Virus record (IMG/VR): IMGVR_UViG_3300047678_000813
Span: 1-40,506 of that record
Length of the DNA: 40,506 nucleotides
DNA from: a virus
Direction: 5' to 3' (one strand)
Shown here: positions 1 through 40,506 of the stretch, piece after piece
Position numbering within the stretch: position 1 is the first letter of the stretch
Layout of the letters: every line of letters begins with the position of its first letter
Translations under genes and position numbers: made by a program
The notes under the pieces: generated by a model
The model's input: only the letters and a program-made list of their open reading frames with translations
What the model was told of the DNA's origin: nothing
The model's database searches: none

Positions 1-438
1 TCATGTCGGCGGCAGCGGTGGCGCACCTTTCCCAAACCGCTCCTGCGCCCACTGTTCAAACGCGGCGATCGCTCGCGTGCCCATGTGCCCTGCAATGCCC
101 ACCAGCGCAGCCGTCACCAGCTGCGGCGTGCCGCTCCAGGCGCACAGCCAAAACGCCAGCAGCCCGGCGAACGCACTCGTGGCCAGTTCGCCGATCAGCG
201 CCGTCAGGCTCCAGGCCCGCATCGCGCCGGCCTGGACCTTGCTGTACCAGCTCACCAGCCCGCCGAGCAGCGCAATGCCCAGCAGGTAGGCATATTGCCG
301 CAGCGGGATTTCCAGCGGGTCGCGGTCGGCGGCCACGGCCGGCGCCACGCTGTCCAGCAGCACAGCCACAGATGCCAGCCAGCCGCGCGCCCCGCGGCTG
401 ATTGCACGCGCGGCAGCAAGAACGTCGGTTTTTCGCAT
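1..438 (-). CDS. phage holin-like membrane protein
   Basis: The 145-residue product is a probable holin, the inner-membrane protein that times lysis and lets the endolysin reach the wall. After a basic N-terminus it has hydrophobic segments at about residues 55-75 (around QYAYLLGIALLGGL) and 85-135 in two stretches, then a charged tail rich in proline. Length and topology fit LydA-like holins of lambdoid prophages in Proteobacteria. The ATG at 438 was preferred to an upstream in-frame ATG at 474 because the latter would overlap the preceding gene. It is the last gene of the structural operon visible here; the endolysin and spanins would lie beyond the left edge. The assignment rests on topology and position, not on a diagnostic motif. 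Confidence 0.6.
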   Translation of the reverse strand: MRKTDVLAAARAISRGARGWLASVAVLLDSVAPAVAADRDPLEIPLRQYAYLLGIALLGGLVSWYSKVQAGAMRAWSLTALIGELATSAFAGLLAFWLCAWSGTPQLVTAALVGIAGHMGTRAIAAFEQWAQERFGKGAPPLPPT

Positions 439-445
439 GGGTTTC

Positions 446-772
446 TCAGTTAGGAATGAACTCAACCACCACATTCGCGGTGTAGAAGGTCAGGCTGGCC
501 GCACCGCTCACGCTGCCGTACAGGCCCGCCTTCACCAGCGACCCCGCCGTCACCGCAAACGTGGCCAGCACCGGGTACGAAGCACGCGCGTTGCCCAGCG
601 TTGTCGCACCCCCATAGGTGGTGGTGCCGCTCTGCTCGCAAAACGCCGATGCGTTGTGGCCAGCACCCCAGTCCGACCCCGATCCCTCGGCATTGAACGC
701 GCCCGACACCTTCACCGTGCCCGCCACATCTGGCACAAAGCTCAGCTCCACCACCCTGCCACTGCTCGCCAT
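446..772 (-). CDS. small phage structural protein, unknown function
   Basis: This 108-residue protein starts 4 nt after the J-like tip gene and ends 7 nt before the holin gene. It is rich in Gly, Ala, Ser and Thr, with alternating hydrophobic residues that suggest an all-beta fold, and has no signal peptide or membrane segment. I do not recognise the family. Its position directly after the tip protein is where lambdoid phages encode tip accessory or fibre-associated proteins, so a small virion protein at the distal tail is the most economical guess. Confidence 0.55.
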   Translation of the reverse strand: MASSGRVVELSFVPDVAGTVKVSGAFNAEGSGSDWGAGHNASAFCEQSGTTTYGGATTLGNARASYPVLATFAVTAGSLVKAGLYGSVSGAASLTFYTANVVVEFIPN

Positions 773-776
773 GTGC

Positions 777-3700
777 TTACCCCGTGGTGCTGTAGGTGAC
801 GGATGACGAAATCGACCCCGCCAGCAGCACCGTCACGCCAGGCGTGCCGGCCTTGCTTTTGCTGATGCTGTAGGGCCTGTCGATGTTGACGCCGCCATAT
901 GCGGCCCGCAGCACCGCGCTGCCCAGGTCGGCCGCCATGGCGCTGACCGTGTACACGCCCGTGGTGCTGTTGATGCTGATGGTGACGCTGCTGCTGCTGA
1001 CCACGCTGTACGTGGGCCCCGAGCCCGTCACGTCGGTGGCGCCGTTCCACACCTCGAAGGTGCCGCCGGCCGACGCAAAGCTGGCCACCGTGCCCGCGCT
1101 GTCGGCAGCCACGGCCACGCTCTGGTTCGTCAGCACGCCCTGCACCGCATTGCTGCCGTCGCGCAGCCGCACCACCGTCACCCGGTCGCTGTAGCCGCTC
1201 AGGCTCGCGCTCACCACCGCGTACTGCGCGGTGCTGAACTGCGCCACCGTCAGCGTGCGTGTGTTGCCGCTGCCGCCCATGGTGGGCGTGCCGATGCTGC
1301 TGCCGCTGGCGTCGTACAGCGCGGCCGCGAAGGTGGCCGTGCCCGACAGGTTGGCCAGCTGCGCCGTGAAGCTCACGGTCTGCGTGCTGGGGTTGGCCGT
1401 GCCGGCGGCGTTGTACGTGTAGGCCTGGGCCGTGCACAGCAGCGTCAGCAGCGGGGCGCTGGCCCCTGTCGCCCCGGTGGCCCCATCGCGCACCTTGGCC
1501 ACCGTCACCTGCGCCAGGTAGGTGGCCACCGCGTCGGTCACAGACGCCTGCACAGTGGCCGTGTCGGTGCTCAGCGTGGCGGGGTCGATGGTGCGCGTGT
1601 CGCCGCTGCCCGCCAGCGTCACCGTGCCGGCCACTACGCTCCAGCTCACGGTGCCCTGCAGCACGCCCTTGCGCAGCGCCGTGAGGGTGATGCTGGCCGG
1701 GCTGATGCTGCCCGTCAGCGGCACCTGGAAGGTCAGCGCGCTGGCCTTCAGATCCAGCCCCTTGCCGGCCTGGCCGGGCAGCAGCGCGGCCATGGCGCCG
1801 GTGACGGTGTAGGTGTGGGCCGACACGTCAGCCAGGCCCTGCTGCCCCCCGCCCACCAGGTTGAAACTGGTGCACTTGATATACACCGTCTGGCCCACGT
1901 AGCCCACGTCCAGCTCGCCGCTGTACACGATGCGGTCGTCCACCCGCACAAACGGGTCGCCGCTGGTGTGCGCGCCACTGTTGGTGTTGTAGGCGCCATG
2001 CACCAGGCCGCCCAGGGTGTAGGCGCCTGCACCGGTCAGCGTGGCGGTCTCGTACGCCAGGTATTCGGGGTTGCTGCCGCCCACGTAGCACAAGGTCGAA
2101 AGACGGGCCGCGTCGGCACTGCTGCCGCTGATGAGCTGCGCGCTGCCCAGGCCCGCCACGTTCAGCACGCTGGCGCCCCCGCCCACAGACGCGCTCAGGC
2201 TGCCGTACCGCGCGCCGCCGATGGCCGTGCCCACCTGGCGGTAGTTGCTGCCGTCCAGGCTCACCCACACCTGGCAGCCGCCCCAGTTGGCGCCGCTGCC
2301 GCGCACGGCAATGCCCAGTTCCAGGCCCGACAGCGACCGCGCCGCCGGCGCCTCAAACACCACGGGCGTATCCACGTCACCGGGGCTGGCGTTGTAGTCG
2401 CCCTGGTAGCCGTCGCCGCCCTGGTGCGGGTAGATGGCCGCGCTGCTCACACCGGCGGGGTATTCCTCGAAGGTGAACTTCAGGTCGCCCTCGGCGTTTT
2501 CGGCAATGTCCAGCACACGTGCGGCCTTGGCCACCAGCCCCAGGCCGGTGTCGGTCAGGGTGACTAGGTCCATGGGCTCCAGCAACGAAAAATGCCAGGG
2601 CAGCGTGGCCTCGTACTTGGTCACCACGAACAGGCTGCGCTGCAGCAGCAACTGCGCCACCTGGCGCGCCACGGCGCCGTCGCAGATCCACGGCGCGTCA
2701 AACACAGCCGCGCTGCGCAGGCCGAACTGCGCAATGTCGGCCTGGTCCTTGGCCTCGGCAATGGCCGGCGCGTACTGGTTGGCACGGTCCTTGTACTGCA
2801 CCCGAACGTGGTTGTACCGGTCGGCCGGGGCCTTGGCCGTGGCCTTCAGCGGTGGGGTGCCGGCCACCCAACAGTCGTCGTTCAGCGCATACACCGGCGT
2901 GGTGTTGGGCGTGTACGTCACGCCGTTGCCAGTGGCGCTGGTGTCGCTGTACGGCACCATGCGCAGGCGGCCGCCGCTCCACACGGCGGCGGTGTTGGTC
3001 AGCTTGCAGGCCTGGTCCACGATGTCGCTGGCCCGGGTCTGCTGCGTCATGGCCGGGCTTACCAGCAGTCCGCTGGCCACGCAGAACGCGCTCCACTGCG
3101 CCCAGTCGTCCAGCCGCCCGGGCGGGAAGGCCGCGCCCGCGCGGGCGTTGGACAGCACGTCGCGCAGCACCAGGCTGGGGTCCACGTCGGGCACCGTGCT
3201 GCCCAGGTGGTAGGCCATGGGCCCCACGATCTCGAAGTTGTGGTTCTGCATCTGCGCGCCGGTGCCCAGGCCGTAGCCCGTGGCCGCCACGCACGCAACG
3301 CCGCTGTACCCAATGCTCTGCGCCCCGTAGCTGGCCAGGCCGCTCCACGGGGCCTGCCCTATGTTGCCGGGCACCAGCGTCAGGCCCAGCTGCTGCAAGG
3401 CGGGCAGGGGCAGCGCGTCGGTCAGGTACTGGTAGGTCACGTACAGGCTCAGCCCGCGGTAGCGCGCGGCCGTGAAAACAAGCACGCCCGCGCTGACCGA
3501 GTAGTCGGTACCCAGGGCCAGCGTGTCCACCCCCTGCGCATCGCCCGCGCCGGTGGTGCAGCGCACGCCCACCATGCTGCGGAATGCCGCCGCGTGCGCC
3601 ACCGTGTAGGTGGTGCTGCCGCTGGTGGGCATGGTGTAGGTTTCGGTCACCGTGGCCACCAGGCCGCCGGTGATGCCGCCGCTGAAGAAGGCGTCGCCCT

Positions 3701-3968
3701 TCCAGATGTTGTTGATGCCGGTGATCGGCCCTTCGCACAGGCCCATCACCAGGTCGGCGGTGTAGTTGTAGCTCTGCGTCTCGACCCCGCCGCCCTTGCC
3801 GCTGCTCTGCGTCACCGTGTTGGCCCTGAAACCGCCGTACCACAGCAGGTTGCCCGCCACGCGGCACACGCCGTAGGCCAGCGAAAGCGTTACCCCGTAG
3901 GCGCTGCTTTGCAGCGTCAGCGCCTCAAGCCGGGTGCCGCTGGTGTTGATGGTGCTGCTGCCGCCCAT
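777..3968 (-). CDS. tail tip / host specificity protein (J-like)
   Basis: The 1063-residue protein is the distal tail hub, equivalent to lambda gpJ, which contacts the host receptor. The first ~550 residues resemble the phage-tail_3/hub part of J-like proteins (Gly-rich start, a segment on surface-exposed repeats, then LEPMDLVTLTDTGLG typical of the hub). The C-terminal ~400 residues are Ser/Thr/Gly-rich beta modules separated by VRDG-type linkers, including one short collagen-like GATGATGA segment near residue 830; these look like Ig-like or fibre-attachment modules. It follows the NlpC/P60 gene by 3 nt, exactly the order J takes in tail operons of this type. The end is abrupt compared with long J proteins, which may reflect that the receptor-binding role was moved to the beta-helix spike upstream. 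Confidence 0.85.
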   Translation of the reverse strand: MGGSSTINTSGTRLEALTLQSSAYGVTLSLAYGVCRVAGNLLWYGGFRANTVTQSSGKGGGVETQSYNYTADLVMGLCEGPITGINNIWKGDAFFSGGITGGLVATVTETYTMPTSGSTTYTVAHAAAFRSMVGVRCTTGAGDAQGVDTLALGTDYSVSAGVLVFTAARYRGLSLYVTYQYLTDALPLPALQQLGLTLVPGNIGQAPWSGLASYGAQSIGYSGVACVAATGYGLGTGAQMQNHNFEIVGPMAYHLGSTVPDVDPSLVLRDVLSNARAGAAFPPGRLDDWAQWSAFCVASGLLVSPAMTQQTRASDIVDQACKLTNTAAVWSGGRLRMVPYSDTSATGNGVTYTPNTTPVYALNDDCWVAGTPPLKATAKAPADRYNHVRVQYKDRANQYAPAIAEAKDQADIAQFGLRSAAVFDAPWICDGAVARQVAQLLLQRSLFVVTKYEATLPWHFSLLEPMDLVTLTDTGLGLVAKAARVLDIAENAEGDLKFTFEEYPAGVSSAAIYPHQGGDGYQGDYNASPGDVDTPVVFEAPAARSLSGLELGIAVRGSGANWGGCQVWVSLDGSNYRQVGTAIGGARYGSLSASVGGGASVLNVAGLGSAQLISGSSADAARLSTLCYVGGSNPEYLAYETATLTGAGAYTLGGLVHGAYNTNSGAHTSGDPFVRVDDRIVYSGELDVGYVGQTVYIKCTSFNLVGGGQQGLADVSAHTYTVTGAMAALLPGQAGKGLDLKASALTFQVPLTGSISPASITLTALRKGVLQGTVSWSVVAGTVTLAGSGDTRTIDPATLSTDTATVQASVTDAVATYLAQVTVAKVRDGATGATGASAPLLTLLCTAQAYTYNAAGTANPSTQTVSFTAQLANLSGTATFAAALYDASGSSIGTPTMGGSGNTRTLTVAQFSTAQYAVVSASLSGYSDRVTVVRLRDGSNAVQGVLTNQSVAVAADSAGTVASFASAGGTFEVWNGATDVTGSGPTYSVVSSSSVTISINSTTGVYTVSAMAADLGSAVLRAAYGGVNIDRPYSISKSKAGTPGVTVLLAGSISSSVTYSTTG

Positions 3969-3971
3969 GCC

Positions 3972-4406
3972 CTACCCCGCCTGCCCGAACACGGTATAGA
4001 AGCGGCACGCGCGGCCTTGCAGCGGGGCTTCGGTGGGCCGCACCAGCACCACGCCACGGCCGATCAGCGCGTGCACCATTTGTAGGTCGGGCGCCACCAC
4101 GATGGCGCCGTGGCTGTACGTGCGGCCAAAGCGAAACACCGCCACGTCGCCCACGGCGGGCGACTCGGTCTCGCGCGCGCCGCAGCTCTCGATCCAGCCG
4201 ATGAACAGCTCCTCGCGCCGGTGCTCGTGCCAGTCCACCGGGTAGAACCCTGGCTCGGGCCGATCAATAAGTCCGCAACGCTCGAACACTTCGGCCAGCA
4301 GCATGGCGCAGTCCACGCCCACGCCCTTCACGCGGCCGTGGTGGTGGTAGGGCGTGCCCAGCCAGCTGCGGGCCTCCAGGGCCAGTTGTTCGCGGTCGCT
4401 GGTCAT
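3972..4406 (-). CDS. NlpC/P60 tail peptidase
   Basis: The 144-residue protein is a cysteine peptidase of the NlpC/P60 superfamily carried in the tail tip, which cuts peptidoglycan peptides during DNA entry. The catalytic cysteine lies in GVDCAMLL at about residue 37 and the catalytic histidine in TYSHGAIVV at about residue 100, in the order expected for the fold. The start at 4406 overlaps the stop of the DUF2163 gene by ATGA, which decides the start against longer upstream reading. The order DUF2460, DUF2163, NlpC/P60, tip protein is shared with gene transfer agents and many Proteobacterial siphoviruses. Confidence 0.85.
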   Translation of the reverse strand: MTSDREQLALEARSWLGTPYHHHGRVKGVGVDCAMLLAEVFERCGLIDRPEPGFYPVDWHEHRREELFIGWIESCGARETESPAVGDVAVFRFGRTYSHGAIVVAPDLQMVHALIGRGVVLVRPTEAPLQGRACRFYTVFGQAG

Positions 4407-5284
4407 GCCACGGTCTCTGGCACAGGTATGTACGGCATGCCGCGGAAGTGCACCAGGTTGCTGAACTTGCTGGTGCACGTGGGCTGCGTCTTGTCGCACC
4501 CGGGGTACACCGCAAAGGCGTCGCCCACGGCCACCGCAAAGGGCCAGGGCTGCACCACGGTCATGCCGCACAGCGTGCCGTAGTAGTAGGCCTTGACGGT
4601 GCGGCTGATGCCCGCGTTCAGCCCCGTAGTGAAGGTCACCACGCCCAGGTCGAAGAAGTGGTTGGCCTGGCTCATGACGGTGCCGAACAGCGTGCCCGTG
4701 GCGTCCAGCGCAGTGGCCGCCGTGCCGGTGACGGTGTTGCTGGCCTGGCTCAGGCCGCAAGCGCTGTCGAACAGGGTATTCAGGCACCCGGCCTGATAGA
4801 CGTTGCGGGGCACCATGACGTCCAGCAGCTCCAGGTCGCTGTTCACGGTGATTTCGGCGCCGTAGCGGTCGCATACCGTGTCGGCCACGCGGCCCTCAAA
4901 CCACAACAGCGCACCCACGGGGCCGGCGTCGGCCACGCCCCAGAAGGCCTTGTCCACCTGCATGCGCGCGCCATACAGCCCGCCCCGCTGTATGAAGGGG
5001 ATGAGCGCGTTGCCACTGATGGTGGTGCCCACGTTGTCGGTGACGGTGACTGTCATGCTGTTGGTCTGCACGCCGGTGGCGAACTTCACCGCCGTGCGCT
5101 TCAGCCCCGGGCCCAGCGTCCAGGTGTTGCCACCGCCGGACAGGGCCACGTCGCACCCGCTCCAGCGGTACACGGTGCCGGCGGCCAGCGTCAACGTGAA
5201 CAGGTCGGCCTTGGTGAGGGGGGCGCCGCTGTTCAGCAGCGCGGCCAGGGCGCCGGTGCTGGTCTCCCACAGCGCTGTTCTCAT
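4403..5284 (-). CDS. DUF2163 family baseplate/tail protein
   Basis: This 293-residue protein matches the DUF2163 / phage BR0599 family, a baseplate hub component next to the NlpC/P60 peptidase. Typical features are the N-terminal TALWETSTGALAALL segment, the central beta-rich part and the Cys-rich C-terminus (GCDKTQPTCTSKF followed by NLVHFRGMPYIP), which is characteristic of the family; the cysteines may bind metal, as in the gene transfer agent homologue. It overlaps both neighbours by ATGA, at 5281-5284 and 4403-4406. Confidence 0.85.
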   Translation of the reverse strand: MRTALWETSTGALAALLNSGAPLTKADLFTLTLAAGTVYRWSGCDVALSGGGNTWTLGPGLKRTAVKFATGVQTNSMTVTVTDNVGTTISGNALIPFIQRGGLYGARMQVDKAFWGVADAGPVGALLWFEGRVADTVCDRYGAEITVNSDLELLDVMVPRNVYQAGCLNTLFDSACGLSQASNTVTGTAATALDATGTLFGTVMSQANHFFDLGVVTFTTGLNAGISRTVKAYYYGTLCGMTVVQPWPFAVAVGDAFAVYPGCDKTQPTCTSKFSNLVHFRGMPYIPVPETVA

Positions 5285-6396
5285 GCCAGCACGCTCAGCA
5301 GCTCCACCTTCTTGGCTTCCCACAGGTCGCGCATGAACTTGGTGGTGTCCAGCTGGTCGCCCTCGAAGCGGCAGCGGCGGTAGAAGGCGCCCGTCCAGGT
5401 CATGGCCGCGCCGTCGGGCGGCGGCACGTTGAAGGTGACCACGCCATTGGCGGCAATGCTGGCCGTGTAGTTGCTGAAGGCCGTTGCCGCGCTGCCGGGC
5501 TGAAACTGCACCGCGTCCACGTCGAGCGTGGCCAGGCCGGGCCCGCCAGTGAGCGTGTGCATCATCAGGTACACGTGGGCACTGGCGGCGCCAGTGGGAG
5601 CGGTGGCGGTGTAGCTGTAGCGCGTGAGCGTGCCCAGCGAAGAAATGCTCACGTCCGACGACGTGCTGATGTACCCGCCCGACCCGTTCAGCCAGTTGAT
5701 CCACAGCGCCCCGTGCGGCGCGCCGGTGGCCGTGCCGAACGACGCCGACAGCGTGTAGGGCACCCCGGCCACCACAGGCGCGGCGCGATAGACGCCCACG
5801 ATGTCCCCCAACGTGGTGCCCAGGTTGGACGCCTGCAGGCGCTGCTTGTACGTGCCGTCCACCGCGCCCGAGCCGATGCGGGTGTAGGTGACCTTGCCGG
5901 TGGTGCCGGCGGAATAGGTGCTCCACCCATCGGCCAGGCCGTCGGCGTTGGTGTCGGCCTCGAAGCTGGCATAGGGCGCCAGCAGGTTGACCACGGGCAC
6001 CCCGGCCACCTTCAGCAAGGGCGTGCCGTTGAAGTCTCGCAGGGCCTCATAAAAGCCGCCAAAGGCCCGCCCCAGCTGAAAGGTGGTGAGCGCGCCAGTC
6101 TGCACGCCGAACAGTTCATCGGCCACGGCGCAGTCGTCGGGGTCGGTGAACAGAAAACTGTCGAACGGCCCGCCGCGCAGGTTGTAAAAGCCCACCAGAG
6201 TTTGCAGCTCAGCCAGCGCCGCGCGCGAGCGCAGAAACTCGTACGCCAGGCTGTACTGGTACAGCGGCACCGTGGCGTCGCGCGCGCGGTACTCGCGCCG
6301 GCTGGGCGTGGTGCGCACCTGCACCGGCGGGGCCAGCACGTTGCGCTGCACGCCGAACATCAGGCCCGGCAGCGTGGGGTACACGGCGTTGCTCAT
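5281..6396 (-). CDS. DUF2460 tail protein with inserted carbohydrate-binding-like domain
   Basis: The 371-residue protein has the DUF2460 distal-tail signature at both ends: the N-terminal ~125 residues (YQYSLAYEFLRSRAALAEL, FYNLRGGPFDSFLFTDPDD) and the C-terminal ~65 residues (FYRRCRFEGDQLD and WEAKKVELLSVLA). DUF2460 proteins are usually a little over 200 residues. Here about 170 residues are inserted between the halves, beginning near LLAPYASFEADTNADGLADG and reading like a jelly-roll carbohydrate-binding module (CBM_4_9-like). The insertion would sit on the surface of the distal tail ring and could bind host polysaccharide. The ATG at 6396 overlaps the tape measure stop by ATGA. Confidence 0.82.
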   Translation of the reverse strand: MSNAVYPTLPGLMFGVQRNVLAPPVQVRTTPSRREYRARDATVPLYQYSLAYEFLRSRAALAELQTLVGFYNLRGGPFDSFLFTDPDDCAVADELFGVQTGALTTFQLGRAFGGFYEALRDFNGTPLLKVAGVPVVNLLAPYASFEADTNADGLADGWSTYSAGTTGKVTYTRIGSGAVDGTYKQRLQASNLGTTLGDIVGVYRAAPVVAGVPYTLSASFGTATGAPHGALWINWLNGSGGYISTSSDVSISSLGTLTRYSYTATAPTGAASAHVYLMMHTLTGGPGLATLDVDAVQFQPGSAATAFSNYTASIAANGVVTFNVPPPDGAAMTWTGAFYRRCRFEGDQLDTTKFMRDLWEAKKVELLSVLA

Positions 6397-9023
6397 CGCG
6401 TGGGGTTCCACACGTTGTTGCGCTGCGCGTGCGTCAAGGCCTGCACCAGCTCTTTCTGGTTGGCCATGAAGAAGCCGCCGGGCATGGGCACGCCGTTCAG
6501 CGTCACGCCACCGCCGCCGCCAGCACCAGGTGCAGACGTCTGCGATTCGGCCATCAGGCGGATGACATCGGCGTGCTTGGCCGGCAGCACCATTTCGCGT
6601 TCGTGCAGCTGCGTCATGGGGTTCAGGCCGGCCGGGATGTCATAGCCGGCATAGGCGCTGGGCACGCTGCTCTTGGCGCTGTTCACCGCGCCCATGACAG
6701 CGGCCAGTGCGCCGATGGCCAGAATCCAGCCCACGTAGGGGATGGATGCCGCGCTGGCCGCGGCGCCGGCACCGGCTTCCACCGCCTTGGTGCCGATGCC
6801 GGCCAGGGCTAGGGCCTTTTCCACGGCCCAGGCGGCCACCTTCTTGGCGAGCTGCTTGGAGATTTCGCTGATGACGGTGCTGGTAATGCTTTGCCACACC
6901 GTTTTCATGGCTTGGCCCAACGTCATGGTTCGATTAATCATGCCGTTGATGGCGCCGCCAAGTGCTTGTTCGGCTGCCTTGTAGACGTTGACAACCGGAT
7001 CGAGTTGGGTTTGCGACAGGTCGCCCTTGATCTTGTTCAAGCGTAGCTGATGGCCCTGCTCCAGTGCCTCCTTCTCAGCTTGCGTCTGCGCGAGCTTTAC
7101 CGGGTCTTCGTCGCTGCCCGCCAGCAGCGCCAAGCGGTCTTGCAGCGCGGCGTAGGCGATCTGGTAGCGCCTCTCTTCAAACTGCTGCTCTTGCGCAAGT
7201 ACCTGTTCGTGGCTGACCAGCCCGAGCGCCTCGGCCTGCTGCAGGGTCTGCTCTTCCAGCGCAATGCCAGACAGCAGCGCCTGGCGCCTGGCGTCGGCCT
7301 GGGCTTGCGCCACCTGCTGCGCCTGCTGCGCGGCTTCGCGTCGCAGGGCAGCGATGCGCTTTTCGGCCTCGGCGTATTCGGTGGTGCCCTTGGCGTACAT
7401 GGCCTGCACCTGCAGCTCGATGCGCAGTTTTTCGCCGAAGTTGTTCTTGTAGGCCTCCTCTTCGGCATGCAGCGTCTTCACGCGCACGTCGAAGGTGTTC
7501 TTGATGTCGGCCATTTCCAGCTCGGCGGCCTTGCGTGTCAGGGCCGACTTTTCCGCTTCGCTGAGGCCGCTCAAACCCATGAGTTGTCCCCAATAGGCCC
7601 GCTCGTCCGCCAGGCTCATCTGGCGAAACTTGCCTTCGAGCAGACCTTGCCGTTCGATGGCCGCTTTGCGTTCGGACAATTCGGCTTGCCAGCCGGCCAT
7701 GCGCGACTCGCCCGGCTTTTCATCAGGCTTGAACTGGTACTTCGGGCCCTTGCTCAGGTCGGGCCCCTTGGCGGCGGCCGGCTCGGCCTTGCCACCGCGC
7801 AGGGCGATCTCGTTCATCTGCGCCGCGCCCTCGCCGGCAATGCGCTTCATGTTTTCCCAGTGCTCGGCCTGGGTTTCTTCAATGATCTTGGTGCCGTTGG
7901 CCCAGGCCCGTTTGGCGCCCTCGAAGTCCAGCGCCAGGGCCTTTTGCGTGACATCGGCAAACCGCAGCACGTTCTGCACGCTGCCTTCCACCATGTACTT
8001 GATGAACTCCAGCCCCAGTTGCGTGGCGGTGCGCAGGCCCACGAAGGCCATTTCCACCACCTTCAGCGCGTTGCCGAAAAGCTCCATGCCGCCCACGGCG
8101 TCCACGCCCATCGCGCTGGTCACCACGGCCCCCATGCTTTTGAAGCCGCCCAGCACCAGGCCCACAAATTCGGTCACCACGCCAAACACGCCCTGCGTGA
8201 TGCGGCCCACGGTTTCCATGGTTTCGCCAAAGGCCTGGGCCACCGGGCCCGCGTGCTTGGACAGCACCGCGCCCAGCTGCACAAACACGGGCAGCAGGGC
8301 GCTGCCCACGTGGTGCTCCAGGCTGTTGGCCACCAGGCCCAGGTCGCGCATCTGCAGGGTGTACTGCTTGGACATGGCCACGCCTTCCGGGCCCACGATC
8401 AGGCCCAGCTCGCGGGCGCGCGCTTCAGACGCCTGCATCTGCTCGCTGGTGAGCTTGAGGATGCTGCGCACCTCGGCCCAGCCCTTGCCGTACACCTGCT
8501 GGCCGGCAATGTTCTGCTCGATGGGGTTCGTTATTTCGGCCAGCTTCTGGTTCACCTCGCCCATGAGCTCGGTCACGGGCCGGTAGGCGCCGCTGGCGTC
8601 TCGCACCTTCACGCCCAGCACGTCAAAGGCGGCGCTGTTGCTCTGCACCTGCTTGCTGAGCTTCTGGCTGGCGCCCAGGTACGTGTCGCTGTCGATGCCC
8701 AGGCGCGTGAGCGCCACGTTCAGCACGCTGGCCTTTTCGCTGGTGGTGCCCAGCTGCACGGCCATCTTGCCGGCGGTGCTGTTCCATTCGTTGGCGTCGG
8801 TGATGAACTTCTTCAACGCGCCGCCGCCGGCCAGCACCAGGGTCATCTTGGTGAACAGGTCCAGCACCTTGCTGGTGGCTTCGCCGATCTTCTTGAACTG
8901 CGCATTGATGGCGTCGCTGGCGCCGGCGGCTGATGCCACCGCCTTGGCCATGCCCTGCTCGAACTTGCCGGGGTCGGCGGTGATGTCGGTGTTGAAGGTG
9001 CTGCCGTCAGAGCTGCTGGACAT
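6393..9023 (-). CDS. tail length tape measure protein
   Basis: The 876-residue protein is the tape measure that sets tail length and is ejected with the genome. The N-terminal ~100 residues are the conserved head (FNTDITADPGKFEQGMAKA). Long helical, Glu/Gln/Ala-rich stretches between about residues 430 and 640 predict coiled coil, and a hydrophobic stretch near 760-800 (ASIPYVGWILAIGALAAVMG) is the membrane-active part. It starts 13 nt before the GT fusion stop and follows the chaperone genes, the usual order in siphophages. At 876 codons the tail would be roughly lambda-length using the usual rule of thumb, which is an estimate only. Confidence 0.9.
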   Translation of the reverse strand: MSSSSDGSTFNTDITADPGKFEQGMAKAVASAAGASDAINAQFKKIGEATSKVLDLFTKMTLVLAGGGALKKFITDANEWNSTAGKMAVQLGTTSEKASVLNVALTRLGIDSDTYLGASQKLSKQVQSNSAAFDVLGVKVRDASGAYRPVTELMGEVNQKLAEITNPIEQNIAGQQVYGKGWAEVRSILKLTSEQMQASEARARELGLIVGPEGVAMSKQYTLQMRDLGLVANSLEHHVGSALLPVFVQLGAVLSKHAGPVAQAFGETMETVGRITQGVFGVVTEFVGLVLGGFKSMGAVVTSAMGVDAVGGMELFGNALKVVEMAFVGLRTATQLGLEFIKYMVEGSVQNVLRFADVTQKALALDFEGAKRAWANGTKIIEETQAEHWENMKRIAGEGAAQMNEIALRGGKAEPAAAKGPDLSKGPKYQFKPDEKPGESRMAGWQAELSERKAAIERQGLLEGKFRQMSLADERAYWGQLMGLSGLSEAEKSALTRKAAELEMADIKNTFDVRVKTLHAEEEAYKNNFGEKLRIELQVQAMYAKGTTEYAEAEKRIAALRREAAQQAQQVAQAQADARRQALLSGIALEEQTLQQAEALGLVSHEQVLAQEQQFEERRYQIAYAALQDRLALLAGSDEDPVKLAQTQAEKEALEQGHQLRLNKIKGDLSQTQLDPVVNVYKAAEQALGGAINGMINRTMTLGQAMKTVWQSITSTVISEISKQLAKKVAAWAVEKALALAGIGTKAVEAGAGAAASAASIPYVGWILAIGALAAVMGAVNSAKSSVPSAYAGYDIPAGLNPMTQLHEREMVLPAKHADVIRLMAESQTSAPGAGGGGGVTLNGVPMPGGFFMANQKELVQALTHAQRNNVWNPTR

Positions 9024-9746
9024 CTTTGATCTCTCCGAAAAAGTGCCGCTCGAAGGCGGCCAGGGCCTCTTCGCGCGTGGCGTTGCGGGCGGCCTCGGGG
9101 CCGGGAATGGATCTCATGCCCTGCTGCATCCACACGGGCGGGGCGGCGCGGTTTGCGTCGCTGCTGTTGGCGGTGGCGTCATCGGGCCCGTCGTCTTCCG
9201 GCTCGTCGGCGGGCGCCTTGTAGCCCAGGTAGGCGGCCACCAGTTCGTGCACGGGCGGGTGGTGGCGCCACTGCGCTTCAAGCGCTTCCAGGGTGGGCAG
9301 GTCCAGCTCTTCGCGGATCTGCTGCAGGCCCCAGCCGGTGTTGGCCGCTACGCGGGCGAAGAGGGTGCGCCAGCCGCTGCGGGCACCACCGCGGCCGCTG
9401 GCGCCGCCGGGTTTCCCGCGGCGGCCTCGCGCGCTTCCTGCTGGGCGCGGCGGCGCAAGCCGCCCACGTCCATGAGGCACTCGTACACGTCGCCCAGGTT
9501 GGCCACGTCCACCAGCTCGGCCACCTCGTCGCGCGTGGCGTCGGGGTAGTTGCGGCGCAGCGCGGCATGCGCGGCGTCCACCACGGTGCGCACGGCCTGG
9601 GTGTCGGTGGCGGCCAGGGTGGGCAGCTCGTTCAGCCGGTCTTGCAGCAGCTCCAGCGCCCCACACGACAGCGGCGGTACCAGCAGCCGCTGGCCGCCGC
9701 CGAAGTCGAATTCCACGCCGGGGAACATCACGGCGCGTGGCGTCAC
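9007..9746 (-). CDS. tail assembly chaperone GT, made by -1 frameshift
   Basis: Two overlapping frames encode a short and a long chaperone as lambda G and GT do. Ribosomes that slip back one base at the GGGAAAC heptamer (9411-9417) leave the G frame and continue as GKPGGASGRGGARSGW, then a Glu-rich T domain ending at 9007, giving about 246 residues. The T part contains WGLQQIREELDLPTLEALE, typical of GTA/lambda T-like chaperones, and a Asp/Glu-rich linker. GT recruits tail tube subunits to the tape measure and is absent from the finished virion. The T frame has no good start of its own, which supports a fusion. The coordinates describe the fused product; it contains one frame change at the heptamer. 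Confidence 0.82.
9348..9746 (-). CDS. tail assembly chaperone G
   Basis: The 132-residue unshifted product starts at 9746, overlapping the tail tube stop by ATGA. The first ~90 residues form the folded domain (FDFGGGQRLLVPPLSCGALE; EVAELVDVANLGDVYECLMD); the last ~35 are an Ala/Pro-rich tail that is simply the read-on beyond the slippery site. G is needed in excess over GT to coat the tape measure during tail assembly. Confidence 0.85.
   Translation of the reverse strand: MTPRAVMFPGVEFDFGGGQRLLVPPLSCGALELLQDRLNELPTLAATDTQAVRTVVDAAHAALRRNYPDATRDEVAELVDVANLGDVYECLMDVGGLRRRAQQEAREAAAGNPAAPAAAVVPAAAGAPSSPA
9411..9417 (-). other. programmed -1 frameshift heptamer GGGAAAC
   Basis: On the minus strand the zero frame reads GCG GGA AAC, which places G GGA AAC exactly as X XXY YYZ. 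The lambda G/GT site is G GGA AAG. After the slip the new frame stays open to 9007. GC-rich sequence follows directly and could form a stimulatory structure, though I did not fold it. Confidence 0.85.
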
Positions 9747-10495
9747 ACCTGGCTCCAGTAGCCGGCGCTGCCCGTGCCGTCGTCCAGCGCCATGAAGCTG
9801 AAGTCGGCCACCACGAAGTCTTCGTTCTTGAAGGGCAGGCTGAGCTTTTCGCTCTGGCAGTTGGTGAGCTTCAGGGCCAGCTTGCTGCCCTTGGTGTCGT
9901 TGTACAGCATGACTTGGAAGCTGGGCGCGTAGCCCATAAGCTGGTTGGTCAGCGGCACGATGAGGCCGCTGCTGCTGCTGTACTCGAAGCTGATGAGCAC
10001 GGCCTTGCCGGTGTCGGCTGCGGCAAAGGTGTAGACGCCTGCACTCACGCTGTACTGGCCCGTGGTGGGGCCGCTGGCCACGCGGGTGAAGACGTTGCCG
10101 CTGGTGTCCTGCACGCCCAGGTCCGACAGCCAGGTGCCGCTGCTGGGCACGGTGGGCGTGAGCTGGTAGGGCGTGGCGGGCACGGTGCCCGCCACGTCGA
10201 TGGCGGCGCCCTTGAAGCCCGTGGTGGGCGTGACGCCGAAGTGCAGCGCGTTGAGCGCGGCGATCTTGATGTCGGCCGTTTTGGCGGTGAAGTTCAGCTT
10301 GGCCTTGCCGCGGCCCTGGTCCACCGGCAGGGTGTTGCTGCCGTACAGGGGCTTGGCCTCGAAGCTGAATTCGGTGGACACGTCTTGCAGGATGCCCAGG
10401 CGGTAAGGCGCGGGCACGGCCAGGGCGTTGCCCAGGGCGTCGGTGCGGGTCAGGGCGATGAGCACGCCGACGCCGAATTTCTGTTGGGTGGCCAT
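9743..10495 (-). CDS. major tail tube protein
   Basis: The 250-residue protein occupies the tube position directly upstream of the G/GT chaperones and is the likely major tail subunit. It starts MATQQKFGVGV, has a conserved segment on FEAKPLYGSNTLPVDQGRGK that is common in tail tube proteins of this group, and is beta-rich throughout. The ending around EDFVVADFSFMALDDG is also typical. The central ~60 residues (Ser/Thr/Gly-rich) may be an inserted surface loop. It overlaps the chaperone start by ATGA. Confidence 0.85.
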   Translation of the reverse strand: MATQQKFGVGVLIALTRTDALGNALAVPAPYRLGILQDVSTEFSFEAKPLYGSNTLPVDQGRGKAKLNFTAKTADIKIAALNALHFGVTPTTGFKGAAIDVAGTVPATPYQLTPTVPSSGTWLSDLGVQDTSGNVFTRVASGPTTGQYSVSAGVYTFAAADTGKAVLISFEYSSSSGLIVPLTNQLMGYAPSFQVMLYNDTKGSKLALKLTNCQSEKLSLPFKNEDFVVADFSFMALDDGTGSAGYWSQV

Positions 10496-10498
10496 GGG

Positions 10499-10663
10499 CT
10501 ACTCCTGGTGGGTGGGCGGCTGGTCATCGGCCACCAAGGGCGCGACGACGGTGCTGTGCATGGCGGCGACATCGGTGTCGAGCTCGATGTCTTCGCCGGC
10601 GGTCTTGACGGTGCCGTCAGGCAGCTTGAAGCTGCCGCCGGGCAGGATGCGGTACTGGGGCAT
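10499..10663 (-). CDS. small phage protein, 54 residues
   Basis: A short gene lies between the tail completion and tube genes. It begins MPQYRILPGGSFKLPDG, has a clear AAGGAG ribosome binding site 7 nt upstream, and ends 3 nt before the tube start. The composition is normal for a soluble small protein and resembles short head-tail or tail accessory proteins found at this place in related prophages. The function is unknown. Confidence 0.7.
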   Translation of the reverse strand: MPQYRILPGGSFKLPDGTVKTAGEDIELDTDVAAMHSTVVAPLVADDQPPTHQE

Positions 10664-10675
10664 GGCGGGCTCCTT

Positions 10676-11092
10676 TCAGAGCGTGGTTTGCGGGATGAGG
10701 TAGGTGAAGCGGTAGCGCACGCTCTTGTGCGTGCTGGTCTGGTCGGCCTCGGCACGCTCGAAGGCGTACTCGGCCAGGCGCCGGCTTTCGCACAGGGCGG
10801 CCAGGGTGGCGTCGGTGACGATGGGGCCGTGCACCGCGGCGTGCTGCGCTTCGGCCAGCACGTCGCCGGGTTCGCCGCGCACGTAGATACGCAGTTCCAC
10901 CAGCACCGTGTGGCGGTCCATCTCGGCCGAGAAGGACTCCACCTGGTCTTCTTGCGTCAGCACGTTCATGCTGGGCGCCTCGGCCAGGCTTTCGGCGTCG
11001 GCGCGGCCGCGGAAGACCTGGGTGCCGGACAGCGCGCTGGCCTTCAGCACCACGTCCAGCCGGTCAAGCACTTGCTGCAGCACGGTGGTCAT
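10676..11092 (-). CDS. tail completion / minor tail protein
   Basis: The 138-residue protein starts MTTVLQQVLDRLDVVLKAS and includes RHTVLVELRIYVRGE, the pattern of the small tail terminator proteins (lambda gpU-like) that cap the tube at the head side. It is placed between the head-tail connector candidate and the tube gene, as gpU-like genes are. The family assignment is by position and general pattern, with no catalytic motif to check. Confidence 0.65.
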   Translation of the reverse strand: MTTVLQQVLDRLDVVLKASALSGTQVFRGRADAESLAEAPSMNVLTQEDQVESFSAEMDRHTVLVELRIYVRGEPGDVLAEAQHAAVHGPIVTDATLAALCESRRLAEYAFERAEADQTSTHKSVRYRFTYLIPQTTL

Positions 11093-11096
11093 GGCG

Positions 11097-11405
11097 CTAC
11101 ACCTTGGTCAGGCCGACGACGCTGAGCACGCCGTCGTCCAGCGTGCGCGGGTCGGTGCGCAGCTTGTAGTTGCCGCCGCCGCCGTCGCCGGCAATGGCCA
11201 GCACCTCGGCACGCTTCAGGCCCGGCCAGGCGGCCGTCTCGAAGGTGACCTGGTACTGCCGCGACTGGACGTCACCACTGTCGATGACGTCTTCAGGCCG
11301 GTCAAACAGCATGGGCCCGGTGAGGGTGGCGCCACGGCCGCTGGGCGTCCAGCTAGTGGCGCTGGCCATGTCGGCCAGGAAGACCTTGGCGTCGGTGTTG
11401 AACAC
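11097..11405 (-). CDS. probable head-tail joining protein
   Basis: The 102-residue protein begins MFNTDAKVFLADMASATSW and contains RQYQVTFETAAWPGLKRAEV, a beta-rich arrangement similar to lambda gpFII-type connectors of about 110 residues. It follows the 108-residue post-capsid protein and precedes the gpU-like gene by 4 nt. That order (capsid, small protein, FII-like, U-like, tube) supports the call, which otherwise rests on weak sequence resemblance. Confidence 0.6.
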   Translation of the reverse strand: MFNTDAKVFLADMASATSWTPSGRGATLTGPMLFDRPEDVIDSGDVQSRQYQVTFETAAWPGLKRAEVLAIAGDGGGGNYKLRTDPRTLDDGVLSVVGLTKV

Positions 11406-11424
11406 GCTGCCGGCCCTGCGTTCT

Positions 11425-11751
11425 TCAGGCCGCGGCGGTGGCCGGGGCCTTGGCCGCCGCCATCACCTTGCTGGCGATCTCGGTGGCCAGGGCCTGCACC
11501 AGGGCCAGCGATTCAGGCGTGAGGCCCAGGGCCTGGCCGGGTGGCTGCGGGGCCGTCTTGGCGGCCAGGTAGGCCTCGGCGGCCTTGTCCTTGGGCTCCA
11601 GCTTGTGCGCGTGCAGGTCGGCCTGCTCGGCCGGGATGTCCAGCATCTGGCCGCCGAAGAAGCTGTTTTCCTGGAGGTCGAACTTGCCGTCGCCCAAGTC
11701 CACCTTGTTGATGATGCGCACGACAAAGTCGGCGCGTACTTGGAATTTCAT
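11425..11751 (-). CDS. small post-capsid phage protein
   Basis: The 108-residue protein starts MKFQVRADFVVRIINKVD, preceded by an AAGGA ribosome binding site. The first 70 residues look folded, with the GGQMLDIPAEQADLHAHKLEP segment common in proteins encoded right after fused protease-capsids; the rest is an Ala-rich helix. It may be a capsid decoration or head completion protein. An in-frame longer reading to 11820 was rejected because it crosses the hairpin at 11774-11805. Confidence 0.6.
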   Translation of the reverse strand: MKFQVRADFVVRIINKVDLGDGKFDLQENSFFGGQMLDIPAEQADLHAHKLEPKDKAAEAYLAAKTAPQPPGQALGLTPESLALVQALATEIASKVMAAAKAPATAAA

Positions 11752-11773
11752 GATCGTGTCCTTTGAAGAAAAT

Positions 11774-11805
11774 GGGCCCCAGCAGCCGCAAAGCCGCCGG
11801 GGCCC
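11774..11805 (-). terminator. Rho-independent terminator after the capsid gene
   Basis: On the minus strand a GGGCCCC..GGGGCCC stem with a small loop (around TTTGC) is followed by ATTTTCTTC. It lies between the capsid stop and the next gene of the same operon, so it would reduce downstream expression relative to capsid, a common way to make capsid the most abundant product. Confidence 0.7.
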
Positions 11806-11851
11806 GAAGACCACTGCCAACCCCAGGCGGTGGCCGACCCGTGGTTGAAGA

Positions 11852-13987
11852 TCAGAAGCCCGGCGTCAGCGCGTCGGACATGACTGCGAAGGAAGCGGCA
11901 TGCCGCACGCCGATGTCGCACGTCTGGAAGGCGCGCACCAGCACGTCGCCGGTGTTGAAGCCGGTGGCGTCATACGGGTTGAGCATGATTTCCGTCACGC
12001 CCCACATGCCGATGAACAGCTCTTGCCAGTTGCCGTAGATGGCCTCGCTGCAGATGCCCGAGCTGGAGCCCTTGGTGAGCGTGGCGCGTAGCTGCTGGCT
12101 TTCGGCGTAGGGCGAGCCCTTCACGCGGTCGGGGCTGCTGGCGGTGAGGCCGCCCTGAGGGTCCCACAGGTACTGTCCGGTGGTGGCCTTCAGCGTGCTG
12201 AGGTAGCCGATAGCCTTGCTGTTCAGCGCAAAGGCCGCCGCGCCCTGCGGGGCGTTGGCGAACTTGGTGGCGTACTTCAGCTGGATGAGGTTGTCAAACG
12301 TGAGGTTGGCCCCGTTGGTGCCGCCCACCACGCTGCCCACACCCGACTGGTTGACGATGCCGGTGGGCTGGTTGCTGCTGCCCGAGCCGGACAGGGCGGC
12401 CAGGTCCACCGCCAGGGCGATGACGGCCAGCAGGTCTTGCCGGGCCAGCATCTCGATTGCAGGGGTGGCCTGCAGCAGCATGAGCCGGCTCATCTTGCTG
12501 AGCGCGCCCACCGTCTTGGGCCGCAGGCTGACCTTGTCGAAGGTGGCTTCGGCTTCAGTCGGGGCGCTGGACTCACCCACCCAGTAGGTGCTGGTCTGGC
12601 TGATCTGGCGGGGGATGTCGATGCCGCCCACCAGGCCGGTAAGGTAGCGCGCGCCCAGAATGGCGGTGACCAGCTGGTTGCGAAGAACTTCGATGAAGTT
12701 CTCGTACAGCAGGTTGGTGGCCACCAGGTTGCCGCCCTGCGCGGCCGTGCCCACCAGGTACGGGGCGCGCGCGCTCACCTTGCCCTGCTGGCTCATCATC
12801 TGCCAGGCGCGCAGGTGTTCTTCGCTGGGGCAGAAGGGCAGCTCATTGGGGATGTAGAAGCCTTCGGTGCTCTTGCCCGTGCGCTTGGCGATTTCGGCAC
12901 TGACCTCGCGCTCGAAGCCGGCCTTCGTCCAGTCTTTGCTGAGCGAGGCCTGCAAGGCGCGCAGGAAGCTGTAGCCGCGCTTTTCCTTGTCCGTCATGTC
13001 CGGCTGCGCGCTGCCGCCAAAGTTGGCCACCGGGCCCACGTTGCCGCGGGCCATCATGTCTTCCAGCACCTCGCCGCGAGCGGCCGCGATGTCGAGCTTG
13101 CGGGCGACCATGTCGCCCACCTTCTCCAGGCTGAGGTTGAACTTGCGGCCCAGGGCCACGATGTCTGCCACGCGCTGACGCTCGGCGCCTACGGGGTCTG
13201 CGCCTTGCGTGCCACCACCCGCAGCTGCACCGCCGGCGGCCAGGCGCTCTTGCTCGAGTTCGAGCTGAGTTTTCTCTGCCATGTTGCTTTCTCCGTTGAG
13301 TTGATTGCCGACGGCCACCGCGGCCGCAAGCGGTTGCACCGAGCGCTGCGCGGCCTGACCAGGCCGGGGCCTGGCCGTGACGCGCACGCTCGCTTCCCCG
13401 GCCGCGAGCGATCTGCCGACGCCGACGGTCTGGTCGGCAGGCACGCTCACGATCGAGATTTCGTAGGCCATCCAGCGGGTGGCCGTGTAGGTGTCGTCTT
13501 CGCTGTAGGAAGACGGGTCGTCGGTCTCGCACACCCAGTCCAAGCCCTGGTACATGAAGCTGACGTTGCGGAAGATGCCGTCGGCCACCTGGCCCATGGC
13601 CCAGGTGCCGCGCTCGTCGCGGCCGAAGCGGATGAGGGCATGGCCGCGGCTGTCGGGGCCGACCCACGCGCGTTCGACCACGCCCAGCACGTCGCCCATG
13701 TCGTGGTTGAACAGGACGTTGGCGCTGTCGTTCAGGCGCGAAAGGTCAGCGGCGTCAGCGGCGTGGCTGAGCACTTCTTTGCCGAACCAGCGCTCGACGG
13801 GGGCTTCACTGCTGAAGGTGATTTCCAGCGTGCGGGCTTCGAGGTCCAGGCCGGGGACTTGTGCAGACGCCTGCGCGTCGCCCCCATCGGCCGCACGGGC
13901 GGCGCGGGGGATGGGCAGGAAGCGCGACTGCGGGCCCAGCTTGGCGCCGTTTTCCAGCTTGCGGCGGGGGGCTTGCAGGGTGGTCAT
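11852..13987 (-). CDS. fused prohead protease and HK97-type major capsid protein
   Basis: The 711-residue protein joins a prohead protease (about residues 1-200) to a HK97-fold major capsid protein (about 400-711). The protease part has the histidine motif LFNHDMGDVLG near residue 93 and the serine motif EISIVSVPAD near residue 170, as in the S78-type proteases. A helical scaffold-like segment (around EKTQLELEQERLAAG to residue 330) links them. The capsid part contains GARYLTGLVGGIDIPRQ and TYWVGESSAPTEAE, standard capsid signatures. Start at 13987 was chosen because an upstream in-frame ATG at 14029 lies within a terminator. An internal start at 13282 probably yields scaffold-capsid alone. 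Confidence 0.9.
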   Translation of the reverse strand: MTTLQAPRRKLENGAKLGPQSRFLPIPRAARAADGGDAQASAQVPGLDLEARTLEITFSSEAPVERWFGKEVLSHAADAADLSRLNDSANVLFNHDMGDVLGVVERAWVGPDSRGHALIRFGRDERGTWAMGQVADGIFRNVSFMYQGLDWVCETDDPSSYSEDDTYTATRWMAYEISIVSVPADQTVGVGRSLAAGEASVRVTARPRPGQAAQRSVQPLAAAVAVGNQLNGESNMAEKTQLELEQERLAAGGAAAGGGTQGADPVGAERQRVADIVALGRKFNLSLEKVGDMVARKLDIAAARGEVLEDMMARGNVGPVANFGGSAQPDMTDKEKRGYSFLRALQASLSKDWTKAGFEREVSAEIAKRTGKSTEGFYIPNELPFCPSEEHLRAWQMMSQQGKVSARAPYLVGTAAQGGNLVATNLLYENFIEVLRNQLVTAILGARYLTGLVGGIDIPRQISQTSTYWVGESSAPTEAEATFDKVSLRPKTVGALSKMSRLMLLQATPAIEMLARQDLLAVIALAVDLAALSGSGSSNQPTGIVNQSGVGSVVGGTNGANLTFDNLIQLKYATKFANAPQGAAAFALNSKAIGYLSTLKATTGQYLWDPQGGLTASSPDRVKGSPYAESQQLRATLTKGSSSGICSEAIYGNWQELFIGMWGVTEIMLNPYDATGFNTGDVLVRAFQTCDIGVRHAASFAVMSDALTPGF
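13280..13294 (-). promoter_or_regulatory. internal ribosome binding site and ATG for capsid-only product
   Basis: Within the fused gene, GGAG stands 8 nt before an in-frame ATG at 13282 (protein MAEKTQLELEQER). It falls exactly at the junction between the protease and the scaffold-like helix, so initiation here would supply capsid precursor in excess over the protease fusion, analogous to lambda C/Nu3. Confidence 0.6.
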
Positions 13988-14008
13988 GAACGCCTTTCGG
14001 AAAAGAAG

Positions 14009-14040
14009 AAAGCCGCCGCGTGTGGCCACGGGGCGGCTTT
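14009..14040 (-). terminator. terminator between beta-helix spike and capsid genes
   Basis: AAAGCCGCC and GGCGGCTTT form a stem with an inner GTG/CAC pairing; on the minus strand the stem is followed by a pyrimidine run (TTCTTCTTTTC). It lies after the spike gene and before the protease-capsid gene. A terminator inside the head operon suggests the spike gene came as a unit with its own signals. The near-symmetric stem could also work in the other direction. Confidence 0.65.
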
Positions 14041-14108
14041 AAGGGGAGGGATGAAGAGGACGGGGATGGGTTAGGTATTCGCGGCCTGGGGGGCCACAAA
14101 ACGCCGGC

Positions 14109-16766
14109 TCACAGGGGAGCCAACGTGAACGTCGCGCCTGTGCCCGTGCCGCCAGTGGTGGACAGCGTGCCTGTCGGTCGGGCCTTGCCCCACTTGCCAG
14201 AGAACTGCACGGAGACAGTAGATACAACGCCGGCCGAGACGGTCAGCACCTTGATAACCGGCGCCTGGTCCCAGGTCCCTGTGGAAACGGTCAGCAAGTC
14301 GTTTGCGGTGTACCCGGTGCCACCTGCCACCTTGGTCGCCACCATGGCTCGCTCGCCGGAACCCAAAGCCGTGAACCAGAGATTTCCATCGTAGTCCTTG
14401 TCCACCACGATCATGCTGGCGTTGGGTATGCCGTAGGGACCTCCGCCAGGGGCAATCACGTGCACGCCGGCAGTCTTGGCGAGTTTTTCCCTGTTGGCCG
14501 TACTGTCGAGCCCGACGCTCAAGCTCCAGTCACGCGGATAGAAGTTGTGGCTGGTCGTATTGGCTATCACGGCACCGTTAGTCAACCTGTTGCCTGAGCC
14601 GTACCAATTCAAGGTTCCTGCGCTGATCGGGACAAAGACCACATGGGCACCCTCGAACAAAGCCCCCACAGCGCTGACGTTCAAGATGTTGTTGTACGCG
14701 ATATCGGCGCCTGAACCCTGAGTTCTGGCGCAGGCTGTCCCGTGCATCTTCAGATTGTTTTCGGCGGCGTACAGGCCCGCGATCAGAGGCATGTTTTTGA
14801 CGCGCAGGTCGCTGATGTCGGTCAGCTTCGTCGGAGCCTTGCCTCCAGCGAAAGACAACACGTAATTGTCGTACCCGCTGTCTACACCGCAATTTACGTT
14901 TCCGCGCACACGAACGGTCTCTGGGGCAGCCCCAGCCCCTGCTGTGAAGTAGATAATTGGGTTAGCTGCCGGACACGCCCATTGCAAATCCAAATCCATG
15001 TCCAGTTCGCGAATAGAGCCACTGAAGTTAACTTCCAGCAGTATTGGCGTGCGCGTTGTCGCGGACTGGTCAATTTTGTGTGCGAGCTGTATTTTCAGCT
15101 GGTCCACTTTCGCATAGTTGACAGTAATCGGCGAGGAGTATGGTGGGTTACGTGTGGTAGCTTTCAGGTCAGTGAAGGAACTCTGACCCTGAACATTTAC
15201 GTTGGTGAACTCGATTTTCCCAACACCCCCGCACGGCAGCGCCTCCACGCTCGATACGCGCAAAAGCTGATTCAGCGTCGAGCCGCGTACTTTGTCATAG
15301 TAGATATTGTCGATAGAGTAGCTGGTGCCGTCAGGTCGTATCCCGCCCCACACCGCCAGTGCAAAGCTGGACCCTTGCATCTGGACATCTTTGACCGACA
15401 CGTCATCAATGTTCCCGCTGACCCACGATTCGGTCCATCCTTGCGCCGTGCAAGTCACGATGTCATCGGCTGATGCCCCTATGCACCCTTCGTGCACGAA
15501 ATGGCGATTGTGCCCCGACAGATGGCAGCCGTTGTCACGACTGGTCTGGAACCAATGACGCTCGATATGGACGTTCCAGCAGTCTTGCCAATGGTGCGTG
15601 TAGTAATCGTGGTCTATGAATCCCGTAGGGGCAATGCGGACGTTATCGCAGGAAATGAACTTGAAGCAGTCCCCGTTCCAATCGAATACGCTTTTCGTCG
15701 AATCCCTCCCTTGAAGGTTCCCGTTCCAGATGCCACCACGAACCCGGATATTCTCGTTGCCATTGACCCAGTCGTAATTGGTGACCATTGGCGCCGAATA
15801 ACCTGGATTGGCCCCGGACACAAAGCACCTTGCGCCTTGACCGCTGGTCTGGTAGGCGCGCAGGAGGGAGTAACCTGCCCCGCCATTTATGATGTTCACC
15901 GCGGTTAGGTTTCCAGTAGCGTCTATCTGAGCCGCTAGCCTGGCATGCAACCCGCCTTTGACCCGCAAGGGGACGAGCCCGGTGTAATCAAGGCGCGCGC
16001 CGGCATCTACGATGGTATAGCCGGTGACTTTGCCGCCGGAAACGGAGAGGGTGATAACGGGGCGCCGGCCCGTCTGCCCAGGCGACCCGAAGTAATCCGG
16101 CCGAAAGGTCCCCTTGAACTGCACCGAGGTCGGCGCTATGCAGTATCCCCAACCGGGGTTCTTGATCCAGACGCTGGTAACGCTGCCATTGTTGACAGTT
16201 CCGTCCACGTAGGCATAAACCTCGCAAGGCTCCATGTCGCCACAAGATATGCCGACGAAAGGCGTCCCTACGTAACCACCCGGCTGGCTGTTCACCGTGA
16301 TGCTGGATGCCGCACCGCCGGACAGGGCCAACGTCAAATTCGGTACTGCGCGCGTCACGTTGGGTCGGGTTATTTGCAGGTATTCAGGAAACACCAGATC
16401 TGTTCGGCTTCCAATGCGCAGCGAATCATCAAATGTTGCCGCCGAGACATCAGAGGTAGCGTCCACTCTTACAGTGCCGCGGCCGGCGAAGCGGGCTAAA
16501 TCCAGCGCAGCTTGAACTGCGGACGTCATCTGCCGTGGATTCATCGCCGAAGTGAGCACGACAGGCGCCACAGCAGCTGCTTGTACGGGGCTGAGCGAAT
16601 TCGGCGGCGACGTCGGCCAATTTACTGGCGACGCTTCTGCCCGGTTAACAAGCTCCAGCGCCAAAACATCGGGCACAGTCCACGGGTTGCCCGCGCTCGT
16701 CATCAATCCGATGCCCACGCCGCCTTGCACGGCGGCGCCCGGATTCATGTTGATCTGCAAACTCAT
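14109..16766 (-). CDS. right-handed beta-helix tailspike-like protein
   Basis: The 885-residue protein has the repeats of a right-handed parallel beta-helix (pectin lyase-like fold): NENIRVRGGIWNGNLQG, CDNVRIAPTGFIDHDYY, GCHLSGHNRHFVHEGCIG and IDDVSVKDVQMQGSSFALAV between about residues 330 and 520. N- and C-terminal segments carry Gly-Tyr motifs (NGGAGYS, AGGTGYT) of carbohydrate-binding repeats. Such proteins bind or cut surface polysaccharide as tailspikes. The first ~70 residues may be the virion anchor. It overlaps the portal stop by ATGA and is followed by its own terminator. Base composition is visibly less GC-rich than in neighbours, and its place between portal and capsid is not that of a spike gene. 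I see no specific catalytic triad, so enzyme activity is open. Confidence 0.78.
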   Translation of the reverse strand: MSLQINMNPGAAVQGGVGIGLMTSAGNPWTVPDVLALELVNRAEASPVNWPTSPPNSLSPVQAAAVAPVVLTSAMNPRQMTSAVQAALDLARFAGRGTVRVDATSDVSAATFDDSLRIGSRTDLVFPEYLQITRPNVTRAVPNLTLALSGGAASSITVNSQPGGYVGTPFVGISCGDMEPCEVYAYVDGTVNNGSVTSVWIKNPGWGYCIAPTSVQFKGTFRPDYFGSPGQTGRRPVITLSVSGGKVTGYTIVDAGARLDYTGLVPLRVKGGLHARLAAQIDATGNLTAVNIINGGAGYSLLRAYQTSGQGARCFVSGANPGYSAPMVTNYDWVNGNENIRVRGGIWNGNLQGRDSTKSVFDWNGDCFKFISCDNVRIAPTGFIDHDYYTHHWQDCWNVHIERHWFQTSRDNGCHLSGHNRHFVHEGCIGASADDIVTCTAQGWTESWVSGNIDDVSVKDVQMQGSSFALAVWGGIRPDGTSYSIDNIYYDKVRGSTLNQLLRVSSVEALPCGGVGKIEFTNVNVQGQSSFTDLKATTRNPPYSSPITVNYAKVDQLKIQLAHKIDQSATTRTPILLEVNFSGSIRELDMDLDLQWACPAANPIIYFTAGAGAAPETVRVRGNVNCGVDSGYDNYVLSFAGGKAPTKLTDISDLRVKNMPLIAGLYAAENNLKMHGTACARTQGSGADIAYNNILNVSAVGALFEGAHVVFVPISAGTLNWYGSGNRLTNGAVIANTTSHNFYPRDWSLSVGLDSTANREKLAKTAGVHVIAPGGGPYGIPNASMIVVDKDYDGNLWFTALGSGERAMVATKVAGGTGYTANDLLTVSTGTWDQAPVIKVLTVSAGVVSTVSVQFSGKWGKARPTGTLSTTGGTGTGATFTLAPL

Positions 16767-18454
16767 TGCTTGTCACTCCCATCGTCCGGCGTGTCGTCAT
16801 TGCCACCACCGGTCAGCATGGCGGCAGGCGCCCCAGCTTCGCCTTCCTCGGGCGCTGCATCCACCTGCGCCGCCCCCTTGTCATTGACCTGCGCCGGGTC
16901 GGTGTCAAACACCAGGTCGTTCTCGGCCGCCACGTCCAGCTCGCGCTTGCGGCGGCGGGCCAGGGTTTCCACGTCGCTGCCGTTGGCGGCCACCACGTCG
17001 TCCTGCAACATGAATCCGCAGCGCACCGCGGCCTTGTAGGCCATGACTTCTTTCAGCGGGTCGATCCACGCCCAGCCGCGCGGTATCCAGCGCACGGCCT
17101 GGTAGATCTCGGGCGCGGTCTCGAAGGCAGGCAGCTGCAGCACGCCCGAGAGCACGGCCATTTCAAGCCACGACTCGAACACCTCCTGGTGCAGCACTTC
17201 CATCAGCCACTGCTGCATGACGCGCCAGTTGTCGCGGTCGTCAAGCAGGCCCAGGCGCAGGCTGCTGAGGTTGCCGCTGCTGTAGTCGCGGCTCAGGGCC
17301 TCGTAGCTCATGCCGATGCCGGCAGCCACGCTGCGCAGCATGTAGCGCAAGAAGGGGTCCAGCGCGGCGTTGGGGCTGCTGGGGTTGAAGCCGTCGAAGG
17401 TTTCGCCGGGCGCCAGCTCGCGGATGGTACCAGGCGACATGTCATAGACGCGTTCGCCGTCCATCACGCCGTCCGAGCCGCTGTCTGCGCCTGGCTCGGC
17501 GTCGATCTCGAGCTCGGGCGTGGTGATAAAGCCCATGATGTTGGCGCTGGCCCGGGCGCGCACGATCTCGCCCTCTTCCGTGCCGCCGATGTGCCGCAGC
17601 TTGGTCATGGCGGCGTGGAACCAGGGCACGCAGCGCGTCTGGTTGGGGCGGTCGAAGAGGCCGACGTGGATGATCTCTTCGGCCGGCACGCGCTTGTAGT
17701 CGTTGCTCTGCGGCACGCCCTGCACCATGTTGTCGCCAGGGTGCCGGGGGTACAGCCAGTAGGCCACCGGGCGCATCCATTCATCCACCTCCACGCCCAT
17801 GCGTACTTCGTTGCCGTTGGGGCTGCGGCCGGTCCAGTTGTCCACCAGCTGGTCGCTTTCGATGACCTCCAGGGCGAAGGGCACCTTGCTGCCGCCGAAG
17901 GCGCGCGGCACCTTGCGGATGAGGATTTCGCCGCTTTCGGCCGCGGCGCGGATGACCACGCGCTGCAGGGCCGCCCAGCTGAGCTTGCCGGCGGTGTGGC
18001 AGGTCTTGGCCTTGCCCCACTGCTGCCACGCGGCTTCGATGGCGTCGTTGGTGCGGTTGTCCAGCTTGCCGGCGCGACGCATCAGCACTTCGGCCTGCAT
18101 GCCCACGCCCTGGCCGATGACGTTGTTGACGATGACGCGCAGCGCGTTGCGGGCGTGTTCGTTGTCGCGGCACAGCTGGCGCGTGCGGTTGCGCATGGCG
18201 CGCAGGCTGGTGTACAGCTCGGCGTCGGCGCTGGTGCTCAGGGTCACCCAGTCGGCCGTGGTGCGGTTGTACGCGGCCCCGGCGTAGCTGCGCTTGCCGC
18301 GGGCCCAGGCGCCCTGCTGCGCTTCGGCAGGTGCCGGTGCGGGCCGCGGCGCCAGGCGCGAGCCGTAGGGGGCGCGGGCGGCCTGCAGCACGCCGCGCAG
18401 GTCAATCACGTCGGGGTGCGCGCCCAGGTCGGCGTGGGTGGCCAGCGGGGTCAT
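16763..18454 (-). CDS. lambda-family portal protein
   Basis: The 563-residue protein is the dodecameric portal at the packaging vertex. It shows the lambda gpB family pattern: RQLCRDNEHARNALRVIVNN early, VIGQGVGMQ, the PNQTRCVPWFHAAMTKLRHI region near 280, and GMSYEALSRDYSSGNLSS near 400. Length fits. It starts with a 4 nt ATGA overlap with the joiner gene and ends with the same overlap with the spike gene. In most relatives the protease or fused capsid follows directly. Confidence 0.92.
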   Translation of the reverse strand: MTPLATHADLGAHPDVIDLRGVLQAARAPYGSRLAPRPAPAPAEAQQGAWARGKRSYAGAAYNRTTADWVTLSTSADAELYTSLRAMRNRTRQLCRDNEHARNALRVIVNNVIGQGVGMQAEVLMRRAGKLDNRTNDAIEAAWQQWGKAKTCHTAGKLSWAALQRVVIRAAAESGEILIRKVPRAFGGSKVPFALEVIESDQLVDNWTGRSPNGNEVRMGVEVDEWMRPVAYWLYPRHPGDNMVQGVPQSNDYKRVPAEEIIHVGLFDRPNQTRCVPWFHAAMTKLRHIGGTEEGEIVRARASANIMGFITTPELEIDAEPGADSGSDGVMDGERVYDMSPGTIRELAPGETFDGFNPSSPNAALDPFLRYMLRSVAAGIGMSYEALSRDYSSGNLSSLRLGLLDDRDNWRVMQQWLMEVLHQEVFESWLEMAVLSGVLQLPAFETAPEIYQAVRWIPRGWAWIDPLKEVMAYKAAVRCGFMLQDDVVAANGSDVETLARRRKRELDVAAENDLVFDTDPAQVNDKGAAQVDAAPEEGEAGAPAAMLTGGGNDDTPDDGSDKQ

Positions 18455-19038
18455 GCGCGGAACCTCACGCCCAGGCGGGTGGGGTTGCCCAGGCCGTTGG
18501 CGATCATCTGAGCCTTGCGCTCGCGGCTGACGATCATGCGGTACTTGTCGCGCAGCTTCACCAGCTCGGCCATGGGCTCTTTCTTCAGGCTGCGGTTGCC
18601 CACCATGTACTCGGTGACGGCGTCGTTGTTGATGCGCGCGGCAATGGCGGCTTCCACGGTGGCCAGCAGTTGCGCGGCCTGGCTGCGGCCGTCATAGGTG
18701 GCGCTGGTGGTGATGGCCGACAGGTTGGGCAGCACGGTGAGCCTGCCGTTGCCCGCCGTCAGCCGCACGCCGGTCTTGGTTGCGTAGGCCTGCCAGTACC
18801 AGACGAGCGAGGTGGTGCCCACGTTCAGCGCCGCGCTTTGGGCGGGCGTGAGGGCGAAGGCCCAGCCCGTGCCCTGCGCGGTGCCGGTCAGGTCCACACC
18901 TGCCGAGGCGATGGGGCCGCGCAGGGAGTAGCCCAGCGCGTAGGCGGTGGCGTCCACCGGGTTGCCCAGCGCGTCGGCGAACGGGTAGTCCACCCACGCG
19001 GCCGAGTCGCCGGCGGTGATTGAGGGCGGGAAGCGCAT
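18451..19038 (-). CDS. gpW-like head-tail joining protein with extra N-terminal domain
   Basis: The 195-residue protein has two parts. The last ~80 residues (helical; YMVGNRSLKKEPMAELVKLR then an Arg/Glu-rich helix) resemble gpW-like joiners encoded between terminase and portal. The first ~110 residues are beta-rich (SITAGDSAAWVDYPFADALG) and resemble a separate small phage protein that is often its own gene in relatives. A fusion of the two is likely. It precedes the portal with an ATGA overlap. Confidence 0.65.
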   Translation of the reverse strand: MRFPPSITAGDSAAWVDYPFADALGNPVDATAYALGYSLRGPIASAGVDLTGTAQGTGWAFALTPAQSAALNVGTTSLVWYWQAYATKTGVRLTAGNGRLTVLPNLSAITTSATYDGRSQAAQLLATVEAAIAARINNDAVTEYMVGNRSLKKEPMAELVKLRDKYRMIVSRERKAQMIANGLGNPTRLGVRFRA

Positions 19039-19045
19039 ATGTGGG

Positions 19046-21151
19046 TTACCAGCGTGTGGCGAAACCGCCGGATTGCCGCGCCTGCCCGCCCCGCCGCACC
19101 TTCCTGGACACGGGTGCGGCGGGGGTCAACGGTGGCGGCGGTGGTGTATCGGGGACGGTTGCAGGCGTCTGCACGGGCAGCGGCGCCGCGGCCGCCTGCG
19201 CCGGCTCGGTGGCCGGCACGTCGATGACTTCGGCCAGCTCGGGCTGGTCGATCAGCGTGCGTTGGCGCAGGCGCTGCTCGATGGCCTGCCAGTGCGCGGC
19301 GCGCATCAGGTTGGTCTTCAGGCTGCGTGCGGCGTGCAGGGCGTACACCTCGCAGTCCAGCCCTTCGTTGCGCACGCCGGCCAGCTTCTGCCAGGCCTTG
19401 CGGTACCGGTTGGTGCGGCTGGGGGCCTTCACTTCGCTGACCAACTGCTCCCAGTAGTCGGGGCGCACGCCGGCGTACCAGTGCAGCGTGCCCGGGCCGC
19501 TGCCTTGCAGCTTCAGGCGGTTGTCCAGGATCAGGTCCTTGGCGCGCGCGGTGCCGACGATGAAGGTGTCCAGGCCGAAGCGCATGGGCTTGTTGCGCTT
19601 GTTCAGGTCCACACGCTTGGGCGTGCTGTAGATCTCGCGCCGGTCGTCGGTCTGCTCGGCCGCGCCCTTCACCGTCATGTAGCCGCGGGCGCGACGCGGG
19701 CGCACGTAGGCGTGGACGATCTCGGTGCGGTTGCCGTCCGAGCCGTCGATGGACACGGCGCGCACGCGCAGGGTGGCGCCGCTGGCGTGCGCGAAGTCGC
19801 GGCCCAGCAGCTCGTCAAGGTCCAGCCAGGCGCCCTTGGTGGCGTCGAGCGTGGAGCCGAAGATTTCGCCCCAGTAGATGAGCCAGCTTTCTTCGCCCAC
19901 GCCCCAGGCGCGGACGACGATGGCCAGGCGGTCGTGCTGCACGTCCACGCCGGCGGTGAGGATCAGGCCGCCCCAGGGGATGGTGAACTCGGCGTAGGCC
20001 TCGGCACGGGTGGCCAGCGCGTCGGGGCGCGGCATGTCGGTCTGGTATTCCCAGGGCAGGCCGAGGGTGCTGTTCCAGAAGGCGATCTTGGCGCCCATCT
20101 CGCCGGTGGATGCCTCGTGCTCGGCCTCGAGGAACTTCTCGACCAGGCGTGTGAGGCTGCTGTCGGGGAAGCTGCTGTACAGCTCGTTCAGGTAGAAGCC
20201 GGCCACGCCGTGGAAGTCGGCCGCGGTCTTCCAGCCGTGGCCCAGTTCTTCGGCGCGGCGGACGTTGCGGTTCTTGTGGGCGTCGCTCCAGACGCTGCCG
20301 CAGTGCGGGCAGGCGTAGTGCGCGGTCTGGGGCAGGCTGGTGCCATAGACGGGGTGGCCGGCACCGTCGGCATGGTCCCAGTGCACGTTGTCCCAGCTGA
20401 GGATGTGGGCCTCGCCGCAGTCGTGGCAGGGCACCCAATAGCTGCGCTGGTCAGACGTCTGCATTTCCTGGGCGATGGCGCTGACGCCGGCCACGGTGGG
20501 CGTGCCGCCGATGAGGATCTTGCTGTCGTGGAAGCTCTTGACGCGCTCTTCGGCCAGCTTGATGGAGTCGCCCTGCCCCTTGATGTTCAGGTTGCAGTCG
20601 TCGGGCTCTTCGACGCACACGCGCTTGATCGGCGTGCTCTTCACGCCGTCGGTGCTGTTGCTGCCGAAGAGCATCAGGAAGCCGCCGGGGAACTGCTTCA
20701 GGTCCTGCTTGTTGTCGGCCGAGCGCGACGTGAGGTTGACCAGGCCGCGCAACACGGGCGTGGCCTTGATCATGGGTTCGAGCTTGAGCTCGGCGTACTT
20801 CTTGTACGTGGCTTCGCGCGGGAACATGATGGCCATGGAGCTGGGATCGGTGTGCACGACGTAGCCCACGTAGTTGTTCATGACGCCGTCGGTCCAGCCG
20901 ATCTGGGCAGACTTCTGGCACACCACCTTGCGCACGCGACGGTCATTGATGGCTTCAAGAATGCCTCGCAGGTAAGGGGTGATCTGCAACGAGAACCGGC
21001 CCGGGAGCGCGGTGTTTTCGGACAGGTGGCGATAACGCTCAGCCCAGCGCGCCACCGAAATGCGCGGCGGCGGCGCCAGGCGCTGCAGGCAGGCGCGCAT
21101 CAGCTGGCGCAGCACCTGGCGCTGCGTCTGCGGTGTCATCGCCTGGGTCAT
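19046..21151 (-). CDS. terminase large subunit, GpA type
   Basis: The 701-residue protein is the packaging ATPase-nuclease. It has the GpA family landmarks: VVCQKSAQIGWTDGVMN (Walker A region of this family), RVCVEEPDDC (Walker B with catalytic Glu), a zinc-binding CHDCGEAH..YACPHCGS pair in the middle, GVDVQHDRLAIVVRAWG (first acidic residue of the nuclease) and GLDTFIVGTARAKD near the C-terminus. The Pro-rich last ~50 residues are variable. The start at 21151 (MTQAM) overlaps the small subunit gene by 113 nt; a longer frame upstream lies wholly inside that gene and reads as non-coding. Confidence 0.92.
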   Translation of the reverse strand: MTQAMTPQTQRQVLRQLMRACLQRLAPPPRISVARWAERYRHLSENTALPGRFSLQITPYLRGILEAINDRRVRKVVCQKSAQIGWTDGVMNNYVGYVVHTDPSSMAIMFPREATYKKYAELKLEPMIKATPVLRGLVNLTSRSADNKQDLKQFPGGFLMLFGSNSTDGVKSTPIKRVCVEEPDDCNLNIKGQGDSIKLAEERVKSFHDSKILIGGTPTVAGVSAIAQEMQTSDQRSYWVPCHDCGEAHILSWDNVHWDHADGAGHPVYGTSLPQTAHYACPHCGSVWSDAHKNRNVRRAEELGHGWKTAADFHGVAGFYLNELYSSFPDSSLTRLVEKFLEAEHEASTGEMGAKIAFWNSTLGLPWEYQTDMPRPDALATRAEAYAEFTIPWGGLILTAGVDVQHDRLAIVVRAWGVGEESWLIYWGEIFGSTLDATKGAWLDLDELLGRDFAHASGATLRVRAVSIDGSDGNRTEIVHAYVRPRRARGYMTVKGAAEQTDDRREIYSTPKRVDLNKRNKPMRFGLDTFIVGTARAKDLILDNRLKLQGSGPGTLHWYAGVRPDYWEQLVSEVKAPSRTNRYRKAWQKLAGVRNEGLDCEVYALHAARSLKTNLMRAAHWQAIEQRLRQRTLIDQPELAEVIDVPATEPAQAAAAPLPVQTPATVPDTPPPPPLTPAAPVSRKVRRGGQARQSGGFATRW

Positions 21152-21587
21152 AGCCGGACAGCTTGGTGAGGAACGCGTCAAAGGTTTCGGTGAGAAGGTC
21201 GCGCTTGGCCTCGACCCCGTCGGTGTGTTGCAGCAGCTGGGCCACGCGGTTGACTTCGGCACGCAGATAGGACCGAGCTGCAGTGACCATCCCTGTCCAC
21301 ATGGGCTCGACCATGTCGGCCTGGACCAGCACGCCGCGCTTCTCCTGCAGGCGGAGCTCGATCTCTTCGGACTGCAGGCGGGCCAGGCGGTCGCGTGGCG
21401 TCTCGACCTGGACCTTGCCCACCTCGCGCTGAACGAACCAGCCGATGCAGGCTTCGCTCTCGTACTCGCTGGGCACGCCCGGGCCACCGCGCAGCGCAAT
21501 CGGCAGGCCCTGCTCCTGCCACTCAACGATGGTCTTAGGCGCCACGCCGAACATCTCGGCGATGCGCTCCTGCCCGATGACCCTCAT
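21039..21587 (-). CDS. terminase small subunit, Nu1-like
   Basis: The 182-residue protein binds the packaging site. The N-terminus is a winged helix-turn-helix of the Nu1 type (GQERIAEMFGVAPKTIVEWQ), followed by a helical middle with RLARLQSEEIELRLQEKRG, and an Ala/Pro-rich tail which overlaps the large subunit gene. An AGG ribosome binding site lies just before the ATG at 21587. Adjacent location to GpA supports the call. Confidence 0.85.
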   Translation of the reverse strand: MRVIGQERIAEMFGVAPKTIVEWQEQGLPIALRGGPGVPSEYESEACIGWFVQREVGKVQVETPRDRLARLQSEEIELRLQEKRGVLVQADMVEPMWTGMVTAARSYLRAEVNRVAQLLQHTDGVEAKRDLLTETFDAFLTKLSGYDPGDDTADAAPGAAPADARLPAAPGAAAAHFGGALG

Positions 21588-21678
21588 GCTTACTTACCTC
21601 TCGGGCCCGTCTGAATCTGCGCGAAATTCGGGGTCATGGAGCCCGCTCGGTTCAAGTCTCAAGGGGGACCCTGGCGTT

Positions 21679-22248
21679 TCAGCGAGTTAGCCGCTGGATC
21701 TCATGGACCAGGCGTCTGTTGAACGTCTCGTAGATGAAACGTGCCATGAACGACTGGACTTCTTGCGTCGAATACGCACCGCCGACGCTGGGTCCGAACA
21801 GTTCTTTGATCGGCAAGCCCGACCACTGCGCTTTGCCACCTCTCAGCACTTTCTTGTGCTGTGGTCCCACGCGCTTGAACACGCCACGGTGTCCCGATGG
21901 CATGGTGGCAATGAATGCGCCCTTGATGCGCTTGTTGCTGCCTTTGATCGTGACACTGACGCCGTCTTTGGTCGCACGCGCCCCATAGGCAATCAGCGGC
22001 ACCGGCTTGCGCTTGATTCGCAGCGTGGCCGTCATCCGGCCCGCCGTCGCCCTTGTCACGCCGATGGCCGCCTTGATCTCGCGCGACTTCAGTTTGTACC
22101 GGCCGGCCAACTCCTTCGCGGCTGCCGTCTTGGCCATTTCTGCGCAGCGGTTCAGTGCCAGCGGGATGGCACGCTGCACCACGTCGTCACGCCACGCATT
22201 CATTCGAGCCACAACCTGCCGGACGTTGTCCCGTACATCAACCTGCAC
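21679..22248 (-). CDS. GPZ-like minor tail protein
   Basis: The 189-residue basic protein resembles prophage minor tail protein Z (GPZ): an N-terminal VDVRDNVRQVVARMNAWRDD helix, AGRYKLKSREIKAAIGVTRA and a middle strand set ending in GHRGVFKRVG, then a C-terminal helix. GTG at 22248 was chosen because GGAGG stands 7 nt upstream; a further in-frame ATG at 22287 lies within a hairpin. It is the first gene of the late operon, ahead of the terminase, rather than in the tail block, which is not the lambda arrangement. Confidence 0.7.
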   Translation of the reverse strand: MQVDVRDNVRQVVARMNAWRDDVVQRAIPLALNRCAEMAKTAAAKELAGRYKLKSREIKAAIGVTRATAGRMTATLRIKRKPVPLIAYGARATKDGVSVTIKGSNKRIKGAFIATMPSGHRGVFKRVGPQHKKVLRGGKAQWSGLPIKELFGPSVGGAYSTQEVQSFMARFIYETFNRRLVHEIQRLTR

Positions 22249-22267
22249 GAGCCAACCTCCAATGGCA

Positions 22268-22300
22268 AACGCCCCGCCGATTTGCATCGCGCGGGGCGTT
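22268..22300 (-). terminator. hairpin between late regulator and late operon
   Basis: AACGCCCCGC and GCGGGGCGTT are perfect 10 bp arms around a 13 nt loop. It sits between the Q-like gene and the first late gene. In lambda a terminator at the equivalent place (tR') is overcome by Q. The T-run after the stem is short, so a transcription block that needs an antiterminator is plausible but unproven. Confidence 0.55.
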
Positions 22301-22371
22301 CAGGGTGAAGAAGACCTCAGCCTGCCTGAAATGTAGCGGTTTGCCACGCTCCGTAAAACTCCCAGGCCGTG

Positions 22372-22767
22372 TCACCTGGCTGCGGCGCGTTGCAGCGCCA
22401 CGACCCGCGCCCGCTCTGTCTCGGCCGCCTGGCGTTTGTCGTGCAACCACTGTCCCAGCGCGCGCTGGCCCAACGCCACTCGGCGCCGCAGCTCGGTTTC
22501 GCTGCACCGGGCGCGGTTGCAGCGCTGTGCCACGCCACCGGCGCCCAGATACCAGCACTCCACGGCGCCGCGCTGCACGCCTTCCAGGCGCGTCACGCCC
22601 TGCTGCGTTTCCTCGGCCTCGGCGTCGAAGGTCGGAATCACCGTCGGCGCATCCCACCCTTCGCCATCCACCCGGGCTTCAGACGACGCACCAGGCACAC
22701 GGCCTCGCAAGAACAACCACCGCGCCCAGTTCTGCAAGCGCCTGTCCATTTCTCCATCGAACCTCAT
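22372..22767 (-). CDS. probable late-gene regulator (Q/ArpU-like)
   Basis: The 131-residue basic protein begins MRFDGEMDRRLQNWARWLF, a start shared by Q-like or ArpU-like late activators in Burkholderiales prophages. It has a C-terminal region with ALGQRALGQWLHDKRQAAET that could form a helix-turn-helix and two cysteines in CWYLGAGGVAQRC. The placement, between replication genes and the first late gene and ahead of a hairpin, is that of a late regulator. It overlaps the upstream gene by ATGA. Antiterminator versus activator cannot be decided from sequence. Confidence 0.6.
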   Translation of the reverse strand: MRFDGEMDRRLQNWARWLFLRGRVPGASSEARVDGEGWDAPTVIPTFDAEAEETQQGVTRLEGVQRGAVECWYLGAGGVAQRCNRARCSETELRRRVALGQRALGQWLHDKRQAAETERARVVALQRAAAR

Positions 22768-23009
22768 GCCGTGCCCGCCGTGTCGCTGGGCCATTTGGTC
22801 GGCTTGAATGAACCGAACACGCGGCGCACGCCATCGGGCCCGGTTTCCACCGTGCGGAACGTGCCCAGGCCCTGCTTGCCGCCCAGCACGATCTTGTCGG
22901 CCCGCTCCTTCCCCAACTCCTGGCGAAGCCAATCCACGATCTCGGCCGTCACCGGCATCAGATGCCGCAGCGACGACTTCGACCCCGCATTTCCCTGCTC
23001 ACTGCTCAT
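22764..23009 (-). CDS. small phage protein, unknown function
   Basis: The 81-residue protein (MSSEQGNAGSKSSLRHLM at the start) has an AAGGAA ribosome binding site and ends in the ATGA overlap with the Q-like gene. The core VTAEIVDWLRQELGKERADK looks helical. It follows the repeat cluster downstream of the primase gene. I do not recognise a family. Confidence 0.6.
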   Translation of the reverse strand: MSSEQGNAGSKSSLRHLMPVTAEIVDWLRQELGKERADKIVLGGKQGLGTFRTVETGPDGVRRVFGSFKPTKWPSDTAGTA

Positions 23010-23034
23010 TGCCCGATTCCTTTCTGGCTGCTTT

Positions 23035-23279
23035 CGTCCAACCTCGGGTTGAAACCCGTCCAACCGTCCAACACCGTCCAACTTGCGTGCGTGCGTGCAG
23101 GCGCCTGTGCGGGCGGGCGGGCGTCCGCACGCCCCCGCACGCCCCTACGCGCTCGCACACGCGGGGCTCGGGTGTTGGACGAGGTTGGACGGCTCCGCAA
23201 GCCCTTGCTGCGCTTGGCTTTTCTGAGCCGTCCAACCTCAAAACGGCAGGTTGGACGGTGTTGGACGGTGTTGGACGGC
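23035..23279. repeat. cluster of ten CGTCCAAC / GTTGGACG repeats, candidate origin
   Basis: The octamer CGTCCAAC occurs at 23035, 23057, 23065, 23075 and 23231, and its complement GTTGGACG at 23174, 23184, 23252, 23262 and 23272. Several neighbours are 10 bp apart, one helical turn. The two groups form the arms of a large inverted repeat around a GC-rich centre with GCGTGCGTGC and GCACGCCCC repeats. The last copy ends at the primase stop codon. The stretch between the 81-residue gene and the primase has no gene. Phased iterons next to a primase-helicase suggest a replication origin; a regulatory or packaging role is possible. Confidence 0.6.
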
Positions 23280-25636
23280 TAGAACTCATGCAGCCCTCCT
23301 GCGTCACCCTCAACACCCGGCGCAGGACCACCCGCACCGCCACCCGTACTCGCGGCCTTCGCGGGCCGCCAATAGCGCCACACGCGCGCCCCAGCCGCGT
23401 CGCGTCGCTTCTGCCAGCCCAGCTTGTGCATGCCGATGCCCACCCGCGTGGCCATCTGCCGGCCGCCATCTATGCGGTCCATCGGCACGTTCAGCGCCTT
23501 CGTCAGCAGCTCGAAGCTGGTGAAGCTCTCCACTTCGCACACCTCAAGCATGGTGTCGCCGTACTTGGTGTTCAGGTCCACCCACTGCGCCAGGCGGTCA
23601 AACCACGGATCGACAATTTCGCGCCGTTCCTGCTGCGGCACCAGGTACTTCTCTTCCTCGGCCCTGGTCGGCCAGCAGCGCCGCTCTTCCGCATCGGGGC
23701 TGGCCAGCCGCACCATGGCCTCGGCAAACAACTGCTCGCGCCACTGCTCCAGCTTGTCGATGTCGATCTCGCCGTCGCACGCCACGGGCCAGAAGCGCCG
23801 CGCGCCCGTCGGGTCCTTGAAATACTCAGCCTGGTTGGTGCTGCCCACCAACACCCCGCTGCGCGGGCGGTCGGCAAAGCGCCGCGCGTAGGGCTCGCGC
23901 ACGCGGTCGATGCGGCTGGTGATGTACCCCTTCACTGCAGTGGCTTCAGCTCGGTTGAAGCTGTCCATCTCGGCAATCTCGTACACCCACTTGCCCGCCA
24001 TCGTCAGCAGTGCATCGGGCGTGCCAATGCGCACCGGCGTGTCTGCAAACCACTCGGGCCGTACCGCCAGCGTGCGCAGGGCCGTGCTCTTGCGCCGGCC
24101 CTGCAGTCCTTCCAGCACGATCATGTAGTCGTGCTGGCAGCCTGGCTCGCGCACCCGGCGCACCATGCCCATCACCACCCAGCTGCCCACCAGCGCCGTG
24201 TAGTCGCTGTCCTCGGCGCCCAGGCACTCATGCAGCCAGTGCCGCAAGCGGGGTATGCCGTCCCACGCGGGCAGCCCGGCCAGAAACTGCACCACCGGAT
24301 GGAACCGCGCCGCGTAGGCCGCCATGGCAACGCCCGAAATGAGGGTGCTTTCGCCCTTGAACGTGATCCGCTCATGCTGAGCCAGCCACAGCGCCAGGAA
24401 GTAGTCGTCATTCGTCGTCCACTCACCCGGCGGGCTTTCCCAGGGCGGCGGCCGCGTCTTCACCACCTGGTGCGCGAATTCGTTGTACGCCACCAGCCCC
24501 TTCAGCTTGGGGTGGTTGGCCAGGTACATGAAGACGTTCTCGCGGCAGTCCTTCTTGCCGCCCTCGCCCAGCAGCAGCTTGCGCCAGCGCGGCGCTTCGG
24601 GCGCTTCGGGTGCCTCGGGCGCCTGCTCGCCCGCATCCTCGGCGGAGCCCGCCGAAGGGGTCGGCGCACCAGCACCAGCCGCAAGCGGCGGCGCTGCAGC
24701 CACCGCCGGCGTGCGCCCGCGCGGCTCAGGCACGGCACGCGGCTCGGCCAGGCCGGCGCGCACGCCGCTGCCCAGCGTGGCCTCAATCTCCTTGTCCGCC
24801 AGCCCGGCCGCCCGCGCCGCGTCAGACAGCGCGGCCCGTATGGCCGCCTCCGTCACCCCGCCCGTATGCACCAGCTGCGCCAGGCCAAAGGCCTGCGTGT
24901 TCAGCGCATCGTTGCGCCCACCCTCGCCCGCGCCCTGCACCGCCTGCACGGCCGAGTCCAGCGCGGCCAGGCAGTAGCGCCGCACATGCGGCGCCACACC
25001 GCCCGGCGCTGGCGCCGCCGCAGATCCACCGGCGGCCTTCTTGCCCTTCACCGTCACCTGCAGGCGCCGCAGCACCTTGTCGTCTATCGGCACCACCTTG
25101 CGCGGCGCCTCGCCCCAGGGCCGGCCCGTGAACGTGAAGAACTGGCGCCCGCAAAACACCTCCAGGCCGATGCGGTTGTCCTTGAACGTGTCGCACTCGC
25201 CGGCCACGATGATGTGCACGCCGTGCCCGCTCGGGCTCAGCTCGGTGTAGCTGCCGCACGCCGCAATGATGGCCGCCGCCCGCTCGCTGATGACCCCGTC
25301 GTCGTCGATGGCGCCGTCGATGTCGATGCCGATGAGCCCGTCACCCGGCAGAAACGCAAACCCCACGCCCTGGTACTGCCCGCGCGCCAGATGCGTCATG
25401 GCCAGGTCAAAGCTGCACAGCTCACCGCGGTCGTCCAGTGACCCCTGCACGCCCTTGCGCTTGCGCCCGCTTATCCAGTAGGGCACCTTGCGCGGCTTCT
25501 TGTCGCCCTCGTAGCGCTCAAAGCGCCACAGCAGCCACTGCGCGCGCTCGCGCAGCGCCTGCGGTACAGACGCCTGCAAGGCCACGATCAGGGCCGGAAT
25601 GTCTGGCGGCCCGGCGCCGCCCTGCGAGTCAGTCAC
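23279..25636 (-). CDS. primase-polymerase / VapE-type helicase
   Basis: The 785-residue protein couples an N-terminal primase-polymerase domain to a C-terminal VapE/D5-type helicase. The primase part has GDGLIGIDIDGAIDDDG (metal-binding acidic residues) near residue 110 and LSPSGHGVHIIVAGE near 140, the histidine motif. A Pro/Ala/Glu-rich linker lies around 330-360. The helicase part has GLQGRRKSTALRTLA (Walker A) near 510, followed by the ARRFADRPRSGVLVGSTNQ motif and RRFWPVACDGEIDID typical of VapE. It would prime and unwind phage DNA. It is the largest gene of the early operon and sits against the candidate origin. Confidence 0.88.
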   Translation of the reverse strand: MTDSQGGAGPPDIPALIVALQASVPQALRERAQWLLWRFERYEGDKKPRKVPYWISGRKRKGVQGSLDDRGELCSFDLAMTHLARGQYQGVGFAFLPGDGLIGIDIDGAIDDDGVISERAAAIIAACGSYTELSPSGHGVHIIVAGECDTFKDNRIGLEVFCGRQFFTFTGRPWGEAPRKVVPIDDKVLRRLQVTVKGKKAAGGSAAAPAPGGVAPHVRRYCLAALDSAVQAVQGAGEGGRNDALNTQAFGLAQLVHTGGVTEAAIRAALSDAARAAGLADKEIEATLGSGVRAGLAEPRAVPEPRGRTPAVAAAPPLAAGAGAPTPSAGSAEDAGEQAPEAPEAPEAPRWRKLLLGEGGKKDCRENVFMYLANHPKLKGLVAYNEFAHQVVKTRPPPWESPPGEWTTNDDYFLALWLAQHERITFKGESTLISGVAMAAYAARFHPVVQFLAGLPAWDGIPRLRHWLHECLGAEDSDYTALVGSWVVMGMVRRVREPGCQHDYMIVLEGLQGRRKSTALRTLAVRPEWFADTPVRIGTPDALLTMAGKWVYEIAEMDSFNRAEATAVKGYITSRIDRVREPYARRFADRPRSGVLVGSTNQAEYFKDPTGARRFWPVACDGEIDIDKLEQWREQLFAEAMVRLASPDAEERRCWPTRAEEEKYLVPQQERREIVDPWFDRLAQWVDLNTKYGDTMLEVCEVESFTSFELLTKALNVPMDRIDGGRQMATRVGIGMHKLGWQKRRDAAGARVWRYWRPAKAASTGGGAGGPAPGVEGDAGGLHEF

Positions 25637-25658
25637 GACGTGGCAGGCACAGACATGG

Positions 25659-25976
25659 CTACCGCACCGCCGTCCAGCGCCGCGTCACGCCATCCAGCGC
25701 CGTTGCGGCCTGAGCCCAGCCCGCGGCCTGGCCATCCGCGCGCGCCGCCAGCTCGTACATCGCGCGCCACACACGCGAACCGGCCGCCTTGTCGCGCCCT
25801 GCGTGCACCAGCTCGCCGGCGCGCTTCATGTTCTCCACCGTGCGGCGCACCAGCACCACCTCACTGCGGCTGCGCGGGTTCACCCCCACCAGCGGCAGCA
25901 CCGCCTGCCAGGTGCAAGGCGCGCGCTGCTCGAACGCTTGCACCAGCTGCTCGCGCACGGGGCCCGGCGGTCTCAT
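25659..25976 (-). CDS. early phage protein, possible DNA-binding
   Basis: The 105-residue basic protein starts MRPPGPVREQLVQAFEQRAP and overlaps the upstream gene by ATGA. The segment APCTWQAVLPLVGVNPRSRS followed by VVLVRRTVENMKRAGEL resembles a winged helix-turn-helix of phage replication accessory proteins. It stands between the DNA-binding early protein and the primase gene, a place where replication initiators or helicase loaders are found. The fold call is tentative. Confidence 0.6.
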   Translation of the reverse strand: MRPPGPVREQLVQAFEQRAPCTWQAVLPLVGVNPRSRSEVVLVRRTVENMKRAGELVHAGRDKAAGSRVWRAMYELAARADGQAAGWAQAATALDGVTRRWTAVR

Positions 25977-26341
25977 GCCACCCTCGCCTGGCGTTCGGCC
26001 TGCATTTCCTCCAGCAGCGTCACCCGGCATTCCTGGGCCAGCCACTGCGCGATGACCGTGTTGCCCAGCACCAGGCAGGTCTGGCCCACATGCTTGGCCG
26101 GCAGCTCGCGCCGGTTGCTGTGCACGCTGAAATAATCTCTGACGTGGCTTGTGTAGCAGCCCGAAAGCTCTGCGAACGTGCGCTGCGTGATACGCGGGTT
26201 GCGCAACTTCCACGCCAGCCTGCACGCGTGCCGGTAGCTCTTCACGCCCATGATGACCTCGGGCGGCACCACCAGGCGCTGCGCCTGCACCACGCCCCCG
26301 AACAGGGGCAGCGGCAGGGTATGCCGATCAATAAATTTCAT
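25973..26341 (-). CDS. early phage regulatory protein, helix-turn-helix
   Basis: The 122-residue protein is the first of the minus-strand early operon. After a variable start (MKFIDRHTLPLPLFG) it has LAWKLRNPRITQRTFAELSG and CYTSHVRDYF, a helix-turn-helix like arrangement, then AKHVGQTCLVLGNTVIAQWL. Proteins of this pattern are common early in prophage replication operons and may act as CII- or O-like regulators. ATG at 26341 was preferred over GTG at 26347 by spacing from an AGGGG sequence. Confidence 0.55.
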   Translation of the reverse strand: MKFIDRHTLPLPLFGGVVQAQRLVVPPEVIMGVKSYRHACRLAWKLRNPRITQRTFAELSGCYTSHVRDYFSVHSNRRELPAKHVGQTCLVLGNTVIAQWLAQECRVTLLEEMQAERQARVA

Positions 26342-26497
26342 GAGCACCCCTGTTGAGTTACCAGTTGAATCTGGGCAAAGCTGAAGGCATGCGATGCACT
26401 CAGTTCAGGCATGCCGAACCGGCCCAAGAGGGCGGGCACCCCACCGTGGCAGGATTGCAGTCCCACAACCACGTGGCCTGCCACGGCAGGGATACCC

Positions 26498-26761
26498 ATG
26501 GAATCCATCACTGTGGAACTGCACTTCCACGATGCAGAGATGCTCAAAGCTGCCGGCATACAAGTGCCGCCGCAAGCAGCCATCCAGTGCCTGCCAGGAG
26601 CCATGCCAGTCGTGGGCGACGTAGTAGCGCACGCAGACCTGAGCTATCCCAGCGGCGAGCGAGCGCGGTTCTTGGTGAAGTCGCGCGCCCACCTTTTCGG
26701 CGGCGAGCGCACGCAGCGCATCCAGCTGAATCTAGAGCTTGTCGTATTGCATCAGCCGTAG
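26498..26761 (+). CDS. small phage protein, plus strand
   Basis: The 87-residue product (MESITVELHFHDAEMLKAAG) reads as a genuine protein with a mix of strands and helices and the common phage pattern GAMPVVGDVVAHADL followed by RARFLVKSR. A weak AGGGA ribosome binding site precedes it. It faces the Cro-like gene convergently and is divergent from the early operon, so it would be antisense to read-through from the Cro-like gene. Function is unknown. Long open frames on the opposite strand look like shadows. Confidence 0.65.
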   Translation: MESITVELHFHDAEMLKAAGIQVPPQAAIQCLPGAMPVVGDVVAHADLSYPSGERARFLVKSRAHLFGGERTQRIQLNLELVVLHQP

Positions 26762-26838
26762 CCGCGTCCATCACAGGCTCGACCTCAGCGCAAAGCAGCG
26801 CGTCCTTGTCCGCCGCGGGCACTGCCCCGGCCAGGCGA

Positions 26839-27063
26839 TCAACCCGCATGGGCGGCCTCCGCGGCGCCAAACACCGTCGCATGCAGCGCGGCCAGCTTCA
26901 GCGCGTCGTCGGCACCTGCCGGCGTCGGCCCGCGCTCCCAGCGAGACAACCGCGGCTGCGGGATGCCCGTGCGCCGCGCAATCTCAGTCTGCGAAAGCCC
27001 GCTCCTGCGCAGCCTGCGCAAAAGCTCCGTGGTGGTCGTGGTGGGGGTCAGCTGGGTGCACAT
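26839..27063 (-). CDS. Cro-like helix-turn-helix regulator
   Basis: The 74-residue protein has a classical XRE helix-turn-helix, LSQTEIARRTGIPQPRLSRW, at about residues 23-42. It is divergent from the CI-like repressor with about 70 bp of shared control sequence, the arrangement of cro and cI in lambdoid phages. It would shut off the repressor on induction. Confidence 0.8.
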   Translation of the reverse strand: MCTQLTPTTTTTELLRRLRRSGLSQTEIARRTGIPQPRLSRWERGPTPAGADDALKLAALHATVFGAAEAAHAG

Positions 27064-27072
27064 CGCCGCAGT

Positions 27073-27134
27073 CTATGCGCATTCGCATTAGCTCGGCAAG
27101 CCCATTTGCATTATTCACTGGTGCATAGTATACA
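27073..27134. promoter_or_regulatory. divergent promoter/operator region of the immunity switch
   Basis: On the plus strand TTGCAT (27106-27111), 17 nt, TATACA (27129-27134) make a promoter whose -10 box ends only 1 nt before the repressor ATG. Operator-like palindromes are ATGCGCAT (27075-27082) with a neighbouring CGCATTA, and TGCATA at 27122-27127. There is no ribosome binding site before the repressor ATG. These elements overlap the probable promoter of the Cro-like gene, so repressor binding could control both directions. Confidence 0.6.
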
Positions 27135-27135
27135 G

Positions 27136-27603
27136 ATGGATCCCAAAGACCTCGTGCGCCGCCTCATCGACGCCCAAGGCGAAACCCCCAACTCCGTGGT
27201 GCACCTGACCCGGCCGCCCATGCAGCAGTCCACGCTGCACCGCTACCTCAAAAGCAACACCGGCGAAACTCGCCGCAAATCACTGGCGCCGCTGGCCGCG
27301 TACTTCGGTGTGCCCATCGAAGCCTTCTACGACCCCCGGGTGGCCGACCAGGTGGCCAAGGAAAAAGGCCTGGGCGACACCGCCACTGTCGTCGCCGCGC
27401 GCGACAACACCCACCGCGGCTACGAAGCGCAGACACCGGCCGCCATCCTGGCCCGCTTGGCTGACATCCTGCGCCACGTGCCCAGCGCATCGCGGGCACC
27501 CATCGGCGCGCTGCTCGACCGCTGGGCCCAAGCCGGCGGCGCCGCGTCCTATCAAAGCGCGCTGGAAACCCTGCTCAAGAACGAGGCACCCAAACCAGAC
27601 TGA
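27136..27603 (+). CDS. CI-like phage repressor
   Basis: The 155-residue protein is the probable prophage repressor. The N-terminus has a helix-turn-helix-like region (MDPKDLVRRLIDAQGETPNS, then QQSTLHRYLKSNTGETRRKS) followed by SLAPLAAYFGVPIEAFYDPR, the usual ending of XRE-type phage repressors. The C-terminal ~60 residues (AAILARLADILRHVP) are a small helical oligomerisation domain rather than a LexA-like peptidase, so induction by RecA self-cleavage is not indicated. It lies divergent to the Cro-like gene and upstream of the channel gene. Confidence 0.8.
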   Translation: MDPKDLVRRLIDAQGETPNSVVHLTRPPMQQSTLHRYLKSNTGETRRKSLAPLAAYFGVPIEAFYDPRVADQVAKEKGLGDTATVVAARDNTHRGYEAQTPAAILARLADILRHVPSASRAPIGALLDRWAQAGGAASYQSALETLLKNEAPKPD

Positions 27604-27611
27604 GCCACGCC

Positions 27612-28436
27612 ATGAATATCCGGCACCTTCGCGCAAAACTATTCAACATTTTGCACAAGCCCTCGCCGGAAAACCCGGCCGCACGGTACGCAAACTACTT
27701 CCTGGCCTTCCTTATATTTGCCAACGCCCTGTTCGTGGCGCTGGAAACCGTGCCCGCCCTGGCCAGCCGGTTTGCCCCGGCATTCAAGGCCTTCGAGGCC
27801 GCCTCCACCGCCCTCTTTGCGCTGGAATACGCCGCCCGCCTATGGGTGTGCACAGAGCAGGGCCGATACTCCCGCCGACTGCTCGGCCGCCTGGCCTACG
27901 CCGCGCACCCCCTGCCGCTGCTGGACCTGATCGTCATCGCCACCTACTGGCTGCCCATTGACCTGCGCTTTCTGCGCGTCGCCCGCATGGTGCGGCTGCT
28001 GAAAGTATTGCGACTGGACCATTTTGAAGAATCCCTGCACAAAGTCGGCGCCGGCCTGCGCCGCCGCACCGGCCTGATATTCATTGCCGTCACCATGATG
28101 GTGCTGTGCATCTATGCCTCATCGGCCCTGATCTACCAGCTCGAACACACCGCCCAGCCCGCCGCGTTCAGCAGCATCCCCGGCACCTTCTGGTGGGCGC
28201 TGGTCACCCTCACCACCATCGGCTACGGCGACATGGTGCCCCTCACCCCGGCGGGCAAGCTGTTCGCCGGCTTCATTTGCATCTTCGGCATCGGCATCTT
28301 TGCCCTGCCCACGGCCATCGTCACCGCCGTCATCGTCGAAGCCGGCGTCAGCGACCCCGAGCCACCCCGACCACTGGCCTGCCGCCATTGCGGCAAGCCC
28401 TGGCACCCCGCTCAGCCCCCGACCCCAGAACCGTAG
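27612..28436 (+). CDS. voltage-gated potassium channel
   Basis: The 274-residue protein is a six-helix K+ channel of the inner membrane. Membrane segments lie at about 26-46, 60-80, 95-112, 115-130, 150-170 and 205-235. The fourth is a voltage sensor with regularly spaced arginines (LRFLRVARMVRLLKVLRL). The pore helix and filter read FWWALVTLTTIGYGDMVP near 190-205, with the GYG signature intact. The C-terminus carries CRHCGKPWH, a possible zinc site. It starts 8 nt after the repressor stop, so it is probably expressed in the lysogen. Such a gene is not needed for phage growth; host membrane physiology or superinfection exclusion are possible roles, neither shown here. Confidence 0.9.
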   Translation: MNIRHLRAKLFNILHKPSPENPAARYANYFLAFLIFANALFVALETVPALASRFAPAFKAFEAASTALFALEYAARLWVCTEQGRYSRRLLGRLAYAAHPLPLLDLIVIATYWLPIDLRFLRVARMVRLLKVLRLDHFEESLHKVGAGLRRRTGLIFIAVTMMVLCIYASSALIYQLEHTAQPAAFSSIPGTFWWALVTLTTIGYGDMVPLTPAGKLFAGFICIFGIGIFALPTAIVTAVIVEAGVSDPEPPRPLACRHCGKPWHPAQPPTPEP

Positions 28437-28508
28437 CGGCCGCCGTTGGGGCCAGAGGCCCGCCGCACCGTCCCGGCCCATTCTCATGCGTCGTCATGCA
28501 CAAACGCA

Positions 28509-28537
28509 TTGACAACAGAATTGCATAACTGCATAGT
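28509..28537 (+). promoter_or_regulatory. promoter with operator-like TGCATA repeats
   Basis: TTGACA (28509-28514), 17 nt, CATAGT (28532-28537) form a good sigma70-type promoter for the plus-strand accessory genes. Two TGCATA copies (28522 and 28530) lie in and next to the -10 box; the same hexamer is in the immunity switch at 27122. This suggests the promoter is under repressor or Cro control. The 128 bp between the channel gene and 28565 hold nothing else I can identify. Confidence 0.6.
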
Positions 28538-28564
28538 CCGCCCCGTCCACCGACGGAGCGCAAG

Positions 28565-29035
28565 ATGCCCACATCCCTCACTGCCCCCGACCTGCTGGCC
28601 TACGCCAAGCGTCGGCTGGCCAGCCTGGCCAAAGAGGCACAGGCCTGTGTTGACGCCGCGGCCGCCGCCCCAGGCGCCGCTGAAAACCTGCGCCGCGCCA
28701 CGCAGATTGACCTCACGCACCGACGCGGCGATGCGTTGTACGAACTAGTATCGCTGTGCGGCGAGCTTGGCGCGCACGACGTCAGCGATCAGCTCGCCCA
28801 GCACATCGAGGCCTTCGCCACCCGCTGCATCGACCTGGCCTACACCACGCGCATGGCCAGCATCCCGCGGGCGCACGCCACCCCGCCTGCCTGCGCCACC
28901 TGCAACGGCCAGGGCCGCTACCGGCCGCCTTACAGCCTGGGCGTCACCGCCTGCCCCGACTGCTTGACGCGCCCGATCTCCACTGCCAGCGCCACCACCT
29001 CGGCGCCGGTGAACGCGCCCGGCAGCAGCGCCTGA
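28565..29035 (+). CDS. phage protein with DnaJ-like zinc ribbon
   Basis: The 156-residue protein is helical for the first ~95 residues (SLTAPDLLAYAKRRLASLAK) and then has CATCNGQGRYRPPYS and ACPDC, two CxxC pairs forming a zinc ribbon like that in DnaJ. The last ~30 residues are low-complexity Ser/Thr/Ala and overlap the convergent minus-strand gene by 106 nt, so the gene may have been extended at its 3' end. First gene after the TTGACA promoter. Function unknown. Confidence 0.65.
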   Translation: MPTSLTAPDLLAYAKRRLASLAKEAQACVDAAAAAPGAAENLRRATQIDLTHRRGDALYELVSLCGELGAHDVSDQLAQHIEAFATRCIDLAYTTRMASIPRAHATPPACATCNGQGRYRPPYSLGVTACPDCLTRPISTASATTSAPVNAPGSSA

Positions 29036-29178
29036 CACATGGCCCGCGCCGTCTTCAGCCGCTCGTACACCGTGACTGCCGCGTCCACCTCTTCGTTCGG
29101 CACGCGCGCGCAAGCCAGCACCTCCAGCCGCGCATCGAACTGGTCGGTCATGTCGTTGACATCGCTCTTCCTTGCCAT
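28930..29178 (-). CDS. small minus-strand phage protein
   Basis: The 82-residue protein (MARKSDVNDMTDQFDARLEV) has a strong AAGGAG ribosome binding site and normal helical composition, including AVTVYERLKTARAMCQALLP. It lies opposite to the flanking accessory genes and overlaps the 3' end of the preceding plus-strand gene tail to tail. I do not recognise it. The opposite orientation within a plus-strand operon suggests independent expression. Confidence 0.65.
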   Translation of the reverse strand: MARKSDVNDMTDQFDARLEVLACARVPNEEVDAAVTVYERLKTARAMCQALLPGAFTGAEVVALAVEIGRVKQSGQAVTPRL

Positions 29179-29260
29179 GTGCGCTCCTTCGCTCACCGGT
29201 GGGCTAACGCTCCATCGTAGGCGCAAGGCAGCCGCCCGTCCAACCTCCACGGAGGCCTCC

Positions 29261-29521
29261 ATGTCCGCCCAGCCCGCAACCGCGGCCGACGACGCCGAGC
29301 TCGACGCACGCCTGGCCGCGCACTTCCTGCCCTCGCGCCGCCTGGCCTGCGCCGCCCCCCAGCGCTACCTCGTCACTCTCACCCGCCCTGACGGCACCAC
29401 CGCCACCTGGCACCGCACCGGCGGCATCGCAGCCACCCATGCGCAGGAAGCGCACGACCAGGGCGGCCTGGGCAGCGTCGTGCGCGTCGTGCCCCTGCCT
29501 GACCACATGGCGGCCGCATGA
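29261..29521 (+). CDS. small phage protein
   Basis: The 86-residue protein (MSAQPATAADDAELDARLAA) has GGAGG upstream of the ATG. The C-terminal part APQRYLVTLTRPDGTTATWH and HDQGGLGSVVRVVPL looks like a small beta-rich domain of the kind seen in many phage accessory proteins. It overlaps the lipoprotein gene by ATGA. Function unknown. Confidence 0.65.
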   Translation: MSAQPATAADDAELDARLAAHFLPSRRLACAAPQRYLVTLTRPDGTTATWHRTGGIAATHAQEAHDQGGLGSVVRVVPLPDHMAAA

Positions 29522-29661
29522 CCCGCGCCCTGCTTGCCGCATTCGCTCTGTCCGCCCTGTGCTGCCTGCTCGCCGGCTGTGGCGGCGGCGGTGACGACGA
29601 CGAGGCCACCCGCAACACCCAGCCCGTGGACTGCAAGGCCCACCCGGAGCAGTGCAAATGA
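29518..29661 (+). CDS. small lipoprotein
   Basis: The 47-residue product begins MTRALLAAFALSALCCLLAG and continues with a cysteine at position 21: a basic start, a hydrophobic core and a LLAGC lipobox, hence a lipoprotein signal peptide. The mature part is about 27 residues with GGGG, an acidic stretch DDDE and two cysteines. It is coupled to both neighbours by ATGA overlaps. It lies far from the lysis genes, so it is not an obvious Rz1; phage lipoproteins encoded in lysogen-expressed regions often exclude superinfecting phages. It is too small for many gene finders. Confidence 0.7.
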   Translation: MTRALLAAFALSALCCLLAGCGGGGDDDEATRNTQPVDCKAHPEQCK

Positions 29662-29924
29662 CCACCACCCACCCGCCGCGGCGCCCGCACTCGGCCCCGC
29701 TGTACCTGGTGCACCCGCAGATGCCAGGCCCCCTGCCCGCCTGGCCCCACCCTGACGAACGCCAGCGCCAGGCCCTGCGCGCCGCGTGGGAAGACGGCCA
29801 CAGTGCAGGCGTCCGCAGCTGCTGGGCCACCGGCTGGCGCTGGGGCCTGCTGTGCGGCACCTGCGCCACCAGCCTGGGCGGCGCCCTGTGCCTGCTGCTG
29901 GCCAAGACCCTGGGCTACCTGTAG
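29658..29924 (+). CDS. small phage protein with C-terminal membrane segment
   Basis: The 88-residue protein has a Pro/His-rich start, then DERQRQALRAAWEDGHSAGV and a hydrophobic C-terminus (LCGTCATSLGGALCLLLAKT). It overlaps the lipoprotein gene by ATGA, which supports a joint function at the envelope. The single membrane segment at the end suggests tail anchoring in the inner membrane. Confidence 0.6.
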   Translation: MTTTHPPRRPHSAPLYLVHPQMPGPLPAWPHPDERQRQALRAAWEDGHSAGVRSCWATGWRWGLLCGTCATSLGGALCLLLAKTLGYL

Positions 29925-29936
29925 CCCACCGCCACC

Positions 29937-30197
29937 ATGGCCGCCACCGCCGCCCCTGCCGCGCCGCCCGAGCTGCGCGCCTGCACCCTGTGCACCCACC
30001 ACACCTGGGCCCACGGCGACACGCGACTGCACTGCGCAGAGCCCGTGGTGGCCGGCGCCCTGGGCATCGTGCCGTGCGAGGTAGCCCGCTACAGCGACGT
30101 AGGCGGCTGCGGCCGTGACGCCACCCGCATGCACTGGCCGCCACTGGAAGCACCCGTGCGCCGCATGCCGCAAGTCCTGTGGGCCACCGCCGCATGA
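29937..30197 (+). CDS. small cysteine-rich phage protein
   Basis: The 86-residue protein has CTLCTHHTWAHGDTRLHC near the start and a further Cys pair, suggesting a zinc-binding knuckle; the pattern of a short Cys/His cluster with the end MPQVLWATAA is common among Burkholderiales phage proteins. It overlaps the next gene by ATGA. No clear ribosome binding site precedes the ATG at 29937, so the start is uncertain. Confidence 0.55.
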   Translation: MAATAAPAAPPELRACTLCTHHTWAHGDTRLHCAEPVVAGALGIVPCEVARYSDVGGCGRDATRMHWPPLEAPVRRMPQVLWATAA

Positions 30198-30529
30198 AGC
30201 CCGACGAAGCGCCCCTCACCGACGAGCAGATTGCCCTGGCGTGGCGCCAGATGCACCGGCCGCCCACTTGGCCAGCCACGCTGGAAGAAGCGCTGCAGCA
30301 CCCCGTGCGCAAGAAGTGCATCTACGGCTGCGCCCGGCAGCTGGCCCGCGCCCCTTTTGCCCACCAGGCCGGCCCGCGCCACTCCCTGCCCGCGCCACCC
30401 GTGCCGCCCACGCCCACCCAGGCCCCAACGCGCCGGCAAGACGCGCAGGGCCTCACGCGCCCCAGGGCGCGCCTGCCCAAGCTCGAGTTCGACGCCCGCG
30501 CCGCCGCCGCCAATGACCTGTTTGACTGA
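30194..30529 (+). CDS. small phage protein
   Basis: The 111-residue protein has an N-terminal helical part (MKPDEAPLTDEQIALAWRQM, then WPATLEEALQHPVRKKCIYG) and a Pro/Arg-rich, probably disordered C-terminus ending NDLFD. It is coupled to its upstream neighbour by ATGA. The DEQIALAWRQM and EEALQHPVRKKCI segments suggest a small regulatory or nucleic-acid binding protein, but I cannot name a family. Confidence 0.55.
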   Translation: MKPDEAPLTDEQIALAWRQMHRPPTWPATLEEALQHPVRKKCIYGCARQLARAPFAHQAGPRHSLPAPPVPPTPTQAPTRRQDAQGLTRPRARLPKLEFDARAAAANDLFD

Positions 30530-30544
30530 CCGGAGACCCCGCCC

Positions 30545-30844
30545 ATGAACGCCCAACCCCTGCCCACCAACCAAGACATGCAACTGCTGCAGCGCGGCCT
30601 GGCCATCGGCAACCAGGCCGTCATCGAAACCGTCGAATGCGAAGCCGTGCGTGTGCAGCTGCCCGAGCCCGGCCGCTGGTACGACACCCGCCCCATGCTC
30701 GACCCGCGCGAGCACGCGCCCCAGGTCATCGACATGGCCGCCGAAGCGCTGAGTTACGGCGAAACCGCCGGCCTGCTGCGCCGCCACACCGCCCACCGCC
30801 ACCTGGTCTGCATCGTGCCCGAGGCTCAAGGCGGCGCCGCATGA
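30545..30844 (+). CDS. small phage protein
   Basis: The 99-residue protein (MNAQPLPTNQDMQLLQRGLA) has GGAGA upstream. The pattern AVIETVECEAVRVQLPEPGR followed by RHLVCIVPE is a compact alpha-beta arrangement. It overlaps the MazG-like gene by ATGA. Function unknown. Confidence 0.6.
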   Translation: MNAQPLPTNQDMQLLQRGLAIGNQAVIETVECEAVRVQLPEPGRWYDTRPMLDPREHAPQVIDMAAEALSYGETAGLLRRHTAHRHLVCIVPEAQGGAA

Positions 30845-31170
30845 GCGCGCCACCCCCGCGCCAGTACATCACCGAGCCCGGCGCGCTTGACGACATCCCT
30901 GTGGGCCTGGTGCTGCAACGCCACGCGCGGCCGGCGTCGCCCACCGCCGCCCCAGCCACCGGCACCGAGGCCCGCGTATGCCAGGACATCGGCCTGCGCC
31001 AGGCCCTGGGCCGCGCCAAGTACGGCACCACCGTCGAGGCCAACCCCCTCACCCACCGCCAGTGGCTGCAACACGCCTACGAAGAAGCGCTGGACCTGGC
31101 CATCTACCTCAAGCGCGCCATCGAGCAGATGGACCGCGACCAAGCCCCCAACCCACCGCCCGCACCATGA
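30841..31170 (+). CDS. MazG-like nucleotide pyrophosphohydrolase fragment/family protein
   Basis: The 109-residue protein has RQALGRAKYGTTVEANPLTH and WLQHAYEEALDLAIYLKRAI, the all-alpha NTP pyrophosphohydrolase signature in which the EE pair binds Mg2+. Phages use such enzymes to remove or rebalance (d)NTPs. The first ~50 residues are variable. It overlaps the parB-like gene by 4 nt (ATGA). Confidence 0.7.
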   Translation: MSAPPPRQYITEPGALDDIPVGLVLQRHARPASPTAAPATGTEARVCQDIGLRQALGRAKYGTTVEANPLTHRQWLQHAYEEALDLAIYLKRAIEQMDRDQAPNPPPAP

Positions 31171-31655
31171 CGCAAGACACCATCCTCGAAATCCCACTGG
31201 AAGACCTGCACGACAGCCCCTTCCAGCCCCGCGCCGACTACCGCGGCATCGAAGGCCTGGCCGAGTCCATCAAGGCCGAAGGCCGCATCCACCAGCCCCT
31301 GCTGGTGCGCCCGCGCGTGGGCCCCCTGTTCGCCGGCGACCCCGACGCCGCGGCCGGCTTTGAGATCGTCTTCGGCCACCGGCGCCGCCGCGGCGCCGAG
31401 CTGGCCGGCCTGTCCACCGCCCCGTGCACCGTGCGCGCCATGACCGACGCCCAGGTGCGCAGCGCCCAGATGGCCGAGAACATCGCGCGCGAGAACATGA
31501 GTGCGCTGGACGAAGGCGCCGGCTTCAAGGCCCAGATCGCCGCCGGCGCCGACGTCGCCCGCGAAGCCGAGGCCGTGGCGGTCAACTGCTACCGGAGCGT
31601 GCTAAAGGGGCAGGGGCACCTGCGGGTGATGAGCGCGCCGCTGGGTGGGGGTTGA
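31167..31655 (+). pseudogene. ParB-like N-terminal domain, probably truncated by the integron
   Basis: The 162-codon frame starts as a normal ParB/Spo0J N-terminal nuclease-like domain: LHDSPFQPRADYRGIEGLAE, then GHRRRRGAELAGL (the GxRRxRA motif) and SAQMAENIARENMSALDEGA. After about residue 138 (AREAEAVAV) the expected helix-turn-helix does not follow; instead a short unrelated tail ends at the first attC. ParB proteins of phages are usually about twice as long. The loss of homology coincides with the distal end of the cassette array, so I infer that the integron displaced the 3' part. A naturally short variant is possible. Confidence 0.65.
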
Positions 31656-31770
31656 ACGTGCCCATGAGCCGGACCCAACAGCACGCGACGAAGCATGACT
31701 GACTGCACTGCTACCGATACGCCACCGCTGGCCCATGCTGTTGGGGCTCGGCTCGATGGGCGGGTTATGG
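31651..31770 (-). other. attC of cassette 6 (distal)
   Basis: R' (GTTCAAC on the minus strand, 31651-31657) and R'' (GCCATAAC, 31764-31771) bound arms that pair through GCCCAT and CCAACAGCA. The loop is long. R'' contains the TAA stop of the helix-turn-helix gene, the usual cassette layout. Beyond it, 31585-31656 may be the start of a seventh, truncated cassette. Confidence 0.75.
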
Positions 31771-31944
31771 CGCTGTGTCCGAAGCGGGACGGCGCCCGCG
31801 CGGGAGCACTACACCGGCCCGCTGGCAGGCCCGGACAAGCGTGGACGGCGCCAGGCCGAGCAGCCCGGCGACAGTGCGCAGGGGCTGGCCCTGCGCGATC
31901 AGCTCAAGCGCCCTGGTGGTCAGGGCGGATTGTGTGCGGCTCAC
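31765..31944 (-). CDS. helix-turn-helix protein of cassette 6
   Basis: A 59-residue protein starting at GTG, overlapping the preceding stop by GTGA, reads VSRTQSALTTRALELIAQGQ and then a clear helix-turn-helix, LRTVAGLLGLAPSTLVRACQ, with a basic tail. The stop codon lies in the R'' box of the attC, as in classical cassettes. With the 92-residue gene it forms a two-gene unit that would be transcribed from the promoter at 32268-32296, where an inverted repeat offers a binding site. It is probably an autoregulator. It is too short for most gene finders. Confidence 0.75.
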   Translation of the reverse strand: MSRTQSALTTRALELIAQGQPLRTVAGLLGLAPSTLVRACQRAGVVLPRGRRPASDTAP

Positions 31945-32219
31945 GCGGCAGCATTGAACCAGCAGCCGTGGTCGTAGCCCAGCGCCGTGAGTTCGGCCAC
32001 TGGGTTCGCGGCGATCTTGCGGGCGAGGGATTCGCCTTCCTCAGCACTGTCGAAATCAGCGAGCTGCGCGTAGCCCATCCAGCCCTCGAACGGGCCGGTG
32101 ATGCACACGGTCCCGTTGTTGGCTTCAACGTAAACGTCGGCATTGTCCGGGGCGCCATCGGTTCCGAGCATTTCTTCGGTAGTGGTGTCGGTGCCGATCA
32201 GGTAGGAGGTGGTGCTCAT
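31941..32219 (-). CDS. cassette 6 protein, unknown function
   Basis: The 92-residue acidic protein starts MSTTSYLIGTDTTTEEMLGT and contains PFEGWMGYAQLADFDSAEEG. It has a GGAGAG ribosome binding site and is the only large cassette gene running in the direction expected from the attC sites. It is translationally coupled to the helix-turn-helix gene behind it. A toxin-antitoxin or other self-regulated pair is imaginable but nothing in the sequence identifies a toxin. Confidence 0.7.
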   Translation of the reverse strand: MSTTSYLIGTDTTTEEMLGTDGAPDNADVYVEANNGTVCITGPFEGWMGYAQLADFDSAEEGESLARKIAANPVAELTALGYDHGCWFNAAA

Positions 32220-32267
32220 GGTTTCTCTCCGGTTCAGGCCCCGCGACATGCAGAACCCATGAGCAGT

Positions 32268-32296
32268 AATGTACGCACAATCGCCGCATTGTGCAA
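32268..32296 (-). promoter_or_regulatory. cassette-borne promoter with operator palindrome
   Basis: On the minus strand TTGCAC, 17 nt, TACATT forms a promoter about 50 nt upstream of the 92-residue gene. Within it GCACAAT and ATTGTGC (32288-32294 and 32275-32281 on the plus strand) are perfect 7 bp arms separated by 6 bp, one helical repeat centre to centre. The palindrome spans the -35 to -10 spacer, the position for a repressor. The helix-turn-helix protein of the same cassette is the natural candidate to bind it. 32297-32377 shows nothing else. Confidence 0.65.
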
Positions 32297-32377
32297 ACAT
32301 TGCGTGCAAGGCCATGCGCCGCAGTCAACTATTACGCAAACATTCCGACGCGCTTCTGCTGTAGCCCAGCGGGAGCG

Positions 32378-32481
32378 CCATAACGTTCGAGCTTAACCGG
32401 ACGCAACGGCCGGCACGAACTGACAAGGAATGCTTGACTGTTGACCGGCCGTTGGGGCTCGGTTCGAGCGAGGGGTTGTGC
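32378..32481 (-). other. attC of cassette 5
   Basis: Read on the minus strand: R'' GCACAAC, L'' with TCGCTCGAACC, a long perfect stem CAACGGCCGG/CCGGCCGTTG, L' GGTTAAGC and R' CGTTATGGC. L'' has one base more than L', the extrahelical base that sets attC polarity. This half agrees with the published attC consensus (GCTKANCTCVRRCGTTAG). It is identical to the attC of cassette 3. Confidence 0.8.
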
Positions 32482-32517
32482 TTCACCCACCCGAAGCGCG
32501 CAACTGTAGGAACGCAA

Positions 32518-32766
32518 ATGGAACTGCGAAGTGGACGACTGATGGCGCTGGCCGCTGCGGCTGGCATGGCTGGCGAGTGGGCTGCGGTGCCCGACGAACT
32601 GGAGAAGATGGCGCAGGCCAAGATGCGCTTTGCCGCGATGGTCGGCACCGAGGCCAAGGTGAACATGCGCGGACAGCACCCGCTGGCGAAGTGGGGCCGC
32701 GACAAGCGCAAGGAAAAGGCGAAGGCCAAGATCGCGGCGGCTTCGCGCCGGAGGAACCGCAAGTGA
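32518..32766 (+). CDS. cassette 5 protein A, unknown function
   Basis: The 82-residue protein (MELRSGRLMALAAAAGMAGE) ends in a highly basic tail (DKRKEKAKAKIAAASRRRN) and may bind nucleic acid. It is preceded by AGGAA and followed by a second gene overlapping by GTGA. It runs opposite to the attC polarity. The 5' leader from the attC R'' box is about 40 nt, and the gene pair fills the cassette. A duplicate is at 33593-33841. Confidence 0.65.
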   Translation: MELRSGRLMALAAAAGMAGEWAAVPDELEKMAQAKMRFAAMVGTEAKVNMRGQHPLAKWGRDKRKEKAKAKIAAASRRRNRK

Positions 32767-33029
32767 GCGCGCAGCAGTTCCTGACCATCGCGGGCCGCTG
32801 GCGCGAACACGTCAAGGCGAGCGGCATTGACAAGGCGCTGCCGAAGCGCGAGCAGGGCCTGGCGATGATGATGTTCTACGCCGGCTTCAGTGCTGCGCTG
32901 GACGCGGGCCTTGAGGTGGCCGAGTTCCCGGAAGACGAGGCCATGCAGCTTCTGAGCGCGATGCACACCGAGGTGCAGCAAGTCGAGGCGCTGGCGGCCC
33001 GAGTGCTTTCTGGTGGCGCGCCGCAGTGA
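32763..33029 (+). CDS. cassette 5 protein B, unknown function
   Basis: The 88-residue protein starts at GTG behind an excellent GGAGGA site. It is helical (SAQQFLTIAGRWREHVKASG; EQGLAMMMFYAGFSAALDAG) and acidic toward the end. Its stop codon TGA lies directly beside GCACAAC, the start of the cassette on the minus strand. It looks like an ordinary phage or plasmid accessory protein; the family is unknown to me. Duplicate at 33838-34104. Confidence 0.65.
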   Translation: MSAQQFLTIAGRWREHVKASGIDKALPKREQGLAMMMFYAGFSAALDAGLEVAEFPEDEAMQLLSAMHTEVQQVEALAARVLSGGAPQ

Positions 33030-33030
33030 A

Positions 33031-33120
33031 GCACAACGTCGAAGCTAAGCGGGCGCCCCGTGCTGCTGGTGACGACACCCACAACTGATGTAGGCGCTCC
33101 GCTTGAGCGCAGGGTTCGGC
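33031..33120 (-). other. attC of cassette 4
   Basis: On the minus strand R'' GCCGAAC, L'' TGCGCTCAAGCGGAGCGCC, L' GGCGCCCGCTTAGCTTCGAC and R' GTTGTGC. GGCGC and GCGCC pairs extend the stem. The R'' is complementary to the first bases of the same cassette at 33453-33459. Confidence 0.78.
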
Positions 33121-33175
33121 CTCACTGGTGGCCGACGCTACCAACCGCCCGCAAGGGCACAACTGGAGAACGACG

Positions 33176-33451
33176 ATGACCAAGGTGAATGTGCAACTGG
33201 GCGACAAGGCCCGCGACACCGTGAGCGGCTTTGCTGGCGTGTGCGTGGCCCGCACCGAATGGCTGAACGGCTGCTGGCGCATGACGCTGCAACCGCAGGC
33301 GCTGGACAAGGACGGCAAGCCCTGCGAGGCGCAGACGTTCGATGATTTCCAACTGGAGGTGACCGAGCCGAAGCTACAGCCGGTTGGCAGCAAGGAAACC
33401 GGCGGCCCGCGCGATGCGCCTGCCAGGTCGCGCGACCCGGCGCGGGTGTGA
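33176..33451 (+). CDS. cassette 4 protein, phage-type
   Basis: The 91-residue protein (MTKVNVQLGDKARDTVSGFA, then ARTEWLNGCWRMTLQPQALD) has the look of a family of small phage proteins with the GDxxRDxVxGFxG and ARxEWLNGC pattern. GGAGA precedes the ATG by 7 nt. The last ~20 residues are low complexity. The stop TGA lies next to the attC R' core at 33453, so the gene fills the cassette but runs opposite to attC polarity. Confidence 0.7.
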   Translation: MTKVNVQLGDKARDTVSGFAGVCVARTEWLNGCWRMTLQPQALDKDGKPCEAQTFDDFQLEVTEPKLQPVGSKETGGPRDAPARSRDPARV

Positions 33452-33452
33452 G

Positions 33453-33556
33453 GCCGAACGTTCGAGCTTAACCGGACGCAACGGCCGGCACGAACTGACA
33501 AGGAATGCTTGACTGTTGACCGGCCGTTGGGGCTCGGTTCGAGCGAGGGGTTGTGC
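33453..33556 (-). other. attC of cassette 3
   Basis: Same sequence as the attC at 32378-32481 except for the outermost bases that belong to the neighbouring cassette (GGCCGAAC here instead of GCCATAAC), which is exactly what insertion of one cassette at two places predicts. Confidence 0.8.
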
Positions 33557-33592
33557 TTCACCCACCCGAAGCGCGCAACTGTAGGAACGCAA

Positions 33593-33841
33593 ATGGAACT
33601 GCGAAGTGGACGACTGATGGCGCTGGCCGCTGCGGCTGGCATGGCTGGCGAGTGGGCTGCGGTGCCCGACGAACTGGAGAAGATGGCGCAGGCCAAGATG
33701 CGCTTTGCCGCGATGGTCGGCACCGAGGCCAAGGTGAACATGCGCGGACAGCACCCGCTGGCGAAGTGGGGCCGCGACAAGCGCAAGGAAAAGGCGAAGG
33801 CCAAGATCGCGGCGGCTTCGCGCCGGAGGAACCGCAAGTGA
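33593..33841 (+). CDS. cassette 3 protein A (duplicate)
   Basis: Identical to the 82-residue basic protein at 32518-32766, with the same AGGAA site and the same overlap with the following gene. Confidence 0.65.
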   Translation: MELRSGRLMALAAAAGMAGEWAAVPDELEKMAQAKMRFAAMVGTEAKVNMRGQHPLAKWGRDKRKEKAKAKIAAASRRRNRK

Positions 33842-34104
33842 GCGCGCAGCAGTTCCTGACCATCGCGGGCCGCTGGCGCGAACACGTCAAGGCGAGCGGC
33901 ATTGACAAGGCGCTGCCGAAGCGCGAGCAGGGCCTGGCGATGATGATGTTCTACGCCGGCTTCAGTGCTGCGCTGGACGCGGGCCTTGAGGTGGCCGAGT
34001 TCCCGGAAGACGAGGCCATGCAGCTTCTGAGCGCGATGCACACCGAGGTGCAGCAAGTCGAGGCGCTGGCGGCCCGAGTGCTTTCTGGTGGCGCGCCGCA
34101 GTGA
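33838..34104 (+). CDS. cassette 3 protein B (duplicate)
   Basis: Identical to the 88-residue protein at 32763-33029. It too ends beside a GCACAAC core. Both copies are intact, so neither has begun to decay. Confidence 0.65.
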   Translation: MSAQQFLTIAGRWREHVKASGIDKALPKREQGLAMMMFYAGFSAALDAGLEVAEFPEDEAMQLLSAMHTEVQQVEALAARVLSGGAPQ

Positions 34105-34105
34105 A

Positions 34106-34225
34106 GCACAACGTTCGAGCTAAGGGGGCGCCAACAGCGCGAGGAAATGATGACTGACCACACTGCTACCGATGCGCCACCAGTGCGACTCGCTGTTGGT
34201 GCTCCCTTTCAGCGAGGGGTTAGCC
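34106..34225 (-). other. attC of cassette 2
   Basis: Minus strand: R'' GGCTAAC, L'' TCGCTGAAAGGGAGCACC, stem CAACAGCG/CGCTGTTG, L' GGCGCCCCCTTAGCTCGAAC, R' GTTGTGC. Its loop shares the sequence ATGACTGACNNCACTGCTACCGA (N = differing bases) with the loop of the cassette 6 attC, so the two long sites are related. On the plus strand the loop carries GAGGAAATGATG, a ribosome binding site and start codon. Confidence 0.78.
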
Positions 34226-34254
34226 GGCTGTTTGAAAACCGAGGAGAACTTTGC

Positions 34255-34533
34255 ATGAGTATGTTTGGCAGCATGAGAGGCACGGAGTACCGCGTGTGGT
34301 GCCCCGACCGTGGCGCAACCAAAGAGGACGGGCGCCGAATCTTGGCCTACGACGCAGAGAGCGCGGCGACCAAGTGGGCAGAGTGGGACGACGCCGCCAG
34401 CGCGGACTACACCATTGTTGGCGGCACACCGGCTGACGTGGTGGTGGCTGAAGAACGTGACGGCGCACCGGAACACCGATTCACGGTGTTTGGTGAGTCG
34501 CATCCCACGTACCGCGCACGGGCGGCAGCATGA
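34255..34533 (+). CDS. cassette 2 protein, phage-type
   Basis: The 92-residue protein (MSMFGSMRGTEYRVWCPDRG, then AYDAESAATKWAEWDDAASA and YTIVGGTPADVVV) matches a widespread type of small phage protein with a VWCPDRG motif. GAGGAGA precedes the ATG by 8 nt. An in-frame start at 34147, inside the attC loop, also has a ribosome binding site and would add 36 residues encoded by the attC. It overlaps the next gene by ATGA and runs opposite to attC polarity. Confidence 0.7.
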   Translation: MSMFGSMRGTEYRVWCPDRGATKEDGRRILAYDAESAATKWAEWDDAASADYTIVGGTPADVVVAEERDGAPEHRFTVFGESHPTYRARAAA

Positions 34534-35060
34534 GCATGGAGTGCCCGCCACTCCCGCCCACGCGCATGCGCCACCGTGGCGACAAGATCAACGCGCAGGG
34601 CCGCGTGTCCGCGCTGTGCTTTCCGAAGCCGCGCGCCATTGACATGAAGCGCGCGACCTGGGTGATGAGCGACGACGCGGTTACGTGCCCGAAATGCCGC
34701 GCGCTTATCTCGGCCCGCTGCGAGCCGGCTAACGTTGGAGCTGAGCCGGTGACCCCGGCCACGGAGGAAACGATGACCACAGAAGCAACGCCGGGGGCAC
34801 TCGGCTCGAACGACCGGTTGGGCGCTGTGTCCGAAGGGCTCTATTTGGCGAGCGAGCAACGTCCGCGCGATGGTGGGCCACGGTTCAGGGTGTCTGACGG
34901 CGGACGGGCGATCAGCGACGAGGATTTCATCTTTGACGCGCTGATCCGTGTGGGCGGCGACTTCGGCGGCGACGCGCTGCGGACGCGCTATGCACAGTGG
35001 ATGTGCGATGCACTGAACGAGGCCGACAAGACGCTGCCACGAGTGCCGCGTGGCGCCTAA
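34530..35060 (+). CDS. ORF spanning two cassettes across an attC
   Basis: The frame stays open for 176 codons through the attC at 34727-34823. The first ~65 residues are a phage-type zinc protein (VSALCFPKPRAIDMKRATWV, then AVTCPKCRALI). The attC contributes about 30 residues. The last ~75 (GLYLASEQRPRDGGPRFRVS, then FDALIRVGGDFGGDALRTRY) are an independent small protein of cassette 1, which could also start at ATG 34772, 6 nt after GGAGGAA inside the attC. Whether one fused protein or two separate proteins are made is unclear. The stop TAA lies in the attI core. Confidence 0.6.
   Translation: MSMECPPLPPTRMRHRGDKINAQGRVSALCFPKPRAIDMKRATWVMSDDAVTCPKCRALISARCEPANVGAEPVTPATEETMTTEATPGALGSNDRLGAVSEGLYLASEQRPRDGGPRFRVSDGGRAISDEDFIFDALIRVGGDFGGDALRTRYAQWMCDALNEADKTLPRVPRGA
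34727..34823 (-). other. attC of cassette 1
   Basis: Minus strand: R'' GCCCAAC, L'' CGTTCGAGCCGAGTGCCCCCGG, L' CCGGCTCAGCTCCAAC, R' GTTAGCC. R' GTTAGCC and the flanking GGC pair with the R'' of cassette 2 rather than with this R'', as expected for neighbouring cassettes. Confidence 0.75.
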
Positions 35061-35115
35061 CTTCAATTCGCCAGCACGCTAATTCAATCTCCGTTGCATA
35101 ACACGGCACGACGCG
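35055..35115 (-). other. probable attI site and intI promoter region
   Basis: On the minus strand the core GTTAGGC (35055-35061) starts cassette 1 and fits GTTRRRY. Between it and the integrase ATG lie 54 bp of AT-richer sequence with no attC-like arms on the core side, which is how attI differs from attC. Two TTCAAT repeats (35062, 35083) may be integrase binding or promoter elements. The exact attI limits and promoters cannot be set by eye. Confidence 0.65.
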
Positions 35116-35178
35116 ATGCAAGTCATTGATTTACAAGCACCGGCCGGAATTACGCCTGACGCGCCGCCCGTGTTATGC
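35096..35178. repeat. 11 bp inverted repeat with attC-like cores over the intI start
   Basis: GCATAACACGG (35096-35106) and CCGTGTTATGC (35168-35178) are perfect arms; imperfect pairing goes on inward (CACGACGCG against CGCGCCGC). The outer ends GCATAAC and GTTATGC look like R''/R' cores about 83 bp apart, an attC-sized distance. One arm lies within the predicted integrase reading frame. It may be a degenerate attC, part of attI, or a control element. Confidence 0.55.
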
Positions 35179-36126
35179 GACACCAAGCCGCCGAAGCGCA
35201 TCGAAGACCTAATGCGCGAGGCCTGCTCAGTGCGCCACTACAGCCGGCGCACCTTCCAGGCCTACTGGCATTGGTCGAAGCGCTTCATCCTGTGGTCTGG
35301 CAAGCGGCACCCGAAGGACATGGGGCAGGCCGAGGTCTCGGCCTTTCTCACCTGGCTGGCCACCGAAGGCAAGGTATCCGCCAGCACACAGCGCCAAGCG
35401 CTTCACGGCATTCGCTGGGTGGACGGCATCGTGCGCGCCAAGCAGCCGCAACGCCTGCCCACGGTCCTGACGGTGCAGGAAGTGGCGGCCGTGCTGGCAA
35501 CCACCCGCGGCACGCCTGGCCTGTTCCTGCGGCTGCTCTACGGCACCGGCCTGCGCCTGATGGAAGGCCTGCGGCTGCGCGTGAAGGACATCGACTTTGC
35601 GCAGCGCCTTGTGCTCGTGCGCGGCGGCAAGGGCGACAAAGACCGCGTGACGGTGCTCCCGGCCGGACTGGTGCAACCGCTGCAGACGCTGCTCGAAGAG
35701 CGTCGCAGGTGGCACCAGGTGGACCTGTGCACGGGCCGCGCCAGCGTGGACCTACCCAACGCCCTGGCCAGGAAATATCCCACGGCCGCCAGCGAATGGG
35801 CCTGGCAGTATGTCTTCGCCACGGCCGACTATCACGTCAACCCCGACACCGGCGAGCGGCGGCGACACCACATCTTCGACTGGACCATCCAGCGCGCCAT
35901 GAAAGAAGCTGTGCACGCCGCCGGCGTCTGCAAGCCCGCAACGCCGCACACCCTGCGTCACTGCTTCGCCACTCACCTGCTGCAAAGCGGCACCGACATC
36001 CGCAAGATCCAGGAACTGCTGGGCCATTCAAGCGTTGAGACGACGATGATTTACACCCACGTGGCGGGCATGGGCAGCGCAGGAGTGAGAAGCCCGCTTG
36101 ACGCCATGATGGGGCCCCGCGCATGA
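35116..36126 (+). CDS. intI: integron integrase IntI with N-terminal deletion
   Basis: The 336-residue tyrosine recombinase carries out attC x attI recombination. It has the IntI-specific insert (LARKYPTAASEWAWQYVF near 230-250) that separates IntI from other tyrosine recombinases. Catalytic residues are present: Arg in LLYGTGLRLMEGLRL (near 150), Lys in GGKGDKDR, HTLRHCF (HxxR), LLGHSSVETTMIYTH with His and the Tyr nucleophile. Compared with IntI1, the segment between TQRQAL and QRLPTVLT has 15 residues (HGIRWVDGIVRAKQP) where IntI1 has 27, so about 12 residues, the last core-binding helix, are missing. The stop overlaps the excisionase-like start by ATGA. A start further in is possible because the first 20 residues overlap an inverted repeat. 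Confidence 0.88.
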   Translation: MQVIDLQAPAGITPDAPPVLCDTKPPKRIEDLMREACSVRHYSRRTFQAYWHWSKRFILWSGKRHPKDMGQAEVSAFLTWLATEGKVSASTQRQALHGIRWVDGIVRAKQPQRLPTVLTVQEVAAVLATTRGTPGLFLRLLYGTGLRLMEGLRLRVKDIDFAQRLVLVRGGKGDKDRVTVLPAGLVQPLQTLLEERRRWHQVDLCTGRASVDLPNALARKYPTAASEWAWQYVFATADYHVNPDTGERRRHHIFDWTIQRAMKEAVHAAGVCKPATPHTLRHCFATHLLQSGTDIRKIQELLGHSSVETTMIYTHVAGMGSAGVRSPLDAMMGPRA

Positions 36127-36419
36127 CGCTGCAGGTCTACACCGCAGCCCAGGCCGCCGAGCTGCTCGGGTGCGCACAGGGCACCGTCGAAGACATGGCC
36201 CGGGACGGCCGCCTGCCCGGCATCAAGCCCGGCGGCACTTGGGTGTTTCCGGCCGGCGCGCTGGCCCTGCGGCTGGACGAGCTCGCCCTCGAGGAAGCCG
36301 CCGCGCGGCGCAAGCCGCTGCCACCGTCCGCAAGCACCCGGCCACCCGCGCCGTCCGCCAGGCGCGGCCCCAAGCCGCGGCCACTACCCCGCCTGGTGGA
36401 CGTTGGCGAGGGCGGCTGA
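36123..36419 (+). CDS. excisionase-like helix-turn-helix protein
   Basis: The 98-residue protein has an N-terminal MerR-type helix-turn-helix (TAAQAAELLGCAQGTVEDMA, then GRLPGIKPGGTWVFPAGALA) of about 55 residues, typical of excisionase-like or HTH_17 proteins beside phage integrases, and a basic Pro-rich tail. Convergent to the integrase gene with 3 nt between stops. Excisionase function is inferred from position; the fold is clear. Confidence 0.75.
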   Translation: MTLQVYTAAQAAELLGCAQGTVEDMARDGRLPGIKPGGTWVFPAGALALRLDELALEEAAARRKPLPPSASTRPPAPSARRGPKPRPLPRLVDVGEGG

Positions 36420-36422
36420 CCC

Positions 36423-37583
36423 CTACCCCAGTCGCGCCGCCAGATCCTCGCCGCGCAGGCTGGCGTACCTCAGCGCCATGGCCAGGCTCGACCAGCCCAT
36501 GATCCGCGCCACCTCCACGTCGGCGAACACCCAGCGCCCCGCGGCGTCCCGCAGCTCAAACCACCTGCAGGTGGCCTCGTGCCGCAGATCATGCTCCGTC
36601 AGGCCGGCCGCGCCGGCATAGTCGAACAGCGTGCGGAACCGCGCTGAAAGCCGCCGCGTGGCCGGGTCCAGCCCTTCCGGCGTGCCATCCCAATAGGGCC
36701 ACAGCAGCCCCACCCGCCCACGGCACCAGTCGGCCAGCGGCTGGCGCAGGTGCACCGGCACCGGCACCACCCGTGGCTTAGCCTGGCCGCGCACGCCCTT
36801 GCTGCCTTCCACCCGCAACACGCCCTTGCCCGGATCCACCTGGTCGACCCGCAGCCGGTACGCCTCGCGCAGTCGCAGGCCCGTGCTCACCAGCACATCG
36901 AACAACAGCGTCATGGGCGCGTCGCCCGCTTCGGCCCATGGGCGCTCACGGTCGGGGCGCTTTTCGCCGGCCAGGGCCCGACGGATGGCCGCTTCCTCGG
37001 CCGGCAGCACCCGGCGGTCGCGGTGCTGGTCCACCTTCGCAGGCAAGCCCTGCTGGGCCATGCGTTCGCGCTCGGCCGCGGTGTACTGGCTGTACCCCTT
37101 GGGCAGCAGCCGCAATGGGTTCACCGGCGCCACCGCATCCGCGGCGGCGTGCGTGGCCAGGTGCCAGTCCAGCACCCGCGCCAGGCCGCCCACGCGCTTG
37201 CGGATGGTGCCCGGCGCCAGGTGCTGCTCGAGCTTCATGCGGCGTACCCACGCATTCGCCCAGCGGAACGACACCTCGCTCAGCTTCACGGGTGCCAGCT
37301 CGTCCAGCATGCCGGCCAGCAGCCTGTCATCCGACGGTGTCAGGTGCGGCGCGCCGGCCAGGTACGCACGCACCACCGCCATCAGCGGCGGCGCCACGGC
37401 CGACGGTGCAGGCGTCTGCAGCTCCGTCGGCAGCACACCGGCGTCCAGCATCGCATCCAGCTGCTGCCCGTAAGCCTGCGCCTCGGGCTCGGCGCCGAAG
37501 GTGGCATAGAACGGCCGCGGCAGCAGCTTGTGCTTGACCCGCAGTTCCCAGCGCCGCCCACGCGGCCGGACGTGGTACGCCAT
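36423..37583 (-). CDS. prophage tyrosine integrase
   Basis: The 386-residue protein is the phage integrase. The N-terminal part has a short arm-binding region (MAYHVRPRGRRWELRVKHKL), then a core-binding helical domain to about residue 190. The catalytic domain has VSTGLRLREAYRLRVDQVD (first Arg), GVRGQAKPRVVPVP (Lys region), LTEHDLRHEATCRW (HxLRH) and WSSLAMALRYASLRG (Tyr). It starts 166 bp from tRNA-Cys and reads away from it, the usual geometry for an integrase by an attachment site in a tRNA 3' end. Confidence 0.9.
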   Translation of the reverse strand: MAYHVRPRGRRWELRVKHKLLPRPFYATFGAEPEAQAYGQQLDAMLDAGVLPTELQTPAPSAVAPPLMAVVRAYLAGAPHLTPSDDRLLAGMLDELAPVKLSEVSFRWANAWVRRMKLEQHLAPGTIRKRVGGLARVLDWHLATHAAADAVAPVNPLRLLPKGYSQYTAAERERMAQQGLPAKVDQHRDRRVLPAEEAAIRRALAGEKRPDRERPWAEAGDAPMTLLFDVLVSTGLRLREAYRLRVDQVDPGKGVLRVEGSKGVRGQAKPRVVPVPVHLRQPLADWCRGRVGLLWPYWDGTPEGLDPATRRLSARFRTLFDYAGAAGLTEHDLRHEATCRWFELRDAAGRWVFADVEVARIMGWSSLAMALRYASLRGEDLAARLG

Positions 37584-37630
37584 CGGCAGACTCCCGCCAC
37601 TCGACTGGACGCCCAGCGCAATCCGTCTTG

Positions 37631-37660
37631 AGGTGGCATTGCCACCTATTTCGGGTGGCG
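37631..37660. repeat. GGTGGC repeats upstream of the integrase
   Basis: AGGTGGCA and TGCCACCT form a perfect inverted repeat with 1 nt between (37631-37647), and GGTGGCG follows at 37654. They lie between the integrase start and the tRNA. Integrase arm sites, an excisionase site or an operator of the integrase gene are all possible. Confidence 0.5.
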
Positions 37661-37749
37661 TCCCGAGGAGTGTGGCGGATTTCCAGCGGCTTGAGGCGGC
37701 GCGAGAAATTGCGCTTCGCCTCTAAGTGCCTGATTTTGCTGAAGAATTT

Positions 37750-37823
37750 TGGAGGCGCGATCCGGAGTCGAACCGGACTGGACGGATTTGCAATCCGTTG
37801 CATAACCGCTTTGCTATCGCGCC
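37750..37823 (-). tRNA. tRNA-Cys(GCA)
   Basis: GGCGCGA and TCGCGCC form the acceptor stem; the anticodon stem-loop reads GGATTGCAAATCC with anticodon GCA; the T loop GGTTCGACTCC is intact and CCA is encoded. The 3' end faces the prophage, so it is the probable attB, restored after integration. Confidence 0.93.
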
Positions 37824-37852
37824 AGGGTGGCGTCCACACCGAAGTGGATGCT

Positions 37853-37891
37853 ACCAAGAAGAAAGGGAAGCACTTGGCTTCCCTTCTTGGT
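37853..37891. other. hairpin between the two tRNA genes
   Basis: ACCAAGAA..GGGAAGC and GCTTCCCTTCTTGGT pair around a 5 nt loop, with a 4-base bulge. There is no T-run on either side, so a processing or attenuation element in the tRNA-Gly to tRNA-Cys transcript is more likely than a terminator. Confidence 0.5.
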
Positions 37892-37898
37892 CAATTTC

Positions 37899-37974
37899 TG
37901 GAGCGGGATAAGAGACTCGAACTCTCGACCTATACCTTGGCAAGGTATCGCTCTACCAACTGAGCTAATCCCGC
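37899..37974 (-). tRNA. tRNA-Gly(GCC)
   Basis: GCGGGAT and ATCCCGC form the acceptor stem; the anticodon loop reads TTGCCAA, anticodon GCC; T arm GAGTTCGAGTCTC; CCA is encoded. It is upstream of tRNA-Cys on the same strand, 75 bp apart, so the two are probably co-transcribed. Confidence 0.93.
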
Positions 37975-38033
37975 ATTTCCTCAACTCGCCGTACATCACC
38001 GTACATCGCCGCACCCGGCGAGTCGAGCCCTAG

Positions 38034-38063
38034 AGTATATGCCAGCTTCTTTGCGCCTGGCAA
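38034..38063 (-). promoter_or_regulatory. promoter of the tRNA-Gly/tRNA-Cys operon
   Basis: On the minus strand TTGCCA (38058-38063), 18 nt, TATACT (38034-38039) lie about 60 nt upstream of tRNA-Gly. TGCCAG and CTGGCA in the same stretch could also form a weak stem after lon. Otherwise the space between lon and the tRNA shows only two imperfect CCGTACATC repeats. Confidence 0.6.
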
Positions 38064-38079
38064 GTCCCCTGGGGTCGCT

Positions 38080-40506
<2,427 letters not shown>

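Follow-up and report, generated by a model that had tools for sequence, protein, structure and literature searches.

Why would a temperate phage carry a voltage-gated K+ (Kv) channel directly behind its repressor? The question is raised by IMG/VR virus record IMGVR_UViG_3300047678_000813, which was analysed over its whole stretch of 40,506 bases, here called the window. The immunity region and the channel gene comprise the following features:

26839..27063, minus strand: Cro-like XRE/HTH gene, the first of the leftward (lytic) side (Pfam HTH_3, E 6e-11)
27064..27135, no strand assigned: divergent intergenic region, presumed from position alone to hold the operator and the promoters for cro and the repressor
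27136..27603, plus strand: CI-type HTH regulator of 155 aa, the presumed immunity repressor (homology to regulators of related prophages, hhalign)
27612..28436, plus strand: six-transmembrane voltage-gated K+ channel of 274 aa with TTIGYGD and a C-terminal CxxC (Pfam, residues, structure model)
27966..28013, plus strand: S4 segment of the channel, residues 119-134 (R119, R122, R125, R128, K131, R134)
28212..28232, plus strand: K+ selectivity filter TTIGYGD, residues 201-207 (residue match)
28509..28537, plus strand: sigma-70-like promoter TTGACA-17-CATAGT (1 found versus 0.4 expected by chance)

An earlier note on this DNA had described the channel ORF as having an S1-S6 layout, an arginine-rich S4, the filter TTIGYGD and a C-terminal CxxC, and as starting 8 nt after the regulator stop. 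All of this could be confirmed: the ORF is intact at 27612-28436, and the regulator ends at 27603. The codon-position GC content (0.64/0.48/0.83) is coding-like, and Pfam assigns the product to Ion_trans (PF00520, E 8e-30) and Ion_trans_2 (PF07885, E 8e-16). By sequence, the protein resembles eukaryotic Kv channels, with Kv2.1 as the top match. Its AlphaFold model (mean pLDDT 89) contains six transmembrane helices and a pore loop, and the top Foldseek matches in the PDB are Kv channels (KCNQ, Kv4, Kv2.1 and Kv1, E down to 2e-10); the match in a viral structure library was weak and pore-only. S4 carries six basic residues, one at every third position, and F69, E72 and D105 make up the predicted charge-transfer site. 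The window protein is a Kv-type channel by all sequence and fold features that could be tested. Like all 36 channels scanned it matches PHROG 7872 (E 6e-36), and no PADLOC model matched it, the 36 channels yielding one weak PADLOC match (E 0.007).

The CxxC belongs to a C-terminal hairpin (28356-28433) that is common to the nearest chromosomal channels and to the haloarchaeal virus Humcor1, whose Kv channel (L056:3866-4696) has the same element as CPHCG. A CxxC near the C-terminus is present in 8 of the 30 regulator-linked viral channels introduced below. It is a possible metal-binding site or redox switch.

The regulator by itself matched no Pfam or PHROG family, and no peptidase domain was found in it. 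It is 26-36% identical to four regulators that occupy the corresponding position in related prophages; one of the four (L044) has a Peptidase_S24 domain and aligns with the window regulator at the N-terminus. In an hhalign profile comparison, it matched the regulators that precede other phage channels (95.9%, E 5e-9). On the strength of these homologues and of the profile match, the gene at 27136-27603 can with good support be regarded as the phage immunity repressor. It has the N-terminal Cro/CI HTH and the divergence from cro expected of the CI type, and it lacks the C-terminal S24 autoprotease domain found in many, although not all, CI-type repressors. The Cro-like protein shows 56-67% local identity to counterparts in five related prophages, and a consensus promoter scan matched nothing in the divergent region 27064..27135. 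The sigma-70-like promoter listed above sits after the channel and ahead of the following rightward ORF, which starts at 28565. With this predicted promoter directly after the channel, the transcription unit of the repressor may stop at the channel. The next ORF itself (28565-29035) had no Pfam, PHROG, PADLOC or NCBIfam match.

Homology shows that the window carries a prophage inserted at a tRNA-Cys gene, beside lon, in a Burkholderiales chromosome. The window spans the right end of the prophage and host DNA, with the left prophage end lying outside. Tail- and replication-side genes occupy the leftward strand, a VapE-like helicase/primase being the only one given an identity by family search. 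The right end holds a tRNA-Gly and the following features:

36423..37583, minus strand: tyrosine integrase of the prophage (PF00589 E 2.5e-9, phrog_1)
37750..37823, minus strand: tRNA-Cys with the presumed attachment site at its 3' end, where host-genome homology generally begins
38080..40506, minus strand: Lon protease of the host chromosome (NF008053, bit score 1271)

The best matches to lon (88-90% nucleotide identity) come from two genomes in the family sample of a Pelomonas assembly, which points to a host among the Burkholderiales. Matches that reach beyond lon start mostly at the 3' end of tRNA-Cys, and this break in homology makes it the probable attachment site.

An integron adjoins the prophage or lies within it (31560-36126). 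Its integrase is encoded at 35116-36126 on the plus strand (TIGR02249, E 9e-119), attC-like repeats lie near 32379, 33454, 34107 and 34728, and a folded attC-like element spans about 34107-34226. The region also contains a perfect 300-bp repeat with a spacing of 1075 bp, which resembles a duplicated cassette. An ORF with a ParB_N domain (30978-31655) apparently loses its similarity and ends near 31.6 kb, where the integron region starts and possibly interrupts it. A place for the channel gene among the cassettes of this integron was considered and dropped, the attC-like elements lying at 31.6-34.8 kb, outside the channel neighbourhood.

Neither the channel nor the regulator, used as a single-protein query, brought up a relative among viral contigs, since the sequences are too far apart for exact peptide patterns to match. 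In a phage collection, the regulator and the 8-kb region had no match at the nucleotide or the protein level. Matches to Acinetobacter 'phage' sequences (H1 and H2) were set aside, as H1, the one inspected, adjoins acnB and ydhP and is apparently host sequence; a further match (H6) was set aside for its apparently bacterial neighbours.

An alignment of seven channel sequences, used to scan viral contigs, yielded 80 IMG/VR loci which, together with the window and two phage records, form 55 channel clusters at 80% identity. Of the 55 clusters, 17 have a same-strand HTH regulator no more than 100 nt upstream of the channel; the number rises to 28 at a limit of 1.5 kb and to 30 at 2 kb, and 25 of these combine the regulator with a same-strand integrase downstream. 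An opposite-strand HTH gene is located farther upstream in 24 of the 30 regulator-linked clusters. According to Pfam, HTH_3 is present in all 29 upstream regulators other than that of the window and Peptidase_S24 in nine of them. Two examples are Dulem virus 33, in which an HTH gene and the ion channel gene share 4 nt, a divergent HTH gene is present and an integrase comes after, and the Enterococcus phage record Efs 1-1-1, with the order regulator, metallopeptidase, small lipoprotein-like gene, channel and serine recombinase. About half of the viral channel clusters have no regulator linkage. Small lipoprotein- or membrane-protein-like genes were seen beside several phage channels (L058:4486-4884, L062:5360-6004 and L094:6808-7305); they might encode channel partners.

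The linkage stands out against the controls, for which p-values are approximate because the cluster-level counts take related clusters as independent: none of 30 chromosomal channels has a same-strand HTH gene within 1.5 kb upstream (Fisher p 3e-7), an upstream HTH gene is found for 101 of 739 other genes in the same viral loci (14%) versus 27 of 54 channels (p 1.6e-9), and genes in loci picked by a VapE gene have one in 16 of 171 cases (9%, p 8e-10). The same-loci control is conservative, as those loci are centred near the immunity region.

The placement of a Kv channel behind a regulator recurs in unrelated phages. The earlier expectation that the pair would be met elsewhere therefore holds for the arrangement, a Kv channel behind a CI-type regulator and mostly before an integrase, which is found in many unrelated phages far above the controls. 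It fails for the exact pair of regulator family and channel subfamily, which is absent from five related prophages and whose nearest channels are chromosomal. The recurrence suggests that the channel is of use to the virus while it lies dormant, perhaps by shutting out other viruses.

The gene tree shows that Kv channels have been taken up repeatedly behind regulators. Regulator-linked channels are spread over several clades, and linkage changes its label 12 times, 7 of these changes being forced by starred branches, on a tree that is a quick, unrooted search with four long-branch rows, in which gain and loss are indistinguishable and the placement of the window channel is firm. All 30 linked channels keep basic residues at 5-6 of the 6 S4 positions, and all 30 retain F69, an acid at position 72, R76, D105 and GYGD; S4 is the unbiased part of this conservation, the S2 and filter motifs having served as search patterns. 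Pooled pN/pS was 0.22 in a cluster of 20 members, and pairwise pN was well under pS in the other clusters where it could be tested. In the testable clusters, which do not include the window channel, regulator-linked channels are under purifying selection.

Position and precedent lead us to a tentative reading, the likeliest of those considered if short of probable, in which repressor and channel form a prophage immunity operon and the channel, expressed in the lysogen, would be a K+ shunt that is triggered by voltage and excludes superinfecting phages or aborts their infection. Given the shared strand and the 8-nt gap, the channel would be made along with the regulator in the lysogen. The resting bacterial membrane lies near or below the K+ equilibrium potential, at which the channel would be mostly silent. 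An infecting phage that opens and depolarises the membrane would cause the S4 sensor to open the pore, and K+ flow would then clamp the membrane near the K+ equilibrium potential. Loss of K+ and disturbed energetics would leave DNA entry incomplete or abort the infection. A single protein would act as both sensor and effector.

Opening on depolarisation could just as well enable a Kv channel to protect or restore the membrane potential, which makes a homeostatic role a serious rival. The channel would then be a factor of lysogenic conversion without defence that betters the K+ balance, turgor or potential stability of the lysogen, for example under depolarising toxins or salt, and the prophage would gain through the fitness of its host. 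An intact voltage sensor suits homeostasis as well as defence, and the nearest relatives of the window channel suggest an ancestral role that was presumably in host physiology. The closest homologues (57-59% identity, three genomes) are stand-alone Burkholderiales genes in chromosomal settings; they share the C-terminal CxxC and, unlike the window channel, have housekeeping-type neighbours and no upstream regulator. The next four homologues (39-51% identity) likewise lack a regulator. Conversion alone, however, leaves unexplained why phages of different lineages have the channel after the regulator and beside the integrase, as any lysogen-expressed site would serve, and we consider this explanation somewhat unlikely.

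The same relatives bear on the origin of the window pair. The window channel and the three chromosomal channels group at 100% support in the tree, and none of the five prophages whose regulator or Cro genes are related to those of the window (L042-L046) carries a channel. Their slot behind the regulator holds various other small genes or nothing on that strand. Chromosomal nearest channels and channel-less related prophages identify the exact pair, as far as homology can tell, as one local capture. To the eye, several of the slot genes start like signal peptides or lipoproteins, and the slot is a candidate hotspot for variable cargo. Such a capture might have been imprecise and have brought in a mere chance passenger, a host gene that was left in place after the regulator and does nothing for the phage. 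The 57-59% identity to the chromosomal channels with which it groups would fit, as would the failure to find a second prophage with the pair and the unrelated genes in the slot of related prophages. The ORF is intact, lacks none of the gating and filter residues and has a coding-like GC3 pattern, which argues against a passenger, as does the repeated origin of the same placement in other phages, and this explanation is unlikely. Quite improbable is a role in the phage cycle, in which the channel would set membrane potential or K+ and so affect lysogeny maintenance, induction or the timing of lysis by holins (which are triggered by loss of membrane potential): the tight linkage that many phages show between channel, regulator and integrase would suit it, and reduced repressor synthesis at induction would take away the channel too, but no sequence tie connects channel and lysis genes, and lysogens need no lysis factors.

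The reading as a voltage-triggered shunt against superinfection has its own points against it, namely that no RexA-like partner adjoins the channel, that PADLOC offers no model for it, that the window pair is unique, that the window channel is close to chromosomal genes, that the slot after the regulator may take cargo of any kind and that about half of the viral channel clusters show no regulator linkage. Extended beyond the window, it would make Kv channels a recurrent component of immunity operons, recruited several times independently, and an exclusion class in which one protein serves as voltage sensor and K+ flux effector; this extension is possible, on the doubtful side. Rex exclusion by membrane depolarisation is known, with sensor and channel as separate proteins, and if the reading is true, the Kv channel that many unrelated temperate phages encode in their immunity region would be a simple one-protein version. 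It would also give a role to PHROG 7872, the family of the window channel, which is now listed as a phage family of unknown function and for which placement behind a repressor is unrecorded. To our knowledge, the roles of prokaryotic Kv channels are mostly unclear, and a natural function would thereby be offered. Among the open-access papers searched (preprints excluded), none was found that describes a Kv channel in the immunity region of a prophage.

Several known systems resemble the window locus in part. The chlorovirus channel Kcv is, like the window channel, a virus-encoded K+ channel. It is a small pore-only channel of a eukaryotic virus and is thought to reside in the virion membrane, whereas the window channel has a full voltage sensor and is encoded in a prophage immunity region. 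Depolarisation of the host by chloroviruses, which probably begins with a virus-encoded K+ channel, blocks a second virus (PMC7019647). In temperate dairy phages, ltp is a sie gene of the lysogeny module that is expressed in the prophage (PMC3952083). Ltp/Sie proteins share the location in the lysogeny module with the window channel, but they are surface lipoproteins that block DNA injection and not channels. The closest parallel in position is offered by RexAB-type systems, which encode a membrane component near the repressor and are proposed to abort infection through ion flux (PMC6426606, PMC12894663). For CarolAnn gp43/44, a proposed ion channel is cotranscribed with the repressor, with lambda cI-rexAB as the parallel (PMC6426606), and in Pseudomonas putida a CI-like repressor is followed by RexAB-type genes (PMC12894663). 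As in the window, a membrane ion-channel gene follows a CI-type repressor on the same strand in these systems, and both are proposed to act in lysogens via the membrane potential. In lambda, RexA senses and RexB is the channel, whereas the voltage sensor of the window protein lies inside the channel. No RexA-like DNA-binding partner is present between the window regulator and the channel or recognised in the next ORF, and the channel belongs to Ion_trans instead of the RexB family and matches no PADLOC model, the two being set apart by family search rather than by direct alignment to RexB. With no such partner and a different channel family, the window channel is by its sequence not a member of RexAB, and by analogy it may work like one.

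What the first reader, a model, noticed from the sequence alone, without database searches (positions are those of the whole stretch)
31657..36126. An integron (intI, attI, six cassettes) lies inside a prophage
Seen: an IntI-type integrase with the IntI-specific insert, six attC-like sites with paired R''/R' cores, and cassettes whose ends are complementary to their own attC. The block is flanked by phage genes on both sides (MazG-like and ParB-like on the left, excisionase-like and phage integrase on the right). Known: integrons are usually chromosomal or carried by transposons and plasmids; a phage carrier would give an array a route between cells. Inference: the prophage acquired the integron and it now sits at its recombination module, next to the phage integrase. 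If the phage packages it, it is a mobile integron of an unusual kind.
Basis: partly seen in the sequence, partly recalled or inferred. Interest (0 to 1): 0.9.

Follow-up and report, generated by a model that had tools for sequence, protein, structure and literature searches.

The report
Phage-resident integron with back-to-front cassettes
A virus of bacteria carries its own gene-swapping platform (an integron); it belongs to a whole lineage of phages that keep such platforms, with the swapped genes turned round so that they read with the neighbouring phage genes.

Summary
31657-36126 is a complete integron: an intact IntI (TIGR02249, 396 bits, cut-off 265), an attI-like site at its 5' end and six attC sites (72-98 bits, minus strand), inside a prophage whose right end lies in tRNA-Cys (about 37749-37793). 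Integrons in phages were published in 2023 (Qi et al.), mostly as captures from host or class 1 integrons. This one differs. Its IntI falls in a clade of 68 viral-contig sequences plus 3 from MAGs (support 0.97-0.99); other sampled bacterial IntIs lie outside. A second tyrosine recombinase follows IntI in 27 of 38 clade records; two records look circular. attC sites have the normal orientation relative to intI, but the cassette genes point the other way: 61 reversed to 9 in the clade, 42 to 8 in new loci, 8 to 73 in bacterial integrons. So the genes read with the phage genes upstream, towards intI. Recombination looks active: an exact cassette duplication here, array turnover between near-identical phages at AA^C, and one phage contig with two attI junctions. 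Most likely this is a phage-owned cassette platform for accessory genes, expressed by phage transcription. Activity, expression and packaging are not shown experimentally.

The parts
35116..36126 (+). intI, integron integrase of the phage clade (an internal ATG at 35175 lies in another frame)
   Evidence: TIGR02249 396.5 bits; 2a3v E 4.6e-69; best viral relatives 82-63% identical over nearly the whole length
35055..35115 (.). attI-like site at the 5' end of intI; core NNNNAAC-NNN-AATTC, the insertion point at 35059-35061 (AA^C)
   Evidence: aligned with ten relatives; motif upstream of intI in 53 of 61 clade loci, 23 of 1420 random windows; junctions of sister phages switch here
34727..34823 (-). 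attC of cassette 1 (nearest intI)
   Evidence: R1 88.7 bits, R2 69.8 bits
34106..34225 (-). attC of cassette 2
   Evidence: R1 98 bits
33453..33556 (-). attC of cassette 3
   Evidence: R1 94.6 bits
33031..33120 (-). attC of cassette 4
   Evidence: R1 71.7 bits
32378..32481 (-). attC of cassette 5
   Evidence: R1 94.9 bits
31651..31770 (-). attC of cassette 6 (terminal)
   Evidence: R1 89.1 bits; its middle, 31703-31759, is 96% identical in L058/L059
34733..35060 (-). cassette 1, 328 bp; gene on the plus strand, end of ORF 34530-35060
   Evidence: crossover points; ORF direction
34112..34732 (-). cassette 2, 621 bp; gene 34255-34533 on the plus strand
   Evidence: phrog_21008 E 7e-19 on the plus strand
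33459..34111 (-). cassette 3, 653 bp; exact copy of cassette 5; genes on the plus strand
   Evidence: 658-bp identical block
33037..33458 (-). cassette 4, 422 bp; gene 33176-33451 on the plus strand
   Evidence: phrog_16275 E 1.1e-13
32384..33036 (-). cassette 5, 653 bp; genes 32520-32766 and 32763-33029 on the plus strand (no family match)
31657..32383 (-). cassette 6, 727 bp; the one cassette with its gene on the minus strand (31941-32315)
31167..31655 (+). ParB N-terminal domain fused in frame to the C-terminus of the gene that borders the array in L007/L008: left border of the array
36123..36419 (+). excisionase-type HTH protein, overlaps the end of intI
   Evidence: TIGR01764 36 bits, cut-off 28.8
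36423..37583 (-). phage integrase (second tyrosine recombinase)
   Evidence: PF00589; 76% identical in G040 beside its IntI
37749..37793 (.). attR core within tRNA-Cys (37750-37823)
   Evidence: 45 bp, 97.8% identical to the attL-side repeat of the integron-free prophage in G463; tRNA
1..26347 (-). minus-strand prophage block: holin, tail, head, portal, terminase, neck, primase/helicase (23279-25636); left end of the prophage is outside the window
27106..31655 (+). rightward run of mostly unknown phage genes that leads into the integron, same direction as the cassette genes and intI
   Evidence: codon model (one 88-aa minus-strand ORF at 28930-29196 scores within it); PHROG matches for 27612-28436, 30841-31170 and ParB

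Best explanation
This is a working integron that belongs to the phage and not to the host: one member of a lineage of phage-resident integrons. IntI inserts circular cassettes at the attI just upstream of its own gene and excises them at attC, with normal strand choice (the bottom strand, here the window plus strand). The cassettes are turned inside out compared with bacterial ones: their genes run against the attC orientation, hence with the rightward phage genes upstream, and end at intI. Because IntI fixes the orientation of insertion, a captured gene of this type lands in the direction of phage transcription. The array is then the variable 3' part of a phage operon that goes on into intI and, here, xis. 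The platform probably lets the phage swap small accessory genes (methyltransferases and many unknown phage families in relatives). Shown by sequence: the anatomy, the clade, the reversal, the crossover points, the traces of recombination. Inferred: transcription from a phage promoter upstream, current enzyme activity, packaging, and the benefit.
For: IntI and attC. Clade: 39 viral + 3 MAG sequences, support 0.99, among 166; 68 + 3, support 0.974, among 209. Best bacterial IntI found is 59-60% identical against 82% for viral contigs. Layout: head, tail, portal or terminase matches in 12 of 17 clade records, in all 12 on the opposite strand to IntI; a second PF00589 recombinase within 3 kb downstream of IntI in 27 of 38 clade records (counted). 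attC orientation: 118 of 124 hits on the minus strand with intI plus (partly training sites). Reversal: (61:9; codon model 75:3), repeated (42:8; 43:1), against 8:73 in bacterial integrons. Family matches confirm plus-strand genes. Genes left of the array: more plus than minus coding in 18 of 18 clade loci with enough sequence. Activity: duplicated cassette exact to the crossover, array turnover, two attI junctions in G027. Circular-looking records G004 and G027, with portal, head and tail genes in G004 and a terminase in G027.
Against: No experiment. The window lacks the left end of the prophage, and its ParB gene looks like a deletion chimera, so this copy may be decaying; in G040 the IntI match is split between two frames. 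One of six window cassettes, and a minority elsewhere, is canonical; many cassettes are unclear (37 of 107, 24 of 74). The clade rests on local supports; the bootstrap run did not finish. Many records are fragments, and near-identical contigs inflate the clade. 11 of 38 clade records show no second recombinase within 3 kb (5 of them have under 1.6 kb there). No LexA box was found upstream of intI. The primase is on the minus strand, so the rightward genes are not simply the replication operon.
Confidence: 0.82

Rival explanations
1. A chromosomal integron was captured once by this prophage, as described for Vibrio and Shewanella phages.
For: Published precedents (PMC9892861). The likely host group has such integrases: 121 of 399 genomes of the order of the Pelomonas genome G050 have an IntI-type match at E <= 1e-85.
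Against: Of the bacterial loci placed in the trees, only three MAG loci fall in the clade of this IntI, two of them apparently the same sequence as viral records L018 and L024. Its cassette genes are reversed, unlike those of bacterial integrons; in the named Shewanella phage M16-3 the annotated genes run away from intI, the usual direction.
Confidence: 0.07
2. The integron is a dead relic in a decaying prophage.
For: ParB fusion, probably by deletion; the window is cut on the left.
Against: IntI is open over 336 aa and matches the family over nearly its length; two copies of one cassette are identical over 653 bp; near-identical sister phages differ in their arrays.
Confidence: 0.08
3. The reversal is an artefact: attC strand or gene strand is misread.
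For: R''/R' cores are symmetric and read both ways; short ORFs in GC-rich DNA are ambiguous, and an antisense ORF did mislead this study once (the primase region).
Against: The strand is set by asymmetric features: the models built here find bacterial attC on the same strand relative to intI (47 of 47; 104 of 113). Plus-strand cassette genes have PHROG and Pfam matches. The result was repeated on loci that did not train the models.
Confidence: 0.05
4. IntI serves as the phage's own integrase (lysogeny at bacterial attC or attI) and the array is a by-product.
For: The excision points of Vibrio phage p16 are flanked by attC sites (PMC9892861).
Against: This prophage ends in tRNA-Cys beside its own integrase; 27 of 38 clade records have a second tyrosine recombinase beside IntI.
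Confidence: 0.04

Closest known systems
Integrons in phage genomes, Qi et al. 2023 (Vibrio phages p16 and p42, Shewanella phage M16-3, P1; CALINs in 17 phages)
   Same: intI, attI or attC in phage genomes; methyltransferase cassettes; phages as carriers
   Different: Those intI are of host chromosomal or class 1 type, and the CALINs lack intI; M16-3 genes run away from intI. Here: an own IntI clade, a recurrent place in the phage genome and reversed cassette genes.
Sedentary chromosomal integrons of Betaproteobacteria
   Same: IntI about 50-60% identical, attC found by the same model on the same strand relative to intI
   Different: Cassette genes 73:8 in the attC sense
Class 1 mobile integrons (IntI1)
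   Same: Same mechanism class
   Different: IntI only 52% identical to that of the P1 record MH445380, which carries class 1 integrons; no resistance gene recognised in the window's cassettes
Inverse integrons (intI in the same direction as the array; recalled, no call)
   Same: intI and cassette genes on one strand
   Different: There the array lies beyond the 3' end of intI in its sense; here attC and attI keep the normal geometry and only the genes are turned

Membership tests
Complete integron | Integron-type tyrosine recombinase with the IntI-specific insert | tested here: met
   TIGR02249 above cut-off; alignment to 2a3v
Complete integron | attC sites with R''-L''-L'-R' pairing and extrahelical bases | tested here: met
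   strand rule from PMC2727003 (passages)
Complete integron | attI beside intI, cassettes inserted at G^TT | tested here: met
   Motif in 53 of 61 loci and junctions; by sequence only, recombination not tested
Complete integron | attC recognised by the IntegronFinder/HattCI models | not testable with these tools
   Models not available; own models R1 and R2 used
Complete integron | Cassette genes in the attC sense, expressed from Pc (typical rather than defining) | tested here: not met
   Five of six cassettes reversed; Pc itself not tested
Complete integron | intI under LexA control (common, not defining) | tested here: inconclusive
   No LexA-type box just upstream of intI at up to one mismatch; one inside intI; 9 in the window, 15 expected by chance
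Phage capture of a host chromosomal integron (Qi 2023 type) | IntI groups with chromosomal IntI of the host group | tested here: not met
   Own clade
Temperate phage (prophage) | Head, tail, packaging and integration genes, att site at a tRNA | tested here: met
   left end outside the window
Class 1 integron | IntI1 nearly identical to the class 1 type | tested here: not met
   52% identity to the IntI in MH445380

The most novel reading that the evidence does not exclude
Phages have had their own integron class for a long time: an IntI lineage resident in temperate phages of Betaproteobacteria and relatives, with a pool of inverted cassettes adapted to phage transcription, shuffled between phages as a library of accessory (perhaps counter-defence) genes.
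Probability: 0.6. Interest if true: 0.92.

Novelty: new variant of a known kind. Interest (0 to 1): 0.84.

Why it matters
Integrons are taught as bacterial devices that express captured genes from their own promoter. A phage lineage with its own integron and a gene pool turned to the phage's transcription would be a second, independent use of the machinery. It would show how phage accessory genes are exchanged cassette by cassette, and would give a ready list of genes to test for counter-defence. It also makes cassette orientation testable as a selected trait: swap the orientation and measure expression and retention. Cassettes could in principle move between phage and bacterial arrays, since one attC model finds both.

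Tried and rejected
1. Took the conserved 100-bp block at 31536-31643 for attI; rejected when its reading frame showed it to be the 3' end of the gene bordering the array.

2. First read the array as pointing at intI (cassettes on the plus strand, attI at the far end), from the ORFs and the symmetric R''/R' cores; rejected by the bulge asymmetry and by the models' strand in bacterial integrons.

3. First took ORF 22808-25441 (plus) for the start of a plus-strand early operon. It has no PHROG match; the minus-strand ORF 23279-25636 is a primase/helicase (E 3e-159) and wins by codon use. So the plus-strand run starts near 27.1 kb, and the matches labelled prim22808 are antisense shadows.

4. A regex attC finder with arm scores was too loose and was replaced by covariance models.

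5. IQ-TREE: one run failed on the thread number, one hit the time limit; its interim tree, without supports, shows the same grouping (31 viral + 2 genome sequences of 91). FastTree supports are used.

6. An Acb2/Tad1 hairpin match in a cassette of L032 (G030:8177-8293) is 21 bits, below the 27-bit cut-off: a lead only.

7. LexA box just upstream of intI: none. Print: searches (listings) gave Qi et al. [quoted passage not shown] no listed title or abstract start names a phage-specific IntI clade or reversed phage cassettes. The library holds open PMC papers and no preprints.

8. Counts and rows dropped., phage side: of the 124 hits, the minus-strand hits in clade loci, in L045 (not in the trees, its IntI match is split; 78% identical to clade member L026) and in L059 (IntI only a fragment), plus two R1-only sites (L007, L008). 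Left out: hits in loci outside the clade (L038, L039, L042, L046, L048, L053, L056, L062) and two plus-strand hits (L021, L032); near-copies L003, L025, L030 and L058 were not searched with R2., bacterial side: 94 of 113 hits picked by hand (56:6; codon 18:1), so repeats it with all 113 (73:8), including the Vibrio phage L168. One search left out four L274 sites downstream of intI, loci outside the clade, and 14 identical cassette copies. Intervals under 150 or over 1500 bp were not scored. Cassette proteins: 87 of the 97 non-window ORFs, plus six window ORFs, went into the family scans; they include two loci outside the clade (L048, L062).
Full report
WHAT IS THERE. The window is an IMG/VR virus record of 40,506 bases. 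The minus strand from 1 to about 26.3 kb encodes a holin, tail proteins, a major head protein, portal, head-tail joining protein, terminase subunits, a neck protein and a primase/helicase at 23279-25636. A mostly plus-strand run of phage genes from about 27.1 kb leads to a ParB-type gene. Then come the integron, a small excisionase-type protein (TIGR01764, 36 bits, cut-off 28.8), a phage integrase on the minus strand, tRNA-Cys and tRNA-Gly and a Lon gene, presumably the host's (phrog_15585; named by its 87% match beside the G463 prophage, the name Lon being recalled). IntI (35116-36126, plus) scores 396.5 bits against the integron integrase model (cut-off 265), and its best solved relative is 2a3v, an integron integrase.

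attC SITES. Five of the six sites were aligned and a covariance model (R1) was built with their stem; 93.6% of pair cells are standard pairs and covariation exceeds all 500 shuffles. R1 finds the six window sites at 72-98 bits, all on the minus strand (five of them trained it). In 63 sources (the window and viral loci, nearly all with IntI) 107 of 109 hits at E <= 1 are on the minus strand with intI on the plus. In 50 further loci, mostly from bacterial genomes, 47 of 47 hits at E <= 0.1 are on the minus strand too. Controls: in 20 related prophage loci found by their phage integrase, only L069, which has no IntI match in the 16.9 kb held, has a clear attC (65 bits; the rest are 16.4 bits or less). 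A second model (R2) from 104 sites has 333 double-changed pair cells against 102 in shuffles. On the 20 integrase-found loci plus 11 other phage stretches it gives hits at E <= 0.01 only in L069 and L181; three loci have 18-bit hits (E about 0.3). L181 is the start of G027, an integron phage whose IntI lies at the other contig end, so it is not a control.

ORIENTATION. In attC an unpaired base of one arm decides which strand recombines, and hence the direction of insertion (PMC2727003, passages). By that asymmetry, and by agreement with bacterial integrons on the same models, the window's array has the usual geometry: attI lies at the 5' end of intI and the cassettes run leftwards on the minus strand. 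Yet five of its six cassettes hold their gene on the plus strand; the genes at 33176-33451 and 34255-34533 have PHROG matches. Across the phage clade, cassettes scored between detected attC sites give 61 reversed, 9 canonical and 37 unclear by longest ORF (107 cassettes, 27 loci), and 75:3 with 29 unclear by a codon model. The codon model was trained on window genes and on IntI genes. A second set, from two further IMG/VR scans with R2 sites, gives 42:8 with 24 unclear (74 cassettes, 22 loci) and 43:1 with 30 unclear by codon model. All 113 R2 hits in 64 loci, 62 bacterial and the Shewanella and Vibrio phages L167 and L168, give 73 canonical, 8 reversed and 23 unclear in 104 cassettes of 42 loci (Fisher p 2e-23 against 61:9). 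Cassettes within a lineage are not independent, so the p-value overstates; the ratio and its replication are the point. The genes left of the array (up to 5 kb) are mainly on the plus strand in 18 of 18 clade loci with at least 2.5 kb there (three further loci, L048, L056 and L062, are outside the clade).

A PHAGE CLADE. In 399 genomes of the order of a Pelomonas genome, 121 have a match at E <= 1e-85, the best at 60%. In a tree of 166 sequences, 39 viral and 3 genome sequences form a clade with support 0.99; with more viral contigs it is 68 + 3 of 209, support 0.974. The three genome loci are MAG contigs; L090 and L095 appear to be the same sequence as viral records L018 and L024. Several viral contigs are near-copies, so 68 is not a count of independent phages. 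Thirty-one other viral or named-phage IntIs lie outside this clade. A bootstrap analysis did not finish.

PLACE IN THE PHAGE. Of 17 clade records fetched nearly whole, 12 have matches to the window's terminase, portal, head or tail proteins (23-45% identity), in all 12 on the strand opposite to IntI; G002, G004, G006, G012 and G019 have none. For G004 the PHROG scan does find them. Counted, 27 of 38 clade records (G040 and G047, with split or partial IntI, included) have a second PF00589 recombinase within 3 kb downstream of IntI; of the other 11, five have less than 1.6 kb of sequence there. G040 has IntI-xis-Int like the window, with Int 76% and xis 65% identical, though its IntI match is split between two frames. 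G004 has an exact 127-bp terminal repeat, as a circular genome gives; it encodes portal, major head protein, tail proteins, primase/helicase and an integrase beside IntI. An integron-free relative sits in tRNA-Cys of genome G463 between 46-bp repeats about 39.6 kb apart, with Int 69% and xis 66% identical, a weak ParB-like match (29%) and no IntI match; 45 bp of that repeat are 97.8% identical to window 37749-37793. So both flanks of the integron belong to one prophage.

TRACES OF RECOMBINATION. (a) Cassettes 3 and 5 of the window are identical over 653 bp, with identity ending just beyond the predicted crossovers (658-bp block). (b) L020 and L044 are about 95% identical on both sides of arrays with no similarity at E 1e-10; the switch is at the AAC core on the left and at the attI core on the right. 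L032 and L035 (flanks 99.7% and 100%) show the same. L027 and L050 (94% and 95.5%) switch sharply on the attI side only; L007 and L008 share the left border up to its AAC. (c) The attI core NNNNAAC-NNN-AATTC stands upstream of IntI in 53 of 61 clade loci against 23 of 1420 random windows; its first four bases vary, as expected if they come from the last cassette inserted. (d) Both ends of contig G027 carry the same 126 bp of attI and intI start, but one end runs into cassette 1 and the other for 27 bp into a sequence found inside the array at 1934, switching at GTT. This suggests two attI junctions in one phage population; a chimeric contig end is not excluded.

LEFT BORDER. The ParB ORF of the window joins a ParB N-terminus to the C-terminus of the gene that borders the array in L007 and L008; in L008 the two lie over 4 kb apart. 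A deletion in the window is the simplest reading.

CARGO. Of 93 proteins scanned (92 plus-strand ORFs and one minus-strand ORF of the window), PHROG matches include DNA methyltransferase families (3 members), a helicase family (3), DHH phosphoesterase and PAPS reductase (1 each) and unknown families (48 families in all, 25 shown). Pfam gives 13 families, among them methylases, helicase domains and DUF5131. PADLOC matches are led by type II methyltransferases (3 members). Qi et al. also found methyltransferases in phage cassettes and suggested that such cassettes could overcome phage defence.

MECHANISM. Shown from sequence: anatomy, clade, reversal, crossovers. From established knowledge: IntI recombines the attC bottom strand with attI and fixes the insertion orientation. 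Inferred: with genes reversed relative to attC, insertion places them in the direction of the phage genes upstream, whose transcription would read through the array into intI (and here xis). Such cassettes would lie antisense to the promoter of a bacterial integron, which would keep the two pools partly separate.

AGAINST PRINT. Qi et al. 2023 (PMC9892861; parts 1-4 of 7 read; passages) report 3 complete integrons, one intI without cassettes and 17 CALINs in 10,705 phage genomes; the main text holds no 'phylogen', 'opposite' or 'reverse'. Searches (listings) showed no report of a phage-specific IntI clade or of reversed cassettes in phages; the library lacks preprints and most subscription journals. 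Passages on phages in the Natural History of Integrons review concern phage resistance and phage therapy. So: a new variant of a known kind.

Noticed in passing
L038 (attC at 11138, 11471, 12748), L053 (11860), L299 (10579), L309 (3755): In viral loci outside the main clade attC hits lie on the plus strand beyond the 3' end of intI: the geometry of 'inverse' integrons (term recalled). Plus-strand hits are also seen in bacterial loci L220, L212, L235, L209, L224.
   Followed up: no
L169 (Virus Rctr41k, KX853513), 1-5678: A named virus carries an IntI-type protein (43% identical) at the end of a run of co-directional small genes, annotated as integrase-like; neither R1 (E <= 0.1) nor R2 (E <= 0.01) found attC there.
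   Followed up: partly
window 23036-23190: Cluster of GTCCAAC repeats in direct and inverted order beside the primase gene, perhaps an origin or operator.
   Followed up: no
L069 11420-11515 and 11930-12001: A relative with the same integrase type has two attC sites between Int and xis but no IntI match in the part held: a CALIN-like remnant.
   Followed up: partly
L003 1552-1756 and L004 8763-9009: 84-bp tandem repeats inside a large cassette; copy number differs between two near-identical phages.
   Followed up: no
L032 cassette, G030:8177-8293: Weak match to the Acb2/Tad1 hairpin domain (anti-CBASS/anti-Thoeris family, meaning recalled), below the curated cut-off.
   Followed up: partly
G463:C1 621649-661303: Integron-free prophage of about 39.7 kb in tRNA-Cys with 46-bp att repeats, relative of the window prophage.
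   Followed up: partly
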